64,000 nt of DNA from Stutzerimonas stutzeri. GTDB lineage: Bacteria > Pseudomonadota > Gammaproteobacteria > Pseudomonadales > Pseudomonadaceae. The stretch spans positions 1 to 64,000 of the forward strand of contig NZ_JAMOIC010000008.1 of NCBI RefSeq assembly GCF_024448895.1, in the 5' to 3' direction. Each line of letters begins with the position of its first letter. Within the stretch, counting starts at the first letter, position 1. Below the pieces are notes generated by a model. The model was given only the letters and a program-made list of their open reading frames with translations. It had not been told where the DNA came from and did not search any database. The position numbers and the translations under genes were made by a program. This document shows positions 1 through 64,000 of this stretch, piece after piece.

Positions 1-2
1 AA

Positions 3-665
3 TGCCTGCAACCCGGTGCAACCGTCTGCAGCTTTGCCATCAGCCACGGCATCAACGCCAACGTCAATGCAAGTGGCTACCGCTTTATCGAGATCTACTA
101 CCCGCTCCTTTGCCGGCTTTCGTGCCAGTGAGGGCTGCGCCCGCCCGGCCAGCTGAAGCATCGGTGACTATTGAGTTACCGCTTGGCGAGCAATCGGTCA
201 CGGTGAAATGGCCAACCCCCGATCCTGAACGCTGCGCCCGTTTTGTCCGTCCATGGGCTCGGCCAGTGATTCGCATTGATAGCGTCTGGATTGCCACCGA
301 GCCGATGGCCATACGCGCCGGCACCAAGATCGCGTTGGCCCGTGTAGTGGCGGTATTCGGTGCGGCGAAGCCGCACTGCACCTATCTCTTTGCCAATCGC
401 CGCGCCGACCGCATGAATGTTCTGGTGCATGACTGCGTAGGGATCTGGCTGGCGCGCGGCGGTCGAGAACCAGATCCGGCCGTAGGCACTTGGGCGCTCG
501 AACTGGCGGTTTGCCGGGTCACTGCGCAGCAGCAAACGAGCGGAGGCAATCATGAGCCTGATCCAGTCGGCGCGGATAAATGGGCATGATCCGTACGCCT
601 ACCTGAAGGACGTACTTACGCGGCTGCCAACGCAGCGGGTGAGTGAGAAAGCCAATTGCTGCCGC
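3..665 (+). mobile_element. IS66-family insertion sequence remnant (tnpA-tnpB-tnpC pieces)
   Basis: Decayed IS66 transposition genes lie in their usual order on the plus strand. The first 120 bases in frame 3 read like the TnpA helix-turn-helix region (QPGATV...SHGINANV). TnpA then continues in frame 2 (VTIELPLGEQSVTVKW), so a frameshift separates the two parts. From about 270 to 450 the frame-2 reading matches TnpB (ALARVVAVFGAAKPHC, LFANRRADRM). From 552 to about 640 a frame-3 piece matches the extreme C-terminus of TnpC (SLIQSARINGHDPYAYLKDV). Almost all of tnpC is missing. No intact transposase remains, so this is a non-autonomous relic that starts before the window. Family assignment is from motif recognition. 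Confidence 0.8.
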
Positions 666-739
666 ATAAATAGATCCAGGCCTGAATCATGCAAGGTGAG
701 TCCGGCATACGCTTACGCTACAGGCGCGCCGTGACGGTC

Positions 740-1165
740 TCCTATATTCGCCACCCTCACGATGATGAGCGGGCGAGACGTGCCGGTGTCGCGGCAGATC
801 CGAATGCAGAGAGCCCGCTTTGGCGTCGGTGCTATGGTGAGAGCGCTGAGATGACCAATCGAGACCGTGGATGCGGTCTAAACTGAGATATGTCCGCACC
901 CAGCAGGCAGCTATCGAGTAAGTCCGGCGTCACAGCGGCCATTACGATCATGCTTTCAGTCATTTATCCAAGGATTATCGTAACCGGCCCTCTATCGGAC
1001 CAGGCTACTTGTAACCCCCCCCAGCCTTCAGGTTTCCGTATTTTCTGGTTCAGAACCTGGCGCACTTCTGGGTTCCACCCACGCCGGCAGCCTTAAGTTA
1101 CGCCTTGTTCAAATCGAACAGCACGTCCAAAGGTGACCCAGCGTGCCACGCGCGGTCTGTTAAGC
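740..1165. other. Gene-free stretch after the IS66 relic
   Basis: I see no credible gene, RNA or operator here. The short open frames have no recognisable motif or ribosome binding site. It probably contains further decayed insertion-sequence sequence and the former 3' part of the neighbouring minus-strand lipoprotein gene. Confidence 0.4.
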
Positions 1166-1573
1166 TTACAGATCCTGCTGCAACTTGCGGATCTCGTCCT
1201 GCTGACGCTTGAGTTGCTGCTCACGCGATTCGAGTTGGGCTTCAGCTCGCTTGGCTGACGCCTTCTCGATTTCCTGCTCGGCGGTGCGTAGGGCTATAGT
1301 CTGTTCGGCAAGCTCGATACGACGCTTGGCCAAATAGGCCAGCTGATCCACCTTTTCCTCGTCTGCGTCACCCATATAGGCTGTGTTGGCCATATCCAGT
1401 ATTTTGCCAGCATCTTCGGTTTCAAGCGCGGCGAGCTCGCTCGAACGCGCATCGGCTTGCAGCTGCGAATATTGCGCGCGCGCTTGCTCGAGGTTCTGGT
1501 TGGGTTGAGAAGAACAGGCTGCCAAGCCGATGGTCATGGCCAGCACGGTAGAAAGGGGCAAAAGTTTATTCAT
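1166..1573 (-). CDS. DUF4398-type lipoprotein, probably lacking its OmpA domain
   Basis: A predicted 135-aa lipoprotein. It has a short hydrophobic signal ending in a lipobox (GLAAC, Cys20), followed by a DUF4398-like alpha-helical region and a long Lys/Glu/Gln-rich coiled coil to the end. In Pseudomonas, proteins of this type usually carry a C-terminal OmpA peptidoglycan-binding domain of about 120 residues after the coiled coil. Here the frame stops straight after the coiled coil, and the bases beyond the stop show no OmpA signature. I infer a 3' truncation next to the IS66 debris. The gene follows a second DUF4398 lipoprotein by 44 bases and is probably in one operon with it. Its role would be outer-membrane or periplasmic structural support. 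Confidence 0.75.
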   Translation of the reverse strand: MNKLLPLSTVLAMTIGLAACSSQPNQNLEQARAQYSQLQADARSSELAALETEDAGKILDMANTAYMGDADEEKVDQLAYLAKRRIELAEQTIALRTAEQEIEKASAKRAEAQLESREQQLKRQQDEIRKLQQDL

Positions 1574-1617
1574 AGCGAATCATCCTGCATTAAAGGCGTT
1601 GGGGTTGAACGTGGTGA

Positions 1618-2010
1618 TCACTGGCCGCGCATGCTTTCTTCACGCAACTCCTGGATCCCCTGGTTGGCATCCTCTACGGCCTTCTTCGCCTTGGCTGCCT
1701 GGGCCTTGCGCTCGGCAACGCGAGCGTCCCACTCGGCTTGTTCGGCCAGTTTGCGCGCTTCGTCGTAATTTTCCTGTTGCATGGCCAGTTCGGCTTGCTT
1801 CCATTTTTCCCTCGCGGCACGCATTTCGACCGCTGCGTACTCGGTACCGCCGGCGCTTACGGCGCTAAGAACTGCAGATTCGGTTACAGCGAATTGTTCG
1901 TTCGGCGGATTTCCGGCACAACCAACCAGCAGCAGACCTCCCAGCGCAACAGTCGCCAGCCTGGAAAAATGGGCTCGCGATAGCGGGCGTTCGATGGTGT
2001 TCATTTTCAT
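1618..2010 (-). CDS. DUF4398 domain-containing lipoprotein
   Basis: A 130-aa lipoprotein. The signal segment runs to a lipobox (LLVGCAG, Cys near residue 31). The rest is a helical DUF4398 domain rich in Ala, Glu, Lys and Gln (AREKWKQAELAMQ, EQAEWDARVAERKAQAAKAKKA). A GGAG ribosome site lies 8 bases before the ATG. DUF4398 proteins are small envelope lipoproteins of unknown biochemical function that often occur in pairs, with the second member carrying an OmpA domain. The partner here is the next gene downstream. The protein would be exported and anchored in the outer or inner membrane. The function is not otherwise known. Confidence 0.8.
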   Translation of the reverse strand: MKMNTIERPLSRAHFSRLATVALGGLLLVGCAGNPPNEQFAVTESAVLSAVSAGGTEYAAVEMRAAREKWKQAELAMQQENYDEARKLAEQAEWDARVAERKAQAAKAKKAVEDANQGIQELREESMRGQ

Positions 2011-2103
2011 TGACCAGTCTCCAGTAAGATAGGGAAATGGAGTCCAAAAGTAAGGATTGTGGAAATCCTGGATTTTTCCTACAACGAGCGCCTTTTCACC
2101 TTC

Positions 2104-2128
2104 AGGCGATAGGCGATAGGCGATAGGC
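2104..2128. repeat. Short tandem repeat, 7-bp unit AGGCGAT, 3.6 copies
   Basis: Three perfect copies of AGGCGAT and a partial fourth (AGGC) lie upstream of the DUF4398 lipoprotein genes. A second heptamer repeat with a different unit occurs at 62.9 kb. Confidence 0.85.
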
Positions 2129-2249
2129 TGGGAGTAACTCTTTCAATTGCGAAGGATGTCCATGACATTCGACAGTTGATAACGCTCCTTGGGCAACCAG
2201 GAAGCGGAGTCACAATCCCCAATGGTAAGCGTCCAACCCACCTTGTGCC

Positions 2250-2640
2250 TTACACCGAACTTCGCAGCAGCAGCAGCTCATCGAGCCGGCTGTGCGGCCA
2301 GGTGTGCAGTTTTTCCAAGGTTTCCTTGAGCCAGGCATCGGGGTTCAGGCCGTTGAGCTTAGCGGTGAGCAGCATGCTGTAGATCACCGCCGCATGCCGG
2401 CCGCCTCGTACGAATCCAATGACATCTGGTTTATTGCCAACATGCGTTGTAATTCGCGGATCCGCTTCATCGCATCGCCAGCCCCGAAGCGGCACCACAG
2501 CCTCGCCGGCACTGACTGCCGACAGGCTGCCGTACTGGTAGAACTTGCGCCAGTGCAACAACTGGTTGGGGCTGATGCCACTACGCCGAGCCACGAAGGA
2601 AACGCTTTGTCCCGGCTTAAGGCTCGACAGTGCCGCTCGA
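2250..2640 (-). mobile_element. Fused remnants of an IS3-family orfA and an IS66-family tnpC end
   Basis: Reading the minus strand, bases from about 2640 to 2440 resemble the N-terminal half of an IS3-family (IS2 group) Orf[21 protein letters not shown], then [13 protein letters not shown] and, in a shifted frame, [10 protein letters not shown]. From about 2402 to 2250 the reading changes to the C-terminus of an IS66 TnpC of a different subgroup from the one at the left edge ([25 protein letters not shown]). Two unrelated insertion sequences have therefore been joined by deletion. A frameshift and the missing halves make both inactive. Confidence 0.7.
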
Positions 2641-2699
2641 TAAACCGTGAAATCGGATCAAGCCACGTTCAAGCGTTGCCTCATCCCAGCGCAACGGCG

Positions 2700-3461
2700 T
2701 CAGAATGCCAAGCCGAGTTTGAAGCCGATCTCGTCGTTTTTCAGTTCGGTGTCTCCGGCTACATCATAGGCGTCATCGAGTTCATAGCGCGTTTGGGTGT
2801 AATAGACCGAGGCCATGACCGGCAAGCCGCGGTATCCTTGGTTCCACAGGAAACTCAGCTCCGCGTATGGGTGGGCGCGATCTTCCAGGTCGACCGTATC
2901 ACCGCCAACGTCATCCACGTCCAGTTTCGTCTCGCCATCGATGGTATAGCGAGCCCCCGCCTCGAAGCGCATCGTAGTGCTGCTGAACTTGTGGTTGTAA
3001 CCGACCGCGGCTTTGGCGAATGGGCCTTTGGTGGTCAACTCCACGTCGGAGCTTCCATCGGGCTCGAAGCGCGACCAGGCATAACCGCCGCCGACGATGA
3101 CATCGACGTAGTTGTCTCCCTGCAGCGCCGCCCGAAGTCCCAGATCAACATCGAACTGGCCTTCCAGCAATTCGCTATCATCCTTCTCGCCGTATTTTGC
3201 GGCCACGCCGGCCTCATAGACCAACCCGCTTTCGCCCGTCATCTTGTTGCCGAAACTATAGAAGAGCCCACCCTTGGGAAGATTTTCGTCCTCTCCATCG
3301 ATCGGGTCTATGTCCGACTCCAGCTCGTATTCATTGTAGCTCCCGGATATACCGAATGTGGAAATAGGGTCCGAAGGCGTAGCCGCTACAGCACAAAATG
3401 GAACGGATAGAACCCCGATTACAGAGGCGTTCAAAAATAGGTTACTGGTCCGCATTGCCAT
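2700..3461 (-). CDS. Putative outer membrane beta-barrel protein
   Basis: A 253-aa exported protein of no family I can name. An N-terminal signal peptide ends around CAVAA. The rest is made of alternating polar/aromatic strands typical of a small barrel (YGEKDDSELLEGQFDVDLGL, YVDVIVGGGYAWSR, TMRFEAGARYTI, PVMASVYYTQTRYELD). It ends in a C-terminal phenylalanine (LGLAF), the usual barrel assembly signal. The chosen start has GAGAGGG about 7 bases ahead; an in-frame ATG 21 bases upstream has no such site. The protein is acidic, with many D/E loops. It stands alone, facing the insertion-sequence junction, with two palindromes upstream that may regulate it. Porin, adhesin or sensor roles are all possible. 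Confidence 0.65.
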   Translation of the reverse strand: MAMRTSNLFLNASVIGVLSVPFCAVAATPSDPISTFGISGSYNEYELESDIDPIDGEDENLPKGGLFYSFGNKMTGESGLVYEAGVAAKYGEKDDSELLEGQFDVDLGLRAALQGDNYVDVIVGGGYAWSRFEPDGSSDVELTTKGPFAKAAVGYNHKFSSTTMRFEAGARYTIDGETKLDVDDVGGDTVDLEDRAHPYAELSFLWNQGYRGLPVMASVYYTQTRYELDDAYDVAGDTELKNDEIGFKLGLAF

Positions 3462-3531
3462 TTGATCACCCTCTCTCTTCATGGTTGGATTGTAACTAAT
3501 GGCTTGGAATCTCCATAACCTGCAAAGTTCG

Positions 3532-3587
3532 AAATATTAGACGCGAGACTCTAATATTTTCAAACTCATCAATATGTACCGACATAT
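3532..3587. promoter_or_regulatory. Two palindromes in an AT-rich stretch upstream of the barrel gene
   Basis: An inverted repeat with perfect 10-bp arms AAATATTAGA / TCTAATATTT and an 8-bp spacer (3532-3559) is followed by ATATGT-ACCG-ACATAT (3572-3587). Both lie 70-125 bases upstream of the barrel-protein start, where a promoter is expected. The remainder of the gap from 3483 to 3832 shows no gene. Confidence 0.45.
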
Positions 3588-3832
3588 GTATTAAAGAATG
3601 TAAAAACGTATTGGTTAATTGGCTTTGCGCACCTCATCTCAATGAAGTAAATGCACCGGAAATTGTTCGGCCCGATGCAATCCAGCTATGAGCACAGTGT
3701 CAACGATCGCCTGAGTGCAATTGCGGAGCAGATGCTTGCGGCAAGCCACCATTGATAGTTCGGTCATTCAGCAGCGCTACGCCCCGCGCATCAATGCCAG
3801 TCGAGTTCGGCAACGCCGCCGCAACGCAACAA

Positions 3833-4858
3833 TCACTGAGTCGATACGGTTTCTCCAGCCGTCTCTTCCCAGCCGGGCACACCACGACGGATCAATTGGG
3901 AAAACTGCGGATGATCACCGGCCTGCCGGGCCCGCTCGGTTATTCTCCCACGCCGTTGCAGTTCCTCTAGGCCGAGGTTTGCCTTGAGGCCGGCGACATC
4001 CCGTACGTAACCTGGCAAATAACCCGTCAGCAGCAATCGATAATCCATCGGCAACCCCTGGGCGATCTGACGCATCATCTCGAAGACGATGGTGGTGCAG
4101 TTGGCGGTAATGGTGTTGTAGAAACGAGGTTCTTCCTGCAACTGATTTGTCTGCTGGATGTAGGACAGGAAGAGCGCCCGCATCGCCTCTTCGGACATAT
4201 TTACCCGATACAGATAGACATCTTCGTTGCGAACGTTGGTGCGCACCCGCAACGCGTCTCGCTCGTCGGCGGCAACGATGCTCAGTTCGAACTGTTTGAA
4301 GAAGCCGCCAATTTCCGAATAGCTTTCGCCACGCTCTTTGCGGATTTCCACCGTGAATACCACGAACTGGCCATCATCGAAGCCGAACGAGACCAGAACG
4401 TGAGCGATGGCCGGCATCCCCCAGTAAGAGGTCGCCAAATCGACCGACGTCAGCTGATCCAGATCGTAGCGGCGGGTTTCCCAACGTGGGTCATAGTCCT
4501 CGTCGCTGCGCCAGTCGAAATTGCGCACGTTGTGCAAGGTTACCTGACTGCCCTCCGCACGTCCGTGGGTCATTCCCATCAGATCATCGGTCCAGACCCG
4601 ATGGTTCGAGGGCTCTAGGGAGTTCCACCAAACCTGCAACAGCGCGAACAGCGACAGGTAGCCGCAAATCGCAATCCAGGGCCGAAGCCGCCAGAGCGCG
4701 ATGAGCAGCGCCGAGGCGAGGATGCACCACAGGGCTATCGACGCGCTCTTGCCCGCAGCCATCATCGGCAACTGATACCACAGCGCCATGCCCCCCCAGG
4801 CTGTCGCCAGCAGCATTGCCAGCGAAGCCAGCACCTGCAGGAAAACACGCAGGGTCAT
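3833..4858 (-). CDS. DUF4105 (Lnb N-terminal periplasmic) domain membrane protein
   Basis: A 341-aa protein. Three hydrophobic helices in the first 85 residues anchor it in the inner membrane, and a soluble periplasmic DUF4105 domain follows. Hallmark segments of that family include VRNFDWRSDEDYDPRWE, VLVSFGFDDGQFVVFTVEIR, RFYNTITANCTTI (with the conserved Asn-Cys) and LLTGYLPGY. DUF4105 is a putative cysteine-type periplasmic hydrolase domain; the substrate is unknown. The start codon overlaps the stop of the upstream lipase-like gene (ATGA), so the two are translationally coupled and probably cooperate at the envelope. Confidence 0.85.
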   Translation of the reverse strand: MTLRVFLQVLASLAMLLATAWGGMALWYQLPMMAAGKSASIALWCILASALLIALWRLRPWIAICGYLSLFALLQVWWNSLEPSNHRVWTDDLMGMTHGRAEGSQVTLHNVRNFDWRSDEDYDPRWETRRYDLDQLTSVDLATSYWGMPAIAHVLVSFGFDDGQFVVFTVEIRKERGESYSEIGGFFKQFELSIVAADERDALRVRTNVRNEDVYLYRVNMSEEAMRALFLSYIQQTNQLQEEPRFYNTITANCTTIVFEMMRQIAQGLPMDYRLLLTGYLPGYVRDVAGLKANLGLEELQRRGRITERARQAGDHPQFSQLIRRGVPGWEETAGETVSTQ

Positions 4859-6885
4859 GGTACCGGTCCCGCGAACCGGTCGCCGTCGGACTCGTGCAGA
4901 TGAACGTGCAGAATGCGGCGGATTTCCATGATGGCCTCGGGCGTCTCCTGCACGCTGTGGCCGAAAGGAATCACGATTTCCGACTCTGCCGCGGCCAGAT
5001 GGGCACTGGAATACGGCACCACACCATCGCTGGAATCCAGCAGTGACAACGCGGGGGTGTAGTTGCCGATGATCGAGTGGTAGCGCACCGCAGGCGAGAT
5101 GGGCAGGTCGGCGCTCAGCCTGACAAAGGGGTCGTTGCTGCTGAGATTGTCGATGCTGTTGAGTGGCCGGGTCAACACCTCGGCATTGGCCGAGCCCGGG
5201 ACGATCAGCAATTGCGCAACATCGGTGATCCGCCCAAGCACCGAGGCCGGCAGCTTGACGAGGCCAGCGGCCCAGCGGGAAATGCGGTTCTCGGCGAATG
5301 GCGTGCCGCGGTGCGGGGCCGCGACGAAGATCGCGCGGCTGACATCGGGCAAGGGCTCGAACCTCACATAGGGGCCGACCTCCTTCTGCACCCGCTCGAG
5401 CCTACGCCCCTGAAGCGGATACCTCTCAAGCAGGGCGTCCCACAGACGATCTCCGGAAGACGACAGCATCAACCGCGACAGCACCCCACCCATGCTATGC
5501 CCGATTACCACCATATCCCGAGAGGCCTGGGCCGTTCCGCTCGGATCGAAGTGCTCAAGGGTCTGCTCAAGGGCCGTACGGATCGCCTTGTTGTTGAATG
5601 CCAGCGGGGCGTTTGTCGGGTAATAGACTTGCCAGATCTGGTAGTTTTGCCGCAGGGCTTCGTCGCCCAGCACCTCGTTGGCGACATTGATCCAGGCTTC
5701 CGGACTGCTGGCCAGGCCATGCAGCATGATGATGATGCGGCGGTTCGGATCGTAGGGCTGCATCAGATAGACGTGTGGCTTTTCCAGTACCTCGCCCTTG
5801 CCCACTAGTGTCAGCAATGACTGGGAGGCAAATCCCGAACGAGCCAGCCAGAGCCCGTAGCCAGAGGTGAAGCTAGCCGCCAGTGGGATCTCTCGCCCGG
5901 CCATCGTGATGCTGTCCTGGCGAAATGGGTCGTAGCCGACGATATGCACCCTTTGCGTGCTCAGAACCTCGTCCAGGGTCGCTCCTGGAAAACTCGCCAC
6001 TGCAGTGACGGCCGGGAACGGCGTCTCGCTCCAGGCCAGCTCCGCACTGTCCTTTCTCACCACTCTGCGGTCAGTCATGGCGACCAGTTCTGCTCCCAAC
6101 CCGTCCCGCCGATACTGGTTACGCAAGCCCTTAAAGGAAAGCGAAGCCGCTGGAATCAGCGCCTCCGGCAGGTCCCGGCCGCCAGCCAGACGGACATCGC
6201 CCACCGTACCCTGAATCTGCCAGCGGCCGCTATGCAGCACGAAGTTGCCCTGGCCTTCGCCAGCCTGTGGCGGGTTGCCTTGATAGCGCGCAAAGAGCCC
6301 AGTCAACGCCTTTTGCACGGAGAAGTTGTAATAGTCGCGCACCTGGGTCTGCCTATCGTCCAGGGCCCTCTGCCCCACCGTGCGCTCGGTCATGAACAGG
6401 TAAGCGTAAGCGTGCCGGGCGCTTTCCAGGTAAGCATCCAGCATGGCGTCGGTCTGCGCATCGGTCTGCGCCGATCGATCCAGCCGCAACGCTTCCTGCA
6501 GCCAGAGTTCGGCCAATACCGACAGCCGTTGCTCGTCGCCCAGCGCTTTCGACTCGCCCAGCGTTCGAAGGCAGACGGCAGCGGCTGCCTTGCATTCGTC
6601 CTGGCCGATGCCGACCACCTGCAGCGCGGTCCCCACCGAAGAGCTGAGTTGCCCTGTGCTCAGCACATCCCCGCGGCGCAGGGAGATGTAGTCCCTGGTT
6701 TCGAGGGCGGACACCTTGACCCCGGCGCAACCGCTCAGCATCAGCAGCAGAAGCACGAGGAACGCTCCCCGCCGGAGGATGGAGCCATATAACTGTCCGC
6801 GGAGCGGAGCTGGTTGACGATTCAAACTGAGGAACTCGAATGCGAAAAAGGAAGCGGCCACCGGCACTCGCAGTACCGGCGCCAT
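4855..6885 (-). CDS. Alpha/beta-hydrolase (lipase/esterase-like) lipoprotein
   Basis: A 676-aa envelope protein. A hydrophobic stretch ends in a lipobox (LMLSGCAG, Cys53 from the ATG used here). The long N-terminal helical half has no family I can name. From about residue 370 there is an alpha/beta-hydrolase fold: IIMLHGLASSPEAW (oxyanion HG), nucleophile motif GHSMGG, acidic region SSDGVVPYSSA and a C-terminal catalytic His (IPFGHSVQET). It is probably an outer-membrane-anchored esterase or lipase. The signal would be unusually long from the ATG. An in-frame TTG at 6825 gives a more normal lipoprotein signal and may be the real start. It is coupled to the DUF4105 gene downstream by an ATGA overlap. 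Confidence 0.75.
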   Translation of the reverse strand: MAPVLRVPVAASFFAFEFLSLNRQPAPLRGQLYGSILRRGAFLVLLLLMLSGCAGVKVSALETRDYISLRRGDVLSTGQLSSSVGTALQVVGIGQDECKAAAAVCLRTLGESKALGDEQRLSVLAELWLQEALRLDRSAQTDAQTDAMLDAYLESARHAYAYLFMTERTVGQRALDDRQTQVRDYYNFSVQKALTGLFARYQGNPPQAGEGQGNFVLHSGRWQIQGTVGDVRLAGGRDLPEALIPAASLSFKGLRNQYRRDGLGAELVAMTDRRVVRKDSAELAWSETPFPAVTAVASFPGATLDEVLSTQRVHIVGYDPFRQDSITMAGREIPLAASFTSGYGLWLARSGFASQSLLTLVGKGEVLEKPHVYLMQPYDPNRRIIIMLHGLASSPEAWINVANEVLGDEALRQNYQIWQVYYPTNAPLAFNNKAIRTALEQTLEHFDPSGTAQASRDMVVIGHSMGGVLSRLMLSSSGDRLWDALLERYPLQGRRLERVQKEVGPYVRFEPLPDVSRAIFVAAPHRGTPFAENRISRWAAGLVKLPASVLGRITDVAQLLIVPGSANAEVLTRPLNSIDNLSSNDPFVRLSADLPISPAVRYHSIIGNYTPALSLLDSSDGVVPYSSAHLAAAESEIVIPFGHSVQETPEAIMEIRRILHVHLHESDGDRFAGPVP

Positions 6886-6921
6886 GCATGGCTTTTTCGG
6901 CCGCCAAGAATACGGAGCCTG

Positions 6922-7092
6922 TCACGCACCGCCGAAAGTGATGTACATCTTGTATCCCAGCACCGAAAACACACCGACGACGCCCAGTCCGATCAATGCA
7001 ACCCCCCAGTTCCTCTCGCGCGCGGCGAACCCGACAGTCATCGTCAGGAACGCCACCAGCAGTATGGAAATCATTACATTCAATTCATCCAT
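6922..7092 (-). CDS. Small two-helix membrane protein, 56 aa
   Basis: A short reading frame with an AGGAAG ribosome site 8 bases before the ATG. It encodes 56 residues in two hydrophobic segments (NVMISILLVAFLTMTVGFAA and WGVALIGLGVVGVFSVLGY) separated by a charged turn (RERN), and ends FGGA. This is typical of a small inner-membrane hairpin protein. It lies between the LpxR-like gene and the lipase-like gene on the same strand and is likely part of that envelope operon. I do not know its function. Confidence 0.6.
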   Translation of the reverse strand: MDELNVMISILLVAFLTMTVGFAARERNWGVALIGLGVVGVFSVLGYKMYITFGGA

Positions 7093-7150
7093 TTCCAGTT
7101 TCTTCCTGTTGAGATGGTTTGCTTGGGCCGCGCAGAGCCCCTCGTCAGCA

Positions 7151-8134
7151 TTACAACCAGGTCGAGAGCGTGATCGAGCCGAACTGGTCGTGCTCCTGTT
7201 GTCCCTCGAACTCGCGGGTGCGCCAGACGCTGGCGAACGCCAGTTGCCAGCGGCTCCAGGTCAGCACGCCGCCGAGCGTGGCGTCGCCGACCCATTCGCG
7301 GCGATCCACCGAATGGCTGTCCTCGAAGGTGTTGCCGTCGAGGAGCATGTTCTGCGCCATGTAGCGTCCCTCGAGATTGGCGAAGCCGTACCAACCGAAC
7401 CCGCTGCCCGCGTGGAAGAACTGGTTGCCGCTTTGCCCAGGAGTGACCGAAGGAATGCTGAAGCTACGCTGCAGGTTCTGCCCGAGCCGCGCCCCCAGGC
7501 CTGTCGATGCGTAGGTGTACAGATTGCCGAGCGAGAAGCCCAGGCTGGGGCCGTATTCCAGCTCCAGCCCGCCCATGCGCTTCTGCAGCCACCAGCGGTG
7601 CTGATAGGCCAGATTGACGAAGGGCTCGTTCTCCAATTGATGTTCCCAGCCGTTGGGCTCGTCGCTGCCGGTGGCCTTGTGCACGGCGCGCTGCAATCGC
7701 TTGCCGCCCGCAGCCGGGCCGACGATGCCGACGTCAAGGTGCAATTCCTCGGCCGAACGCCAGCCCTCGTGCGGGGTGTCGGAGAACATCGACACCCCGG
7801 CGAACATCAGTCCCGCATACGGACGGTCGTCCTCGATCAGTCCATTGTTTTCGATTTCCTCAGGGGTATAGATCTGATGGCCAAAGCGATAGGCGACATT
7901 GTCCACCGCACTGCCCGACCAGCCCGGCAGGAGATCTGCGAGACTACGGCTCCAGTGATCCTGTTCGGGCTCGAAGCCCCAGATTACTTCCAGCCCGTTG
8001 CTGTAATGACCATCGCTTCCCGAGGAGATGATGTCGTTTTCCGCCTTGATCGACAGCGTATCGGCTTCTGCCGCGGCACAAGCGACCAGCAGCATGACCA
8101 GCAGGCCTGGCCGGAGTTGGGTGCGGTATTTCAT
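7151..8134 (-). CDS. LpxR-family lipid A deacylase (DUF2219)
   Basis: A 327-aa outer membrane protein. LpxR enzymes are beta-barrels that remove the 3'-acyloxyacyl group of lipid A. The sequence has a signal peptide (to about AEA), the N-terminal active-site strand ENDIISSGSDGHYSNG with the conserved Asn-Asp, then DDRPYAGLMFAG, HLDVGIVGPAAGG...LQRAVHK and GWEHQLENEP, and many amphipathic strands to the C-terminus. Length fits the family. The ATG overlaps the stop of the upstream outer-membrane channel gene (TGATG), which puts lipid A modification in one transcription unit with the efflux pump. An in-frame TTG three bases upstream is not needed. Confidence 0.85.
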   Translation of the reverse strand: MKYRTQLRPGLLVMLLVACAAAEADTLSIKAENDIISSGSDGHYSNGLEVIWGFEPEQDHWSRSLADLLPGWSGSAVDNVAYRFGHQIYTPEEIENNGLIEDDRPYAGLMFAGVSMFSDTPHEGWRSAEELHLDVGIVGPAAGGKRLQRAVHKATGSDEPNGWEHQLENEPFVNLAYQHRWWLQKRMGGLELEYGPSLGFSLGNLYTYASTGLGARLGQNLQRSFSIPSVTPGQSGNQFFHAGSGFGWYGFANLEGRYMAQNMLLDGNTFEDSHSVDRREWVGDATLGGVLTWSRWQLAFASVWRTREFEGQQEHDQFGSITLSTWL

Positions 8135-9576
8135 CAATGATCCCTCTTAATATGTTTCAAAGGAACGGGGTGCTCCTCGCTCGCGTGGATCGCATCCGCC
8201 TGCCAGCCCCCCCCCAGCGCCTGGTAGAGGTTGATCAGGTTGCCGATGCGGTTTTCTTCGATCTGGATCACCGCCAGTTCGGTGTTGAACAGGTTGCGCT
8301 GGGCGTCGAGTTCTTCGAGGTAGGAGGAGTAGCCACCGCGGTAGCGGTCGCGGGCGATTTCCAGCGACCGCGCCAGAATCTCGCGCCGCGCCTCGACGCG
8401 CTCTGCCTGGGCGGCGAACTGGTGGATGCCGGAAAGGGCGCTCTCTACTTCGCTGAAGGCGTTCAGCGCAGAGGCTCGATAACGGTAAGCGGCCTGATCG
8501 CGCTGAGCGGTAGCGATCGCAACCCCCGCTTCCAGCCGTCGGCCATTGAACAAAGGCGCCAGTACGCTGCCGCCCAGCCCCCAGACCCGCTCTGGATCGT
8601 AGTCCAGCGCGTTGACGAACAACTGGCCGATGTTCGCGGAAAGCTGAACCTGCGGCAGAAAACGATCACGCTCGGCGTCGAGGCTGAGATCGCTCGCGGC
8701 CAACAGCAGTTCGGCCTGACGGATGTCGGGCCGGCGCCGCAACAGCTCCGACGGCAGAGCCGCGGGCACTGCTGGGAGGGCGATGGTGTCGAAATGGCTG
8801 CCGCGCGTGACCGCACCGGGCAGCGTGCCGGTCAGCAGACGGATGGCATTCTCCTGCTGGCGGATCGCCTGTTCCAGTTCGGGAATAAGTTGTGCGGCGG
8901 CCTCGTATTCAGACTGCGCCTGGGTCAGCTCCAGTTGCGAGGTGTAGCCGAGGCTCGCCCGGTCGCCGGCGATGCGCAGAGCCTCCTGGCGGGATTCGGC
9001 GGTCTGGCGGGTCACCTGCAACTGGTAGTCCAGCGATAGCAGTGAGATGTAGGCCCTGGCCAGGGTGCTGACCACCGCGAGGCGCACCGCGTCGTGATCC
9101 GCTTCGCTGGCCTGGTAACCCAGCTCGGCCGCTTCCCGCAGCTTGCCCAGACGGCCCCAGACATCTACCTCGTAGGATACCTGCAACTCCGGCTGAAAGG
9201 CCGTGGTGTGCTGGATTCCCGACGTGCCGAGATCACGGACGCGCTGCCCGCCAATCACGGCATCGACCCTGGGCAGCAGGGACGAGCGCGCCAGCCGAAC
9301 CTGCTCGCGCGCCTCGTCGACCCGGGACATCGCCGTGAGGATGTCGGTGTTCGAGGCCAGTGCGGTTTCGATCAGGCGGTTCAGTTGCGGATCGGCGAAA
9401 CCCTGCCACCAGCGCAGTTGGATGGCCGACCTGGCTGCCGTGCCGTCGCGCCAGGCACCCGGCACCTCGACCTGCGCCGCCGGCGGTATCGCCTGCCGAG
9501 CCGGCGCGCAAGCGGTCAGGGCCATGGCCAGCAGCAGGGGGGACAACGCCCGGCTGACCCTGTCGGGCCGCGTCAT
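8134..9576 (-). CDS. NodT-family outer membrane efflux lipoprotein
   Basis: A 480-aa OprM/TolC-like channel subunit. The signal ends in a lipobox (MALTAC, Cys22). Two repeated outer membrane efflux (OEP) domains follow, with the family signatures WWQGFADPQLNRLIETAL, FQPELQVSYEVDVWGRLGKL, ELLRRRPDIRQAELLL and APLFNGRRLEAGV. It forms the outer-membrane exit duct for a tripartite pump. The adaptor (HlyD/EmrA-like) and the MFS pump (EmrB-like) lie directly upstream, with ATGA coupling to the adaptor. The full set therefore exports hydrophobic or amphipathic compounds. Confidence 0.92.
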   Translation of the reverse strand: MTRPDRVSRALSPLLLAMALTACAPARQAIPPAAQVEVPGAWRDGTAARSAIQLRWWQGFADPQLNRLIETALASNTDILTAMSRVDEAREQVRLARSSLLPRVDAVIGGQRVRDLGTSGIQHTTAFQPELQVSYEVDVWGRLGKLREAAELGYQASEADHDAVRLAVVSTLARAYISLLSLDYQLQVTRQTAESRQEALRIAGDRASLGYTSQLELTQAQSEYEAAAQLIPELEQAIRQQENAIRLLTGTLPGAVTRGSHFDTIALPAVPAALPSELLRRRPDIRQAELLLAASDLSLDAERDRFLPQVQLSANIGQLFVNALDYDPERVWGLGGSVLAPLFNGRRLEAGVAIATAQRDQAAYRYRASALNAFSEVESALSGIHQFAAQAERVEARREILARSLEIARDRYRGGYSSYLEELDAQRNLFNTELAVIQIEENRIGNLINLYQALGGGWQADAIHASEEHPVPLKHIKRDH

Positions 9577-10733
9577 TGCACGCCCTCCTCGTCATCGGCG
9601 CTGGTATCGACATGGACGACCACCGAGAGGCCCGGACGCAGGCGCTCGGCCAGCGGCTGCTCGGCATCGATGGCGATGCGCACCGGCAGCCGCTGAACCA
9701 CCTTGGTGAAGTTGCCGGTGGCGTTGTCGGGCGCCAGCACGCTGAACTCCGAACCGGTGGCAGGCGCCAGCCGCTCGACCCGTCCGCTGAGCGAGGCGCC
9801 GTCCAGCGCATCGATGTCGAAGGTGACCGGCTGGCCTACGCGCATGTGGTAGATCTGGGTTTCCTTGTAATTGGCGATGATCCAGAGTTGCTGCGGAACC
9901 AGGTAGAGCAGTTGCGAACCCGCCGAGACGTACTGTCCGAGGCGCACCGTGACCTGGCTGACCTGGCCGCCTCTCGGCGCCTTGATCAGGGTGTTGGCGA
10001 GATCGATTTCGGCCAGGCGCAGGGACGCTTCGGCCAGCGCAACCTGGGCCTGGAGCCCGCCCTTGGAGACGCCGGTGGCCTTGAGGCTTTCCTCGGCGAT
10101 CTGGATCGCGGCTTCCGAGCGCTTCACATTGGCGGCGGCCGAGCGCGCGGTGGCGCGAATCTGGTCGCGCTCGCGAACCGAAACTGAGCCCCGCTCGGAC
10201 AGCTCGTTGACGCGCAGTTCATCGGCCCGCGCACGGTCAAACTCAGCTTTCGCCGCGCCGATTTCGGCGCGTCGGGAAGCCAGCGTCGCCTGATCGGAGG
10301 CCTGCGTCTGCACCACGTTATCCAGTTCGAATTGGCGCGCGGCCAGCTCCGCCCTGGCCTGCGCCACCTTCTGCCGATAGATGCGGTCGTCGATCCGGAT
10401 CAGCGCCTGTCCCTGCTCCACCGTTTGGAAATCCTCGACCAGGACTTCAGAGACATAGCCGTTGACCTGCGGTGCCAGCACGGTGATCTGGCCCCGGACA
10501 TAGGCGTTTTCCGTGGTGACGATGCCGCTGGTAAACGGCGGCAGCCGCCAGGCGTAGAGTATTGCGAGAATCCCGACCAGGGCGACGCCCAGCATCAGAA
10601 CCACGGTGCGGGCCCTGGGCCTGATCGTCTTCGGCGGCTCGCTCTCGACCGGCCCGGCATCGGCCGGCGCGGCGGATTCCTCCACGGCCGGGGTAGCGGG
10701 CAGATCTTCGCGGGGCTTCTTTTCGTCGGTCAT
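9573..10733 (-). CDS. HlyD/EmrA-family periplasmic adaptor
   Basis: A 386-aa membrane fusion protein. A Pro/Glu-rich cytoplasmic N-terminus (1-40) is followed by one transmembrane helix (VVLMLGVALVGILAILYAW). Then come a biotinyl-lipoyl-like half (ITVLAPQVNGYVSEVLVEDF), a long coiled-coil hairpin (about 120-230) and the barrel/second lipoyl half (TLIKAPRGGQVSQVTVRLGQ). This is the EmrA architecture that joins an MFS pump to a TolC-like channel. It overlaps the channel gene by ATGA and follows the pump gene by 3 bases. Substrate unknown. Confidence 0.92.
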   Translation of the reverse strand: MTDEKKPREDLPATPAVEESAAPADAGPVESEPPKTIRPRARTVVLMLGVALVGILAILYAWRLPPFTSGIVTTENAYVRGQITVLAPQVNGYVSEVLVEDFQTVEQGQALIRIDDRIYRQKVAQARAELAARQFELDNVVQTQASDQATLASRRAEIGAAKAEFDRARADELRVNELSERGSVSVRERDQIRATARSAAANVKRSEAAIQIAEESLKATGVSKGGLQAQVALAEASLRLAEIDLANTLIKAPRGGQVSQVTVRLGQYVSAGSQLLYLVPQQLWIIANYKETQIYHMRVGQPVTFDIDALDGASLSGRVERLAPATGSEFSVLAPDNATGNFTKVVQRLPVRIAIDAEQPLAERLRPGLSVVVHVDTSADDEEGVQ

Positions 10734-10736
10734 GGC

Positions 10737-12407
10737 TCAGGTATCTTGGATATCGGTAGGGGGAGTCACGCTGGCCAGGCTCTCGCGCTTCTTTTGCCGG
10801 GCCGCGCGCAGAATGTGGAAGAGCGACCAGCTCAGTACGCTGATGGCCACCAGCCCGATCAGGCGGAACACATCATTGAAGGCCAGCACGTTGGCTTCGC
10901 GGCGCACCACCTGGCTCAACTGTGCGGAACCCTGCGCCTGCCTCAGCAGCGGATCGCTAATCAGCGGCGCATAGAGTTGCCCCTGCAGTTGCAGGCGCTG
11001 CGCCACGATCGGGTCGGCCGGGTTGATCTGTTCGGTCAGATAACTGGAGTGGGTCTTCTCACGCACCACCTGGAAGGTGCCGAATACCGCGGGGCCGGCG
11101 AGACCGCCGAGGCTCTGGGTAATCGAGAACAGCACGGCGAAGCTCACCAGATAATTCGGCCCGTTCTTCAGCGCCTTCATGACCCCCGTCAACATCAGCG
11201 GCCCCATGAACAGGCCGCCGGCGAAGGACAGCATGCCCTGGCTGAGAAACATGTCGTGGGGGCGGGTCAGGTTGGTGGCATCGGTATCCAGAAAGCTGCC
11301 CGTCGCGATCAATACGATGGACAGGACGATCTGCGCGACGATGGTTCTGGGGCCGAAGGTCAGCGCACTGACGACGATGCCGAGCACCAGGCCGATCAGC
11401 ATCACGGTATAGAGCCCCCGCAACTGATCGGCCCCCATGCCGAGCGTCTGCAGCAACCCGACCGCGCCGTAGTTCTGCTCTGCCAGGACGAAGCGCAGGG
11501 CGATCGCGCCGACGGCGAAACGCAGGGTGTCGGCCATACCCAGCCAGCGCGTCTGCACCAGCGGATGTTTCCGATGATGCTCGATCGTCAGGGCGGCGAT
11601 CATCAGCACCAGCCCGGCGATCAGCGCATAGGCGATCCAGGGCTGCTCGAACCACCACTGCACCCGCCCCTGGGCCAGCACGGCGGCGAACAGCGCCAGC
11701 GCCGGAGCGATGAGGAGGAACGTGAGAAAATCCAGCGGTTCGAATGCCTTGATGTGTTCGCCCGGCGGCAGCTTGAGCACCACCACCGCCGCCAGCGAGC
11801 ACAGCGCGAGGCCCGCCTCCAATACGTACAGGCGATGCCACTCCCCCAAATCCAGCAAGGCCGGGGACAGCAGCCAGGCCAGCGGCGTCGCCAGTTGGGA
11901 TATGCCGATGCCGATGATCAGCCCCTTGGGCATGTCGGCCTTGCGAAACGCCTGCAGCATGTAGAGCACGGCCAGGGTGCTGACCGTGGCACCGGCGAAA
12001 CCGCTGACCGCCCGAACGAATACGGCCATGCCGAAGCCTTCGACGAAGATATGAGTAACGGTCACGAGCGCGTAGATCGTCAGGCCGATCTCCGCGAAAC
12101 GGCGCAATCCGTATTGCTGCCGAAACTTGATCAGCAGGAGATTAGTGGAAACGTTGACCATCAGGTAGGCGGCGGGCAGCCAGGCGCCCTGCTCGGGCGT
12201 CAGCCCCAGCTCCCCCTGGATGGCGGCGAGATTGGCGCTAAACAACGCATTGCCCAGGCCGCCGGTGATGCCAACCAGCATGGCGACGAGCGCATAGGCG
12301 AGCCTGACCGGATTGCTGTGCAATGGCGTCGACGGCGAACCCGGCATAGATGGTCGCTCGTGAGGCTCCCAATTCGGATTGGGCTTCAAATACTGGGGCT
12401 GGGCCAT
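10737..12407 (-). CDS. DHA2-family MFS efflux pump (EmrB-like)
   Basis: A 556-aa inner-membrane proton antiporter with about 14 predicted helices, as expected for the DHA2 family. Family features are the first-loop region GELGLTPEQGAWLPAAYLMV, RAVSGFAGATVSTLAVLYML, and a long C-terminal periplasmic loop followed by the last helix (VFRLIGLVAISVLSW). It is the first gene of the pump operon. Upstream, 98 bases separate it from a divergent TetR gene, with a palindrome between them that is probably the operator. Expected substrates are hydrophobic toxicants; resin acids are an attractive guess given the neighbouring pathway, but that is inference. Confidence 0.9.
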   Translation of the reverse strand: MAQPQYLKPNPNWEPHERPSMPGSPSTPLHSNPVRLAYALVAMLVGITGGLGNALFSANLAAIQGELGLTPEQGAWLPAAYLMVNVSTNLLLIKFRQQYGLRRFAEIGLTIYALVTVTHIFVEGFGMAVFVRAVSGFAGATVSTLAVLYMLQAFRKADMPKGLIIGIGISQLATPLAWLLSPALLDLGEWHRLYVLEAGLALCSLAAVVVLKLPPGEHIKAFEPLDFLTFLLIAPALALFAAVLAQGRVQWWFEQPWIAYALIAGLVLMIAALTIEHHRKHPLVQTRWLGMADTLRFAVGAIALRFVLAEQNYGAVGLLQTLGMGADQLRGLYTVMLIGLVLGIVVSALTFGPRTIVAQIVLSIVLIATGSFLDTDATNLTRPHDMFLSQGMLSFAGGLFMGPLMLTGVMKALKNGPNYLVSFAVLFSITQSLGGLAGPAVFGTFQVVREKTHSSYLTEQINPADPIVAQRLQLQGQLYAPLISDPLLRQAQGSAQLSQVVRREANVLAFNDVFRLIGLVAISVLSWSLFHILRAARQKKRESLASVTPPTDIQDT

Positions 12408-12444
12408 GCGAGTCGATCTGGGATGAAGCTGCGCATGTTACTTA

Positions 12445-12464
12445 ACTAGAAGTTTCTGTCTAGT
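12445..12464. promoter_or_regulatory. Probable TetR operator between pump and regulator
   Basis: Inverted repeat ACTAGA-N8-TCTAGT in the divergent intergenic region, 38 bases from the pump start and 40 from the regulator start. Size and position fit a TetR-family operator controlling both genes. Inference from symmetry only. Confidence 0.55.
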
Positions 12465-12504
12465 ATTACTGCACTCTTCGCTGCGTTCCGCTAGCATTCA
12501 GGCC

Positions 12505-13158
12505 ATGACCCCAGAACTAGCGCCCACCACGCGTCCATCTGTGAAAGCAGGCCGGACGCCCCGCAAGCCACAGCAGGACCGTGGACACGAGCGTGTCGCC
12601 GCCATTCTGGATGCCTGCGCGAAGGTGTTGCAGCGCGATGGCGAAGCGGGCCTGACGATGCATCGTCTCGCCAAGGAGTCGGGCACCTCCATTGGCTCGC
12701 TCTATCACTTCTTCCCCGACAAGCACAGCGTCCTCGCCGCCCTCAATCAGCGTCACACCGACGCGCTGTGTACCATCACCAAGCGACTGGAGCAGATCGA
12801 CGATCACGTCTGGAAGCGCCTTTCTACAGCGCAGATGGTGGAACGGCTCATCGTTCCCTTTCTTGAATACATTGCTCGTCACCGGGATATCCAGTTGCTG
12901 CTCAGCCCGACCCTAGGCGATCGGCAGCTTCATTCGCCAGCGCTTCGCGCCGCAGTGCGTTCCATCTACGAAAAGGTTCTCCACATGAGGTTGCCCGACG
13001 CAAGTGCCGAAGATTTGCGCGCCTATAGTGCGGTTCTGTTATCCATACCATCCGGGATGTTCCATTCGGCTCCTGAGACGAACGAAAGCCTGGAGCGGAT
13101 CTGGCTACAGGAGATTCCGCGCGCCCTGATTGGCTATCTCAATGCGCTTGGGGACTGA
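12505..13158 (+). CDS. TetR/AcrR-family regulator of the efflux operon
   Basis: A 217-aa protein. Residues 25-75 form a TetR DNA-binding domain (ERVAAILDACAKVLQRDGEA, MHRLAKESGTSIGSLYHFFP with the typical recognition-helix ending YHFF). The C-terminal part is a helical ligand-binding domain. It is transcribed divergently from the efflux pump and very likely represses it until a pump substrate binds. Locally autoregulated repressor is the usual mode for this family; the ligand is unknown. Confidence 0.88.
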   Translation: MTPELAPTTRPSVKAGRTPRKPQQDRGHERVAAILDACAKVLQRDGEAGLTMHRLAKESGTSIGSLYHFFPDKHSVLAALNQRHTDALCTITKRLEQIDDHVWKRLSTAQMVERLIVPFLEYIARHRDIQLLLSPTLGDRQLHSPALRAAVRSIYEKVLHMRLPDASAEDLRAYSAVLLSIPSGMFHSAPETNESLERIWLQEIPRALIGYLNALGD

Positions 13159-13270
13159 AGCGAGAGCATCATTTCATCAGCAGAGGAAAGACGCTGCAGA
13201 TTCAGCGCGGACAGTCTCCTAGCACCTCGATCGCTCGCGGGGCCCGGTCATTGGGGGAGCGGCTCATTCC

Positions 13271-14130
13271 TCATACTGCTGACGTCGACCAGCTATTATT
13301 GAACTTCCGGATCGCGGCTTGCCCTCCCCTCGCCGCGTAATAAATCAGCCGCAGGTCACGGTCGACGTTGATCGTCAGGGACGTATGGTCGAAGACGACC
13401 GGGCCAACCTCGGGAACGCTCAGATACCGACCCCCTGACAAGGGCCGTGGATATCCTGCTGGCGCCACCAGGCCCTAAGTCGGTATCAATCTTTTCCAGA
13501 GCCTTGACCAGGGTGCCGATGTCCGGATCGAGCGGAGCCCTGACGAAGTCGCGGCGAAAGCTCGACAGGATCTGCAGCGCCTGATCCTGCCAGGGATCGA
13601 ACAGGGCGCGCATCGAAGGCGCGGTAAACAGCAGCCAGAGCAGGTTGCGGTGCTCGGCCGGAAAGCTCGAGAAACCAAGCAGGCGATCCGCCGCAGCATT
13701 CCACGCCAGAACGTCCCACCGCAGGTTCAGCACGTAGGCCGGGCAACGGCAGATCGGCCATCAACCGATGCACCAGGGGCGGAACCACGCACCAGGTCTT
13801 GCCGGCTCTGGCGGCAGACGCTGATGGGCCAGCAGAAACAGATGGCGACCTTCTGTCGCATCGAGCTTGAGCGTCCGGGCCAGGTTCTCGAGAAACGTCA
13901 CCGATACACCGATATCCCTCCCTGCTCAAGCCAGGTGTACCTGGACAACCCTACCCCTGCGAGCGCGGCCACCCTCTTCGCGTCGAAGGCCCAGTGTACG
14001 GCGCCTGCCGCCCGACGGCAGGCCAACCTCCTCAGCCGTAATGCGTTCACGGCGGCTGCGCAGGAAGTTCGCAAGCTCGGTGCGGTTTCGTTCGAACTGC
14101 GTGGCGCGGTCATCCGGTGACCTCAGTAAC
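13271..14130 (-). pseudogene. Frameshifted MmyB-type XRE regulator
   Basis: Pieces of one regulator are spread over several minus-strand frames. The N-terminus reads ANFLRSRRERITAEEVGLP and continues in another frame with VAALAGVGLSRYTWLEQGG, which is the helix-turn-helix. The ligand-binding half follows (LNLRWDVLAWNAAADRLLGF, RNLLWLLFTAPSMRALF, SFRRDFVRAPLDPDIGTLVK) and, in a further frame, the C-terminal strand segment VPEVGPVVFDHTSLTINVDR. Intact MmyB-like proteins are about 270-290 aa. At least three frameshifts and a lost stretch near 13470 make this one non-functional. It normally controls a divergent oxidoreductase gene; none is left here. Confidence 0.75.
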
Positions 14131-14462
14131 TCGATAACGCCGCACTTGGGCTGGCGAACGTCACGCAATACCCATTGCAGAGCGCTCAATCATGGGTTAA
14201 GCGGGCTGATCGATAGGAGACAAACGGATGTGACATTATTGCTTCGCGACAGCTGGTCATAGATGTCGCCCAACCAGTCCCGCACTTCCACGACACTGAT
14301 CCCCATCTGTGACCAGCGCCCCTGGCCCAAGCCCCACGACAATGACCAGCAACCGGTCGATTGTCTAATGCAGCAACGACTATTGGAGGTGTTTCACGGT
14401 GACCCGATGGCGCACCGACCAAGGCTGAGTTTACCGGCAAGTCACTCGATCAACGGTCTAAT

Positions 14463-14610
14463 CAGCGCGACAGAAAGCGAGAGCTAATTCAGCCCGGCAA
14501 GCTCATACAGAATGCGTTTATCGACTACGTCAATGGCAAGCTCCGGCATAAGTGCCTGAGCGAAGCTTAGTTCGATCCTAGCCGAGGGCTCAGCATCACT
14601 ACGCCATACC
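14463..14610 (+). mobile_element. IS3-family orfB (transposase) fragment
   Basis: One frame reads LIQPGKLIQNAFIDYVNGKL followed by RHKCLSEA, a stop and FDPSRGL. This corresponds to the region around the third acidic residue of the IS3-family DDE transposase (usual form QPGKPxxNAFIExFNGxLRDExL). The catalytic Glu of that motif is Asp here and the frame ends early, so this is a dead fragment. The 14130-14460 stretch before it has no gene I can support. Confidence 0.65.
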
Positions 14611-14658
14611 ACTCGACTTCCAGCGCTAGGAACGTGTTTGCTCGCCATGTGCGAGCTA

Positions 14659-14835
14659 CTAGAAAAGCAGGCCTGAAAGGGACACTACTGGAGGTAATGC
14701 ATAAAAGCATGGGTGCCCGTTCGAACATTCAACACCCGCCGTTATCTCAACGGACGTATGCGCTTGCTGGCCTACCTGAGACGAAGTGACAAAAAAGCAG
14801 AAAGTGCTAAATATCGCAATACGCAAAATTTTCAT
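14659..14835 (-). CDS. Possible small secreted peptide, 58 aa
   Basis: A short frame starting at an ATG with GGGG about 9 bases upstream. The first 20 residues look like a signal peptide (KILRIAIFSTFCFFVTSS). The remainder (about 35 residues) has two Cys and no known motif. It lies alone in a 400-base gap between the IS3 fragment and the alpha/beta hydrolase. It could equally be chance; there is no family support. Nothing else is visible in 14640-15021. Confidence 0.3.
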   Translation of the reverse strand: MKILRIAIFSTFCFFVTSSQVGQQAHTSVEITAGVECSNGHPCFYALPPVVSLSGLLF

Positions 14836-15021
14836 GGCTCATGCCCCTTTTTATTCTGTGCGTGGGTGAATGTCCAAGTCTCAAGATAGGCTTTAGCAGG
14901 CCCTAGCGCCACTACCACTCGGAGCTTTTTAGGCGTTATCAGCACAAGGGTATAACTAATGCCGCTGCTCTAGCGGGTCACGGCTAAGCGGGACCAGCGA
15001 AAACGATCACTAAGCCCACAA

Positions 15022-15768
15022 TCAGGATCGTCGACTAATCATCCATTCCGCCAGCGTAGCGCCCAGTAGTTCAGGGTCAGTTACAAACGGTTCATGTGGC
15101 GTATCAATTTCGATGAGGTCCTCACAGCCTAATCTTTCAGCGAACTTGCGCTGCCATGCGGGCGGCAAAATGCCATCCCTGGCTGTCAGGATGTAAACCG
15201 AAGGTACGGCGTTTGCGTAGCCTTCTCGGGCCGCCGGCTGGGTGGCTATTGCAGGAGGCGTAACGTCGGCGGCTGCTTCCCCCAGCAACCAGGTAAGCTG
15301 CGCGTCGCTCATGTCAGCACCAAACATTGCTTTCTGCATGTCAACTGGCGCGGTAGTAACAGGATTCAGCGGCCAGCCAACCTCTTCCGGGTTCTGGCCA
15401 TGCAAGGACGATCCGAGCAGCTCCATGATCGATTGACCTTCGGCCGGTACCGCCGTTGCGAGGTAGACAAGCCGCGAGTAGAGCGACTGGTCCTCAGTGG
15501 CCATCATTGGCAACAGAACACCTGCAATCGAGTGGCCGAGCAGCACGGCGTCGCGAACATTCGCAGCTCTCAGCTCGTCGTTGAGTTCCTTGATGATGTC
15601 GCCAAAGGTCAGCGTCGATACATCCCGGCCACGCTTCGTGCCGCAACCTGGCATATCAAGACAGATGACCCGCTCGAACAACGCCTCGCGCTGCTTGATC
15701 GCGTCGACAAAAAACTTCCAGCACCAAGACCCGTGCTGCCCGCCGTGAAGCAATACCAGATCGGTCAT
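15022..15768 (-). CDS. Alpha/beta-fold hydrolase (carboxylesterase-like)
   Basis: A 248-aa cytoplasmic hydrolase. It has the oxyanion motif LVLLHGGQHGSWCW, nucleophile motif GHSIAG (Ser about 99), a catalytic acid region near TARDGILPP and a late His (DTPHEPFV). This short-lid architecture resembles plant methyl-esterase/hydroxynitrile-lyase-like esterases and bacterial homologues. It overlaps the stop of the cache-domain gene upstream (ATGA) and is probably in one operon with it. It may cleave an ester of a pathway intermediate; the substrate cannot be read from sequence. Confidence 0.8.
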   Translation of the reverse strand: MTDLVLLHGGQHGSWCWKFFVDAIKQREALFERVICLDMPGCGTKRGRDVSTLTFGDIIKELNDELRAANVRDAVLLGHSIAGVLLPMMATEDQSLYSRLVYLATAVPAEGQSIMELLGSSLHGQNPEEVGWPLNPVTTAPVDMQKAMFGADMSDAQLTWLLGEAAADVTPPAIATQPAAREGYANAVPSVYILTARDGILPPAWQRKFAERLGCEDLIEIDTPHEPFVTDPELLGATLAEWMISRRS

Positions 15769-16688
15769 CGGTCCGCCCCCTCTGCCATCCTGGCCTCGCG
15801 TCGGCCGTCTGCCTGTCGATCCAGCTTCATCGACTTTTCATACGAACCTACCGCGACGGCATAGTGATCAACCTTTTCCAAAAAGGTCTTCTTGTACTCG
15901 GTTTGGCCGGTTACAGGGTTGCGCCATATATAGGAGACTTCCCCGGTATCGCCCTGCGCCATCGCCTGCAGCATCCGTTTGCCTATCGGCTGGCCGTCGG
16001 CGGAACGTAACGCCTGGAAGTCGGTGCCTACCAAGCGTCGTATGAAGCCATGGGCAATAAACTTCTTGGTGTTCAAATCAACGACGAATGCGTAGAGGTC
16101 ATCCTGGCTCAGCGCCTTGTCTTGCTTGTTGATTCGGCCAAAGACCGTCTTCGGATCAGCTGCTACTTCGTTGGCGACTTTTTTAAGCAGTTCCTTTGCC
16201 GCTTCACTGCTGGAGCGAGGCATGTAGTAGCCGACCGAAATGATGCGGTCGCCAACTCGCTGGTAGAAAACCTTTTTGCGTTCGACCTTGCCATGCTGCC
16301 AGTTCCACCAACGGTAATCCGCGCTGCGCACCGTGCCGTCTTCGGGCTCCTTCAATGCGGCTTCGAACGCAGCCTTCAGGTCTTCATCCAGAACATTGGT
16401 GACCTGCTTGCCGATCAGCGTTGCGGAAGGGCCACCACTGGCGAGCATCACCCCGGAGGTATCGACAACATAGATGTAGAGCTCACCATCGATGTAATCG
16501 CCTTGTCGGCTGAACTTGGCCAACGCTTTGTCGCCTTCCGCCTGGTAAGCCGTCACGGATTTGCCCAACAGCGCCTTGGCGCGTTCGGCCTCAGCGCTGT
16601 AGTCGTCCGCCTGACTGACGGGCTGGGCAACGCTCAGCAACGAAACCGCACTCAGGCACAAAGCAAGAAAGACTCGATAGAAGCCCAT
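15765..16688 (-). CDS. Periplasmic tandem cache-domain protein
   Basis: A 307-aa exported protein made of a signal peptide (cut near SVAQP) and two related cache modules. Each has the pattern YIYVVDTSGVMLASG...GKQVTNV / YAFVVDLNTKKFIAHG...VGTDF followed by YRWWNWQHGKVERKKVFYQR / VSYIWRNPVTGQTEYKKTFL. Cache domains bind small ligands, often organic acids. Here no signalling domain follows, so it may be a free periplasmic ligand-binding protein. The start at 16688 has AGGAG 10 bases upstream; the ATG nine bases earlier sits too close to that site. The gene lies head of the small operon with the alpha/beta hydrolase. Confidence 0.75.
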   Translation of the reverse strand: MGFYRVFLALCLSAVSLLSVAQPVSQADDYSAEAERAKALLGKSVTAYQAEGDKALAKFSRQGDYIDGELYIYVVDTSGVMLASGGPSATLIGKQVTNVLDEDLKAAFEAALKEPEDGTVRSADYRWWNWQHGKVERKKVFYQRVGDRIISVGYYMPRSSSEAAKELLKKVANEVAADPKTVFGRINKQDKALSQDDLYAFVVDLNTKKFIAHGFIRRLVGTDFQALRSADGQPIGKRMLQAMAQGDTGEVSYIWRNPVTGQTEYKKTFLEKVDHYAVAVGSYEKSMKLDRQADGRREARMAEGADR

Positions 16689-16731
16689 GGGTGTCATTCT
16701 CCTAGGTCCCGCTGGCTGGCATTTGGAAATG

Positions 16732-17859
16732 TCACAAAGCGCGGCCAATAATTTCTTTCATGATTTCCGAGGTACCGCCATATATACGCGCCACTCGGGC
16801 ATCGACCCAGGCACGGCTAATCTTGTATTCGCTCATGAATCCATAGCCGCCATGAAGCTGAAGGAACTCATCGAGCAATTTGCCCTGCATTTCGGAACCC
16901 AGCAGTTTCGCCATGGCTGCGACGTCAGGTGCAAGCTCGCCACGCATGACCTTTTCCAAACAATCATCAACGAATACACGCAGCATGGTCGCCTGCGCCT
17001 TGGCCTCCGCCAGTTTGAAGCGTGTGTTCTGGAAATCCAACACCGGCTTGCCGAACACTTTGCGCTCGCGCGTGTAGTCAATGGTTTCTTGCAGCAGCGT
17101 ATCGATTGACTGCGCTGCGCGAATCGCGATGATCAGCCGCTCCCAGGCAAGTTGATGGGTGAGGTACTTGAAGCCCTTGCCCTCCTCGCCCAAGCGATTA
17201 CCTGCCGGCACGCGCACTTCATCGAAGAACAACTCGGCGGTGTCTTGTCCTTTGAGACCGATCTTTTCCAACCGACGCCCTTTGGAAAACCCCTCGCGCT
17301 CTTCTTCGATACAGATCAGCGTCAGCTCTTTAGCGGCTGGATCGAGCTTGGTTGCCGTAACAATCAACCCGGCATTGCTGCCGTTGGTAATGAAGGTTTT
17401 CTGTCCGGAAACGATGTAGTCATCGCCATCACGTCGGGCCAGTGTGCGCATCGAACGCAGATCGCTGCCGATGCCCGGTTCGCTCATGGCGATTACGCCG
17501 ATCAGCTCACCGCTGACCATGCGCGGAAGCCACTTGTGCTTCTGCTCTTCACTGCCATAAGCGACGATGTAGGGCGCGACGATTTCCGAATGAGTGGTAA
17601 ACCCGACGGCGGTCGCATTGGCCCGCGCAAGCTCCTCGATCATTACGGCGGAGTGGCCGAAGTCGCCACCGGATCCACCGTATTCTTCAGGCACGGTCGA
17701 ACAGAGCAACCCCAATTCGCCGGCCTTGAGCCAGACCTCCTTGGGCACGATGCCGTTCTTTTCCCACTCATGCAGGTTCGGTACGATTTCGCGATCAACG
17801 AAACGCCGGGCCATTTCGCGGAACATATTGTGATCTTCGCGGAAAACTCCACGCATCAT
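16732..17859 (-). CDS. Acyl-CoA dehydrogenase
   Basis: A 375-aa FAD flavoprotein of full length. Signatures are the N-terminal helical domain, the FAD/substrate loop VIAMSEPGIGSDLRSMRT and FITNGSNAGLIVTATK, and the C-terminal LQLHGGYGFMSEYKI and RIYGGTSEIMKEIIGR, which carries the usual catalytic Glu. It resembles medium/long-chain and branched acyl-CoA dehydrogenases used in bacterial cyclic-acid catabolism. AGGAG precedes the start. The enoyl-CoA hydratase gene ends 41 bases upstream on the same strand, which suggests one beta-oxidation operon with that gene and the next two acyl-CoA dehydrogenases. Confidence 0.9.
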   Translation of the reverse strand: MMRGVFREDHNMFREMARRFVDREIVPNLHEWEKNGIVPKEVWLKAGELGLLCSTVPEEYGGSGGDFGHSAVMIEELARANATAVGFTTHSEIVAPYIVAYGSEEQKHKWLPRMVSGELIGVIAMSEPGIGSDLRSMRTLARRDGDDYIVSGQKTFITNGSNAGLIVTATKLDPAAKELTLICIEEEREGFSKGRRLEKIGLKGQDTAELFFDEVRVPAGNRLGEEGKGFKYLTHQLAWERLIIAIRAAQSIDTLLQETIDYTRERKVFGKPVLDFQNTRFKLAEAKAQATMLRVFVDDCLEKVMRGELAPDVAAMAKLLGSEMQGKLLDEFLQLHGGYGFMSEYKISRAWVDARVARIYGGTSEIMKEIIGRAL

Positions 17860-17900
17860 TACTACTCCTAAATTCTTCGTTGCTTCTGCACAGGCGCTAA

Positions 17901-18701
17901 TTATCGATCCAGGTAGTCAGGGTTACGCTTCTCGACGAAGGCAGCCACCGCTTCATGATGATCCTCTGTGTGATGCGCCAAGGATTGGTACGCCGCGGAT
18001 AGCTCCAGCAATGAGTCGAGTCGCATATGCTGGCCTTCGCGCAATAGGCGCTTGCACAGCCGTAGCGCATGCCCAGGATTGGCGGCGATCCGCTGAGCCA
18101 ACGCCTGCGCTTCCGCCTGCAGCGTTTCATGTGTGCAGACTTGCTCCACCAAACCCCACTCCAATGCCTTCGCAGCATTGATGGTGTCGCCGGTGAACGC
18201 CATCAGGCTGGCCTTGGGGATTCCGATGATTCGCGGCAGCAACCAGGCGCCGCCATCTCCCGGAACGATGCCAAGGCGCACGAAGCTCTCAGCAAACAGC
18301 GCCGAGCTCGCAGCCAGACGGATGTCGCACATACAGGCCAAATCGAGGCCCGCACCGATCGCCGGGCCGTTGACCGCAGCGATTATGGGAATGTCTAGCT
18401 CATACAACGCGATCGGGATCCTTTGAATACCGTCACGATAGGTGTTGCGCAGCTCATACGGCGAACCGGCAAAGATACCCGCGCGGTCGCGCATGTCCTT
18501 GACGTTGCCACCGGCGCAGAATGCACTGCCATTACCGGTCAACACCATTACCCGCGCCGTGCGGTCGCTGCGCAACTGAGCACAGAGATCGACGAACTCC
18601 TGAATCTGTTCGGGGGAAGTCAATGCATTGCGGGTTTCGGGATGGTTCATGCGAACGGTGACGATGCCGCCATCACGCTCGATTTGCAGGAATGTACTCA
18701 T
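17901..18701 (-). CDS. Enoyl-CoA hydratase/isomerase family protein
   Basis: A 266-aa crotonase. Oxyanion-hole segments are GSAFCAGGNVKDM and NGPAIGAGLDLACMCDIRLA. The active-site segment is AESFVRLGIVPGDGGAWLLP, where the second acidic residue has the Asp form. It hydrates an enoyl-CoA or isomerises a double bond during side-chain or ring-carboxylate beta-oxidation. The chosen ATG overlaps the stop of the preceding acyl-CoA dehydrogenase gene (ATGA) and has GGAG 9 bases ahead; the longer frame to 18761 lies wholly inside that gene. Confidence 0.9.
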   Translation of the reverse strand: MSTFLQIERDGGIVTVRMNHPETRNALTSPEQIQEFVDLCAQLRSDRTARVMVLTGNGSAFCAGGNVKDMRDRAGIFAGSPYELRNTYRDGIQRIPIALYELDIPIIAAVNGPAIGAGLDLACMCDIRLAASSALFAESFVRLGIVPGDGGAWLLPRIIGIPKASLMAFTGDTINAAKALEWGLVEQVCTHETLQAEAQALAQRIAANPGHALRLCKRLLREGQHMRLDSLLELSAAYQSLAHHTEDHHEAVAAFVEKRNPDYLDR

Positions 18702-19771
18702 AGTGGTTTCTCCGCAAGGGTTGAGAGCGACTGGCTGGCATGGCCAGTGATCAGCGGCCAATAGCCTCCACTACCTGATGAGAAGACCAGCTGGCCGATG
18801 CGCTGGCTCCAGACGCTGGCCGAGCCGAACTCGCTGCGCCAGGCCCACAGCCGGCGGGAAAACAGATGCAGCGAATATTCCTGGGTAAAGCCGATGGCAC
18901 CGTGCACCGAATGGGCAATGCCTGCGCCAGCGCTGGCCGCCTCGGCACAGCTGACCTTCGCAGCCGCAATGGTCAGCCCCGCAAGTGCGGCATCCGACTC
19001 AGCAAAGGCTGCCTCGGCAGCGACGTTCGCGGCTGCCGTCTGTTCGGCGAATACCGCAAGCTGCTGTTGAATGGCCTGGAATGCACCAATTGGCCGCCCG
19101 AACTGTGAGCGCTCAGTGGCGTAGCTCGATGTCATATCCAGCAGCGTATGCAAAGCACCAGCAATCTGCGCCGAGCGCAGCATGGCGCCACCCAAAAGCA
19201 GCACATCGGCGGACAGCTCGCCAGGCAACGGAGCGCAAGCCAATACATGAGCATTGTCGAAATGCAGGGAGTCGCGAGGCTCTCCCGCGACGTTCAAGCT
19301 AAGCGTCTGACCGGCCGCGCTGGCTACCGACAGCAGCACGACGCTGGGCGTCTCGCTAGTCGCATCGGCTACAGCGACCAGCGTCTCGACATGACGACCC
19401 CACGGCACGTCCCGCACGGTGCCGTGTACCACCCCTCCATTCAGACTCAGCTGCGCATTGGCTGAAAAACTGATGGCCGCGGTCCTCGGCTCAAGCCCGG
19501 CCTTACCCAGCAACCAGTTGGCCAATAGCGCTTCGCCCAGCGGCACAGGCGCGGCGTACCGTCCAGCAGCGCGTGCCAAGACATACACATCACCCCATCC
19601 CGCTTGTGCTCCGCCAAGGGATTCTGGAACAGCAGCCAGCGCAAACCCGGACTCTTCCACCGCTGCCCAAAGCTGCGCAGGCCACTCGCCGCCTTCGCAG
19701 CCTTGTACGTATTCAAGTGTCGCCAGATCAGCGAGCAGGCGCTCGATAGTCGATTCGAATAGTTCTCGCAT
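18698..19771 (-). CDS. Acyl-CoA dehydrogenase, small subunit type
   Basis: A 357-aa divergent acyl-CoA dehydrogenase. The N-terminal and C-terminal helical domains are recognisable (ESGFALAAVPESLGGAQAGW; ASAGAGIAHSVHGAIGFTQE, LWAWRSEFGSASVWSQRIG). The canonical catalytic-Glu motif at the end (GGTxEI) is absent. That is typical of the second subunit of alpha2beta2 acyl-CoA dehydrogenases used for steroid and other polycyclic acyl-CoAs. The catalytic partner is the gene 2 bases upstream. Together they probably desaturate a bulky cyclic acyl-CoA. Confidence 0.85.
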   Translation of the reverse strand: MRELFESTIERLLADLATLEYVQGCEGGEWPAQLWAAVEESGFALAAVPESLGGAQAGWGDVYVLARAAGRYAAPVPLGEALLANWLLGKAGLEPRTAAISFSANAQLSLNGGVVHGTVRDVPWGRHVETLVAVADATSETPSVVLLSVASAAGQTLSLNVAGEPRDSLHFDNAHVLACAPLPGELSADVLLLGGAMLRSAQIAGALHTLLDMTSSYATERSQFGRPIGAFQAIQQQLAVFAEQTAAANVAAEAAFAESDAALAGLTIAAAKVSCAEAASAGAGIAHSVHGAIGFTQEYSLHLFSRRLWAWRSEFGSASVWSQRIGQLVFSSGSGGYWPLITGHASQSLSTLAEKPL

Positions 19772-19773
19772 GA

Positions 19774-20934
19774 TTATCGCAACCCCAATCCGCGCGCGAT
19801 GATCCCGCGCAGGATTTCGCGGGTGCCTCCGCGCAGTGAGAAAGACGGTGCCATTTGAGTCAGGTAGGCAAGAACCTGCGCGTGTTCGCTACCGCCGTTC
19901 TGACAAGGCTCAGCTTCGAGCAGCAATTGGGCGATCTCGGGTATTTCCTGTTCGAACTGGTTACCCAGGTCTTTCACGCATGACGCAGCCCAGGCTGGAT
20001 GTTCGCCGGCAGCCAATTGTGAGGTCACTGCCAGCGACATGTTGCGCAACGTCAGCAGCTTCGCGGTCAGTCGCCCAATTTCGCGGCTTTGCAAAGCGTC
20101 CGGCGCTGTGCCCATCCCGGCGATCAACGTTTTGAGCAGCTCTATACAGCTGAGAAAACGCTCCGGGCCGCTGCGCTCGAAAGCCAATTCGGCCGTTACC
20201 TGGTCCCAGCCTTTGCCCTCGGTCCCAATCAGCGCGTCTGCATCGAGTTGCACATTGTCGAAGAACACCTCATTGAAATGCTCGCCGCCAGCAAGATCGC
20301 GGATTGGCCGAATGGTGATGCCCGGCAACTTAAGATCGACAATGAACTGCGACATGCCTTCGTGACGCGCCGCTTGTCTTTCACCGGTGCGCACCAAGGC
20401 GATCATGTAGTGCGAGTGCTGCGCGTTGGTCGTCCAGACCTTTTGCCCATTGAGCAGCCAGCCGGCGTCATTACGCACAGCTGAAGTCTTGATCGAAGCG
20501 AGATCGGAGCCGGAGTTCGGTTCGCTCATGCCGATGCAGAAATAACTCTCACCACAGCAAATCGATGGCAGATAGCGCGCTCTCTGCGCCTCGGTGCCGA
20601 ATCGGTTGATCAGCGGTCCGCTCTGCCGGTCAGCAATCCAATGCGCCGAAACCGGCGCGCCGGCTGCGAGCAACTCTTCGATGATCACGTAACGCGCAAA
20701 CGGACCTGCCGCGGCGCCGCCATACTGCTCGGGCAACGCCATGCCAACCCAGCCCTGGGCGCCTAGCTTGCGACTGAAGGCAGCATCGAAACCCATCCAG
20801 GACTGCGCTCTGGCTGTCGCCGGATAGTCGGCAAGATTGCTTTTTAGAAACTCCCGCACCTCAGCCCGAAGGGACTCGGCCTCGGCGGGAATTTTGCTGT
20901 AACTGAACTGAGTGATAGACATGTGCACGCTCAT
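19774..20934 (-). CDS. Acyl-CoA dehydrogenase, large subunit type
   Basis: A 386-aa FAD enzyme. The flavin loop CIGMSEPNSGSDLASIKTSA, the segment GWLLNGQKVWTTNAQHSHYM and the C-terminal catalytic motif RGGTREILRGIIARGLG (Glu present) are all in place. It leads directly into the small-subunit gene. Adjacent pairs of this kind form heterotetramers in bacterial steroid and bicyclic acid catabolism. The start is uncertain: ATG at 20934 or at 20922; neither has a strong ribosome site. Confidence 0.88.
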   Translation of the reverse strand: MSVHMSITQFSYSKIPAEAESLRAEVREFLKSNLADYPATARAQSWMGFDAAFSRKLGAQGWVGMALPEQYGGAAAGPFARYVIIEELLAAGAPVSAHWIADRQSGPLINRFGTEAQRARYLPSICCGESYFCIGMSEPNSGSDLASIKTSAVRNDAGWLLNGQKVWTTNAQHSHYMIALVRTGERQAARHEGMSQFIVDLKLPGITIRPIRDLAGGEHFNEVFFDNVQLDADALIGTEGKGWDQVTAELAFERSGPERFLSCIELLKTLIAGMGTAPDALQSREIGRLTAKLLTLRNMSLAVTSQLAAGEHPAWAASCVKDLGNQFEQEIPEIAQLLLEAEPCQNGGSEHAQVLAYLTQMAPSFSLRGGTREILRGIIARGLGLR

Positions 20935-21059
20935 CAACTGGGCGCAAGGCTCTAGAACTAGCCCCAGGGCAGGCGCACTCGCGAGGCGTTAGTACCTATC
21001 GCAAATGAACCTGCCCCAACGGGGAGTTGCCGCGCCTTGCCGATACTTTTTACGGCCTG

Positions 21060-22367
21060 TTAGAGAGCAGTTCCGGCATCAGCCTTCTCGAACATCGCGT
21101 TGATGTCCCCCGACGTGACCGGCTTGCCGTCATTGCGTCCGTGGTCGGCGCCGCCGAGCCCCAATGCGGGCTCGATCTTGACGTGCGTCGCTTTCTTACG
21201 AAGCTCGCCTACCGTGCAGTTCTCGCGCCCATGAATGGAGAATGGATCGAAGGAGAATTCACGCATGGCGTTGAGGTGGGTGACCTTGTCGATGGTTTCC
21301 TTGGACAGGTGCTGCAGCCCTTCCCATGCGGACTCCGGCGAGTTCGGCCAGGTGCAATCCGAGTGCGGGTAGTCGCTTTCCCAGGTAACCATGTCTTCGT
21401 TCATGAATTTCAGGTTCTGCAGACCGAAGTTATCCTCGATGAAGCAGGTGATGAAATGCTTGTGGAAGATGTCGCTGGGCATCTGCCCGCCGAAGTTCGA
21501 GTTGGTCCACGCGTTGTGGTGGCGGTGCGTGAAATCGGCGCGCTCGAGCAGATAAGGAATCCAGCCGATGCTGCCCTCGGACAGCGCCATGCGCAGGTTG
21601 GGGAATTTCTTCCACATCGGTGCCCAGATCCAATCGGCCGCGGAGTTGGCGATGGAAATAGGCATGGACGTGATCCAGGCATCGATTGGCGAAAGGTCAG
21701 AGGCATGATTGGCCTTTACACCAGTACCAATGTGGCAGCAGATCACGACGTTATTATCCGAACAGGCTTGCCAGAGCGGATCCCAGTAATCGCTGTGGAT
21801 CGACGGGTAGCCGTGGATCGCCGGATTGTCCGACAGTGACAGCGCATGCACACCCTGTTTCGCCAGGCGCGTAACCTCGGCGGCGGCGGCCTGCATGTCC
21901 CACCAAGGAACGAGCATCAGCGGAATGAAGCGGCCCGGCGCAGCGTTGCACCAGTCGTGCAGATGCCAGTCGTTGTAGGCCTGGATCGCGGCCAGGGACA
22001 CGGCGCGATCCGGATGATTCTGGAAACGCTGACCGGCAAAACCTGGGAACGTCGGGAAGCACAGCGAGCCGAGCACGCCGTTGGCGTTCATGTCGTCGAC
22101 ACGATCAGCGACGCTCCAGGTACCGCGACGCATCTGGTCATAACCCAACGGCTCCATGCCGTACTCTTCCTTCGGTCGGCCAACTACCGAGTTCAGGCCC
22201 ATGTAGCCGGTGGCCTGCTCTTCGAAAACCCATACATCACGGTCGCCGCGCTTGACGACATGAGGCTCGCGCCCTTTGAAGCGCTCAGGCATGTGGCGAG
22301 CAAAGGCGTTTGGTGGCTCGATGGCATGGTCATCAACGCTGACGAGAATGAGATCTTCAACCTTCAT
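21060..22367 (-). CDS. Amidohydrolase (ACMSD-like), first paralogue
   Basis: A 435-aa metal-dependent hydrolase or decarboxylase of the amidohydrolase-2 type. Metal-site segments visible are VSVDDHAIEP (DxH-like N-terminal site instead of HxH), VVICCHIGTG, the ADFTHRHHNAW region and ESDYPHSDCTWP with the late Asp. Family members decarboxylate or hydrolyse ring-cleavage or aromatic acid intermediates. The ATG used has GGGGAAG 5-7 bases upstream; a start six codons earlier has none. A second gene of exactly the same length and very similar sequence lies at 58.7-60.0 kb, next to the second dioxygenase set. Confidence 0.85.
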   Translation of the reverse strand: MKVEDLILVSVDDHAIEPPNAFARHMPERFKGREPHVVKRGDRDVWVFEEQATGYMGLNSVVGRPKEEYGMEPLGYDQMRRGTWSVADRVDDMNANGVLGSLCFPTFPGFAGQRFQNHPDRAVSLAAIQAYNDWHLHDWCNAAPGRFIPLMLVPWWDMQAAAAEVTRLAKQGVHALSLSDNPAIHGYPSIHSDYWDPLWQACSDNNVVICCHIGTGVKANHASDLSPIDAWITSMPISIANSAADWIWAPMWKKFPNLRMALSEGSIGWIPYLLERADFTHRHHNAWTNSNFGGQMPSDIFHKHFITCFIEDNFGLQNLKFMNEDMVTWESDYPHSDCTWPNSPESAWEGLQHLSKETIDKVTHLNAMREFSFDPFSIHGRENCTVGELRKKATHVKIEPALGLGGADHGRNDGKPVTSGDINAMFEKADAGTAL

Positions 22368-22443
22368 TGTTCTTCCCCTTCGCAAATGGGTTTGTTGTTG
22401 TGTTCAAAGCATAGAACACGTTGCGATCAAATTAAACACATAT

Positions 22444-22464
22444 TTAGATTGTGTTCAAATCTAA
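22444..22464. promoter_or_regulatory. TTGAACA-centred palindrome upstream of amidohydrolase
   Basis: Perfect inverted repeat TTAGATT-N7-AATCTAA whose spacer is GTGTTCA (TGAACAC on the other strand). It lies 76 bases before the amidohydrolase start. A related element occurs at 32425-32445, and the arms match the palindrome at 29721. A candidate operator for one TetR-type regulator; inference. Confidence 0.5.
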
Positions 22465-22598
22465 TCTTGAGAGCGAACACATTCTTTTACTGTTACCAGA
22501 CACCACGGGATTCAACGAGGGGAAAACAACAAGGCAGGCGCCCTTCCCTGCGGGGCAGGAAAGGGCTGGATGTGGCGTGAGGGCAGTAAGCCCGTGCC

Positions 22599-23873
22599 TC
22601 AATCCCAGAGGACGTGGAGGTAGTGAGGCCCGCGCAACTGAGCGCCGATAATCTCTGGTGCAGGCTTCGAAGGATCCAGGCGGATATTCGGCATAAGGTC
22701 GAGGATCGCGTTCAGTGCGCAGTTGAGTTCCGTCTTCGCGACGAATTGCCCGATGCACATATGCGGCCCAAAACCAAAGCCGAACGAGGGTTTTGGTCGT
22801 CTGTCGATGTCGAATACGTCGCCGTGCTCGAAGGCATCCTCATCACGGTTCGCCGAGGTGACGATGCACTGCACCATAGCCCCTTTGGGAATCTGCACAC
22901 CGCGGATTTCCATGTCCTTAGCTGCCTGACGCACCTTGAAGGTGGCGACGGGCTCCAGCCGCACCGCTTCATCGATGGCCTTGGAAACCAGGCTGCGATC
23001 GTTGCGCACCCGCTCCAGTACGTCAGGGTTCTCGAGCAACAACGTCATCAGCGTACCGAACGTACGCGTAGTTGTTTCGCTGGCCGCCGGCAGCAGCGAA
23101 CGCACAAAGGTTGCTATTTCATGATCATCGAGCGAGCGACCCTCATACTCTGCACGGATCAGCCTACTGATCAGGTCATCCCCTTCAGCGCCGGAGACGC
23201 GGCGCTCAGCCACTACCACCTTGACGACGTCGTACAGCGCCTTAGCAGCTTCCATCGCGGCACCACGCGCGGCGGCGGCTTTTTCCGGATCCACTTGCGG
23301 GCCGGCAAGGATCGCCAGCGCCCAGGCAGCATATTGTTCGATCTCGTCCGGACGATCCTCAGGGAAGCCGATCAGGGAATAGATAACCCGAATCGGAAAA
23401 TACAGGGCAAAGTCCATCAGATCGCCGCCTTTGCTCGGCACCAGCGGCTTAATGTATTCCTCGCGGATAACGCGGTCGATCTTGGTTTCTTTCCAGCGGT
23501 TGACGGTTTCGGGCATGAACACCGGCTGCAGCAGGTTGCGAATGTTCTTGTGCGCGTCTCCATCCATCGCCGTGAGGATCAGCCCGTCAAAAAACGCGCC
23601 CAGGCCTTCAGCGATAAAACCGCTGGTGAAGTTGCTGGCATCGCGCATCACTGCCATGACATCGTTGTATTTGAACAAGGTGAACGTAGGGCGGTTGGCG
23701 TCCAGCCCGGCGATGCTCGGCACCCCCAGACGCGCCATGAAGTTTTCTTCAAGAACCGGCGAATTCATGCGCATCTCGCGATATACCGCATGAAGGTCCA
23801 CATCGCTTCCACGATAGTTGCTGGCGACGTCCGCGAACGCCTTGCCTAGATTGTCCCGCGCCTGTGTAGACAT
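22599..23873 (-). CDS. ditQ: Cytochrome P450, DitQ-like
   Basis: A 424-aa soluble bacterial P450. Oxygen-binding I-helix motif AASETT (263-268), ExxR at 302-305 (EAVR) and heme-binding loop FGFGPHMCIG with the thiolate Cys373. It hydroxylates a hydrophobic substrate using electrons from a ferredoxin and reductase; candidates for both lie at 46.0-47.6 kb. In the characterised dit cluster a P450 (DitQ, CYP226A1) hydroxylates dehydroabietic acid at C-7. The symbol rests on neighbourhood, not on alignment. AAGGAG precedes the ATG. Confidence 0.8.
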   Translation of the reverse strand: MSTQARDNLGKAFADVASNYRGSDVDLHAVYREMRMNSPVLEENFMARLGVPSIAGLDANRPTFTLFKYNDVMAVMRDASNFTSGFIAEGLGAFFDGLILTAMDGDAHKNIRNLLQPVFMPETVNRWKETKIDRVIREEYIKPLVPSKGGDLMDFALYFPIRVIYSLIGFPEDRPDEIEQYAAWALAILAGPQVDPEKAAAARGAAMEAAKALYDVVKVVVAERRVSGAEGDDLISRLIRAEYEGRSLDDHEIATFVRSLLPAASETTTRTFGTLMTLLLENPDVLERVRNDRSLVSKAIDEAVRLEPVATFKVRQAAKDMEIRGVQIPKGAMVQCIVTSANRDEDAFEHGDVFDIDRRPKPSFGFGFGPHMCIGQFVAKTELNCALNAILDLMPNIRLDPSKPAPEIIGAQLRGPHYLHVLWD

Positions 23874-24036
23874 TGTTCTTCTCCTTGTTATTGTTCAGGC
23901 ATACGCCGTTGCGTCTAAAAGCCGCCTGCATAGGCGAGATACTAGGCTCAACCGACTACTTATTGAACGGCTTTTTACATTTCGATCAAATTTACTGGAC
24001 GGTCTGCTCCACATCCATCCCAGGGCGTCGCCCCGC

Positions 24037-24540
24037 TCAATACGCCTGCTGCACATAGGTCATCCGACCGCCCGCCAGCATCAGCGCGCAATACATGTTC
24101 AGTTCGACCACTTGAGCCACGGAGAAGAACTCGGCGAGACGCGCATAGTGTTCGTCGCTGATGGCCATGTAATCGCTGGCGAACAATTCAGCGAAGATCA
24201 AAGCAGCTCTTTCAGACGGCTCGAAACGATCGCTATCTGAAGAAAGACAGGCGATGTCATCTTCCGTCACTTGGTCGGATTTACGAGCGAGTTGGCACGC
24301 TTGGCAGGTGGTGATGCTGGCGATTTTCAGGCGCACTAATTCACGCAGGCGCTCATCGAGCAGGCTGTCCTGATGCAGGCTTTCCAGCAAACCAAGCCAG
24401 GCTAATGCTGCACTGGGCCGATGCGCCCAGACCTGAACAGGTCTGGGCGAGCTCAGCATTCGACTTTGCTGGCCGCGCGCAACGGCGCTACGCAACTCTT
24501 TCGGCATTTCATCCAGCGGAACGAAAGACACGCGCGCCAT
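24037..24540 (-). CDS. Carboxymuconolactone decarboxylase/AhpD-family protein
   Basis: A 167-aa all-helical protein. The AhpD-like core LVRLKIASITTCQACQLARK holds the conserved CxxC (CQAC), followed by SDRFEPSERAALIFAEL and the final helical block. CMD-family members are either lactone decarboxylases or CxxC disulfide/peroxide reductases. The intact CxxC favours a redox-type activity here. It lies between the P450 and thiolase genes on the same strand, 24 bases from the thiolase stop, so it is probably co-transcribed and may protect or assist the oxidative steps. Confidence 0.82.
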   Translation of the reverse strand: MARVSFVPLDEMPKELRSAVARGQQSRMLSSPRPVQVWAHRPSAALAWLGLLESLHQDSLLDERLRELVRLKIASITTCQACQLARKSDQVTEDDIACLSSDSDRFEPSERAALIFAELFASDYMAISDEHYARLAEFFSVAQVVELNMYCALMLAGGRMTYVQQAY

Positions 24541-24564
24541 AGCCGCTACCTCACTGTCGGAAGA

Positions 24565-25740
24565 TCAGTCGAGCCGCTCGATAATCGTTGCAGTACCCAG
24601 GCCGCCAGCGCAACAGATCGCCTGCAGGCCATAGCGGGCGCCCCGCCGCTCAAGTTCATTGAGCAGCGTAGTCATCAGCCGCGCGCCACTGGCACCCAGC
24701 GGGTGACCCAACGCAATGGCTCCGCCGTTGACGTTGAGCTTGTCATGCGGCACACCGGTTTCTTGCATCCAGGCAAGCGGTACCGACGCGAAGGCTTCGT
24801 TGACCTCGAAAAGATCGATGTCATCGATGGACAAACCAGCCTTGTCCAGCACCTTTTTGGTCGCCTCGATAGGGCCGGTCAACATCAGTGTTGGGTCTGC
24901 ACCTACGGTCGCGAAGGCGCGGATGCGCGCGCGAGCCTTGAGGCCCAGCTGCTTGGCGGTGTCCGCGGACATCAACAGCAGCGCAGCAGCGCCATCGGAT
25001 ATCTGCGATGAATTACCTGCAGTGATCCGTCCATTCTCCGGGCGGAAACTGGTTTTCAGCGTCGAGAGCTTTTCCCTCGAGGTATCGCGACGGATGGTTT
25101 CGTCCGCCGCCAGATCAGCTGCTGGTTCGGTCAGCGCGTGCTCACGCAACAACTCGACCGGTACCGGAACGATCTGGCTATCGAAATAACCCGCATCAGC
25201 TGCCTTCGCGGCACGCTGATGACTTTCGAAAGCGTAGTCGTCCAACGCTTCGCGACTGAGTGACCATTTGTCAGCCATCCGCTCGGAGGCCTCGCCCTGG
25301 CTCGTCAGCTCGTAACGCTCTGCCGCCATCCAACCAAAGGCTTCGCCGTGGATTTCACGATTGCTACCCATGGGCACGCGGCTCATGTTTTCCGCACCGC
25401 CTGCAACGATGACATCAGCCATACCAGACGCGATAGCGCCTGCCGCAGCATGCACCGCAGCTTCGCCCGAGCCACACTTGCGGTCGAGTGTCAGCCCCGG
25501 AATCGTCACCGGCCAGCCAGCGCCGAGAAGCGCGGTGCGGGCGATGTTTGCTGATTGCTCACCGATCTGCGTAACACAGCCGAAAATCACATCGTCGACC
25601 TGCGATGGCGATAGGTCGACACGCTCGAGCAGCTTGCCGATGACCAGCGAACCCAGATGGTCGGCTCGCACGCCCGCAAGACTTCCACGGAAACGACCGA
25701 CCGGCGTCCGCACCGCATCAACAATTACGATGTCTTTCAT
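24565..25740 (-). CDS. Acetyl-CoA acyltransferase (thiolase)
   Basis: A 391-aa classical thiolase. The nucleophilic Cys is in DRKCGSGEAAVHAAAGAI (about residue 90). The catalytic His is in GGAIALGHPLGASGARL, and the second Cys in ICCAGGLGTATII. Full length. It performs the last step of beta-oxidation on a ring-derived 3-ketoacyl-CoA. It is coupled to the upstream 3-hydroxyacyl-CoA dehydrogenase by an ATGA overlap, and that pairing fits a dedicated beta-oxidation branch of the diterpenoid pathway. Confidence 0.93.
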   Translation of the reverse strand: MKDIVIVDAVRTPVGRFRGSLAGVRADHLGSLVIGKLLERVDLSPSQVDDVIFGCVTQIGEQSANIARTALLGAGWPVTIPGLTLDRKCGSGEAAVHAAAGAIASGMADVIVAGGAENMSRVPMGSNREIHGEAFGWMAAERYELTSQGEASERMADKWSLSREALDDYAFESHQRAAKAADAGYFDSQIVPVPVELLREHALTEPAADLAADETIRRDTSREKLSTLKTSFRPENGRITAGNSSQISDGAAALLLMSADTAKQLGLKARARIRAFATVGADPTLMLTGPIEATKKVLDKAGLSIDDIDLFEVNEAFASVPLAWMQETGVPHDKLNVNGGAIALGHPLGASGARLMTTLLNELERRGARYGLQAICCAGGLGTATIIERLD

Positions 25741-26642
25741 AGCGCACTCGCCTTGAGGCCGGAGCCCGGCACTCGGTTACCGTCCTCGTAACGATAGACG
25801 CCATGCCCCGTCTTGCGACCCAGACGTCCGGCGGCAACCATCTTGATGATCAGCGGACAGGGTCGGAATTTCTCTCCCAGTGTCTGGTGCAAGTACCGCA
25901 GCACCGACAAGCGAGTATCCCAACCTGTCAGATCGCCGAGTTCCAGCGGCCCCATCGGATGGTTGAAACCCATGCGCAGCGCAGTGTCGATATCTTCGGC
26001 CGTCGCCGTGCCTTCCTGCAGCATGTACATGGCTTCGTTACCAAGTAGAGCGGACATGCGGCTGGTAGTAAGGCCGGGCGACTCGTTGACGGTGATCGAA
26101 GTCTTGCCGATCGCATCGCACAGGGCCTTGGTACGCACGACGACCTCGTCAGTGGTGGCTAGGCCGCGCACCAGTTCGACCAACTTCATCTTGTGCACTG
26201 GATTGAAGAAATGCATGCCAACGACCCGGTCGGCAAAGCCGGGCACCGATGCGGCAATCTCGGTGACGCTCAGCGCTGAAGTATTGGTCGCAATGATCGC
26301 GTTCGGTGCCAGCAGAGGCGCAGCCTGACCGAGAACGGCTTTCTTCACGGCCAGCTGTTCGGAAACGGTCTCCACCAGCCAGTTGGCGCCAAGCGCCGCC
26401 TCGCTCAAATCACCACAGGTAATCAAATTCGCCAGCGAAGATTGGGCGACCTCATCGGTAATCTTTCCCAGCTTGACGCCGGTGCTGAGGATGTTTTCGA
26501 TGTTGCCTTTGGCACGAGTGAGCGACTCGGCGTGAGTATCCACCAACAAGGTGGCGAATCCTGAACTGGCGAATGCATGCGCAATGCCGGTACCCATCAA
26601 GCCGGCACCAACCACTACAATTTTGTCTTCTTTATTAGTCAT
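25737..26642 (-). CDS. 3-Hydroxyacyl-CoA dehydrogenase
   Basis: A 301-aa NAD enzyme. Rossmann motif VVGAGLMGTGIAHAFASSG at residues 10-28, catalytic His in VGMHFFNPVHKMKLVELV, and NESPGLTTSR before the helical dimerisation domain (FNHPMGPLELGDLTGWDTRL). Length and domain order match 3-hydroxybutyryl/3-hydroxyacyl-CoA dehydrogenases that are not fused to a hydratase. It oxidises a 3-hydroxyacyl-CoA and passes the product to the overlapping thiolase gene. Confidence 0.93.
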   Translation of the reverse strand: MTNKEDKIVVVGAGLMGTGIAHAFASSGFATLLVDTHAESLTRAKGNIENILSTGVKLGKITDEVAQSSLANLITCGDLSEAALGANWLVETVSEQLAVKKAVLGQAAPLLAPNAIIATNTSALSVTEIAASVPGFADRVVGMHFFNPVHKMKLVELVRGLATTDEVVVRTKALCDAIGKTSITVNESPGLTTSRMSALLGNEAMYMLQEGTATAEDIDTALRMGFNHPMGPLELGDLTGWDTRLSVLRYLHQTLGEKFRPCPLIIKMVAAGRLGRKTGHGVYRYEDGNRVPGSGLKASAL

Positions 26643-26658
26643 TTAATTCGCTCTCGAT

Positions 26659-27513
26659 TTAGACGCTGGGCTTTTCGCCAACTACGTTACGTAGCGTACC
26701 TATGCCTTCCACGGTCGCCTCGACCACATCGCCAGGGTTTAAATACACGCCAGTTCCCATCCCGACTCCGGCCGGCGACCCCGTGAACAACACGTCACCG
26801 CAAGCAAAACTGGAGCGCTGGTGGACGAAACTGATCAACTCACCAACATTCCAGGTCATTTCGCTGGTAGAGCTGTCCTGACGGGTTTCGCCATTTACTT
26901 TCAAAGTCAGCCTGAGAGCTGGAGACCCCGCCGGGAACTCATCCTTGGTGACGATCCACGGACCAAGTCCGGTGGTCTTGTCCTGGCTTTTGGCAGCGAA
27001 TAGATCCATTCCGATGCCCGGCGGACCGCTGAGCTGCAGGTCGCGGGCGCTTACATCATTGCCAACGGTATATCCCAGGACGCAACCCAAGGGATCAGCC
27101 AGGTCGATTTCGCTGCTGCCAATGACTGCCACCAGCTCGACCTCGTGATCGAGCTTTTCGGTCAGCGGCGGAAAGCGAATCGGATCGTGGGCTCCAATGA
27201 GTGCACCGTAGGCCTTGAGGAAGGCCACGGGCTGTACCGGCGCGCTGAGGCCAAAATCCTCGGCGAGGTGCTTGGTGTAATTCGCCCCAGCGACAACCAC
27301 TCGATTAACGGGCTCGATCGGCGGTAACAAGCGAACCTGGGAAAGCGGCGCTGGCCGCCCCAGCAAACGCAACGCACTGACTCCCTTGCCTTGGGCGATG
27401 GCAGGAGCCCACTCGGAGAACGGGCCGACAATGGGAGTGACTTCGTCCTGTTGGATATCGACGATCGCCCAAAAGGGTTCTCCCTCATTGTGGGAACAAC
27501 GCGCCAGCTTCAT
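26659..27513 (-). CDS. Fumarylacetoacetate hydrolase family protein (1 of 3)
   Basis: A 284-aa FAH-fold enzyme. Metal-binding acidic motif DHEVE in EKLDHEVELVAVIG, preceded by VVVAGANYTKHLAE, and the C-terminal GDVLFTGSPAGVGMGTGVYL. FAH-family members hydrolyse C-C bonds of diketo acids, decarboxylate oxaloacetate-like acids or act as isomerases/hydratases in meta-cleavage pathways. It overlaps the upstream amidohydrolase gene (TGATG), so the two probably act in sequence on a ring-cleavage product. Two other FAH genes in the window are related but not near-identical. Confidence 0.88.
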   Translation of the reverse strand: MKLARCSHNEGEPFWAIVDIQQDEVTPIVGPFSEWAPAIAQGKGVSALRLLGRPAPLSQVRLLPPIEPVNRVVVAGANYTKHLAEDFGLSAPVQPVAFLKAYGALIGAHDPIRFPPLTEKLDHEVELVAVIGSSEIDLADPLGCVLGYTVGNDVSARDLQLSGPPGIGMDLFAAKSQDKTTGLGPWIVTKDEFPAGSPALRLTLKVNGETRQDSSTSEMTWNVGELISFVHQRSSFACGDVLFTGSPAGVGMGTGVYLNPGDVVEATVEGIGTLRNVVGEKPSV

Positions 27514-28589
27514 CAGACACCAACCTTCCCGACTTTAGCGGGATCAAGGCGCAGCAATTCGCACGCGTTCTTCCAGCGGATTTTCTGCAGGTCTTCGTCC
27601 GATAGGCGCAGCCCCTCGGTCAGGTCGTGGCGGACTGCGTCGCTGCCACCGAAGTTCGATCCATAAAGAACCCGATCCGCGCCGATGACATCGACCATGG
27701 CCTGACGCATGGGAAGCTCGTGCAGCTCCACGTCGAAATAGAAGTTGGGCAGGTAATCTAGGAATGGCTTTTTGTTGTGGAAAACGTCTAGGTTCGGGTT
27801 GGTCTGGGCAAGCCGACCCAGCTGATAAGGAACGAAGCCGCCACCGTGGGTGATGTAAATCTTCAGTTTCGGGAAGCGATCGAGCACTCCGCCGTTAATG
27901 AGGTACCACAGGCATTTGGTTTCGTCGTAATTCATGCCGAGGATCGCGGTCGTTTCATACCTATCGGTATTGGCGTCCTTGCCCCAGGTCACGGACTGGT
28001 TGTATCCGTGAACGAAAATCGGCAGGTCCACTTCGCACAACGCTTCCCAGACCGGATCAAGCTCTGGCGAGTCATATTCCAGCCCGCCGAAGTTAGAGCC
28101 ACCGGCGCTCAGGCCTTTCGCTCCCAGTTCGTTGCAGGCACGGCGGATTTCCTTGGCCGCTTCAAGGGGTACGTTCAGCGGAGCGTGCGCCCAGAACATC
28201 AGCCGGTTGGGCGCTGCCGAGCAATACTCAGCCATCACGTCGTTGACCTTGCGAGCGAACGGGACAGCGAACTCGGCTTCGGTCCAATACATGTAGCAAT
28301 GGCTTGGAACGGACAGAACCTGAGCATCCTGCCCCGCCGCATCCATAGCCGCGAGGCGGTTGCTCGGGTCGCGCCATTTGGCCATGTACTCTTCGACGTT
28401 CAAGGTCTCGCCGCGGGCATGGGCCTCGCGCAGGGCTTTCTTACGTTCTGGTGCGCCTAGAGAAAGAATCCACTCACCAACACGCAACTTGATATCGCCA
28501 TCGGGCTGCGACTCAAAAGCCGGCCCCCAATGGGGATGCTGGTCGTAGTAATCAGGGTGTGGCGCGTGGGCGTGAAGATCAATAAGCAT
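27513..28589 (-). CDS. Amidohydrolase family protein (ACMSD-like)
   Basis: A 358-aa TIM-barrel hydrolase. It starts with the metal motif LIDLHAHAPHPDYY (HxH). Further sites are PIFVHGYNQS, KIYITHGGGF and YGSNFGGSDAVRHD with the late Asp. Homologues include aminocarboxymuconate semialdehyde decarboxylase and gamma-resorcylate decarboxylase, so non-oxidative decarboxylation of a pathway acid is the best guess. It is the first gene of a run that continues through FAH, hydroxyacyl-CoA dehydrogenase, thiolase, CMD and P450. A 23-bp motif shared with other dit operon heads lies 20 bases before its ATG. Confidence 0.88.
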   Translation of the reverse strand: MLIDLHAHAPHPDYYDQHPHWGPAFESQPDGDIKLRVGEWILSLGAPERKKALREAHARGETLNVEEYMAKWRDPSNRLAAMDAAGQDAQVLSVPSHCYMYWTEAEFAVPFARKVNDVMAEYCSAAPNRLMFWAHAPLNVPLEAAKEIRRACNELGAKGLSAGGSNFGGLEYDSPELDPVWEALCEVDLPIFVHGYNQSVTWGKDANTDRYETTAILGMNYDETKCLWYLINGGVLDRFPKLKIYITHGGGFVPYQLGRLAQTNPNLDVFHNKKPFLDYLPNFYFDVELHELPMRQAMVDVIGADRVLYGSNFGGSDAVRHDLTEGLRLSDEDLQKIRWKNACELLRLDPAKVGKVGV

Positions 28590-28609
28590 GTCCGGTTACC
28601 TCAGAAATT

Positions 28610-28632
28610 GGCACTTTTTAAAATTATGTGTA
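28610..28632 (-). promoter_or_regulatory. Shared 23-bp dit motif, copy 1
   Basis: Read on the plus strand: GGCACTTTT, 8 bases, TGTGTA. It matches three other copies (35381, 37224, 44381), all upstream of minus-strand operon starts. It is 20 bases from the amidohydrolase ATG, too close for a normal promoter if the TGTRYA half were the -35 box, so an operator reading fits this copy better. The rest of the gap (28633-28872) is AT-rich without a gene. Confidence 0.5.
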
Positions 28633-28872
28633 GCGCAGTGCAGCTGCGCCGTATAACCGGGGTCTACTGCCCCTGAACGGCAGCGTGCAAGCCCCATGGA
28701 CAGATCATAAAATTAATCTGGTCATAAATCAAAAAACTGTTCAATTTATTTTTATAGCTACGCCGGAAGCAGTGTTCTAGAGCGCCTCCCTGCGGAAGCC
28801 ATCACCACACAGGAACGTAAAAGCGCTCGAATCGCGGTTCCGTTCGCATTTCGGCTGAAAAAAATGGCGCGC

Positions 28873-28906
28873 AAAAAAAAACAGAACCCTCGGGAGGAGA
28901 GCTCTG
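28873..28906 (-). terminator. Intrinsic terminator of the TetR gene
   Basis: On the minus strand a 10-bp stem with two G-U pairs (arms CAGAGCTCTC and GAGGGTTCTG, loop CTCCC) is followed by a run of nine T, 26 bases past the TetR stop codon. Confidence 0.75.
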
Positions 28907-28932
28907 CTTTAGGTGTAGCGGGTAGTGACGGA

Positions 28933-29661
28933 CTAGCGGCGCGAGCGCGAGGTCGATCCGATTGTCAGGGCCGCGATCAGCTTCTTCACACGAACGGGAA
29001 GCATGCGACGGTTCGCTGACTCGGACACCAGCGTCTCGCTCATCACATAGCGGATGATCAGTTCGCTGATCAATTCGCGATCAAGCCTGACGCCAAGTCG
29101 CTCGTCCCACTCGTCGAAAACGATGTCGAGCACATCTTGGAAACGAACAATGGAGTCATGGAAAATTCGGCGGAAGAACCCCAGCGCATATTCAGGCGCG
29201 ACCGTCAGCAGGCGCTGCGCGCGACTTTGCTCGAGGTAATTGTCCAAATAGACGATAAGCGCGTTGAGCCGCGCATCCGGATCGGCGATATCTCCCAACG
29301 CCTGGGTCAGCGATGTATGGAAACTGTCGCGCTTGTGTCTGGAGAAGGTATCGAGCAGGTCGTCTTGCGACGAGAAGTATCGATAGAACGTCCCACGGGA
29401 AACACCGGCGACCTGGCACACGTCAAGGATCGAAATGCGATCAGCACCTGATCGCAGCACTACTTCTTCGGTGGCCGCGAGGATATTGGAGATTGTCTCT
29501 TCCGACCGGCGGTTGGGTTTTACCTTGGCGCCAGAAGATGAAACGCCAATGCCCTGACGAACGGTTTTCTTGACGGTACTCACAGGTTTCACACGGGGTG
29601 CGGCCTTCTTTTTCGACGGAGGTGACGCTGCTTCAGCAAGCTGATTTGCGCGCTTTGGCAT
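28933..29661 (-). CDS. TetR/AcrR-family regulator (position of ditK)
   Basis: A 242-aa protein. It has a basic Lys/Ala/Pro-rich N-terminal extension (1-45), then a TetR DNA-binding domain (ISNILAATEEVVLRSGADRI, VCQVAGVSRGTFYRYFSSQD) and a helical effector domain of the larger type. It faces away from the acyl-CoA ligase gene, sharing a 182-base promoter region with a perfect palindrome AATCTAGATT. Likely controls the ligase and perhaps other pathway operons carrying related palindromes (22444, 32425). A CoA-ester or resin acid ligand would be consistent with this context but is a guess. Confidence 0.85.
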   Translation of the reverse strand: MPKRANQLAEAASPPSKKKAAPRVKPVSTVKKTVRQGIGVSSSGAKVKPNRRSEETISNILAATEEVVLRSGADRISILDVCQVAGVSRGTFYRYFSSQDDLLDTFSRHKRDSFHTSLTQALGDIADPDARLNALIVYLDNYLEQSRAQRLLTVAPEYALGFFRRIFHDSIVRFQDVLDIVFDEWDERLGVRLDRELISELIIRYVMSETLVSESANRRMLPVRVKKLIAALTIGSTSRSRR

Positions 29662-29720
29662 GGGTGCACGGGCTCATAACAAGAAAGATACGCAACACTA
29701 GCATATGAAATAGGCAACAT

Positions 29721-29737
29721 AATCTAGATTTGTTCAA
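29721..29737. promoter_or_regulatory. Palindrome in the TetR / CoA-ligase divergent promoter
   Basis: Perfect 10-bp palindrome AATCTAGATT directly followed by TGTTCAA. The same half-sequences (AATCTA, AGATT, TGTTCAA) occur in the element at 22444. A plausible autoregulatory operator of the adjacent TetR gene. Confidence 0.45.
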
Positions 29738-29843
29738 CTTTTGCCTAAAGACATTCTGTGAATTTGTATTTAGAATCGAATTCTCCCTTCAAAATAACAT
29801 CGGGCGATCCAGCGACTGGCGGCGCCCCACAAGGAGAAGAGCC

Positions 29844-31475
29844 ATGAGCGGCACGGGAAATTCAGACACCTGGGCAGTAGGCGAAAGAGACACTGTTATC
29901 GCAGCGCTTGAGCGCGCTGTGGCGCGGCATCCAGACAAGGTTCTGCTTGATTTTAGTGGTGAGTTATACACATACAGAGAAACTGATCTACTTTCCACCA
30001 AAATGGCTCGTTCGTTGGCTTCGCTGGGTGTGCAGGCAGGCGAAACGGTACTGACGATGCTGAACAACAACATCGACGCCGTCGTGACATGGCTCGCGAT
30101 CAACAAGCTTCGCGCCGTTAGCGTGCCGATCAATACCGCCTTGAAGGGCGAGTTTTTGCGCCACCAAATAGCCGACACCAATACCAAGGTGGTGATCTGC
30201 GAGGCGGCTTATCTTGATCGTATACTGCCGCTTGCATCGAAACTGCCTGAGGTGCAGAGCATTCTTTACCGTGGCCAGCTGGAATCGCTTCCTGAGTGCG
30301 CCATTTCGGTCGCTTCGCTGGATGAGTTCCGCGGCCATGACGAAACGCCTTTCGAGACCAAGCCTCAGCCATCCGATCTCTCCTGCCTCATCTACACCTC
30401 AGGAACCACGGGACCATCGAAAGGCTGCATGATCAGCTACAACTTCATGTGCAACCTGGCGCGCCTGCAATTGCGGGCCGGACCTGCGAACGAGAACGAC
30501 GTAACCATCACGCCGCTGCCGCTGTTCCATATGAATGCCCTGTGCGTGTCGATTATTGCCAGCATTCTGGTGGGCGCGCGGGCAGCGATACTGCCGCGCT
30601 TCTCCGTTTCCAACTTTTGGCAAGAAGTCGAACGCTCCGGCGCCACCATTGCGTCAATTCTCGGTGGCATGGGCGGGCTGCTGGCAAAGGCGCCTGAAAA
30701 CGACGCGATGAAGCGGTGTTATGGCCAGATCCATACGGCTCGCGGCAATCCATATACCGAGGAGACCAAGAGAATATGGCGTGAGCGCTTCGGCACCAAG
30801 CTGGTAGGCGGTAATGGCTACGGTCTCACCGAGGCCTGCGTGATTACCTCGCTTGCGGGTGGCGAATATGCGGCGCCTGGCTCGTCAGGCAAGCGCATCC
30901 CGGACTTCGATGTACGTATTGTCGATGATGAAGATCGTGAAGTACCGGCGAACACGTCCGGTGAGATTGTGGTGCGCCCGCTGCGCCCGGACATCATGTT
31001 CCAAGGCTATTGGCAGCGTCCGGAGGACACCCTGAAGCTGATGCGCAACATGTGGTTCCACACGGGCGACATCGGCAAGTTCGATGACGACGGCTTCTTC
31101 TATTTCGTCGACCGGAAAAAGGACTACCTGCGCAGGCGTGGCGAGAACATTTCCAGCTTCGAGATGGAGGCCGCCTTCGCCGTGCACCCGGGCATTTCCG
31201 AAGTTGCGGTACACGCCGTTCCGTCGGACAAGGGTGAAGATGACGTAAAGGTCACCGCGGTATTGCACGATGGCGCGACGCTTCAGCCAGAAGAGTTATT
31301 CAGGTGGGCTACCGACTCGGTGCCTTACTACGCGCTGCCACGGTACATCGAATTCCGCGGGACGCTGCCGAAAAATCCCCAGGGGCGAGTGTTGAAATAC
31401 CTCCTTCGGGACGAAGGTAAAACAGCCTCGACCTGGGACTGGGAAGACACGGATATCAAGGTCGATAAGCGCTAA
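29844..31475 (+). CDS. Acyl-CoA synthetase / CoA ligase (AMP-binding), DitJ-like
   Basis: A 543-aa adenylate-forming ligase. P-loop LIYTSGTTGPSKGCM (about 180-195), GGNGYGLTEAC, hinge region WFHTGDIGKFDDDGFFYFVD, RKKDYLRRRGENISS, and a C-terminal segment PKNPQGRVLKYLL where the usual catalytic Lys position reads Arg-Val-Leu-Lys. It would activate a diterpenoid or ring-cleavage carboxylate to its CoA ester, feeding the acyl-CoA dehydrogenases. AAGGAG lies 7 bases before the ATG at 29844; the frame is open further upstream but has no better start. The only plus-strand gene between the TetR gene and the next SDR. Confidence 0.88.
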   Translation: MSGTGNSDTWAVGERDTVIAALERAVARHPDKVLLDFSGELYTYRETDLLSTKMARSLASLGVQAGETVLTMLNNNIDAVVTWLAINKLRAVSVPINTALKGEFLRHQIADTNTKVVICEAAYLDRILPLASKLPEVQSILYRGQLESLPECAISVASLDEFRGHDETPFETKPQPSDLSCLIYTSGTTGPSKGCMISYNFMCNLARLQLRAGPANENDVTITPLPLFHMNALCVSIIASILVGARAAILPRFSVSNFWQEVERSGATIASILGGMGGLLAKAPENDAMKRCYGQIHTARGNPYTEETKRIWRERFGTKLVGGNGYGLTEACVITSLAGGEYAAPGSSGKRIPDFDVRIVDDEDREVPANTSGEIVVRPLRPDIMFQGYWQRPEDTLKLMRNMWFHTGDIGKFDDDGFFYFVDRKKDYLRRRGENISSFEMEAAFAVHPGISEVAVHAVPSDKGEDDVKVTAVLHDGATLQPEELFRWATDSVPYYALPRYIEFRGTLPKNPQGRVLKYLLRDEGKTASTWDWEDTDIKVDKR

Positions 31476-31486
31476 GAATGCTGCGA

Positions 31487-31504
31487 GGGGCTGGACACAG
31501 CCCC
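31487..31504 (+). terminator. Stem-loop after the CoA ligase gene
   Basis: GGGGCTG-GACA-CAGCCCC followed by TTT, 12 bases past the ligase stop codon. Short T-run, so moderate strength. Confidence 0.6.
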
Positions 31505-31554
31505 TTTCCCGCCTCGCAAAGCAACCGGGGCGGGCTAAGGAATGGGAATGGCAT

Positions 31555-31580
31555 GTGGGCGCAGCGAGAGCTGCGCCCAC
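31555..31580 (-). terminator. Strong stem-loop after the minus-strand SDR gene
   Basis: Perfect 11-bp stem GTGGGCGCAGC / GCTGCGCCCAC with a 4-base loop, 7 bases past the SDR stop. It lacks a long T-run and probably insulates the two convergent genes. Confidence 0.5.
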
Positions 31581-31587
31581 AATTGTT

Positions 31588-32388
31588 TCAGTACTCCCGA
31601 ACTGGAACGTCTTTAGGGCGGGAGTTGTAGCCCGGCAAGTGCAGGCCGCCATCCACGTGAATGGTCTCGCCAGTAATGAAACGCGACATCTCCGATGCCA
31701 GGAATACGACTACCGGGCCGATATCCTCCTCCGGATCGCCACAGCGTCCCAATGGCCTCATCGAGGCCGACATTTCAGCGAACCCCGGGTTTTCCGCCGC
31801 CAGCTTATGAAAGGTAGCGCCCATGGCTGTGGGCGCTACGGCATTGACGCAAATATTGAATCGCCCCCACTCCGAGGCAGCGCTGCGGGTCAAGCCGACG
31901 ATGGCTGATTTGGCGGTGTTGTAATCGCCATGCAGCCACGCACCGATCTCGGTGTCGATGGAGTAGAAGTTGACTATCTTTCCACCGCCGCGTGCCTTCA
32001 TATGAGGCAGCGCAGCCTTCATCGCCCACCAGGCCGCCCATACCGTGGAGTTAAGCGTTTGGGCCAGCATCTCATCGGTCTTATCTTCAAGCAGGACGTT
32101 GGGCGTAGGCGCGAAGGCGTTGTTCACCAGGACATCGAGCCCACCGAATTCATCCACGGCAGCCTGAATGGCCGCCTCGATGTCTTCCTTGCTGGAAACA
32201 TCGGTCTTCACAAAGAGCGCCCTGGCGCCCAACGCTTTCAGCTCTTGCGCAACGGCTGCGCCGCTTTGTTCGTCCAGCTCCGCAACTACCACCGCAGCGC
32301 CCGCCTTGGCGAAGCTCAACGCCACACCTCGACCTATACCGCCGCCCGCGCCAGTGATAAGCGCCACACGCTCTCGTAACAGTTTCAT
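31588..32388 (-). CDS. ditI: Short-chain dehydrogenase/reductase, DitI-like
   Basis: A 266-aa SDR. Nucleotide motif ITGAGGGIGRG (11-21), structural NNA motif (VLVNNAFAP), and active-site Tyr-Lys in GDYNTAKSAIVGL. The C-terminal block EMSRFITGETIHVDGG is typical of classical SDRs. It probably oxidises a hydroxyl or reduces a keto group of a diterpenoid intermediate (for example at C-3 or C-7). The ATG at 32388 has AGGAGGGG upstream; the longer frame to 32466 would overlap the promoter region. The symbol is by position in the dit cluster and is tentative. Confidence 0.8.
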   Translation of the reverse strand: MKLLRERVALITGAGGGIGRGVALSFAKAGAAVVVAELDEQSGAAVAQELKALGARALFVKTDVSSKEDIEAAIQAAVDEFGGLDVLVNNAFAPTPNVLLEDKTDEMLAQTLNSTVWAAWWAMKAALPHMKARGGGKIVNFYSIDTEIGAWLHGDYNTAKSAIVGLTRSAASEWGRFNICVNAVAPTAMGATFHKLAAENPGFAEMSASMRPLGRCGDPEEDIGPVVVFLASEMSRFITGETIHVDGGLHLPGYNSRPKDVPVREY

Positions 32389-32424
32389 AGCCCCTCCTTT
32401 CTTGTTGTTAGATAGACAATTTTT

Positions 32425-32445
32425 ACTATAGTGTTCAAATATACT
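32425..32445. promoter_or_regulatory. TTGAACA-centred element, second copy
   Basis: ACTATA-GTGTTCAAA-TATACT, an imperfect palindrome with the same GTGTTCAAA core as the element at 22444. It lies between the divergent SDR (36 bases from its ATG) and DUF2889 (46 bases) genes. Confidence 0.45.
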
Positions 32446-32491
32446 CTTGTCCGCATCATCGGGCATTATTCAGTAATAAAAGGATAACTAG

Positions 32492-33235
32492 ATGAGTACG
32501 TTTCGCCGCCGAGTGGACATAGTGACCAGCGAAGAACACGGCGAAGGTGAAGTTCGCGCGGCTCTCGAAGATGACTTTCACCACTTTCGCGTATGGGCGA
32601 AATACCAAGCCGGCGCACTGATTGCTGTCGGTGGTGAAGCGATACGGTACCCCTACACCGCTTGCCTGCAGGCAACCGAGCCCCTTGAGCGCCTGGTCGG
32701 CATGCCGCTCAGCCGGGTCGCCCATTCGGTAACACGCCAGACGGACGCAACGCACCAGTGCACGCATCTACTCGATCTGGCAGGGCTGGCGATTGCCGCA
32801 GCTGCCCGTCAGAGTCGCAGGCGTCGTTACGATATCGAGATTCCTGGCCGGGTCGACAATCGAACAATCGCGAGATTGACGCGAGATCAGGACTGGAAAC
32901 TGGACTGGTCCGTGAATGGTCCGCTTATCGAGGCTCCCGAGACTTACGCCGGAGTCAATCTACGCGAGGGGATGGCGCGCTGGGCGTTGCAAACATTGTC
33001 GGAAGAGGAAGCGGAAGCTGCTTTGATACTGCGCCGCTGTACGCTCATTTCGTTGGGACGGGAACGTGACCTGGACAGGCAGATACATGCAGTCCCGAGC
33101 GGCCTCTGCTATAGCCAGCAACCCAAGCGAGCGGAACAAGCCATACGCATGAAGGGTTCGACGTGGGATTTCGAATCGTCGCAAGAACAACTGTGTGCTA
33201 GTGATCAGGATTGGCTGAACAGCCGAGGATCATAG
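32492..33235 (+). CDS. DUF2889 domain-containing protein
   Basis: A 247-aa soluble protein. The DUF2889 pattern is clear: FRRRVDIVTSEEHGEGEVRA, ALEDDFHHFRVWAKYQAGAL, IRYPYTACLQATEPLERLVG, and THQCTHLLDLAGLAI with the conserved Cys-x-x-HL. The biochemical role of this family is not established. DUF2889 genes recur in proteobacterial diterpenoid, steroid and other aromatic gene clusters, so a pathway role is likely. AAAGGA precedes the ATG. It is convergent with the dioxygenase beta gene and is separated from it by a stem-loop. Confidence 0.8.
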   Translation: MSTFRRRVDIVTSEEHGEGEVRAALEDDFHHFRVWAKYQAGALIAVGGEAIRYPYTACLQATEPLERLVGMPLSRVAHSVTRQTDATHQCTHLLDLAGLAIAAAARQSRRRRYDIEIPGRVDNRTIARLTRDQDWKLDWSVNGPLIEAPETYAGVNLREGMARWALQTLSEEEAEAALILRRCTLISLGRERDLDRQIHAVPSGLCYSQQPKRAEQAIRMKGSTWDFESSQEQLCASDQDWLNSRGS

Positions 33236-33260
33236 CGAAGGACGAATTGCGCATAAGACG

Positions 33261-33286
33261 GCCCGCACCCCGAAAGAGGTGCGGGC
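33261..33286. terminator. Bidirectional stem-loop between DUF2889 and ditA2
   Basis: GCCCGCACC-N8-GGTGCGGGC, centred between two convergent stop codons (33235 and 33293). Confidence 0.6.
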
Positions 33287-33292
33287 TCGTCA

Positions 33293-33868
33293 TCAGAGGA
33301 ATACAGCGAGGTTTGGAGTGCCCAGAACGGCCTGGTCGATAATGACTTCGCGCCGCGCCAGCTTGAAGCCGTCTTCGCGCATACGCAGCACGTCGCGACG
33401 CTCACCACTGATGATGTCGACGTGGTGGTCCTTGAACCGGCTGCGCGTCAACAGCAGATAACTGGTCACCACATACTCATCAGGGTTGGCGGTTTCCTCG
33501 ACGAACACATTCGTCACCAGCCGCCGGGTACGCGACGGCGGATCTTCCGCCCAGGCACTCTTGCCGGAAAGGCGAAGCACACGCCCCATGATCGACCGAT
33601 AGTCATCGTGGTAATGCTGAACGGTACGCACGATGCTCGCCGACAGCTCGGACTGGGTGCGGGTATGCCGCAGCGGCACGGTATAGATCAGATCGGTATC
33701 AAGCCGTGCTGCCCATTCCTGCAGACGAATCTGATCCAGTAGCGTTGCTTCCTCGTAAAGGAAGGTCACGGCCTGGTTGTAAATATCCGCCCCGACCGGC
33801 ACACGCTTGATACCGACCGGAGAGCCCGGCTGGATCTGGTCCTCGCCGCGTTGTTGAACTTCTGCCAT
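33293..33868 (-). CDS. ditA2: Ring-hydroxylating dioxygenase beta subunit, DitA2-like
   Basis: A 191-aa small subunit of a Rieske oxygenase (NTF2-like fold, no cofactor). Family segments are EATLLDQIRLQEWAARLDTD, YTVPLRHTR, WAEDPPSRTRRLVTNVFVEE, VTSYLLLTRSRFKDHHVDII and LARREVIIDQAVLGTPNLAV. It packs with DitA1 in an alpha3beta3 oxygenase attacking the diterpenoid C ring. Start chosen at the ATG with GGAG 6 bases upstream. It follows ditA1 by 47 bases. A close paralogue is at 58104. Confidence 0.9.
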   Translation of the reverse strand: MAEVQQRGEDQIQPGSPVGIKRVPVGADIYNQAVTFLYEEATLLDQIRLQEWAARLDTDLIYTVPLRHTRTQSELSASIVRTVQHYHDDYRSIMGRVLRLSGKSAWAEDPPSRTRRLVTNVFVEETANPDEYVVTSYLLLTRSRFKDHHVDIISGERRDVLRMREDGFKLARREVIIDQAVLGTPNLAVFL

Positions 33869-33915
33869 GGAAATCTCCATTACTTTTTATTGTCGTGACC
33901 CGGGCCAGCGAGTGC

Positions 33916-35322
33916 CTATTTTTCGTCCGAAGCGGTCATCAGTTCGTGCCAGTACTGCCACCAGTGCCACTGGGTATCGTCTTTGGTAAAGCCTTCGTTG
34001 ACGATGCCAGGGCCAGGCCATCCTTCCGGGGCGCCGGTTTCGAAGCAGGCTTGATACTTCAGAGTGCTCTTGCGCCCCATCGCGCCCTTAGCGGCGTGAG
34101 TCATGTGTGGCCAAGTATCTGAGTCGTCCTGCTCGACCATGCCGGATGTGCCGAAAAGCTGGATAGTCTGCTTGAGCATTTTTTCACGAAGCTCTGGCGG
34201 CGCATCCTTCTCGGCGAACACCCAGTTGACGAACTCAAGCTTATCCGGCCCTTGAGGAACATAGGCGTGTAGGGTCATGGAGCCAACTACGCTGCCATCC
34301 GGCTGCGGGATATATACGAAGCCAAACAGGATATTCGGGAACATGCCTCCCACCTGCGGCGGCATGCTGGTCAGCACCTTGAGCTGATCTTCACTCAAAT
34401 TACGCGCCAGCTGCTCGACCATGTCACACGTCATGCCGGCAGGTGGCAGCGCGTTCAGTTTTTCCTCGACCGACAAGGTCGCTGGATCCAGGCCCGTCAG
34501 GCGCTTGATCTTGCGCGCCAGATCGATACAACGGAGTGCATGGCCGTGGGGAGAGCTGATCTCAACGCCGATCATTTCTGGACTCAGGTCGGTACCCTCG
34601 CCCTCGCCTTCGCCTTTCTTGGCGTAGTTGCCCACTTCACCCAGCCAGCGGTGCAAGGTCAGGGTATGGAAGCCATCGGCGGCGGACTGTTCGCCAGCGG
34701 TCTTCCAGTTGGCGTTCACGATGAACCGCTGCGGTGGGCCCAGTACCTCCATGCCCTTGTCGCTGCGGCAGAAGAGCATGTCGTAATACCACTTGGCGTC
34801 GCCCAGGAACTCATCGAAAGACGGGCCGTCGACGTTCCAGGTTGCGAAGATCAGACCGCCATAAAGCGTTACGCGCGCCTTTTTCAGACCCAGTTCTTCC
34901 TTGGCCATCATCTTGCCGTGCATGCACTCGCGCTCGACTGGCGAGCCGATGAAGTCACCATTGGGCCGGAACGCCCAACCGTGGTAAATGCACTTGTGAA
35001 TTTGTGTATTACCGCAATCAGCGGTGCTGATGCGCATGCCGCGGTGCGGGCAGACGTTGAGCGAGACGTGAACTTCGCCTTCTTTAGTTCGGGCGGCAAT
35101 CACCGAGTCCGAGCCCATGTCGCGCACGATGAAATCGCCGGAGTTAGGGATTTCAGATTCGTGGCCGAGCAGGACCCAGATCTTGCCGAAGATCTTTTCC
35201 ATCTCCAGCTCATAGATCTCCCGGTCGCTCAGGACACGCATTTGTACTTCACGTGTCGCTGGGTAGATTAAATCCGAGACCTTGGTTCCATCGGACAATA
35301 CGGGGCTCGTTGTTGTTAGCAT
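33916..35322 (-). CDS. ditA1: Ring-hydroxylating dioxygenase alpha subunit, DitA1-like
   Basis: A 468-aa catalytic subunit. Rieske [2Fe-2S] ligands are C91-x-H93 (CPHRGMR) and C111-x2-H114 (CIYHGW). The mononuclear iron site is D216-x2-H219-x4-H224 (DGFHTLTLH) with the acidic cluster EQDDSDTW near residue 400. In BKME-9, DitA dihydroxylates 7-oxodehydroabietic acid at C-11/C-12. The characterised cluster likewise has the ferredoxin gene about 9 kb away, as here. The ATG at 35322 has AGGAGG upstream; the frame to 35385 runs through the promoter. A 23-bp motif precedes it by 58 bases. Confidence 0.92.
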   Translation of the reverse strand: MLTTTSPVLSDGTKVSDLIYPATREVQMRVLSDREIYELEMEKIFGKIWVLLGHESEIPNSGDFIVRDMGSDSVIAARTKEGEVHVSLNVCPHRGMRISTADCGNTQIHKCIYHGWAFRPNGDFIGSPVERECMHGKMMAKEELGLKKARVTLYGGLIFATWNVDGPSFDEFLGDAKWYYDMLFCRSDKGMEVLGPPQRFIVNANWKTAGEQSAADGFHTLTLHRWLGEVGNYAKKGEGEGEGTDLSPEMIGVEISSPHGHALRCIDLARKIKRLTGLDPATLSVEEKLNALPPAGMTCDMVEQLARNLSEDQLKVLTSMPPQVGGMFPNILFGFVYIPQPDGSVVGSMTLHAYVPQGPDKLEFVNWVFAEKDAPPELREKMLKQTIQLFGTSGMVEQDDSDTWPHMTHAAKGAMGRKSTLKYQACFETGAPEGWPGPGIVNEGFTKDDTQWHWWQYWHELMTASDEK

Positions 35323-35380
35323 GATTGCCTCCTGTTTATAGGCATAGCCGCTAAGGGCGATTGAGACAGACTGAATATAA

Positions 35381-35403
35381 GACACTTTTCTCTAAAATGT
35401 ACA
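35381..35403 (-). promoter_or_regulatory. Shared 23-bp dit motif, copy 2 (ditA1 promoter)
   Basis: Plus-strand reading GACACTTTT, 8 bases, TGTACA. On the minus strand TGTACA is followed after 17-18 bases by TTATAT/TATATT, which would suit -35 and -10 boxes, so the motif may overlap the promoter of ditA1A2. Confidence 0.6.
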
Positions 35404-35459
35404 CTACATGCCCATATTATTTATGTGACATCTTGCTGCTGAAACCCGGCGAGGCTAGC

Positions 35460-36458
35460 TCATTCGTTGTTGATGGCCGTGCCGACTCGAGTTCGCAGCA
35501 CGCCAATACCCTGCACTTCCAGCTCCACCAGGTCTCCCGGCTTGAGATAGCGCAGCTGCTCCAGCCCGCAACCATTGCCCACAGTGCCGGAACCGAGGAA
35601 TTCGCCGGGGTACAGCGTTTCCGAGCGTGAAACATGGGCGATGACGTCTTCGAATTGCCAGCGCATGTCTCGAGTGTTACCGCGCCCCCATTCTTCGCCG
35701 TTCACCCGCGCCACCATTTCCAGGTCATAGGGATCGCCTAGCTCATCAGAGGTGACCAGGCAGGGCCCCATGATATTGGCCGTATCGAAATCCTTGCTCT
35801 TGGCCGGGCCAAGCATTCCAGACATTTCTTTCGCCTGCGCGTCGCGCGCGCTCATGTCGTTGAAAATGGTGTAGCCGACAATATGCGAGCGGGCTGCGTC
35901 ACGGCTTATGTCCTTGCCCCGCTTACCGATGTAGCAGCCGAATTCCAGCTCGAAATCCAGTGCCTTGCTAAAGCTCGGCCACTGAAACTCATCGTCGATA
36001 CCGACTACCGCAAAGCGGTTGCATTTGTAGTAGATGGGCTGTCGATTGAAGGTCTCGATTACCCGATCATCGGCCCCCGTGTTCATCGCTTTCAGCGTTG
36101 CTTCCGGGTCCGGCGTACGCAGGGCACGCGCGCGCCTGGCGGCCGCGAAACTCTGTTTGAGATGCAGTTCGAAGCATGAACAGTCACGCATCTGCGGCGG
36201 CGGCTGGATCGGCGCTCGCAGCTTGACCACGGCGCGTTCGATGACAGCCTCAGAAGGCGCCTTGGCTACTAGCGCCCGAGCTTGTTCGAGCGCCTGCTCG
36301 CCGCCTTCGACCAACGCCAGAACGCTGGCGAATTCGGGGCTCTCGCGACCTTGCATGCTGCGATAGGCAGTCTGCAGGTCGACAATCAGCCCATCGTTTT
36401 CGATCAATGCCCCGGCGCGCTCGAAGCCGGCGCCATCGATATAGGTTACGAGTCTCAT
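35460..36458 (-). CDS. ditH: Fumarylacetoacetate hydrolase family protein, DitH-like
   Basis: A 332-aa FAH-family protein with an extra N-terminal region of about 100 residues. Catalytic acidic motif DFELE (KALDFELEFGCYIG), VGYTIFNDMSARDAQ, and C-terminal GEFLGSGTVGNGCGLEQLRYL. Enzymes of this branch act on diketo acids from meta-cleavage, as hydrolase or isomerase/decarboxylase. Its start overlaps the stop of the SDR gene (ATGA). It lies just before ditA1 in the same direction, though ditA1 has its own promoter-like region. The symbol follows cluster position. Confidence 0.85.
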   Translation of the reverse strand: MRLVTYIDGAGFERAGALIENDGLIVDLQTAYRSMQGRESPEFASVLALVEGGEQALEQARALVAKAPSEAVIERAVVKLRAPIQPPPQMRDCSCFELHLKQSFAAARRARALRTPDPEATLKAMNTGADDRVIETFNRQPIYYKCNRFAVVGIDDEFQWPSFSKALDFELEFGCYIGKRGKDISRDAARSHIVGYTIFNDMSARDAQAKEMSGMLGPAKSKDFDTANIMGPCLVTSDELGDPYDLEMVARVNGEEWGRGNTRDMRWQFEDVIAHVSRSETLYPGEFLGSGTVGNGCGLEQLRYLKPGDLVELEVQGIGVLRTRVGTAINNE

Positions 36459-37156
36459 ACGCGACCACTCACAGGCAGGCAGGCGCCGGTTACGGCGGCC
36501 GCTTCGTCCGACAGGAGAAACGCGATCACCGATGCCAGCGCTGTTGGAGATACCCAGCGATCAGTATCGGCGTCCGGCATGTCGGCGCGATTGGTCGGCG
36601 TATCGATGATGCTCGGCAGTACGGCGTTGACAGTCACGCCCCGGTCCTTGACCTCCTCTGCCAGCGCCTCGGTGAGACGAACCACGCCAGCCTTGGACGC
36701 CGCGTAGGCGCCCATACCCATGCCGGCCTTGAGTGCGGCCAGCGCGCCGACGTTGACGATCCGACCCGCGCCGGTTGCAGTGAGATGGGGCAGCGCCGTC
36801 TGGGAGGCCACTACCGCAGTGCGCACGTTCATTTGATACATGCGATCCCAGGTGTCGAGGCTTCCGGATTCAAGCGTTTCCCAGGCGAAACCGCCGGCTA
36901 CGTTGACCAATCCATCGATGCGCCCGAAGTGCTCGACTACCCTGTTAAATGCCTCCGCTGCCGCGTCGACGGACGTCAGGTCAACGCCGCCGATGGCATG
37001 CAGCTGTGCCGCCTCTGGTAACGAACCGGACGGCTCGGCGCGGTCAAGCAGCACCACCCGGGCGCCTCTGGCCAGAAGCAAATCGCCAAGGGTTCTTCCA
37101 AGCACGCCGAAGCCGCCTGTGACGACAACGGTCTTGTCCTGCAAAGACTGGGACAT
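36455..37156 (-). CDS. ditG: Short-chain dehydrogenase/reductase, DitG-like
   Basis: A 233-aa SDR. Cofactor loop VVVTGGFGVLGRTLG (11-25), structural VNVAGGFAW in place of NNAG, and catalytic YAASKAGVVRL. The Asp after the second strand (LLDRAE) suggests NAD preference. AGAGGA precedes the ATG at 37156. It is translationally coupled to the FAH gene and shares a divergent promoter region with the DUF35/thiolase pair. Likely oxidises an alcohol formed after ring cleavage or in the side chain; the substrate is not evident. Confidence 0.85.
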   Translation of the reverse strand: MSQSLQDKTVVVTGGFGVLGRTLGDLLLARGARVVLLDRAEPSGSLPEAAQLHAIGGVDLTSVDAAAEAFNRVVEHFGRIDGLVNVAGGFAWETLESGSLDTWDRMYQMNVRTAVVASQTALPHLTATGAGRIVNVGALAALKAGMGMGAYAASKAGVVRLTEALAEEVKDRGVTVNAVLPSIIDTPTNRADMPDADTDRWVSPTALASVIAFLLSDEAAAVTGACLPVSGRV

Positions 37157-37223
37157 ATTGAAATCCTCTTGTTTTTGTTCCACGACGCACCGCTCGAAGC
37201 AATGCCAACTCCAAACGAAATAT

Positions 37224-37246
37224 GACACTTTTCGATTTTATGTACA
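37224..37246. promoter_or_regulatory. Shared 23-bp dit motif, copy 3 (ditG / DUF35 divergent promoter)
   Basis: GACACTTTT, 8 bases, TGTACA; 67 bases from the ditG start on one side and 32 bases from the DUF35 start on the other. The end sequences are identical to copy 2. Confidence 0.6.
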
Positions 37247-37278
37247 AATGATAACGTAGCCGAAAGACGCGCACCTGG

Positions 37279-37689
37279 ATGGAAATGTCGATGCCGAGAA
37301 AACTACCCGCGTTGAACGCCGATACCCTCGCTTTCTGGCAGGGAGGCAAGCAAGGCGAATTGCTGATTCATCATTGCGAAGCATGCTCTCAGTTTTTCCA
37401 TCCTCCCGGCCCCATATGCCCTCGCTGTGCAAGCTTCGAGGTCGGCCCACGCTCAGTCTCAGGTAAAGGAACGGTGGTGAGCTACACGCTTAACTACCAA
37501 CCATGGACCGCCGAACTCGATGTGCCTTACGTGGTAGCGATCATCGAGCTGATCGAGCAATCGGGTCTGCGCTTCGTCAGCAATATTATTGGGATGGATC
37601 CGCAACAGGTGCATATCGACATGCCAGTCCGGGTCAGCTTCCTGAACGTCGAGGATGTCTGGCTGCCCATGTTCGAAAGGGATCAATGA
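37279..37689 (+). CDS. Zn-ribbon OB-fold protein (DUF35 family)
   Basis: A 136-aa protein. A rubredoxin-like zinc ribbon has Cys33, Cys36, Cys47 and Cys50 (HHCEACSQFF, PICPRCAS), followed by an OB-fold (VSGKGTVVSYTLNYQPW, YVVAIIELIEQSGLRFVSNI). DUF35 proteins partner thiolase-fold enzymes and help bind acyl-CoA substrates. In steroid side-chain degradation such a pair is a retro-aldolase. The next gene, starting at the base after its stop, is exactly such a thiolase-fold protein. Starts at 37279, 37285 or 37291 are all possible. Confidence 0.88.
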   Translation: MEMSMPRKLPALNADTLAFWQGGKQGELLIHHCEACSQFFHPPGPICPRCASFEVGPRSVSGKGTVVSYTLNYQPWTAELDVPYVVAIIELIEQSGLRFVSNIIGMDPQQVHIDMPVRVSFLNVEDVWLPMFERDQ

Positions 37690-38880
37690 ATGTTCGATCG
37701 TCGATACGATAAACAAGTCGCCATCACTGGCATTGGCCAGTCGGAAATCGGTCGCCCATCATCGCTGTCAGCTATGCGCCTGACGCTGGACGCCTGCCTG
37801 GAAGCCATTGCTGATGCAGGTCTGGAGCGTAGCGACATAGATGGCGTCGCGTGCTGGCCGGGGGACAACAACAATGGCGACCCCTTCTCGCCCGTTGGCC
37901 CAAGCGCCCTCAAAAGTGTACTGGGTCTGAATGTCAATTGGTTCGGTGCGGGCTACGAAGGCCCCGGGCCACTGGCCGGCGTGATCAACGCAGCCATGGC
38001 CATCGAAGCAGGCCTGTGTAAACACGTGCTGGTATTTCGCACCATCACCGAAGCATCAGCCCGCATGACGAACAAGCAGGCCGGCGCACTCACCAACAAG
38101 ACCCAGGGCCGCGACAGCAGCTTCGCATGGCAATGGTTCACGCCATTCAACGTGCTGTCTGGCATCAACCTGATGGCGCTCTACGCGCAGCGTCATTTTC
38201 ATGAGTACGGCACGCAACCCGAACAGCTGGCCCAGATAGCATTGACCTGTCGCCGCAACGCGATGCGCAATCCCAAGGCACTCTATCGAACGCCAATGAC
38301 CATGGACGACTACATGGCATCGCGGATGATTTCGACTCCGCTGCGCATGTTCGATTGCGATGTACATTGCGATGCGTCGACCGCCATCGTGCTGTCACGG
38401 CGGGATGCGGCGCGCGACACACGCAACACACCGATTCGCATCGAGTCCATTGGAGCGGCCTTGAATCAGCCGTGGTCCTGGGATCAGATCTCGCTTACCC
38501 AGATGGCGGCCTTCGACGTAGGGCGGATGATGTGGGACCGCACAGACTATGCTCCACAGGACGTCGACTCGGCGCAGCTATACGACGGTTTTTCAATCCT
38601 CACCATGATCTGGCTGGAGGCGCTGGGACTCTGCCCGACCGGCGAAAGCGGCGCATTCGTCGAGGGAGGTCAGCGTATCGCCCTTGATGGCGAACTGCCC
38701 ATCAACACCAACGGCGGTCAGCTCTCCGGCGGTCGTACCCACGGCCTGGGCTATGTGCATGAAGCCTGCCTGCAGCTGTGGGGGCGAGCCGAGGGGCGGC
38801 AGACTACAGAGAACCGCGTCTGTGCAGTGGCTGCTGGCGGCGGCCCATTGGGCGGCAGCCTTTTGCTGGTTCGGGAATAA
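37690..38880 (+). CDS. ditF: SCPx/lipid-transfer-type thiolase-fold protein, DitF-like
   Basis: A 396-aa thiolase-fold protein. The usual nucleophile segment (…CxSGxxA…) is replaced by GYEGPGPLAGVINAAMAI (89-106), with no Cys. The classical GHPxGASG His motif is replaced by NGGQLSGGRTHGLGYVHEA near the C-terminus, and the final Cys-x-Gly by AAGGGPLGG. It is therefore probably not a thiolase. With the adjacent DUF35 partner (stop and start are contiguous) a retro-aldol cleavage of a CoA thioester is likely. The position matches ditF of the dit cluster. Confidence 0.85.
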   Translation: MFDRRYDKQVAITGIGQSEIGRPSSLSAMRLTLDACLEAIADAGLERSDIDGVACWPGDNNNGDPFSPVGPSALKSVLGLNVNWFGAGYEGPGPLAGVINAAMAIEAGLCKHVLVFRTITEASARMTNKQAGALTNKTQGRDSSFAWQWFTPFNVLSGINLMALYAQRHFHEYGTQPEQLAQIALTCRRNAMRNPKALYRTPMTMDDYMASRMISTPLRMFDCDVHCDASTAIVLSRRDAARDTRNTPIRIESIGAALNQPWSWDQISLTQMAAFDVGRMMWDRTDYAPQDVDSAQLYDGFSILTMIWLEALGLCPTGESGAFVEGGQRIALDGELPINTNGGQLSGGRTHGLGYVHEACLQLWGRAEGRQTTENRVCAVAAGGGPLGGSLLLVRE

Positions 38881-38881
38881 T

Positions 38882-39673
38882 TTAGAAGAGAACGCCGGCT
38901 AGTTCGCCGCAGAATTCGACGAGGGCATCACCCAATTCGGCGATGCCCTCCTCGTCACGCTGGCCGCGGAACATCACTGCCGAAACCGTGAAGTCGATGC
39001 TACCGTCGGGCGAAAAGACAGGCGCCGCAACAGCAAGAATGCCCACCGAAAAATGGCCGTCATCTGTCGCCCAGCCACGCTTCTGAGCCTCTTGCACTTC
39101 CTCCCGGTACATATCGAAAGGCATCGGCCGAGCCCAGCGGATGCTGTCGTAGGTCGCGCGTGTTTCGGGACTGTCGAGTTCGATTTGAGTAGCGAACAAC
39201 CTGCCGCTGGCACCCATCAACATCGGCAGACGCTGCCCCTCGGCCATATCGATACGAACGTCCGTGGGACTCGCCGCAGAGCTGACGATCACAATACGGT
39301 CCGCACCCAGGCGCCGCCACAACGTGACAGTGATGCTCTGCCTCGCAGCCAAACTCTGTAATAACGGCTTCGCCAGCTGTACCCGCTGCCCCTGCGTCAC
39401 CAACTGCTCAACAAGACGCGCCAGCCCTATCCCTGCCGAATAGCGCTTCGACATAAGATTGAAATCCACCACGTCTTCCGCGACCAACGTACGCAGGATG
39501 TTGAAACAGGTGCTTGGATTGATTGAAAGCTGGCGTGCTATATCAACGGAGCGTTCGGGCGTACCGACTTGACTTAGATGCCGCAAGATACGAATCGCAT
39601 TAGCCACCGGCTTGACCAGAACAGCATTAGTGACCTTTTGATCGTTCAAATCCAAAACTTCGTTGCTGTTCAT
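38882..39673 (-). CDS. ditR: IclR-family regulator, DitR-like
   Basis: A 263-aa regulator. N-terminal winged helix (VANAIRILRHLSQ, RSVDIARQLSINPSTCFNIL) and a C-terminal GAF-like effector domain (TLWRRLGADRIVIVSSA, GILAVAAPVF). IclR proteins bind aromatic or aliphatic acids. In BKME-9, DitR is an inducer-dependent activator of ditA3, and its gene lies between the permease and ditF, as here. It is convergent with ditF, whose stop lies one base away. AGGGA before the ATG supports the start; the longer frame to 39733 has no such site. The 23-bp motif may be its target. Confidence 0.88.
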   Translation of the reverse strand: MNSNEVLDLNDQKVTNAVLVKPVANAIRILRHLSQVGTPERSVDIARQLSINPSTCFNILRTLVAEDVVDFNLMSKRYSAGIGLARLVEQLVTQGQRVQLAKPLLQSLAARQSITVTLWRRLGADRIVIVSSAASPTDVRIDMAEGQRLPMLMGASGRLFATQIELDSPETRATYDSIRWARPMPFDMYREEVQEAQKRGWATDDGHFSVGILAVAAPVFSPDGSIDFTVSAVMFRGQRDEEGIAELGDALVEFCGELAGVLF

Positions 39674-39767
39674 GCAGATCCCTAACCATGCTCGCCTTGA
39701 GATGCATTCTATACCGAGAATTAAACATCGCAACTAATTCCACATACGGGTTCGCGAGTACTAGTCT

Positions 39768-41354
39768 TCAGAGATCAATCCCAGGAGGCGCCTGGTATAT
39801 GTAACGACGCGTTGCAAGACTGTCGCAACGGAAGCGCTGCAGTCGATGCTCTCTCGACTCGTCAGCTCTGGTGACTCTAGCTCGCTGTCGCAAATATTCG
39901 AGCCAGGATTCGACGATGAAACGTTCGACGTAGAGATTCGCTTCACCAAGGTCGCGGTAAAGCCGCCAATTCTGCGCGCCGTTTCGTCGCCTGGATTGAC
40001 CAACGGCATATGCGGTGCGGACGAAAAGCTCGCGCTCGGCATCATTGACTCGGTAGCTGATTTCGACCGAAACCGGACCATCGGAATGGGAAACATCGCG
40101 GGCCAACACCAGCTTATCGGTCTGCTGTGCTTCAGCGAAATCGGCTTCGTTACCCAGTTCTATCGTGCCGTTACGGGTGACGAGAAGGCCCAGCAGAATG
40201 GTCGCGGCAGAAATGATAAGCGCGTTATTGAGACCTACATACTCGGCCAACGCACCCCACATCACACCGCCTAGCGCCATGGCACCCATGAGCATCAATA
40301 AATACACCGAGGCGACCCGGGCGCGCACCCAGTTCGCCGCGTAGGTTTGCACTACAGTGGAAATGGTCGCATTCACCGCCATCCAGCCCATGCCAGCGAA
40401 AATCAACATTGCGTACACAACGTAGCGGTTATGCGTCAGCGCAGCAGCTAGTGTTGCGGCTGCAAACGCGATCGCGCCTGAAGCAATGAGCGTGCGCAAT
40501 GTAAACCGGCGATACAGTTTCGTTAGATTGAGAGCGGCTAATACGGCCCCTCCTCCCATGAACGCCATAAGCAAGCCATACCCACCGGCGTCCATACCCA
40601 ACTCATCCTTGGCAACCAAAGGCATCAATGCCCATAGCGCGCTGGCACAGCTGGTGAAAACGAACACCTGCTTTAACGCATTGAACAGGACAGCCGAGTG
40701 CCGGATATAACGTAAACCGCTACGCATGCCGCCGCTAAAGGTTTCAGGTGGCAGATCATGAATCTGGCGGCTTGATTTCAAGGTGAGAATGAACAAAATC
40801 ACGGCTGTCATGCACAGCGCGATGACCAGAAACACCGAAGCAGCATTCCAATAGGCGATCAAGACACCTGCAATCGCGGGACCCAATGCCCGGGCCGCAT
40901 TGGTCGCGATGCCATTGAGCGATACTGCGGCCGGCACCTCACTTCGCGGCAACACATCGACAATCGTCACCATCCAGGCGGACATTCCCAAAGCGCTGCC
41001 CGTGCCCAAAACAAAGGTGAGCAGCAGCAGAGTCCAGGCCCCAAGCGAGCCCGTATAAGCAAGCAGACACAAAATCGCGGCGGCGCCGAGCATGGCCGCT
41101 TGCGTAACGATCAACCAGCGCCTGCGATCCACCAGATCTGCAATTACCCCACCCGGCAGGCCAAACAGAAAGACGGGTAGAGTCATCGCCGTTTGTACCA
41201 GCGAGACCATCAGCGGTGACGACGAAAGTGTCGTCATGATCCACGCCGCACCTACGGTTTGCATCCAAATGGCCAGGTTTACAACAGCGGCTGCAAACCA
41301 GAGACCTCGGAATACTCGGTGACGGAACGGAACCCAGGGTGATCCCTCTTTCAT
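39768..41354 (-). CDS. ditE: MFS permease (MFS_3 type), DitE-like
   Basis: A 528-aa inner-membrane transporter. Twelve helices occupy residues 1-410 (RGLWFAAAVVNLAIWMQTVG, PVFLFGLPGGVIADLVDRRR). A soluble C-terminal domain of about 110 residues follows, of the small ABM-like type seen in MFS_3 proteins (SVEISYRVND, WRLYRDLGEANLYVERFIVE). Such proteins can be importers or exporters. The characterised dit cluster has a permease gene (ditE) at this place. AAGGAG lies 6 bases before the ATG at 41354. Confidence 0.85.
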   Translation of the reverse strand: MKEGSPWVPFRHRVFRGLWFAAAVVNLAIWMQTVGAAWIMTTLSSSPLMVSLVQTAMTLPVFLFGLPGGVIADLVDRRRWLIVTQAAMLGAAAILCLLAYTGSLGAWTLLLLTFVLGTGSALGMSAWMVTIVDVLPRSEVPAAVSLNGIATNAARALGPAIAGVLIAYWNAASVFLVIALCMTAVILFILTLKSSRQIHDLPPETFSGGMRSGLRYIRHSAVLFNALKQVFVFTSCASALWALMPLVAKDELGMDAGGYGLLMAFMGGGAVLAALNLTKLYRRFTLRTLIASGAIAFAAATLAAALTHNRYVVYAMLIFAGMGWMAVNATISTVVQTYAANWVRARVASVYLLMLMGAMALGGVMWGALAEYVGLNNALIISAATILLGLLVTRNGTIELGNEADFAEAQQTDKLVLARDVSHSDGPVSVEISYRVNDAERELFVRTAYAVGQSRRRNGAQNWRLYRDLGEANLYVERFIVESWLEYLRQRARVTRADESREHRLQRFRCDSLATRRYIYQAPPGIDL

Positions 41355-41393
41355 TGCAGCTCCTTCACGCGAGTTTGCGAACAATTGGCGCGC

Positions 41394-42290
41394 TCAGCCT
41401 TTAACGTCATCACCCGCAGGCAACCCAAGTCGCCCAACTTCACGTCCCGGATGAAGCACACGCCGCTCACCGACCCGATTGCATAATCGACCGACTCCAT
41501 CGATACGCGCGTCGAGCTGATCACCGGGCTCAAGGAAATTACCCGTTTCCAGCGCCACGCCATGGGTCGAGCCAGTGAAAACCAAGTCTCCGGCGCGAAG
41601 TGTTATCCGTGCATCGAGGTAATTCAGCAGCTCGTCCACTGGGAAAATCATGTTCTTGGTGCTGTCTTGCTGACGCTGTTCGCCGTTAACGCTCAGTTGC
41701 AGATTCAGTGCCGGCTGACCGGGACCACCAAGCTCATCGAGCGTGACTATCCAGGGGCCAACTGGCGTAGTGCGATCCATAGCCTTTTGCGTAAGCAGAT
41801 CGAGACGGCCGATCTGCCGGCCCGCATCCCGTGCGCTGATATCGTTGCCAACCGTATAGCCAAGCAAGCACGCGCTCGCCTGCGGCTCGTCCAGCAAGGG
41901 ACGCGCGACCACCGCGACCAGCTCGACCTCATAATCAAGCTCGCGGGTCACTGCGGGGAATTGAATGTCATCGCCCGCGCCAACCAGCGCGGATTCCGGA
42001 ATCGAATACGCCAGGGTATGTGCCGGCGCTCTACTACCTAGCCGCTCGAGATGGCTCAGGTAGTTGAGGCCTACGCCGAAGATCCGCCCGCCAGGCTGAA
42101 GTGGCGGTAGCAGGCGGCAAGCCGATAGAGGAATCCACTCGGCGTCGAGATCCAGCGCCGCTTCCCCTTGCTCGCCGAGCAAAGGCGCCCACTCCGCGAA
42201 AGGCGCTCGAATGACTCGCAAGCGAACGTTGTCAGCATCCAGCAAGGCCCAGACAGCCTCGCCGGCAACTGCCACGCGCGCGATACGCAT
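41394..42290 (-). CDS. ditD: Fumarylacetoacetate hydrolase family protein, DitD-like
   Basis: A 298-aa FAH-family enzyme. Acidic metal motif DYEVE (RELDYEVELVAVVA), IFGVGLNYLSHLERLGS, VGNDISARDAGRQ, and C-terminal GDLVFTGSTHGVALETG. It starts one base after the stop of the extradiol dioxygenase gene, so hydrolysis or isomerisation of the DitC meta-cleavage product is the obvious role. Related to the FAH protein at 26659; the symbol follows position and is tentative. Confidence 0.82.
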   Translation of the reverse strand: MRIARVAVAGEAVWALLDADNVRLRVIRAPFAEWAPLLGEQGEAALDLDAEWIPLSACRLLPPLQPGGRIFGVGLNYLSHLERLGSRAPAHTLAYSIPESALVGAGDDIQFPAVTRELDYEVELVAVVARPLLDEPQASACLLGYTVGNDISARDAGRQIGRLDLLTQKAMDRTTPVGPWIVTLDELGGPGQPALNLQLSVNGEQRQQDSTKNMIFPVDELLNYLDARITLRAGDLVFTGSTHGVALETGNFLEPGDQLDARIDGVGRLCNRVGERRVLHPGREVGRLGLPAGDDVKG

Positions 42291-42291
42291 C

Positions 42292-43233
42292 TCAGCGCTT
42301 ACTGGCCAAGTATTCCGCGTCGAGTACCTCTTCAGGCGTTTTCACGCTCGGGCCGAGGATAGGGCCAACCATTTCGTGCCCCCATACGCTCAGCACTTCT
42401 GGATTGAGTTCGAACGGATCGCCCTGCCATGGCTCGATCTCGGCAATGGTTTCGATGGCGAAGCCCGAAGGCGTGAAATGGTAGAAGGACACGTGCGGGT
42501 CCTGGGCATGCTGGCCGAGCGTCATCATCATCGGCAGCTCGCGCTTACGCACGATGTCATACGTCTCGCCAACGTCGCGGATGCTGTCGACGACAATACC
42601 GACATGCTGCACACCCATACGGCCCGGACCGAACCCGTATGCGATGTCATGACTGGTGTGATGGTTCAGCTTGGAACGGAAGAACCCGGTGCGGCCCTTG
42701 CCGGCTCCCGCGCCATACCAGCTGAAGCCCATCACGTTGATCAGGAAATTCTCGAGTTCGGGGCCGTACTCCGGCGTGATCACTACCACATGGCCGGCAC
42801 CGCGCTCGTTGGCAACGAAGCCGCCATGGCAGCGACCCGGCATGAAGGAGCGTGGCGTCCACTTTTGCGCGTAGAAAAGCTCATGCTGATAGCCGACCGG
42901 ATCGCGAAAACGGATCAGTTCTCGCACGCCGCGCTTCTCGCACAGCTCCGCATCACCGCGGGTAAATTCGACGCCGGCAGCGGTGAATTTCTTCAACGCA
43001 TCCTCGAAGGCCATCCGTCCGATCGCCTCCCAGCCTATATAGGCGAGACGGTCGACCTTACCCGGGTGGAAGGCAAAACGATGGCGACGATCATCGATCT
43101 TGAAATAAATCGAATCGGGGTCGCTCTCGGGACTGCGGCCGATCCCGAAGCCCATAACGTTTGGGCCATAGTCACGCCACTCATCGAGTTTGGTGGTTTC
43201 GAAGCCCATGTAACCGATGCCGATGATATCCAC
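42292..43233 (-). CDS. ditC: Extradiol (meta-cleavage) dioxygenase of the VOC superfamily, DitC-like
   Basis: A 313-aa type I extradiol dioxygenase of the two-domain BphC type. Fe(II) ligands are H148 (GAGHVVV), H210 (GVQHIGI) and E261 (FAIETI). The active-site loop GQHAQDPHVSFYHFTPSG agrees. It cleaves the catecholic C ring of the diterpenoid. The start is GTG, not ATG, preceded by AACAACAAGAGGTG; the paralogue at 60117 has the same AACAACAAGAGG leader with ATG. The ferredoxin gene lies about 0.9 kb upstream, as in BKME-9. Confidence 0.92.
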   Translation of the reverse strand: MDIIGIGYMGFETTKLDEWRDYGPNVMGFGIGRSPESDPDSIYFKIDDRRHRFAFHPGKVDRLAYIGWEAIGRMAFEDALKKFTAAGVEFTRGDAELCEKRGVRELIRFRDPVGYQHELFYAQKWTPRSFMPGRCHGGFVANERGAGHVVVITPEYGPELENFLINVMGFSWYGAGAGKGRTGFFRSKLNHHTSHDIAYGFGPGRMGVQHVGIVVDSIRDVGETYDIVRKRELPMMMTLGQHAQDPHVSFYHFTPSGFAIETIAEIEPWQGDPFELNPEVLSVWGHEMVGPILGPSVKTPEEVLDAEYLASKR

Positions 43234-43295
43234 GAGAATTCACCTCTTGTTGTTCTAGGTTTCCGCGGACGCCATCGGCGCCCGCACGAGCACTG

Positions 43296-44057
43296 CTAGA
43301 TTGCGAGCAGCCCGCCGTCTATGACGAAATCCGATCCGGTAATGAACGAAGCCTCGCTGGAAGCCACAAACAGTGCCATGGCTACCACCTCTTCAGGTTC
43401 ACCGGGACGGTCCATCAGCACACCGTCAAGCAACGCTGCACGCGCTTCAGGATTCTCCAGAAACGCACGGGTACCAGGCGTCGCGACGAACCCTGGGCTC
43501 AGACTGACCGCCCGTATGCCCACCGGCGCACCTTCTACCGCGAGCTGGCGGGTAAAGGACACCACCGCACCCTTGGCAGCCGAATGCGCCGAGATGCCAG
43601 CGACCTTGGAGCCGCCCCAGGCTGCAGTGGACGAAATATTGATAATCACACCACGCTGCTCGGCGAGATGATGCCAAGCGTATTTGGTGGTGTAGAACAG
43701 CAGATCCAACTCATTACGGATGGTGTAGTGCCAGTCCTCGATCGACATCTCGCTAACCGCGCCAAAACGCGCGGCCGAAGCGTTGTTATAAAGGATGTCG
43801 ATGCGACCATGCTCAGCCACGGCGGCGTCGATCCAGGCCTTGGCCTGTTCGTGATCGCCAAGATCCAGCGGCGCCATTCCATATAAACGAAAACCCTGCT
43901 CCTGCATCAGCGCAGCGGTTTCCTCGTGAGCCGGCCCGTTGAAGTCACAACCGACCACAATGGCGCCTTCCTGAGCGAAACGCAGCGCCGCAGCCCTGCC
44001 CTGCCCGCCGCCAGTACCGGTGATCAACGCAACCTTGTTTTGTAAGCGACCTGCCAT
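43296..44057 (-). CDS. ditB: Dihydrodiol-dehydrogenase-like SDR, DitB-like
   Basis: A 253-aa SDR. Cofactor motif LITGTGGGQGRAAA (11-24), NNAS motif (ILYNNASAARFG) and INISSTAAWGG. At the position of the catalytic Tyr of YxxxK the sequence reads HSAAK (His158, Lys162); the codon is CAT and unambiguous. The C-terminal block ASSEASFITGSDFVIDGG is normal. Placed between the ferredoxin and extradiol dioxygenase genes, it should rearomatise the diol formed by DitA, but the Tyr-to-His change is a real departure for this fold. GGGAGGA precedes the ATG. Confidence 0.85.
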   Translation of the reverse strand: MAGRLQNKVALITGTGGGQGRAAALRFAQEGAIVVGCDFNGPAHEETAALMQEQGFRLYGMAPLDLGDHEQAKAWIDAAVAEHGRIDILYNNASAARFGAVSEMSIEDWHYTIRNELDLLFYTTKYAWHHLAEQRGVIINISSTAAWGGSKVAGISAHSAAKGAVVSFTRQLAVEGAPVGIRAVSLSPGFVATPGTRAFLENPEARAALLDGVLMDRPGEPEEVVAMALFVASSEASFITGSDFVIDGGLLAI

Positions 44058-44122
44058 TGTGTCCTCCCGATACTTCCGATCTGCCCTGAACGTTCCTGCT
44101 AGCGCTCAGGCCAATTCGTCGT

Positions 44123-44341
44123 TCATTTGATTTCTTCGAGCCAAATCGCTTCGGCAGGGCAGGCCGCCGCACCTTCGCGGGCTTCCTCTTCGAGCTCTGC
44201 CGGAACGAGGTCGCTGTCGAGATACACAAGGCCATCGGCATCAAGCTTGTAGATACTCGGGCAGACGGCCGCGCACAAACCATATCCACAGCAACGGCTA
44301 CGGTCGGCGATTACTTTGAATTGCGCTTTTTCTGAACTCAT
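44123..44341 (-). CDS. ditA3: [3Fe-4S]-type ferredoxin of the diterpenoid dioxygenase, DitA3-like
   Basis: A 72-aa single-cluster ferredoxin. Cluster ligands are Cys17, Cys23 and Cys61; the position of the second Cys of a [4Fe-4S] motif is Tyr20 (RCCGYGLCAAVCP), which favours a [3Fe-4S] cluster. Cys18 and Cys27 are extra. DitA3 of BKME-9 is unusual among ring-hydroxylating dioxygenases in using this ferredoxin class. It passes electrons to DitA1A2, encoded 8.8 kb downstream. AAGGAG lies 8 bases before the ATG, and a 23-bp shared motif 39 bases before it. Confidence 0.93.
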   Translation of the reverse strand: MSSEKAQFKVIADRSRCCGYGLCAAVCPSIYKLDADGLVYLDSDLVPAELEEEAREGAAACPAEAIWLEEIK

Positions 44342-44380
44342 TTCTTGTCTCCTTATCAGGCCCAGCTATCCGAGATAATG

Positions 44381-44403
44381 AACACTTATTGTATTTTTGT
44401 ACA
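44381..44403 (-). promoter_or_regulatory. Shared 23-bp dit motif, copy 4 (ditA3 promoter)
   Basis: AACACTTAT, 8 bases, TGTACA, 39 bases upstream of ditA3. On the minus strand TGTACA is followed after 17 bases by CATTAT. The remaining gap to the MFS start (44404-44679) contains no gene and presumably the MFS promoter. Confidence 0.6.
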
Positions 44404-44679
44404 TTATTTTTTAGCCTCAACGCCACGCGCACTTGAGCTTCGCCCCGACCTCGGTAAAGAGGCATCTACAGATACCAGAGCGCGGGTTTTTCCTGTCAAG
44501 CGCTCACTGGTCGCATCGCGTCCGCTGCGCGGTGGCTGGTATATGTTCGGCTCGTGACAGCTAGACAAGATCGCCAGAAACGACTTATTCTCGTATCAGT
44601 ATTTAATTTCACTGTCAGAATTTAACATCATTGCGATGCGTTTCGCTTGGCTAAACAAAACCTATAAGGAAGCCAAACC

Positions 44680-45948
44680 ATGACCACTTCGAAGAGCGAA
44701 GCGGCGATCGATACCCTCGAATTCCGCCAGAGCTGGAAGATCCTGATTCTCGCAGTGGCGGGCGTTGCTATCAGTATCAACGCGGCACTTCTCTATGGCT
44801 TCGGCACCCTTGTCGTACCGCTGGGCGACGCCTTTGGCTGGAGCAAGAGTGAGCTTCAGGCAAGCATCACATTCCTGTTCGGTGGCGCGGTCATTTCGCT
44901 GCAGCTGGTCGGCTGGTTCAACCTTCGCTACGGCATGAAGCGGGTGACCGTCGTTTCCCTTCTACTGCTCTCCCTTGGTTACCTGGCAACTACGTTGCTG
45001 AACGGGTCGATCTGGTCGCTGTATTTCGCTTTCGCCGTGTTACCCATTCTTGGCATGGGCGCGCTGGCAGTCACCTGGACTCAGCTGCTCAGTCTCTGGT
45101 ACGACCGCAACCGTGGTCTTGCCTTGGCGATCGGGTTGTCGGGCACAGGCATCACGGCCGCAACTATTCCTCCCTTGATGGCGTGGGGAATTGGCCAATG
45201 GGACTGGCGCGCCGCGTTCGTAATTCTGGCTCTGCTCAATCTGCTGGTATTGCTTCCGCTCATCCTGCTGTGGTTCAAGGTTCCAGGCGTTGCCGGGACC
45301 CAGTCAGACAATAAGGAGAGCGATCTCCAGAAGCTACCCGGCATGTCCTTCCGTGAAGGCATGACGTCACGCAAGTTCTGGACCTGCAATCTAGCGCTCG
45401 GGCTGGTGATTTCCTCGATTGTGGGCATGGTCACCAGCACGGTACCGATGCTGCAGTCCAGAGGCTTGTCGGCAAGCGATGCGAATCTGATCTTCAGCGG
45501 CTTTGGCTTTTCGCTTATTTTCGGTCGCATGCTGATCGGCTACCTCCTCGACCGTGTGTGGCCGCCCGGAATATCAGCCATTAGCCTAGTGCTTCCTGCC
45601 ATCGGATGTGCGATCTATCTCAGCGGGACGGGTGAATTCTCTTCGCTGCTGCTGGCGGCAGTTCTGGTAGGTTTTGGCGCCGGGGCGGAGTTCGATATAG
45701 CCGCATTCCTGATCGCACGTTATTTCGGGCTACGCGAGTACGGTCGGCTGTTCGGTGTGCATCAAGGCTTGAACACCGTGGCCTCTGCTCTCGCCCCGCT
45801 GCTGTTTGCCTACATGCTGAGCAGCACCGGAAACTACAACGCCATGCTGCTCTATTCAGCCGCCTGTTGCGTCGTTGGCCCGTTGTTGTTGCTTACATTG
45901 GGACGGACGCCGCGCTTTGCCACGTCTCCCATGCTGGCCCATCCCTGA
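44680..45948 (+). CDS. MFS transporter (monocarboxylate/OFA-like), first paralogue
   Basis: A 422-aa twelve-helix transporter. First helix WKILILAVAGVAISINAALL; the loop LLSLWYDRNRGLALAIGLSG and the C-terminal segment GAGAEFDIAAFLIARYFGLR are typical of MFS organic-acid carriers. It probably imports a diterpenoid or aromatic acid. AAGGAAG precedes the ATG. It heads a plus-strand run with [2Fe-2S] ferredoxin and ferredoxin reductase. A paralogue sharing the AGAEFD and ARYFGL segments is cut by the right edge of the window. Confidence 0.88.
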   Translation: MTTSKSEAAIDTLEFRQSWKILILAVAGVAISINAALLYGFGTLVVPLGDAFGWSKSELQASITFLFGGAVISLQLVGWFNLRYGMKRVTVVSLLLLSLGYLATTLLNGSIWSLYFAFAVLPILGMGALAVTWTQLLSLWYDRNRGLALAIGLSGTGITAATIPPLMAWGIGQWDWRAAFVILALLNLLVLLPLILLWFKVPGVAGTQSDNKESDLQKLPGMSFREGMTSRKFWTCNLALGLVISSIVGMVTSTVPMLQSRGLSASDANLIFSGFGFSLIFGRMLIGYLLDRVWPPGISAISLVLPAIGCAIYLSGTGEFSSLLLAAVLVGFGAGAEFDIAAFLIARYFGLREYGRLFGVHQGLNTVASALAPLLFAYMLSSTGNYNAMLLYSAACCVVGPLLLLTLGRTPRFATSPMLAHP

Positions 45949-45971
45949 CCCTAAATAAAACGGAGCAGACC

Positions 45972-46292
45972 ATGCCTACCTTGACCTTTATTGAACACAA
46001 CGGCACGCAGCATCAGGTTAGCGGCGACATCGGCCAGTCGGTGATGCAGGCCGCTACCTTTGCCTCGGTTCCCGGAATCCCGGCGGACTGCGGGGGGGCT
46101 TGCGCCTGTGCGACCTGCCACGCCTATGTCGAAGAATCCTGGATGGAAAGACTTCCCGCCGCCGAAGGCATGGAGTCGGACATGCTGGACTATGCATTTG
46201 AGCGCCGCGATAACAGCCGATTGACCTGCCAGCTGGTGATCAGCGAAGCCATGGACGGGTTGGTCATACACCTGCCCGAGTCCCAATTCTAA
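45972..46292 (+). CDS. [2Fe-2S] ferredoxin (adrenodoxin/putidaredoxin type)
   Basis: A 106-aa plant/vertebrate-type ferredoxin. Cluster ligands are Cys40, Cys46, Cys49 (ADCGGACACATC) and Cys86 (RLTCQL). The family segment AEGMESDMLDYAFERRDNSR follows the cluster loop. The C-terminal Trp of putidaredoxin is absent (ends ESQF). Such ferredoxins feed bacterial P450s, so this is the natural electron donor for the DitQ-like P450 at 22.6 kb. Its ATG was taken 23 bases after the MFS stop with GGAG nearby; the longer frame runs inside the MFS gene. The reductase gene follows 33 bases later. Confidence 0.9.
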   Translation: MPTLTFIEHNGTQHQVSGDIGQSVMQAATFASVPGIPADCGGACACATCHAYVEESWMERLPAAEGMESDMLDYAFERRDNSRLTCQLVISEAMDGLVIHLPESQF

Positions 46293-46325
46293 GCGCCGAA
46301 CGCTGGCGTAATTCTAGGAGGTCCT

Positions 46326-47561
46326 ATGTCACTCGCCTCAGTGGTGATCGTCGGTGCCGGCCACGCCGGATTTCAGGTAGCTGCTTCGCTACGTCAGGAA
46401 GGCTATGACGGAAAGATTACCCTGATCGGTGATGAGCCTGGCCTCCCGTACCAGCGACCGCCACTGTCGAAGGCCTACCTGCTCGGCAAGATCAGCGAGA
46501 CCAGCCTGCTCTTCCGTCCCGCCGAATTCTTCGAGACCCAGCGTGTCGAGCTGCTGCATGACCAGGCCACGGCGATAGATCGCCTGAATCGCAGGGTCTT
46601 GCTAGCTTCCGGCGCCGTCGCCACGTACGACCACCTGGTGCTCGCTACTGGCGCGCACAATCGTCCACTGCCGGTTCCCGGCGCTGAGCTTCAGGGTATT
46701 TTCGGGATCAAGACCAAGGCTGATGCCGATGTGCTGGCGCCGTTGGTAAAGGAAGCGCGAAATGTCGTAGTGGTGGGCGCTGGCTTTATCGGCCTCGAAT
46801 TCGCAGCAGTCGCAGCAGCCCTTGGCGCTACCGTGCATGTGCTGGAACTGGGCGATCGCCCCATGGCTCGCGCGCTGTCGCGAGAGATGTCGGAGGTATT
46901 CCGGGATGCGCATGAGAATTGGGGTGTCCATTTTGATTTTCGTCAGGGCTTGGCACGCATCGTCGGGGACAACGGACGGGTATGCGCCGTGGAGACCTCC
47001 GATGGCCGTACGCTGCCGGCCGACCTCGTGGTCTTTGGCATCGGCGTGATCCCCAACGTGCAACTGGCGACCGAAGCAGGCCTGCAGATCGAGAACGGCA
47101 TCAAGGTCGACGCCAGCCTGCTCACCGTTGACCCGCAGATTTCCGCCCTTGGCGATGCCGCTTGCTTCCCCTGCCTGTACAACGATGAGCAGCCAACCCG
47201 GCTCGAATCGGTGCAGAACGCCGTCGATCAGGGCCGCTGCATTGCGGCGCGACTGATGGGCAAGCCCGCGCCCTATTCAGCCTTGCCGTGGTTCTGGACA
47301 GATCAGGGCAACCTAAAGTTGCAGATCGCCGGGCTCTCTACCGGTTACGACAGCGCTGTGGTTGTAGGCTCGGTCGAAGCGCGTGAACTATCGGTGCTGT
47401 GTTTCCGCAATCAACATCTGGTCGCGGTGGAATCTTGTAATCGCATGGGCGATCACATGGCGGCACGCAAGATTCTCGCCCGCCCGCCCAGGCTAACCCC
47501 ACAGACAGCCGCTGCCGAGGGCTTCGATCTGAAAGCCTGGGAAGCGGCCAATCGCGACTGA
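46326..47561 (+). CDS. NAD(P)H:ferredoxin reductase (FAD, class of putidaredoxin reductase)
   Basis: A 411-aa flavoprotein. FAD-binding VVIVGAGHAGFQVAASLRQ (5-23), LPYQRPPLSKAYLLG, NAD-binding VVVVGAGFIGLEFAAVAAAL, FAD ribityl motif ALGDAACFP, and a C-terminal reductase domain. It delivers electrons from NADH to a ferredoxin. The adjacent [2Fe-2S] ferredoxin is the likely partner. It is also the only ferredoxin reductase in the window and hence a candidate reductase for the DitA3 ferredoxin, a component that was not located in the original dit work. AGGAGG lies 5 bases before the ATG. Confidence 0.92.
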   Translation: MSLASVVIVGAGHAGFQVAASLRQEGYDGKITLIGDEPGLPYQRPPLSKAYLLGKISETSLLFRPAEFFETQRVELLHDQATAIDRLNRRVLLASGAVATYDHLVLATGAHNRPLPVPGAELQGIFGIKTKADADVLAPLVKEARNVVVVGAGFIGLEFAAVAAALGATVHVLELGDRPMARALSREMSEVFRDAHENWGVHFDFRQGLARIVGDNGRVCAVETSDGRTLPADLVVFGIGVIPNVQLATEAGLQIENGIKVDASLLTVDPQISALGDAACFPCLYNDEQPTRLESVQNAVDQGRCIAARLMGKPAPYSALPWFWTDQGNLKLQIAGLSTGYDSAVVVGSVEARELSVLCFRNQHLVAVESCNRMGDHMAARKILARPPRLTPQTAAAEGFDLKAWEAANRD

Positions 47562-47606
47562 ATCCGGATGGCGCGCAGACACTGACCATTACTCAAGGAA
47601 CATGAA

Positions 47607-48443
47607 ATGAGCAGAACCTGGTTCATTACTGGGGCTTCTCGCGGCCTCGGTGCGGCGATTGCTCAGGCAGCGCTCGCTGCTGGTGACAATGTAGTGGTCA
47701 GCGCCCGCCGGCTCGAACAGCTGGATCACTTCGTCGCGCAAGCGCTCGAACGAGTGCTTGCGGTGGAGCTTGACGTTACGCGAGAAGACCAAGCGATAGC
47801 GGCGGTTGATGCTGCCGTTACGCGTTTCGGACGAATTGATGTGCTGGTCAACAATGCCGGTTATGGGCAACTTGCACCCTTCGAAGAAAATACGCCCAGC
47901 GATGCCGAGCGGCAGTTCGCCACCAACGTCTTTGGCGTGTTTAACCTATGCCGAGCCGCTTTGCCGATCATGCGTAAGCAGCGCAGCGGCCATATCTTCA
48001 ATGTGTCGTCAGTTGCGGGTTTGGTCGCCATGGGCGGCGCGGCGTTGTACTGCGCCTCCAAATTTGCCGTGGAAGGATTTTCCGAGTCGCTGGCTCAGGA
48101 AGTCAGCCAATTCGGCATCAAGGTTACGCTGGTCGAGCCTGGCGTATTTCGTACGGATTTTCTCGACCCAAGCTCCGCCGCTTTCGGCACCAATGGGCTT
48201 GAGGACTACGCAACCTTTACCGCAAAGATCAAGGCAGGCTCAGCCGCCAACAACCATCGCCAGACAGGCGATCCCGCCAAACTGGGTGAAGCGCTTGTGC
48301 AACTAGCCAGTATGGAAAAGCCGCCGCTCCGTTACGTCGCGGGGTCCGACGCTTATGCAGCGTTCACCAGCAAGCTTGACAAGTTGAAAGAAGAAATCGA
48401 GCAATGGCGTGACTTGTCCGCTTCATCTGACGGCGCTTCCTAG
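47607..48443 (+). CDS. Short-chain dehydrogenase/reductase
   Basis: A 278-aa classical SDR of the group with a longer C-terminus. TGASRGLGAAI (8-18), VLVNNAGYGQL, NVSSVAGLVA and catalytic YCASKFAVEGFSE are intact. It follows the ferredoxin reductase by 45 bases with AAGGA before its ATG. It is probably in the same transcript and acts on a hydroxy- or keto-intermediate. The substrate cannot be deduced. Confidence 0.88.
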   Translation: MSRTWFITGASRGLGAAIAQAALAAGDNVVVSARRLEQLDHFVAQALERVLAVELDVTREDQAIAAVDAAVTRFGRIDVLVNNAGYGQLAPFEENTPSDAERQFATNVFGVFNLCRAALPIMRKQRSGHIFNVSSVAGLVAMGGAALYCASKFAVEGFSESLAQEVSQFGIKVTLVEPGVFRTDFLDPSSAAFGTNGLEDYATFTAKIKAGSAANNHRQTGDPAKLGEALVQLASMEKPPLRYVAGSDAYAAFTSKLDKLKEEIEQWRDLSASSDGAS

Positions 48444-48546
48444 CCGAAACGAAGCCCGCATGCTCGAGCGGACGCACAGGTTCGCTCGGTCCCCTTCCTT
48501 CCTCTCGAGGTAAAGGCCAGCGTCGTCCATCTCAGGAGCAAGCCGC

Positions 48547-49740
48547 TTGGATACCGGAACTACAACCCCCACGCGGCTCAACCTGTCGATCATCTTCATT
48601 GTCTGCTTCAACTTCATGTCCTACGTAGCCAATGGACTGCCCCTGGCCGTGCTGCCCGGCTTCGTTCTCAACGACCTGGGATTCGGCACTGTCTGGGCAG
48701 GCATCGTCATCGGCACGCAGTACGTGTCAACCCTGCTGTCACGACCACTGGCCGGAGTGCTTGCCGATCGCTTCGGCGCGAAATGGGCTGTCATCGTCGG
48801 GCTGACCGGCCTAGCGCTTTGCGGCGTACTGACCACGGTGGCGATTGTTATGCACGCCTCGCCCTCGCTCAGTGTCTCGATCCTGATTAGCGCTCGCATC
48901 ATTCAGGGCATCGCTTCTGCCATGATTTCCACACCCTGCTGTACCTGGGCCATCGGTTTGCATGGCAAGGCGCATACCGCACGGGTGATGTCCTGGAACG
49001 GCATCGCCGCCTATGGCGGTATCGCCGTCGGTGCGCCTTTGGGAGTATTGATCAGCGATCAATTCAATCTGGCCAGCATCGGACTGTGCATTGTCTTGCT
49101 CGGCCTGCTTGCGCTGCTCCTGGCGGCAGTTAGACGTCCAACGCCGCTGTTGCGTGGCGAACGGCTGCCCTTTTTCGACGTATTCTGGTCGGTGACGCCC
49201 AACGGCTTGGCTTTGGCATGCAGTTCGGCCGGCTTTGGCAGCCTGACCGCCTTCATCGCCCTGTATTTCGACAGCCTCGGCTGGGCCAATGCCGCCTGGT
49301 GCCTGACTGGCTTCGGTGCCGCTTTCATCGTCGCCCGGCTCATCACGCCCAACGTGGTGGTACGTTTCGGTGGCTACCCAGTCGTGACGGTTTGTCTGCT
49401 GGTACAGGGCCTCGGACTACTGCTCGTCTGGTTGGCTTCGTCGCCTGAGCTAGCTATTTTTGGAGCCTCGCTGACTGGCATGGGCGTGTCCTGGGTTTAT
49501 CCCGGACTGGCCGTAGAAACCCTGGCGCGTACGCCAGACGCCAATCGCAACTCCGCGTTGAGCGCGCTTTCGTTGTTCTTCGACCTGGCTGTCGGGTTGG
49601 CAGGTCCCTTGATGGGTCTGGCAGCAGCCAGCCTGGGCCTTGGTCAAGTGTTTCTCGGCTCGGCATTGCTAGCAGGCATCGGTTTTATACTGGTGCTGGC
49701 CCTGCGCAGGCGGCACGCCCAGCCACTTCTGACATCCTGA
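48547..49740 (+). CDS. MFS transporter (YfcJ/YhhS-like), TTG start
   Basis: A 397-aa twelve-helix transporter. IIFIVCFNFMSYVANGLPLA, then YVSTLLSRPLAGVLADRFGAKW (motif A region) and GMGVSWVYPGLAVETLART resemble the small YfcJ/YhhS group. The start codon is TTG, supported by AGGAG 8 bases upstream and by the absence of an earlier in-frame ATG. It could export a toxic intermediate or import a substrate. It ends in a stem-loop and is convergent with the next SDR gene. Confidence 0.85.
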   Translation: MDTGTTTPTRLNLSIIFIVCFNFMSYVANGLPLAVLPGFVLNDLGFGTVWAGIVIGTQYVSTLLSRPLAGVLADRFGAKWAVIVGLTGLALCGVLTTVAIVMHASPSLSVSILISARIIQGIASAMISTPCCTWAIGLHGKAHTARVMSWNGIAAYGGIAVGAPLGVLISDQFNLASIGLCIVLLGLLALLLAAVRRPTPLLRGERLPFFDVFWSVTPNGLALACSSAGFGSLTAFIALYFDSLGWANAAWCLTGFGAAFIVARLITPNVVVRFGGYPVVTVCLLVQGLGLLLVWLASSPELAIFGASLTGMGVSWVYPGLAVETLARTPDANRNSALSALSLFFDLAVGLAGPLMGLAAASLGLGQVFLGSALLAGIGFILVLALRRRHAQPLLTS

Positions 49741-49746
49741 GCCGGT

Positions 49747-49767
49747 GCGGGGCAGCCTATGCCCCGC
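49747..49767. terminator. Bidirectional stem-loop between MFS and SDR genes
   Basis: GCGGGGCA-GCCTA-TGCCCCGC, 6 bases after the MFS stop and 10 bases from the convergent SDR stop; no long T-run. Confidence 0.55.
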
Positions 49768-49777
49768 GCACAATGTC

Positions 49778-50539
49778 TCACTGGATCAGGAAGCCCCCAT
49801 CCACCGCCAATGTATGTCCATTGACATACCCGGCGGTGGGCGAACAGAGCCAGACAATCGCACTGGCCGCTTCATCCAACTGCCCCCAGCGCTTCATCGG
49901 ATTGGTCCCAGCCACAAGCTCGTGCTTGCTTTCCCCAGGAAATAGCCGATCCGACATTTCTGTTGAAAACAAACCGGGAGCCACCGCATTTATGCGAAGC
50001 CCCCTTGCCCCGTACTCGATCGCAGCACTGCGCGTGATGCCCAATACGCCGTGCTTGCTGGCATGGTAAGCGACGCCCAGCGAGCCGCCATTGACGCCCC
50101 CCACCGACGAGACATTGACGATAGCAGCTCCATCCTGCTCGAGTAGATGTGGAATCGCATGCTTCATGCACAACCATGTGCCTTTCAAATTGACTCCGAT
50201 GACCGCATCCCACTCATCCTCGGAATAATCAGCGGCAGGGACAAAGGGGGTTCCCTCGATACCAGCACTGTTGACCAGCAAATCGAGTCGTCCCCACAGC
50301 GCCACCGTGCGCGTAACCAGGGCCTGCACATCCGCGGTTCGACTGACGTCAGCCTGAATAAATTCCGCCTCGCCGCCCGCCTCGCGAATTGTCGAGACAG
50401 CTTTCTCGCCCGCTGCCACGCGGCGCCCGGAGACCACCACCCTGGCGCCTTCCTGGGCTAGAGCGAGTGCGCCTGCCAGACCGATCCCGGTCGTTCCACC
50501 GGTTACCAACGCCACTTTCCCATTGAGTTTGAGATCCAT
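49778..50539 (-). CDS. Short-chain dehydrogenase/reductase
   Basis: A 253-aa SDR. Cofactor loop VTGGTTGIGLAGALALA, VNSAGIEGTPF, NVSSVGGVNGG and catalytic YHASKHGVLGI; ends with the usual VNGHTLAVDGGFLIQ. It belongs to the glucose/cyclopentanol-dehydrogenase-like group used on cyclic alcohols. It stands alone behind the NTF2-like gene, which ends in a stem-loop 110 bases upstream. Probably oxidises a cyclic hydroxyl group of a terpenoid. Confidence 0.88.
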   Translation of the reverse strand: MDLKLNGKVALVTGGTTGIGLAGALALAQEGARVVVSGRRVAAGEKAVSTIREAGGEAEFIQADVSRTADVQALVTRTVALWGRLDLLVNSAGIEGTPFVPAADYSEDEWDAVIGVNLKGTWLCMKHAIPHLLEQDGAAIVNVSSVGGVNGGSLGVAYHASKHGVLGITRSAAIEYGARGLRINAVAPGLFSTEMSDRLFPGESKHELVAGTNPMKRWGQLDEAASAIVWLCSPTAGYVNGHTLAVDGGFLIQ

Positions 50540-50647
50540 GTGTATTCCTTCTTGTTAGACACTGCCTTCAATGTAGCTCCGCAGAATCGATACACAAGCC
50601 GGAAAATCGTCTAACTATCGGGACGACAAGTTTCTCCAAAAGGTGGG

Positions 50648-50663
50648 CCCTGCGAATGCAGGG
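50648..50663 (-). terminator. Short stem-loop after the NTF2-like gene
   Basis: CCCTGC-N4-GCAGGG immediately after the stop codon on the minus strand, with CTTTT further on. Confidence 0.45.
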
Positions 50664-51017
50664 TCAGGCTTCGATGAAGTAACGTGCGCTCAGAAAGCCA
50701 TCCTTGAGCTTGTATAGCTCCAGGGTATGGCTTGGCGGTTCTCCCGAAACGCGGTTGTTCTGATGGTGGCAGGCTGCTTCGAGCCCTGAAACGATTGCCA
50801 GCTTTATCTCGATACGGATCTTGTCCCGTTGCTGGTCCCACATCTGGTTGAGCGCAACCCACGGATCCTGAGATGGGTAGCCCACATATTCGATGCTCAG
50901 CCCCCGCGTAGCGATTTTCCGATAGCAATCTAGAAATGCTTCCTTATCGCCTGCGTTCCAGTGAGTGACCTGGGCATGCAGGAAATTTTCGAGGTCTTGG
51001 GTATTGGAGTCGTTCAT
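50664..51017 (-). CDS. NTF2-like (SnoaL-type) protein, first paralogue
   Basis: A 117-aa small alpha+beta barrel protein. It opens with a helix (LENFLHAQVTHWNAGDKEAF), then LDCYRKIATRGLSIEYVG and strands IRIEIKLAIVSGLEAACHHQ and HTLELYKLKDGFLSARYF. Folds of this type are isomerases, dehydratases or polyketide-cyclase-like enzymes. A second gene with the same pattern (HWNAGDKEAF / CWNNGDKEGF) is at 63063, so it belongs to the duplicated catabolic inventory. It follows the hydrolase/flavin-reductase fusion gene by 29 bases. The start was chosen at MNDSN; the frame is open upstream through that neighbour. Confidence 0.75.
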   Translation of the reverse strand: MNDSNTQDLENFLHAQVTHWNAGDKEAFLDCYRKIATRGLSIEYVGYPSQDPWVALNQMWDQQRDKIRIEIKLAIVSGLEAACHHQNNRVSGEPPSHTLELYKLKDGFLSARYFIEA

Positions 51018-51046
51018 ATTTCGTTCTCTCGACTGGTGGTGGACAC

Positions 51047-52339
51047 TTAAGCGTTGGCCCGGGTTAACAGCACTTGCTGGTAACCGCCCTGGAAATAGAG
51101 CAATGGCGCCCGTTGCGGATCGAGCCATGTGTGGTGGATGCGTCCAAGAAAGATGAGGTGGTCGCCGGCATCGACGACGCTATGCTTCTCGCACTCAATA
51201 CTGGCGGCAGCGTTCTGGATGATGGGCACCTTGAGCTCCCAGGTTTCCCAGGGAGTCGCGGCGAACCGGTCCTCGGCTCTGCTGGCGAAGCGCCGCGAAA
51301 TGTCCTGCTGCTGCGAATTGAGCACATTGATAGCGAAAGCCTCGCTGCGCTCGAAGGCATTCAGGCTGGCGGAGCGCTTGTCCAGGCAGAACAGCACCAA
51401 CGGCGGATCCATGGATACCGAAGTGAAAGAGTTCGCGGTCAGACCGACCGGCCTGCCGCTGGCGTCGGTCGTGGTGATCACCGTGACGCCCGTGGCGAAG
51501 GCACCGAGCGCCCGCCGTAGCGTCAGAGCGTTAGCCGCCGGGGTGCCGGCGCTCAGCTCATCGGCAATGAATGCCAGTATGTTTCGATCCAGCGCATCCA
51601 GATCGTCGGCGAAAAACAACGCACCACGCCCGCTCTCCAGGCGTAACCTACGCGCAGCGGGCGCCTGCCGGCCGATGCGCTCCAAAGCCGGGCTTGCGAT
51701 CGGCCCTTCGATCAGCAGCAGCGGTAATCGCAGCTCGCTCCACGCCGGCTCTGCTGCGGCGGCATGCGGGTACAGCCATACGCGCGGATCGCTGTGCCAG
51801 TACCAACGCCCATCGGCTTGCTGCCGCAGATATTTGTGCAGCGTCGAAAGGCCTATCGACGCTGCCTGGCTCGCAATCGAGCGAATGGCCGCGTCAAAAT
51901 CATCGCTGCCACCGGCTAGGCAGGTTTCCAGTATTCGTCGCTCGCATTCCTGCCCGGCATGCGGGTCGGCGATCACCAGCGCACTGGCAATTTCCAAGCC
52001 TTCGCGCCGTGCTTCGCTGATCGCCGCAAGTGCCGCTAGGCCTCCCAGCAGCGAGCCCACCACAGCCGGCGTACCGGGCAAAGCATCCATCACGACTCGA
52101 ATGTCGGCGGCCAGCACACTCAGCGAATAGTCGCAATGCCATTGGCTGGCGCCGTGGCCACGCAAGTCCAGAGAAACCACGTGGAACCCGGCCAGTATCA
52201 GTCGCCGAGCCAGATGCGCCCATTCATGACGCGTCTGCCCCGCGTCATGCAGTAGCAGCACCGTCTGGTGCGTGGGGTCGCCTCCCACCTGCGCGGCCAA
52301 TGAAATGCCGTCGTATCCCACGAGAAACTTGAATTCCAT
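51047..52339 (-). CDS. Fusion protein: inactive-looking alpha/beta-hydrolase domain plus flavin reductase domain
   Basis: A 430-aa two-domain protein. Residues 1-262 are an alpha/beta-hydrolase fold (LLLHDAGQTRHEW, VSLDLRGHGASQWH). The nucleophile elbow reads GSLLGG (95-100), so the catalytic Ser position (97) is Leu. The usual late GxGH motif reads ESGRGALF, without His. Residues 271-430 are an FMN-binding flavin reductase of the HpaC/HsaB type (LGAFATGVTVITT, GLTANSFTSVSMDPPLVLF, PLLYFQGGYQ). The reductase half should supply reduced flavin to the group D monooxygenase encoded at 54.7-56.0 kb. The hydrolase half may only bind substrate or partner. Confidence 0.88.
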   Translation of the reverse strand: MEFKFLVGYDGISLAAQVGGDPTHQTVLLLHDAGQTRHEWAHLARRLILAGFHVVSLDLRGHGASQWHCDYSLSVLAADIRVVMDALPGTPAVVGSLLGGLAALAAISEARREGLEIASALVIADPHAGQECERRILETCLAGGSDDFDAAIRSIASQAASIGLSTLHKYLRQQADGRWYWHSDPRVWLYPHAAAAEPAWSELRLPLLLIEGPIASPALERIGRQAPAARRLRLESGRGALFFADDLDALDRNILAFIADELSAGTPAANALTLRRALGAFATGVTVITTTDASGRPVGLTANSFTSVSMDPPLVLFCLDKRSASLNAFERSEAFAINVLNSQQQDISRRFASRAEDRFAATPWETWELKVPIIQNAAASIECEKHSVVDAGDHLIFLGRIHHTWLDPQRAPLLYFQGGYQQVLLTRANA

Positions 52340-52394
52340 CGTATTTACCTCCGATACCTGTGTAGCGGGCGCATCCCGTTCCAGAGCGCTGCGG

Positions 52395-53765
52395 TTAGCG
52401 CACCGTTTCCCTGGCCGTAACGGCTTCCGGATTGAGACTGCGGTTGGACATAGGCTCGTCCATTACCTCGAAGCCGCCTTCATAGAAGTCGCCGAGGACC
52501 GTCAACATGCGTTTGTTGAAGTCGTAGGTATGGCTGCGGACAGCCCATGGGATGCCGTGGTCGTAGAGCTGCACCATGGTGTTGGCCATCGTGCGATGCA
52601 GTTCGCCGTTGTGGTCATAGGCATCGACCAGAGCGGCTCCGGACAGGTCTTCGTCCAGGTAGTACACGCGCTTCGAATAGGCATGGCGCATGCCCTCCTT
52701 AAGCGTCGCCTCGACCACCCGTACACGATGCAGCTCGAAGCGCTCGCAAGCAGGATTGATATGGGTGCCTGTGAACTGACCTTCGCCGTTGCAGCGCTCG
52801 CTGGGGGTATATAGGTCATAGTTGTTATAGGGAATGTACATCTCCCGGGTGCCCAGGTATTTGAAGTTGAAGCGGTCCATACGCCCGGAAAAAACGAACA
52901 GTTCATCGAACAGCAGGCCGCCCCCGAGGCTTGCCACCGGCGTGTCGTAGGCGAACTCTGGCGCCAGTTTCACGCGGCGCTGGCCGGCGGTATAGCTCCA
53001 GGCACGCCGAGGCTTGGCGAGCGGATCAATGAAATCGAGCAGGCCGGTGATTTCCCCCGCCTTGCGTGCCGGCGCCTGGGTGATCGAATAGGTTCGCCAG
53101 TACATTTGCGGGTCGCGATCAGCCAGCGCCGTCTGGTAGAAGGTGCGCTCGCTGAAGGTCTTCTGGTCCGCTGTCATGGTGCGGGTTCCATTGACATCGA
53201 TGCTCCAGGAACGGTTGTGCGGTGCGATAATGGCCGTCTCACCGTAATAGCTAAGCATCTGGTTCCACATCACTTCGTAACCATTGGCCGGCAGCGGAAA
53301 AGGGATACCGCCGCGACAGGCCTCGCTGACGGCAAGGTAATCCCTGGCGGTTTTGCAAACACTCGCGTTACGCTTCGTGGCCTCCAGCACATGCTGCGGA
53401 TATCCCGCTGTACGGTGGGTCGGATAGATGGGCATGTAATAATCGGGATAGGTTTTGAGCAATTTGCGCTGGCCTTCACTCAACTTATCCGTATATTCGT
53501 GCATGTTATTCGCATCGATGCGCAGCAGCGGTTTCTCGTCCTGGAACGGGTTCTTCCAATAACCGCTTGCGGCCTCGAATCCTTCCGGCGCGGCACTCAA
53601 CCCACCGCTGTAGGCTGGAATGCTGCCTTCGGCATTGCCGGCACGGAGACTGCCGAAAAGTGTCAAGTCGTCACCTAGCCGAGCTGCATCGGGATTGCCC
53701 CATGCCTGGTTGGCCAGCAACAGACACATTGCTGCGTTGTATGCGACGCGGTGCAAGACTCTCAT
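52395..53765 (-). CDS. DUF1329 domain-containing exported protein
   Basis: A 456-aa protein with a signal peptide (cut near NQAWG). The DUF1329 family pattern is present: LTLFGSLRAGNAEGSIPAYS, YMPIYPTHRTAGYP, WYRTYSITQAPAR-like and YTAGQRRVKLAPEFAYDTP, then RMDRFNFKYLGTREMYIPYN. DUF1329 proteins are periplasmic or outer-membrane-associated and usually accompany hydrophobic-substrate catabolism (terpenoids, steroids, long alkyl chains), often beside a DUF1302 barrel, which is missing here. A role in substrate passage through the envelope is inferred. CAGGAG lies before the ATG at 53765. Confidence 0.85.
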   Translation of the reverse strand: MRVLHRVAYNAAMCLLLANQAWGNPDAARLGDDLTLFGSLRAGNAEGSIPAYSGGLSAAPEGFEAASGYWKNPFQDEKPLLRIDANNMHEYTDKLSEGQRKLLKTYPDYYMPIYPTHRTAGYPQHVLEATKRNASVCKTARDYLAVSEACRGGIPFPLPANGYEVMWNQMLSYYGETAIIAPHNRSWSIDVNGTRTMTADQKTFSERTFYQTALADRDPQMYWRTYSITQAPARKAGEITGLLDFIDPLAKPRRAWSYTAGQRRVKLAPEFAYDTPVASLGGGLLFDELFVFSGRMDRFNFKYLGTREMYIPYNNYDLYTPSERCNGEGQFTGTHINPACERFELHRVRVVEATLKEGMRHAYSKRVYYLDEDLSGAALVDAYDHNGELHRTMANTMVQLYDHGIPWAVRSHTYDFNKRMLTVLGDFYEGGFEVMDEPMSNRSLNPEAVTARETVR

Positions 53766-53850
53766 TGGTTTTCTCCTGCGTGTCCCTGCCAATGCGGGGA
53801 TCGATTGTTGTTGTATTAATCAGGGGAACACTTCCGCCCTCCCGGCGTTT

Positions 53851-53864
53851 TGTCTCCAGAGACA
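53851..53864. promoter_or_regulatory. Small palindrome upstream of DUF1329
   Basis: TGTCTC-CA-GAGACA, 85 bases before the DUF1329 start and after the TetR stop codon; a possible regulator site for the DUF1329 operon. Confidence 0.35.
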
Positions 53865-53989
53865 GAACAGGGACGAGTGGCGGGCCGCACGCCCGGCCGC
53901 GTACAGAGTGCGCAGCCGGCGAAGCCGGGAACTACAACAGCGCCGGTCTCAGGTGATTACACCTCCTTATATTCCTTTGAATATGCTGA

Positions 53990-54733
53990 TCAGGTCTGCC
54001 ACCAAGGCAGGTCCGCGGCATGCAGGTTGAGCTCCGCCAAGGCAATTTCGATCGCCTGGCTGGCCGCTTCCGGCTGCATCCCGAAGCCACGCATGATCAT
54101 TACCACTAGCTCGTGCCGATATGCATCGCTTGTTTTTTGCTCATGGGTGATCCGCCGCGAGCCCTGAATGGTGGCGCCAATGATGTAATCGGTGGCCACA
54201 TCCAGCGATTCGAACTGCACGACACCACTGGCCTTCGCCTCACGTAGGCAGCAGGTGACGATGCTCATCAGCCGGTTGCTGCGTGACAGGTAGTCGACAT
54301 AGTCGACCCGCACGGTGAACTCGGCGCGGCGCGGCTGCATGCCGGCGTGAGTGAGGGAAATCAATGGGCCCGCCACGACACGCGCGGCAGGGTCCTGCAG
54401 ACCTGCGAAAACGCGCTCATAGGTACCGATCATCTCATCGGCCATCAGCTGCCCCAGTTCGGTGAGTACTTCTTCCAGCGAGTCGTAGTATTTGTAGAAC
54501 GTGCCGCGAGACACGCCGGCCTTAAGAATCACATCCTCTATAACCGGAGGCTTGGTGCGCGGGCTGAGAAGAAATACGTCCAGCGCAGCGGACATCAAGC
54601 GCTTGCGCATACGCTCGCGTTTCTCGCGGGCTACCCGCACGCGAAAATCCGCGCCCCCGCTGCCTTCCAGTGTCTGTTGAAGTTCGTCATTCATTTTGGG
54701 TTTTGCCTTGGTGAGAGGAATCCTGGCCTGCAC
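53990..54733 (-). CDS. TetR/AcrR-family regulator
   Basis: A 247-aa regulator. TetR DNA-binding domain about residues 35-85 (RLMSAALDVFLLS, IEDVILKAGVSRGTFYKYYD) and a helical effector domain. The start is GTG, with GGGGGAG 8 bases upstream inside the end of the monooxygenase gene, so it is translationally coupled to that gene; an internal ATG at 54694 is weaker. It probably represses its own operon through the TGACG-TTTT-CGTCA palindrome at 55978. The ligand may be the phenolic substrate of the monooxygenase. Confidence 0.85.
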   Translation of the reverse strand: MQARIPLTKAKPKMNDELQQTLEGSGGADFRVRVAREKRERMRKRLMSAALDVFLLSPRTKPPVIEDVILKAGVSRGTFYKYYDSLEEVLTELGQLMADEMIGTYERVFAGLQDPAARVVAGPLISLTHAGMQPRRAEFTVRVDYVDYLSRSNRLMSIVTCCLREAKASGVVQFESLDVATDYIIGATIQGSRRITHEQKTSDAYRHELVVMIMRGFGMQPEAASQAIEIALAELNLHAADLPWWQT

Positions 54734-54736
54734 GGC

Positions 54737-55951
54737 CTATTCTCCCCCGATATTGCCCAGCAGAAGCAGATTGGAATCGAGCCCGGTCATGGCTCTCCCG
54801 TACAGCTCCAGCGAAAGCCGGGTATTGAGCGCGGTGTGGCGGCTACCGACGTTGAGATCGCGCCAGAAACGCTGCAATGGATTGCGGCTGGCGAAGGCTG
54901 CCGGCCCGGCGATATCCATCAGCCGCTCCCCGGCGCGGCGCAACAAACCCATGGCAAAACCGCAGTCGGCCTGGATGCGGGCCTTTTCATAGCCATTCAA
55001 GGGGCGCTTTTGTGCGGTTTCGTCGATCTGCGCCGCCGCGCGGCGAATGTGTAACCAGGCGGAGTCGATTTCCATCGCAGCCTCGCCGAGCTGCTGCACG
55101 AACACATGCGATTGAGCCTGGCTCTCATAGTGCCAGCCGGTGACCGGACGCTTCGCCAATTGCCTCTTAACCTGATCGAGCAGTGCCCCAGCCGCCCCCA
55201 GCATGGGCGCCAGCACACCGAGCGGGAACAAGGGTTCAACCGGCCAACGATCACGCGGTTCGAGTGCAACTTGCGCCGCCACACCCGGCGCGGAACCACT
55301 GCGCAATTGGGAATAGCGCATCACCAATGCCGGGGCGACCTCGACATCTTCGGCAACGATAGTGTTGCTGCCCGAGCCACAGACCCCTGCCACATGCCAA
55401 GTGTCTTCAATGCGTACCCTGGGATGCTTGAGCGGCAGTACCGCAAAACCGCTATCGATGACATCTCCGTTCTCGTCGATGATTTTCACGCCGTTCATAG
55501 CGTAATCGGCATGCAAACAGCCGGAGGCATATCCCCAGCGCCCGCTGACGCGATAGCCGCCGGGAAACGCGATGGCGCTACCGGTTTGCGCGGCCACGCT
55601 GCAAAACAGCTCATCGCCGCGCTTGAACAGCAAGCTGGATACCGCCTCAGGCATCGACACCGCCGCGGCAGTCACCCCTGAAAGCAGGCTGAACGCCCAC
55701 GCCGTGCCCGGACAAGCCTTACCCAACTCGGCGACGGTTTCGATATGAGTGATCAGCTTGTGACTCACGCCACCGGCACGCCTGGGGAACATCATGCGGA
55801 ACAACCCCGCCTGACCAATCGCCTCGATCACCGCCTCGGGAACCCGGCCTTCGCGTTCACACTGCTCAGCGTATCGGGAGACCAGCGGCAGCAACGCATG
55901 GGCGGTAGCGACCGGATCGTGCGGCGCCGTGACTGACGTTAAGTCCTGCAT
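54737..55951 (-). CDS. Group D flavin-dependent monooxygenase (HsaA/HpaH-like, acyl-CoA dehydrogenase fold)
   Basis: A 404-aa oxygenase component of a two-component flavin monooxygenase. The acyl-CoA dehydrogenase fold is evident (AIGQAGLFRMMFPRRAGGVS, GKACPGTAWAFSLLSG, WHVAGVCGSGSNTIVAEDVE, LQRFWRDLNVGSRHTALNTR), and the C-terminal segment is that of HsaA, HpaH and related phenol hydroxylases, not the GGTxEI of dehydrogenases. It ortho-hydroxylates a phenol with reduced flavin. The flavin reductase is probably the fusion protein at 51.0-52.3 kb. AAGGTG precedes the ATG at 55951. It may prepare a catechol for one of the extradiol dioxygenases. Confidence 0.88.
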   Translation of the reverse strand: MQDLTSVTAPHDPVATAHALLPLVSRYAEQCEREGRVPEAVIEAIGQAGLFRMMFPRRAGGVSHKLITHIETVAELGKACPGTAWAFSLLSGVTAAAVSMPEAVSSLLFKRGDELFCSVAAQTGSAIAFPGGYRVSGRWGYASGCLHADYAMNGVKIIDENGDVIDSGFAVLPLKHPRVRIEDTWHVAGVCGSGSNTIVAEDVEVAPALVMRYSQLRSGSAPGVAAQVALEPRDRWPVEPLFPLGVLAPMLGAAGALLDQVKRQLAKRPVTGWHYESQAQSHVFVQQLGEAAMEIDSAWLHIRRAAAQIDETAQKRPLNGYEKARIQADCGFAMGLLRRAGERLMDIAGPAAFASRNPLQRFWRDLNVGSRHTALNTRLSLELYGRAMTGLDSNLLLLGNIGGE

Positions 55952-55977
55952 ATAAACACCTTGTGATCCATTCATAA

Positions 55978-55991
55978 TGACGTTTTCGTCA
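55978..55991. promoter_or_regulatory. Probable operator of the monooxygenase-TetR operon
   Basis: TGACG-TTTT-CGTCA palindrome 27 bases before the monooxygenase start, where a TetR repressor would block transcription. Confidence 0.5.
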
Positions 55992-56236
55992 CAATAGTCA
56001 TGATGTCTATTTTAATCAAGGCGATCGAGAAGATATTCACTGCAGCGCGCTCATGAGGCGCTTGGGCCTGCGGTAAGGGTGCTGGCGCACCAAGATGAAT
56101 TGCGGTGGCTTCGTGTCGTGCGATCGAAGCCTAGTCTGGCAACGGCGGCAGTCTTGGCGGGCGCTGGCGATAGCCGACGCGCTCATTGACCCAGATCCTT
56201 AGTAAATGGGTTCGGCGCGGATACTCGCCGCCACGA

Positions 56237-56520
56237 CTGGAGCTCAAAGCGAAGTTCGGCCTGGAGGACATCAACGCCCCGACAAGATGACCGCGATCTT
56301 CTACGACGACGGCAGCACCCTAGAGTTATACCGACCTGGAGCGCACCTGCCAGGCCATCACCAAGTTTTCCGAGCGTGGCGCCGCCGAGTGCCTCGCAAC
56401 AGGCGTTGGACGATGGAGCAGAGCCAGAATCGGTCAGGAACTGATGCGTGCCCAGGCGATGACCGCCTGGAACTACATCAGCGAATGGTTCGAGAACGAC
56501 CAGGTCAAGATCGCCCAGGG
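56237..56520 (+). pseudogene. Decayed fragment of a CrtI-like oxidoreductase gene
   Basis: At DNA level this matches part of the intact gene at 61083-62666 (about 61308-61668), for example the stretch GACAAGATGACCGCGATCTT, then ACCTGGAGCGCACCTGC and GCGAATGGTTCGAGAACGAC. Frameshifts interrupt it (reading TDLERTCQAITKFSERG, then IGQELMRAQAMTAWNYISEW in another frame), and roughly 80 bases in the middle are deleted. It lies directly upstream of the second Rieske alpha gene in the same orientation. It is therefore the remnant of another copy of that oxidoreductase. The flanks 56000-56236 and 56527-56636 contain no gene. Confidence 0.85.
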
Positions 56521-56636
56521 CCATTGATCCAGATCAATTCTCAAATTGGATTCGTCAATGATACTCGCCAACAAGTTGCACACTTTTATGCATTTCTGTG
56601 CAGCCAAGAATAAAAACAAACTATGGGAGAGCACGC

Positions 56637-58031
56637 ATGACCAACACGAACCCCATCCTGAGCGACGGTACGAAAATCTCGGACCTCATCGATCTCGAAA
56701 AGCATGAAGTGAAAATGCGGACCCTGTCCGACCCCGAGCTTTATGCCCTTGAAATGAAGAAAATCTTCGCCAAGACCTGGGTCTTTCTCGGCCACGAAAC
56801 CGAGATCCCGAACAAGGGCGACTTCATCGTCCGCGACATGGGCTCCGACTCGGTGATCGTCGCCCGCTCCAGTGACGAGCAGATCCATGTCTCCTTGAAC
56901 GTCTGCCCCCACCGCGGTATGAGGATTTCCACCCTCGACGGCGGTAATGCCGCAGCCCATGTATGTATCTACCACGGTTGGACCTTCAGGCCCAACGGCG
57001 ACTTCATCGCCGCACCGATGGAGAAAGAGTGCATGCACGGCAAAATGCGCACGAAGGCCGAACTCGGTTTGCATAAGGCTCGTGTGTCCGTCTACGGTGG
57101 TCTGATCTTCGCCACTTTCAATATCGACGGTCCGTCGTTCGAGGACTTTCTCGGCGATGCCAAGTGGTATTTCGACACCCTTTGGTGCCGCACCACCGCC
57201 GGCATGGAAGTGCTAGGCCCGCCGCAGCGCTTCACTATTCGTGCCAATTGGAAGACCGCTTGCGAGCAGTCTGCCTCGGACGGCTTTCACGTCCTGACCC
57301 TGCACCGCTGGCTCGCCGAGGTCGGCCCCTACACCAAAAAACCGGATGCAGACGGCAAAAGCGGCGACCTCAGCCCGGAGATGTATGGCACCGAAGTCTG
57401 GACCGAACACGGGCATACCATGCGCTGCATCGAACTGGACCGCAAAATCCAGCGCCTCACCGGGCGCGACCCGTCAACCATGAGCGCCGAAGAAAAACTC
57501 ACCCTGCTGCCACCGCCAGGCATTACCCGGGAAATGGTGCCGGAGCTGCTCAAGCGCTTCAGCCCGGAGCAGTTGCACGTCATGAGCTGGCGTCCGCCGC
57601 AGGTGGGCAACTTCTTCCCCAATGGCCTGTTCGAGTTCATCTACCTGCCGCAGCCGGACGGCACCGTGCTCGGTGCCATGGCGCTGCACGCCTACGTGCC
57701 CAAGGGACCGGACAAGCTGGAATTCGTCAACTGGATCCTCGCCGAGAAGGATACCCCGCCGGAAATCAAGGCGCGCATGCTGCGCCAGTCGATCCAGTTG
57801 CTCGGCACCTCCGGCATGGTCGAACAGGATGACTCCGACACCTGGCCGCATATGACGCTGGCGGCTAAGGGGGCGGTCAGTGAAGACAGCACCCTGAAGT
57901 ATCAGGCCTTGTACGAAGACGACGCCAAGCCTACCGACTGGCCCGGCCCCGGATATGTTGGGGAGGGCTTCACCAAGGATGATACCCAGTGGCAATGGTG
58001 GAAGTACTGGTACGCGTTGATGACGGCTTGA
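56637..58031 (+). CDS. Ring-hydroxylating dioxygenase alpha subunit, second copy
   Basis: A 464-aa Rieske oxygenase subunit closely related to the ditA1-like protein. Rieske ligands C90-x-H92 and C110-x2-H113 (CPHRGMR, CIYHGW). Iron site DGFHVLTLH and the acidic EQDDSDTWPH block. The two proteins differ in the substrate-pocket region around 235-300 (for example TKKPDADGKSGDLSPEMYG against the Glu/Gly-rich segment of the first copy). No ferredoxin gene accompanies this set, so it may share DitA3. GGAG precedes the ATG at 56637. Third codon positions are strongly G/C, more than in ditA1. Confidence 0.9.
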   Translation: MTNTNPILSDGTKISDLIDLEKHEVKMRTLSDPELYALEMKKIFAKTWVFLGHETEIPNKGDFIVRDMGSDSVIVARSSDEQIHVSLNVCPHRGMRISTLDGGNAAAHVCIYHGWTFRPNGDFIAAPMEKECMHGKMRTKAELGLHKARVSVYGGLIFATFNIDGPSFEDFLGDAKWYFDTLWCRTTAGMEVLGPPQRFTIRANWKTACEQSASDGFHVLTLHRWLAEVGPYTKKPDADGKSGDLSPEMYGTEVWTEHGHTMRCIELDRKIQRLTGRDPSTMSAEEKLTLLPPPGITREMVPELLKRFSPEQLHVMSWRPPQVGNFFPNGLFEFIYLPQPDGTVLGAMALHAYVPKGPDKLEFVNWILAEKDTPPEIKARMLRQSIQLLGTSGMVEQDDSDTWPHMTLAAKGAVSEDSTLKYQALYEDDAKPTDWPGPGYVGEGFTKDDTQWQWWKYWYALMTA

Positions 58032-58103
58032 CTGCCCCATCCTTGCACACCCAGCCCGGCTGCACAGAGCAGCCGACGGCACCCCAACTTCACGGAGAAC
58101 GCC

Positions 58104-58679
58104 ATGAATGACTTACAGACCCTGCTCGCACCCACTCCTCTGCCGCCAACAGACCGCAGCAAGCGCATCGCCAGCAGCAGCCCGATCCATAGCGAAATCG
58201 TTGACTTTCTCTACGACGAAGCCGAGCTGTTGGACACCCTGCAACTCAAGCAGTGGAGCGAAATTCTGACCCTGGATATCGAGTACAACGCACCGCTGCG
58301 TCTCACCCGCCCCAACCGCCTGCAACAACAGACCGTGGTGCGCAACGTCCAGCACCTGCATGAGAGCCATGGCTCGCTGATGGTGCGCATCATGCGCATC
58401 ACCGACACCCGCAGTGCCTGGGGCGAGGACCCGCCTTCGCGCACCCGGCGTCTAGTCAGCAATGTCCGAGTGTTCGGCACCGACAAGGCTGAGGAATACA
58501 AGGTGCTGAGCTACCTACTGGTGACCCGCAGCCGCTTCGACTTCGACGACTTCGACCTGATCCCCTGCGAACGCCACGACATCCTGCGCCGCGAGAACGG
58601 CCAACTGAAACTGGCGCGGCGAGAAATCCTGCTGGATCAGGTTGTGATCGGCACGCCGAACCTGGGCATTTTCCTCTGA
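58104..58679 (+). CDS. Ring-hydroxylating dioxygenase beta subunit, second copy
   Basis: A 191-aa beta subunit, the same length as the first copy. Shared blocks: EIVDFLYDEAELLDTLQLKQ, APLRLTRPNRLQQ, WGEDPPSRTRRLVSNVRV, SYLLVTRSRFDFDDFDLIP, LARREILLDQVVIGTPNLGI. It pairs with the alpha subunit encoded 72 bases upstream. GGAG lies 8 bases before the ATG. Confidence 0.9.
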   Translation: MNDLQTLLAPTPLPPTDRSKRIASSSPIHSEIVDFLYDEAELLDTLQLKQWSEILTLDIEYNAPLRLTRPNRLQQQTVVRNVQHLHESHGSLMVRIMRITDTRSAWGEDPPSRTRRLVSNVRVFGTDKAEEYKVLSYLLVTRSRFDFDDFDLIPCERHDILRRENGQLKLARREILLDQVVIGTPNLGIFL

Positions 58680-58741
58680 CCTGGCGGTAACGGCCATCGG
58701 GGCGTTCCGTGACACGAAACCGACAAGGGAGAACAACAACA

Positions 58742-60049
58742 ATGAAACTCGAAGACATGATCCTAGTCAGCGTGGATGACCACGCCATCGAACCGGCCGG
58801 CGCCTTCGACCGCCACATGCCGGCACGCTTCAAGGGCCGCCAACCGCGCGTCGAGCAGCACGGCGGCCGCGACGTCTGGGTATTCGAAGGCCAGGCCACC
58901 GGCTACATGGGCCTCAACTCGGTGGTCGGCCGGCCCAAGGAAGAATATGGCATGGAGCCGCTGGGCTACGAGCACATGCGCCGCGGCACCTGGGACATCA
59001 AGGCCCGCGTCGACGACATGAGCGCCAATGGCATTCTCGGCTCGATCTGCTTTCCAACCTTCCCCGGCTTCGCCGGCCAGCGCTTCCAGAACCACCCGGA
59101 CCGCGCCGTGTCCCTTGCCGCGATCCAGGCCTATAACGACTGGCACCTGCACGACTGGTGCAACGTCGCGCCGGGACGCTTCATCCCGCTGATGCTGGTG
59201 CCCTGGTGGGACATGCAGGCCGCTGCCGCCGAAGTCACCCGCCTGGCGAAACTCGGCGTGCATGCCCTGTCACTGTCCGACAACCCGGCGCTGCACGGCT
59301 TCCCGTCGATCCGCAGCGACTACTGGGACCCGTTGTGGAAAGCCTGCGCCGACAACAAGGTGGTGATCTGCTGCCATATCGGCACCGGCATCAAGGCCGA
59401 GCACGCCTCCGAACTGTCGCCGATCGACGCCTGGATCACCTCCATGCCGATTTCCATCGCCAACTCGGCCGCCGACTGGATCTGGGCACCGATGTGGAAG
59501 AAATTCCCCGACCTGCGCATGGCCCTGTCCGAAGGCGGCATCGGCTGGATCCCCTACCTGCTGGAGCGCGCCGACTTCACCCACCGCCACCATCACGCCT
59601 GGACCAACGCCGACTTCGGCGGACAGCGGCCCAGCGACATCTTCCGCAAGCACATTATCACCTGCTTCATCGAGGACGATTTCGGCCTGCGCAACCTGCC
59701 GGACGTGGGCGAGGACATGGTCACCTGGGAATGCGACTACCCGCACTCCGACTGCACCTGGCCGAATTCGCCGGAAGTGGCCTGGGAAAGCCTGCGCAAG
59801 CTGCCCGAGCCGACCATCCACAAGGTCACCCACCTCAATGCCATGCGCGAGTTTTCCTATGACCCGTTCGCCCTGCTCGGTCGGGAGAACTGCACGGTCG
59901 GCGCCCTGCGCGCCCAGGCCAAGCACGTCAACATCGAGCCGGCGCTGGGCATGGGCGGCGCCGCGCCCAAGCGCGAGAGAGGCAAGCCGGTGACCTCCGG
60001 CGACATCAACGCGATGTTCGCCCAGGCGGATGCCCAGACCGCGCTGTAA
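58742..60049 (+). CDS. Amidohydrolase (ACMSD-like), second paralogue
   Basis: A 435-aa protein, identical in length to the gene product at 21060-22367 and very similar along the whole chain (shared VSVDDHAIEP, QATGYMGLNSVVGRPKEEYG, VVICCHIGTG, DYPHSDCTWPNSP). It is probably a decarboxylase or hydrolase of a carboxylated or ring-cleaved intermediate. Its position between dioxygenase and extradiol genes ties both paralogues to dioxygenase-dependent steps. The ATG used follows GGGAG; the frame is open 11 codons upstream. Confidence 0.87.
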   Translation: MKLEDMILVSVDDHAIEPAGAFDRHMPARFKGRQPRVEQHGGRDVWVFEGQATGYMGLNSVVGRPKEEYGMEPLGYEHMRRGTWDIKARVDDMSANGILGSICFPTFPGFAGQRFQNHPDRAVSLAAIQAYNDWHLHDWCNVAPGRFIPLMLVPWWDMQAAAAEVTRLAKLGVHALSLSDNPALHGFPSIRSDYWDPLWKACADNKVVICCHIGTGIKAEHASELSPIDAWITSMPISIANSAADWIWAPMWKKFPDLRMALSEGGIGWIPYLLERADFTHRHHHAWTNADFGGQRPSDIFRKHIITCFIEDDFGLRNLPDVGEDMVTWECDYPHSDCTWPNSPEVAWESLRKLPEPTIHKVTHLNAMREFSYDPFALLGRENCTVGALRAQAKHVNIEPALGMGGAAPKRERGKPVTSGDINAMFAQADAQTAL

Positions 60050-60116
60050 ACACGGCCATGACGACCCTCCCGGCGCACGGTCAGGAGGGTCCGTTTCATA
60101 ACAACAAGAGGCCATC

Positions 60117-61037
60117 ATGGACATCATCGGCATCGGTTATCTGGGCTTTGAAAGCCCGAATCTGAAGCCCTGGCGCGAGTACGCACTGCAGGTGCTCGGC
60201 CTAGGTCTGGGTACGCCCCCGCCGGGCGATCCCGACACGCTGTACCTGCGCAGCGACGACCGCCGTCACCGCATTGCCTTTCACTCCGGCCCCATAGACC
60301 GCATTGCCTATATCGGCTGGGAAGCACGCGGGAGGCAAGCCTTCGACGCCGCCGTGGCGCGCTTTCGCTCAGCCGGGGTGGCCCTGGAGGTCGGCGACGC
60401 GGCGCTGTGCGAGATCCGCGGGGTGCGCGAACTGGTGCGCTTGCGCTGCCCGGCGGGCTACCGGCACGAGCTGTTCTACGGGCAGAAATGGACGCCGCGC
60501 TCGTTCGTTCCCGGTCGAGCGCACGGCGGGTTCGTCGCCGACGAACGCGGCGTTGGCCATATCGTCCTGATGACACCGCACTACGGCCCCGAACTGGAAG
60601 CCTTCTTCACCGACCTGATGGGTTTCCACTGGTACGGCGCCGGCGCCGGCAAGGGCCGCACCGGCTTCTTCCGCGCCAAACTCAACGACAAGACCAGCCA
60701 CGACATCGCCTTCGGCCATGCGCCGGGCATGAAGGGCGTGCAGCACATCGGCCTGTTCGTCAAAAGCCTGCGCGACCTCGGTGAAACCTACGACATCGTG
60801 CGCCAGCGCGGCCTGCCGATGCAGATGACCCTGGGCCAGCACAGCCAGGACCCGCACGTCTCCTTCTACCACTTCAGCCCGTCGGGTTTCGCCGTGGAGT
60901 GCATCCACGAACTGGCGCCCTGGCACCACGACGGCTTCGAACTGAACCCCGAGCAACTGAGCGTCTGGGGCCATGAGCGGGTCGGGCCGATTCTCGGGCC
61001 GAGTGTCATGCCACTGGCGCAATACCCTGACGACTGA
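60117..61037 (+). CDS. Extradiol dioxygenase (VOC), second paralogue
   Basis: A 306-aa BphC-type extradiol dioxygenase. Fe(II) ligands H148 (GVGHIVL), H210 (GVQHIGL) and E261 (FAVECI) stand at the same positions as in the ditC-like protein. Active-site loop GQHSQDPHVSFYHFSPSG. The leader AACAACAAGAGG is shared with the other copy. It cleaves a catechol made by the second dioxygenase or by the flavin monooxygenase. It is divergent enough from copy 1 (for example residues 22-45 and 262-306) to suggest a different substrate. Confidence 0.9.
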   Translation: MDIIGIGYLGFESPNLKPWREYALQVLGLGLGTPPPGDPDTLYLRSDDRRHRIAFHSGPIDRIAYIGWEARGRQAFDAAVARFRSAGVALEVGDAALCEIRGVRELVRLRCPAGYRHELFYGQKWTPRSFVPGRAHGGFVADERGVGHIVLMTPHYGPELEAFFTDLMGFHWYGAGAGKGRTGFFRAKLNDKTSHDIAFGHAPGMKGVQHIGLFVKSLRDLGETYDIVRQRGLPMQMTLGQHSQDPHVSFYHFSPSGFAVECIHELAPWHHDGFELNPEQLSVWGHERVGPILGPSVMPLAQYPDD

Positions 61038-61082
61038 GCGCTTGAACTCCCAAACTCATATCGACATAAAAAGGACAAGAAG

Positions 61083-62666
61083 ATGAGCAAGACCTACGAC
61101 ATCGTCATCGCCGGCGGCGGCCACAATGGCCTGGTCGCCGCCTGCTACCTGGCCAAGGCCGGGCGCAGCGTGTGTGTGGTGGAGAAGAACGACAAGGTCG
61201 GCGGCGGGGTCATGACCCGCGAGCTGACCATTCCCGGCTTCAAGCACGACGTCTGCTCGGTGGCGCACACCCTGCTGCAGGCCAACCCGCTGCTGCGCAA
61301 CGACGAACTGGAGCTGAAAGCGAAATTCGGCCTCAAGTACATCAACCCCGACAAGATGACCGCGATCTTTTACGACGACGGCAGCACCCTGGAGTTCTAC
61401 ACCGACCTGGAACGCACCTGCGAGGCCATCGCCAAGTTTTCCGAGCGTGACGCCGAGGCCTACCGCCGCTTCAATCACCAGGTGTTCCAGAACCTCGACA
61501 TGCTGGTCATGGGCATGTTCAACACGCCGCCGAGCGCCTCGCACCAAGCGCTGATGATGGAGCAGAGCCAGGTTGGCCAGGAACTCATGCGTACCCAGGC
61601 GATGAGCGCCTGGGACTACATCAGCGAATGGTTCGAGAACGACAAGGTCAAGATCGCCCTGGCCCGCTACGCCTCCGAGGCGATGATGAACCCGTTCGAC
61701 AACGGCACCGGCTTCGGCTTCTACATCATCCTGCCGCTGATGCACCGTTACGGCGTGGGCATCCCGGTCGGCGGCTCCGGTGCTTTCGCCGACGCCTTGC
61801 GCGCCTGCCTGGAACACCATGGCGGCGAGGTGCGCACCGAAGCACCGATCAAGCAGTTCAAGATCGAAGGCGGCAAGGCGACTGGCGTGATCCTCGACAG
61901 CGGCGAGGAAATCCTCGCCCGCCAGGGCGTGATCTCCACCCTGCACGCCAAGCAGGTGTTCCCCGCCATGGTCCCCGGCTGCGAGCTGCCCGAGGGCTTC
62001 GAGCAGCGCATCCGTACGCTCAAGCACAGCAGCTTTCAACCCTTCAACATGCACGTCGCGCTGCGCGAGGCACCACGCTACAAGGTCGGCCCGGCGGTGG
62101 ACGACTTCTTCTGGGTGGAGCGCTCGCACTCCGATCCGGAAGAATTCGCCCGCGCCTTCCGCGACCTGGAATACGGCATCCCGCGTCGCGACTTCATCGC
62201 CTACGTGACCCAGGACACCTACGACAAGACCCGCGCGCCGGAAGGCAAGCGCGTGCTCAACATGTATGCCTTCTGCCCCTACCACCTCAAGGGTGGCGCC
62301 CAGCGCTGGGACGAGATCGGTGAAGAAGTGGCCCATGCCTTCCTCGACGACCTGCGCAAGCTCACCACCAACATGGACGACGACAACATCCTCGTCTTCT
62401 CGTGGATGACCCCGCTGGACATCGAGCGCCATAACAACGCCATGATCGGCGCCGATATCCTGCATTTCGGCTCCTATTCCTGGCAGATCGCCGGCAACCG
62501 CCCCGCCCCCGGCTACGCCCAGTACAAGTCGCCGGTGGACGGCCTGTACCTGGCCGGAGCCAGCACCCACCCCGGCGGCGGTGTCACCGCCGCCTCTGGA
62601 CGTAACGTGGCACGGGTGCTGCTGGAGGAATCCGGCCTGGACTTCGACGAACTGATCGGTGCCTGA
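61083..62666 (+). CDS. CrtI/phytoene-desaturase-like NAD(P)/FAD oxidoreductase
   Basis: A 527-aa flavoprotein. FAD motif VIAGGGHNGLVAACYLAKAG (7-26), ending with VEKNDKVGGGVMT, and a C-terminal FAD loop GLYLAGASTHPGGGVTAASG. This is the CrtI-like family, whose members desaturate, isomerise or oxidise hydrophobic polyenes and terpenoids. In a diterpenoid cluster a ring dehydrogenation/aromatisation role is attractive but unproven. It is the last large gene of the second dioxygenase operon. A broken copy lies at 56237-56520. Confidence 0.88.
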   Translation: MSKTYDIVIAGGGHNGLVAACYLAKAGRSVCVVEKNDKVGGGVMTRELTIPGFKHDVCSVAHTLLQANPLLRNDELELKAKFGLKYINPDKMTAIFYDDGSTLEFYTDLERTCEAIAKFSERDAEAYRRFNHQVFQNLDMLVMGMFNTPPSASHQALMMEQSQVGQELMRTQAMSAWDYISEWFENDKVKIALARYASEAMMNPFDNGTGFGFYIILPLMHRYGVGIPVGGSGAFADALRACLEHHGGEVRTEAPIKQFKIEGGKATGVILDSGEEILARQGVISTLHAKQVFPAMVPGCELPEGFEQRIRTLKHSSFQPFNMHVALREAPRYKVGPAVDDFFWVERSHSDPEEFARAFRDLEYGIPRRDFIAYVTQDTYDKTRAPEGKRVLNMYAFCPYHLKGGAQRWDEIGEEVAHAFLDDLRKLTTNMDDDNILVFSWMTPLDIERHNNAMIGADILHFGSYSWQIAGNRPAPGYAQYKSPVDGLYLAGASTHPGGGVTAASGRNVARVLLEESGLDFDELIGA

Positions 62667-62692
62667 GCACCCCTGGCAGGAGCGAGCGCAGC

Positions 62693-62926
62693 ATGAAGAT
62701 GTTCAGCAAGGAAGGCGTGGAGATGGTGGACGTCAAATCCATCACGCGGGACGGTGAGCGACTGGTGATCAAGGGCAAGGTCATGGGCGCCATGACCACC
62801 ACCATCCTAGTCAACCCGGAAGACTGCTGGCAGGCCGCCCGGCTGCTCGGGTTGCGCGTCATCCTTTGCCTGCCACTGCTACTGGCAAAAGGCTTCTGGA
62901 CCTCACGCAAAAAGGCTGAAGGCTGA
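62693..62926 (+). CDS. Small conserved hypothetical protein
   Basis: A 77-aa protein. Core pattern MVDVKSITRDGERLVIKGKV, then MGAMTTTILVNPEDCWQAAR, and a short hydrophobic stretch (VILCLPLLLAKGF). I recognise the shape from small proteins found beside catabolic clusters but know no function. ATG at 62693 follows GGAG; a second start at 62726 also has a good site. The stop codon lies inside a heptamer tandem repeat, so the last residues (KKAEG) are encoded by repeat units and may vary between strains. Confidence 0.6.
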   Translation: MKMFSKEGVEMVDVKSITRDGERLVIKGKVMGAMTTTILVNPEDCWQAARLLGLRVILCLPLLLAKGFWTSRKKAEG

Positions 62927-62948
62927 AGGCTGAAGGCTGAAGGCTGAA
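62914..62948. repeat. Tandem repeat, 7-bp unit GGCTGAA, 5 copies
   Basis: Five perfect head-to-tail copies. They span the stop codon of the small upstream gene. The unit contains TGA; the gene terminates at the TGA of the second copy. Confidence 0.95.
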
Positions 62949-63007
62949 GCTAGCGTACCGACCTTCACCGCTTGATCCGAAAACACCTGCACCGGGCCGT
63001 GGAAAAG

Positions 63008-63045
63008 ATGCAGAAAGGGTGCGATGTATCGCACCCTTTCTGCAT
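63008..63045. terminator. Long perfect inverted repeat, bidirectional terminator
   Basis: Two perfect 18-bp arms (left arm 63008-63025, right arm 63028-63045; core GGGTGCGAT / ATCGCACCC) separated by GT. It lies between convergent genes: small hypothetical gene on plus, NTF2-like on minus. The A- and T-rich parts AGAAA / TTTCT could act as short U-tracts either way. Confidence 0.75.
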
Positions 63046-63062
63046 TCGGAAACACCCGTTTA

Positions 63063-63419
63063 TCAATTCTTGATGAAATAGCGCACCCACAGCCTGCCGC
63101 CTTCAAACCGGTACAGCTCAATGGTTTCGATACCACCGCTGCCGTCACGCATCGCGTTGTAGTGGTAACACGCGGCTTCTTCACCGTTGATGATGGTTTC
63201 CCTGACTTCGATGCGGCAGCGCGGCTGTTGCTGCGCCCACATGCCTTCGAGGATTTCCCAGGAATCTGTCGGCAGCGGTCGTCCGACGAATTCGATGCTC
63301 AGACCGCTACGAGTCACACTGCGGTAATGTTCGAAAAAACCTTCCTTGTCGCCATTGTTCCAACACTCCACCTGGCCGTGCAGAAAGTGTTCGATGGCTT
63401 GTTTTGCTTCGTCACTCAT
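63063..63419 (-). CDS. NTF2-like (SnoaL-type) protein, second paralogue
   Basis: A 118-aa small cone-shaped fold. Segments AIEHFLHGQVECWNNGDKEG, HYRSVTRSGLSIEFVG, RCRIEVRETIINGEEAACYH and IETIELYRFEGGRLWVRYF match those of the protein at 50664. Members act as isomerases, dehydratases or ligand carriers. GAGGAC precedes the ATG. Convergent with the second dioxygenase operon and separated from it by an 18-bp stem-loop. Confidence 0.8.
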   Translation of the reverse strand: MSDEAKQAIEHFLHGQVECWNNGDKEGFFEHYRSVTRSGLSIEFVGRPLPTDSWEILEGMWAQQQPRCRIEVRETIINGEEAACYHYNAMRDGSGGIETIELYRFEGGRLWVRYFIKN

Positions 63420-63497
63420 GTGATGTCCTCGTTCTGATGAAACGGCATAAATTGTCAGTAGCCTGACAGTTCCAGATGAAACACTCCATTTGCTCGC

Positions 63498-64000
63498 TCA
63501 GGCATGTTGGTGTTGTTGGCAAGCGCGGTATGCCGGCTCCATCCTCAGCCAGAGCAAAATAGAAGGACCAACGATCGCGAAGACCAGGCAACTCGTCAAC
63601 ACGGCGGAGTAACCGCCATACAGCTCGAAAAGGTAACCAAACAGCATCGGCACCATGCCTGAGACTATCGTGATCAAGCCCAAGTGCAGGCCAAATATGC
63701 GGGCGTAATCCTTGAGCCCGAAGTAGCGCGCCATCAGGAACGCCGCAAGGTCGAATTCAGCTCCGGCGCTCGCCCCGATGGTCAACGTGGCCAGTACCAA
63801 CAGCGGTACATTCTGGCCGTCGGAAAACAGAAAGATGGCGCAGCCAACCGCCGGCAACGCCAAGCTGATCGCCGCCACAAACGATGGGGAATAGCGGTCC
63901 AGCAGATAGCCGACTAGCAGCCGCCCCACGATGATCGCGATGCCAAAGGTGCCGAATACCTGTGCGGCCGTCTGCGCGCTCAAACCGGTGCTTTGCAACA
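63498..64000 (-). CDS. MFS transporter, C-terminal part (5' end beyond the window)
   Basis: The last 166 or so residues of a 12-helix transporter: VGRLLVGYLLDRYSPSFVAA, GASAGAEFDLAAFLMARYFG, and a Gln/His-rich tail. It aligns by eye with the C-terminal half of the transporter at 44680 (shared AGAEFD, ARYFGL, RxFGxHxGL). The gene starts outside the window; the TTG near 63998 is not a likely start. Probably the uptake or efflux carrier belonging to the second catabolic module. Confidence 0.85.
   Translation of the reverse strand, partial: LQSTGLSAQTAAQVFGTFGIAIIVGRLLVGYLLDRYSPSFVAAISLALPAVGCAIFLFSDGQNVPLLVLATLTIGASAGAEFDLAAFLMARYFGLKDYARIFGLHLGLITIVSGMVPMLFGYLFELYGGYSAVLTSCLVFAIVGPSILLWLRMEPAYRACQQHQHA

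Follow-up and report, generated by a model that had tools for sequence, protein, structure and literature searches.

A second dioxygenase, amidohydrolase and extradiol operon forms an accessory module of the Stutzerimonas stutzeri dit cluster and probably encodes a second DitA-type route

The window, a 64,000-nucleotide stretch of Stutzerimonas stutzeri DNA, carries the core of a dit cluster and, at the cluster edge, a second set of alpha, beta, amidohydrolase and extradiol genes (56,637–61,037; set 2). This arrangement raises the question of where the second set came from and what it adds to resin-acid catabolism. A sequence-only reading had described set 2 and its dit-core counterparts, and the genes, order, strands and coordinates agree with those obtained here. 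Set 2 is an accessory module of the dit cluster and not part of its core; the data show its content, its linkage, its separate history and purifying selection. The favoured interpretation, with a probability of about 0.7, is that a five-gene accessory dit module has moved between Pseudomonadaceae by horizontal transfer as a single block, occupies one site at the cluster edge and provides a second route of the DitA type whose preference is shifted.

Set 2 is encoded on the plus strand. Alpha_2 (56637..58031), a DitA1-type Rieske oxygenase large subunit of 464 aa (Pfam Rieske and Ring_hydroxyl_A), precedes beta_2 (58104..58679), the 191-aa small subunit (Ring_hydroxyl_B). 'Amidohydrolase' 2 (58742..60049; 435 aa, PF04909) is a probable DitZ/PtmU3-type dinuclear monooxygenase according to phmmer and its invariant ligands, and ext_2 (60117..61037; 306 aa) is a DitC/BphC/HsaC-like type I extradiol dioxygenase with Pfam BphC_D1 and Glyoxalase domains. 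The operon's fifth gene (61083..62666), absent from the sequence-only reading, encodes a 527-aa FAD-dependent oxidoreductase of the phytoene desaturase/CrtO type (Pfam Amino_oxidase), which scores 278 bits against a CrtO cut-off of 1000. No regulator gene was found within the operon, and set 2 holds no reductase or ferredoxin gene. The dN/dS values of 0.02–0.23 indicate purifying selection.

The counterparts of these genes lie on the minus strand of the core. Alpha_1 (33916..35319) is the DitA1 orthologue, with 92% identity to the Pseudomonas abietaniphila locus (L123) and 75% to that of Paraburkholderia xenovorans LB400, and beta_1 (33293..33880) is the DitA2-type subunit (Ring_hydroxyl_B). 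'Amidohydrolase' 1 (21060..22367; 435 aa) was placed in the DitZ/PtmU3-type family by phmmer matches to PDB 8uyr and PtmU3, and ext_1 (42292..43233; 313 aa) was identified as a DitC-type extradiol dioxygenase by Pfam, NCBIfam and its tree. The ferredoxin and reductase genes are both located in the core. The small DitA3-like ferredoxin (44126..44341, minus strand; 69% over 67 residues to the Massilia putida dit-cluster ferredoxin) is the likely electron donor for both oxygenases, and the ferredoxin reductase (46326..47561, plus strand) contains Pyr_redox_2 and Reductase_C domains. An insert on the minus strand (51047..55975; Pfam and NCBIfam) encodes an alpha/beta-hydrolase–flavin reductase fusion, a DUF1329 protein, a TetR-like protein that scores under the Pfam cut-off and an HsaA-like flavin monooxygenase; the fusion was found in one of 116 genomes searched, which is the genome itself.

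BLASTP identities between copy 2 and copy 1 are 69% for alpha, 49% for beta, 83% for the amidohydrolase and 69% for the extradiol. The equal or near-equal lengths reported earlier hold for the amidohydrolases (435 aa each) and the extradiols (306 and 313 aa); in the beta pair, the longest beta_1 open reading frame has 195 aa, against 191 aa for beta_2, and counts 191 from an inner ATG. The matching active sites were borne out: both alpha copies share the motifs CPHRG, CIYHGW, DGFH, LHRW and EQDD, and both extradiols contain H148, H210 and E261.

Alpha_2 was detected in 7 of 398 family genomes, all seven of which carry alpha_1 on the same contig; another 23 family genomes carry alpha_1 without alpha_2 (hypergeometric 7e-9 for the linkage). 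In genome G120, 6.8 kb containing the five genes occupies the site where its congener G134 has 157 bp. Both alpha types also occur together on one contig in Thauera, Aromatoleum, Pseudomaricurvus and Comamonadaceae, a result that draws in part on a search in which the 80 best of 339 relatives were retained. In the Massilia group (6 genomes and 1 plasmid), the alpha_2 type is the sole DitA-like alpha found at E 1e-100, and most dit core genes adjoin it on the M. putida plasmid. P. abietaniphila and LB400 have one DitA-like alpha each at the same threshold. A search with the extradiol at E 1e-100 among 369 genomes of the class gave no match beyond the genome itself. A plasmid source of set 2 was rejected, since the best plasmid match to the FAD gene among the matches listed (10 of 11 records) was 39.5%, and that to the extradiol (2 records) was 69%. 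Joint movement of set 2 and the accessory block on its right (63.5–82 kb) was also dropped, because G134, G379, G232 and G130 hold parts of that block without alpha_2.

The trees were built from matches that covered more than 75% of the query above an identity floor of 35–50%, depending on the family, with identical sequences entered once. Rows numbered 54 of 104 for alpha (after removal of four rows that were fragments or that copied window or G134 sequence, and thinning at 95.5% identity that spared window and family-genome rows), 52 of 96 for beta (thinned at 93%), 47 of 47 for the amidohydrolase and 65 of 65 for the extradiol. Alpha_2 belongs to a 19-row clade (support 100/100) and beta_2 to a 17-row clade (100/99), both of which are shared with betaproteobacteria and draw on the same groups. 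When copies 1 and 2 of the pseudomonads were constrained to one clade, the AU test rejected this for alpha (p 6.6e-36) and for beta (p 0.00098), but not for the amidohydrolase (p 0.13) or the extradiol (p 0.162). Alpha_2 and beta_2 represent an old clade in common with betaproteobacteria, and the trees and AU tests show a history separate from that of copy 1. Ext_2 forms its own 9-row clade adjoining the DitC-type enzymes of dit clusters.

Silent divergence was compared between the window and other carriers. Against G202, dS is 0.23–0.52 for the five set-2 genes and 0.99–1.96 for six core genes; against three congeners, it is 0.24–0.66 for set 2 and 0.04–0.58 for seven core genes. Against G120, the two ranges overlap at the edge (alpha_2 0.82, amidohydrolase 1 0.83, MFS_4 0.88). 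Fourfold identity corrected for base use agrees with this pattern, with the caveat that high GC3 may inflate silent identity and that the correction is simple. The amidohydrolase-1 value against G202 was excluded from both comparisons because the G202 contig stops short of copy 1, which leaves copy 2 as the match. Amidohydrolase 2 looks like a mosaic with Pseudomonas amidohydrolase 1: over codons 220–330 it resembles that gene almost as closely as it resembles other type-2 copies. Silent divergence and the apparent mosaic point to a recent transfer between genera, in which the donor was probably a Pseudomonas.

The stronger third-position G/C noted in set 2 is present, with GC3 values of 0.79–0.89 set against a genome background of 0.709 (sd 0.066; 133 ORFs with a minimum length of 200 aa, taken from ten 20-kb stretches elsewhere in the genome). 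Copy-1 genes fall in the 42nd–71st percentile of these ORFs, and set 2 in the 92nd–100th. Equally high GC3 also occurs in Rhodocyclales and Massilia, so composition alone cannot name the donor. The proposal that the operon was acquired from another genome is well supported for alpha and beta, given the AU tests, the clades shared with betaproteobacteria and a silent divergence between genera far below that of the core. Acquisition was not simply that of one operon from one outside donor: the AU tests do not reject a pseudomonad origin for the amidohydrolase and extradiol, amidohydrolase 2 looks mosaic, and the Rhodocyclales operon has no extradiol. Likewise, the earlier exclusion of a simple recent duplication, with sister copies in every pair and equal composition, applies to the split alpha and beta pairs and to the differing GC3, and sisterhood is not rejected for the other two pairs.

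Alpha_2 contains the residues C90, H92, C110, H113, D215, H218, H223 and D399, which alignment with a naphthalene dioxygenase chain assigns to the Rieske C-x-H and C-xx-H motifs and to a mononuclear iron site with 2-His-1-Asp ligands and a bridging Asp. In the alpha tree, a 51-row ingroup including DitA1 (100/99) is set apart from the Caulobacter, Croceicoccus and Novosphingobium alphas. Only 3 positions are fixed differently between alpha_1 (66 rows) and alpha_2 (31 rows), which argues for the same reaction type. Since the alpha_2 type is also the sole DitA-like alpha in the Massilia group, it probably performs the DitA step, 11,12-dihydroxylation of 7-oxo-dehydroabietic acid. A 3-phenylpropionate dioxygenase (HcaEF) was rejected, as the NCBIfam equivalog cut-offs were missed by alpha (237 of 830 bits) and beta (109 of 230); beta_2 passes only a looser beta subfamily model (154 against a cut-off of 145). 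Compared with DitA1A2 of P. abietaniphila BKME-9 and LB400, set 2 has the same Rieske alpha-beta organisation, the same motifs and linkage to the same catabolic core. However, alpha_2 and beta_2 form a separate old clade, with 69% and 49% identity to copy 1, and both reference genomes have a single alpha. A close known arrangement is the operon of the Rhodocyclales (Thauera 2A1, Aromatoleum toluvorans, Zoogloea), in which alpha_2, beta_2, amidohydrolase and FAD oxidoreductase of the same families occur in the same order with 68–85% identity (82–85% for the FAD enzyme), and alpha_1 is present in the five such genomes searched. The pseudomonad module differs by the presence of ext_2 between the amidohydrolase and FAD genes. 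Ext_2 shares the two-domain type I architecture and 2-His-1-Glu ligands of HsaC and BphC, but identity with either was rejected (143.5 of 450 and 199.5 of 366.45 bits against the equivalog cut-offs), and it groups beside DitC-type enzymes.

Pfam assigns both 'amidohydrolases' to Amidohydro_2; no NCBIfam model covers them. Amidohydrolase 2 matches DitZ (PDB 8uyr) at E 5.5e-109 over residues 1–399 and PtmU3 at E 1.7e-33; the values for amidohydrolase 1 are 5.7e-101 and 8e-31. The ligands D12, H14, H212, E264, D332, H335 and D337 are invariant in 47 of 47 rows, and the D-x-H, H, E and D-xx-H columns align with PtmU3 and DitZ. By motif, they also match the AibH2 and LynB7 residues printed in PMC7782822 and PMC10127204. 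The acidic residue two positions past the last His, here D337, is reported only in binuclear members (PMC7782822), and further support for a dinuclear oxygenase comes from PMC10811679. Both proteins are therefore probably monooxygenases of the amidohydrolase-related dinuclear type: they belong to PF04909 and, by motif, share the six metal ligands plus the additional acidic residue of PtmU3, AibH2, SfbO, LynB7 and DitZ. Unlike the PtmU3/AibH2/SfbO-type oxygenases, they lie in a catabolic cluster and have no Rieske ferredoxin of the AibG type beside either gene. DitZ is a PDB molecule name, and no paper about it was among the matches listed. All 22 of the dit-bearing genomes or records that were searched contained DitZ-type genes, with one copy in P. 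abietaniphila BKME-9.

Supplied with electrons by the ferredoxin and reductase of the core, the alpha_2/beta_2 oxygenase would, like DitA, dihydroxylate a 7-oxo-abietane-like acid on its aromatic C ring. A short-chain dehydrogenase of the core would form the catechol and ext_2 would cleave it. The 'amidohydrolase' would act not as a hydrolase but as a DitZ/PtmU3-type oxygenase, with C-5 as the likeliest position of skeleton hydroxylation, and the FAD enzyme probably introduces a double bond. PtmU3 is described as hydroxylating C-5 of diterpenoid-CoA intermediates (PMC10127204), and both amidohydrolases are perhaps the missing abietane C-5 hydroxylase. A C-5 hydroxyl beside the C-7 ketone would give a beta-hydroxyketone, whose retro-aldol cleavage could open ring B; set 2 would then join C-ring attack (dioxygenase and extradiol) to B-ring attack (dinuclear oxygenase and FAD desaturase) in one mobile package. 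This extended proposal is tentative, with the odds somewhat against it; the C-5 assignment is based on the remote homologue PtmU3 and on 5-hydroxylated metabolites of another strain, for which the authors propose a P450 (PMC13063091). If DitZ-type genes do encode C-5 hydroxylases, the open step to the 5-hydroxylated metabolites of P. abietaniphila gains a candidate gene, and these orphan compounds would be assigned to a gene labelled amidohydrolase.

Several other explanations were weighed. It is very improbable that set 2 degrades a non-diterpenoid, such as biphenyl or a phenylpropanoid, and lies beside dit by chance. The nearest NCBIfam names are HcaE/HcaF and BphC, but a function taken from these names was rejected on the missed cut-offs (HcaE 237 of 830 bits, BphC 200 of 366), and alpha_1 shares the contig in all seven family carriers and in the four other groups named above. 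Duplication of the core inside Pseudomonadaceae followed by divergence is improbable, although less so: the AU tests and codons 220–330 are compatible with it for the amidohydrolase, as are the AU tests for the extradiol, but in-family duplication of alpha and beta is rejected by the same tests, and the alpha–beta–amidohydrolase–FAD enzyme frame exists in Thauera, Aromatoleum and Zoogloea.

The two remaining alternatives concern function. The sequence-only reading suggested an extension of the substrate range to another diterpenoid class, which is rather unlikely; pimaranes and phenolic abietanes would be examples of such a class. The FAD oxidoreductase, which has no core counterpart, accompanies set 2 in pseudomonads and Rhodocyclales, and a second P450 follows beta_2 in Comamonadaceae, but the second pseudomonad P450 occurs also in clusters without set 2. 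The HsaA-like monooxygenase and the hydrolase–flavin reductase fusion adjoin set 2 and could form an HsaABCD-like phenol route with ext_2, but neither gene had a match in the examined stretches of other set-2 carriers. A review (PMC6891630) states that pimaranes cannot serve as sole carbon source for Gram-negative bacteria that grow on abietanes, and that pimarane growers can use both; against this, P. abieticivorans, whose dit cluster is organised as in P. abietaniphila, can grow on isopimaric acid (PMC10710418), and just one DitA-like alpha was found in the genome of P. abietaniphila. The view that a second alpha necessarily means another substrate class is weakened by the Massilia group, in which alpha_2 stands alone, and by the 3 fixed differences. 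The same two observations, with the common active-site motifs and the lack of an internal regulator gene, are consistent with redundancy, set 2 being a further version of the DitA route that increases flux or has different conditions of expression. Redundancy is a real but minority possibility: the old, distinct alpha_2 and beta_2 clades persist in organisms that have retained alpha_1 as well, which points towards some division of labour, and the FAD oxidoreductase without a core counterpart travels along. Within resin-acid catabolism, the module most likely supplies another route of the DitA type, its preference shifted. The module also illustrates how this catabolism changes when genera exchange a five-gene cassette, whose alpha and beta share an origin and in which one or more of the remaining genes were patched by recombination.

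Upstream of alpha_2 on the plus strand (56236..56522) lie the decayed remains of a further FAD oxidoreductase gene copy, also absent from the earlier description. Two blastn pieces with small indels (89% and 88%) correspond to bases 225–373 and 443–583 of the gene. The remnant is 84–91% identical to pseudomonad copies of the FAD gene and 77–86% identical to Rhodocyclales copies.

The window forms the start (bases 1-64,000) of contig 8 of the 5.39 Mb host genome. The dit cluster extends from ~15 to 50 kb and encodes a P450, a CoA ligase, thiolases, FAA hydrolases, acyl-CoA dehydrogenases, SDRs, a ferredoxin reductase and a small ferredoxin (44,126-44,341). Set 2 is located on the plus strand at 56.6-62.7 kb and comprises alpha_2, beta_2, 'amidohydrolase' 2, the extradiol gene ext_2 and a fifth gene, a FAD oxidoreductase of the phytoene-desaturase type; its intergenic gaps measure 45-72 bases, so a single operon is likely. 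The sequence-only reading that a second set parallels the dit core is correct beyond chance, with copy 2 to copy 1 identities of 69% (alpha), 49% (beta), 83% (amidohydrolase) and 69% (extradiol). The stronger G/C at third positions that it described was also observed: GC3 is 0.79-0.89 in set 2 compared with 0.709 (sd 0.066) in the genome, as sampled by 133 ORFs from ten other stretches. The set-2 genes of three other Pseudomonadaceae (G202, G120 and G334) have GC3 of 0.85-0.93. Because GC3 is likewise high in Rhodocyclales and Massilia (0.76-0.92), composition does not name the donor. An inverted repeat of 38 bases (95%) lies 3´ of the FAD gene (63008-63045), and G037 has the same repeat.

The alpha_2 sequences form a clade of 19 rows (100/100) inside the DitA1 diversity, not adjacent to pseudomonad alpha_1, and the beta_2 clade has 17 rows (100/99) drawn from the same groups. 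For alpha (p 6.6e-36) and beta (p 0.00098), trees forcing the pseudomonad copies 1 and 2 together were rejected. The acquisition of these two genes from elsewhere is well supported, and for them the earlier claims of a foreign origin and against recent in-genome duplication stand. The same constraint was not rejected for the amidohydrolase (p 0.13) or the extradiol (p 0.162), and set 2 is a patchwork, not the single foreign operon that had been proposed. The type-2 pseudomonad amidohydrolase clade (97/98) groups with betaproteobacterial sequences with weak support (85/81) and an unsure root. The ext_2 clade (nine rows, 100/99) is exclusively pseudomonad; its position outside the core extradiols is weakly supported (82/51). 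Neither this tree nor a search of 24 genomes or records at E 1e-50 revealed where ext_2 came from: each of the 24 has one extradiol, except the two Pseudomonas carriers of set 2, which have two, and among 369 genomes of the class only the host genome matched at E 1e-100. The window likewise has two DitC-type extradiols (42292-43233 and 60117-61037).

A dit-type alpha was detected in 30 of 398 genomes of the family sample (E 1e-100); 23 have a single alpha, and seven carry alpha_2, each with alpha_1 on the same contig. Within the genus, alpha_2 occurs in 4/56 genomes, all of which have alpha_1 at a spacing of ~17-21 kb in divergent orientation. The copy-1 order is conserved across twelve mapped genomes within the stretches covered; in six of these set 2 is a block at one cluster edge with the same neighbours. 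G120 has 6.8 kb containing the five set-2 genes where its congener G134 has 157 bases. Among the best 80 of 339 relatives from one scan of genome contigs, the full five-gene order is present in seven pseudomonad loci (L087-L093), an alpha_2-beta_2-amidohydrolase-FAD gene order without ext_2 in seven loci (Thauera, Aromatoleum, Zoogloea and one unplaced MAG), and alpha_2-beta_2-P450-amidohydrolase-alpha_1-beta_1 in five Comamonadaceae-type loci. Among 24 genomes or records searched at E 1e-100, six Massilia-group genomes and a Massilia putida plasmid yielded one DitA-like alpha apiece, 73-76% identical to alpha_2. Two stretches of this plasmid contain most dit core genes, with identities of 55-83%, although FAA3 and MFS_3 went undetected there; the alpha_2 type can therefore evidently serve as the sole DitA.

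Recent spread of the whole set-2 cassette between genera is well supported. When the window is compared with G202, the five set-2 genes have dS of 0.23-0.52 and six core genes 0.99-1.96; in comparisons with three congeners, the values are 0.24-0.66 for set 2 and 0.04-0.58 for seven core genes. Against G120 the gap is narrower at its edge (alpha_2 0.82, amidohydrolase 1 0.83). The same contrast appears in fourfold identity after correction for base use, calculated against G202, G120 and G334 (set 2 0.38-0.76, core 0.11-0.38). The dN/dS of set 2 is 0.02-0.23, so function has been maintained. The amidohydrolase 2 sequence looks mosaic. In codons 220-330, it scores 0.71 (G134) and 0.64 (G120) against Pseudomonas amidohydrolase 1, and 0.69-0.85, little above these, against other type-2 copies; in codons 0-110 the corresponding values are 0.35 and 0.33, and 0.24 to 0.73. 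With the window's own amidohydrolase 1, the score in the middle part does not exceed 0.38. The simplest reading is that the copies recombined in a Pseudomonas before transfer to Stutzerimonas, which is suggestive because each segment holds only ~40-55 sites.

Just upstream of alpha_2, a second FAD oxidoreductase gene survives in pieces (56,236-56,522) as a scar on the same strand as the intact gene, to which these pieces are 88-89% identical with indels; identity is 84-91% to pseudomonad and 77-86% to Rhodocyclales copies. A past tandem copy or a second arrival of set 2 likely caused this scar. The 5-kb stretch between an SDR gene (49.8-50.5 kb), which adjoins alpha_2 in G028, G037 and G045, and the scar encodes an HsaA-like monooxygenase (54737-55975), a TetR-like gene, a DUF1329 protein and an alpha/beta-hydrolase (MhpC/HsaD-like) fused to a flavin reductase domain (51047-52339). 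This fusion was found in one of 116 genomes searched, its own. Together with the HsaA-like gene and ext_2, it would form an HsaABCD-like phenol route. A Pseudomaricurvus locus (L094) has a flavin reductase near alpha_2 with 67% identity over 147 residues.

Most unexpectedly, the two 'amidohydrolases' are, judged by sequence, probably oxygenases. In both, residues 1-399 of the 435 match PDB 8uyr, DitZ in the depositors' naming (E 5.5e-109 and 5.7e-101), followed by PtmU3 (E 1.7e-33 and 8e-31). Asp12, His14, His212, Glu264, Asp332, His335 and Asp337 are invariant in 47/47 sequences and correspond by motif to the printed ligands of LynB7 and AibH2 (D25, H27, H211, E265, D337 and H340, with D342; excerpts of PMC7782822 and PMC10127204). 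The first of these papers reports the last acidic residue only in members with binuclear centres; such enzymes, with Fe/Fe or Mn/Fe, are termed amidohydrolase-related dinuclear oxygenases (excerpts of PMC10811679; PMC10401708). A third PF04909 protein (27,513-28,589) is closest in the PDB to ACMSD-type and resorcylate decarboxylases and, unlike the other two, is likely a decarboxylase.

In the excerpted text of PMC13063091, DitA attacks 7-oxo-dehydroabietic acid at C-11/C-12, DitC is the putative ring-cleavage enzyme, and 5-hydroxylated metabolites are of unknown enzymatic origin, with a P450 suggested for the first of them. Strains with modified ditA1 accumulate 5-alpha-hydroxy-7-oxo-dehydroabietic acid (excerpt of a review, PMC6891630). 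A DitZ-type enzyme hydroxylating C-5 would account for both. The C-5 hydroxyl and C-7 ketone would constitute a beta-hydroxyketone, and on chemical grounds retro-aldol cleavage could open ring B. The FAD oxidoreductase, assigned by family, may act as a desaturase, a guess from its CrtI/CrtO kin. That set 2 extends the range to a new substrate class is possible and unproven.

Right of the window (contig bases 64001-84000; L031 1-20000), an accessory block encodes a second P450, a FAD oxidoreductase (~30% to that of set 2), an SDR, an enoyl-CoA hydratase, an MMPL transporter and a DUF1329 relative; dit clusters that have set 2 and others that lack it contain parts of this block. A more distant DitA-like alpha-beta pair, 53-55% identical to alpha_2, is carried on plasmids of Croceicoccus and Novosphingobium (L262 and L263); the clusters around it include flavin reductase-type, P450 and HsaA-like genes and are separate, probably terpenoid ones.
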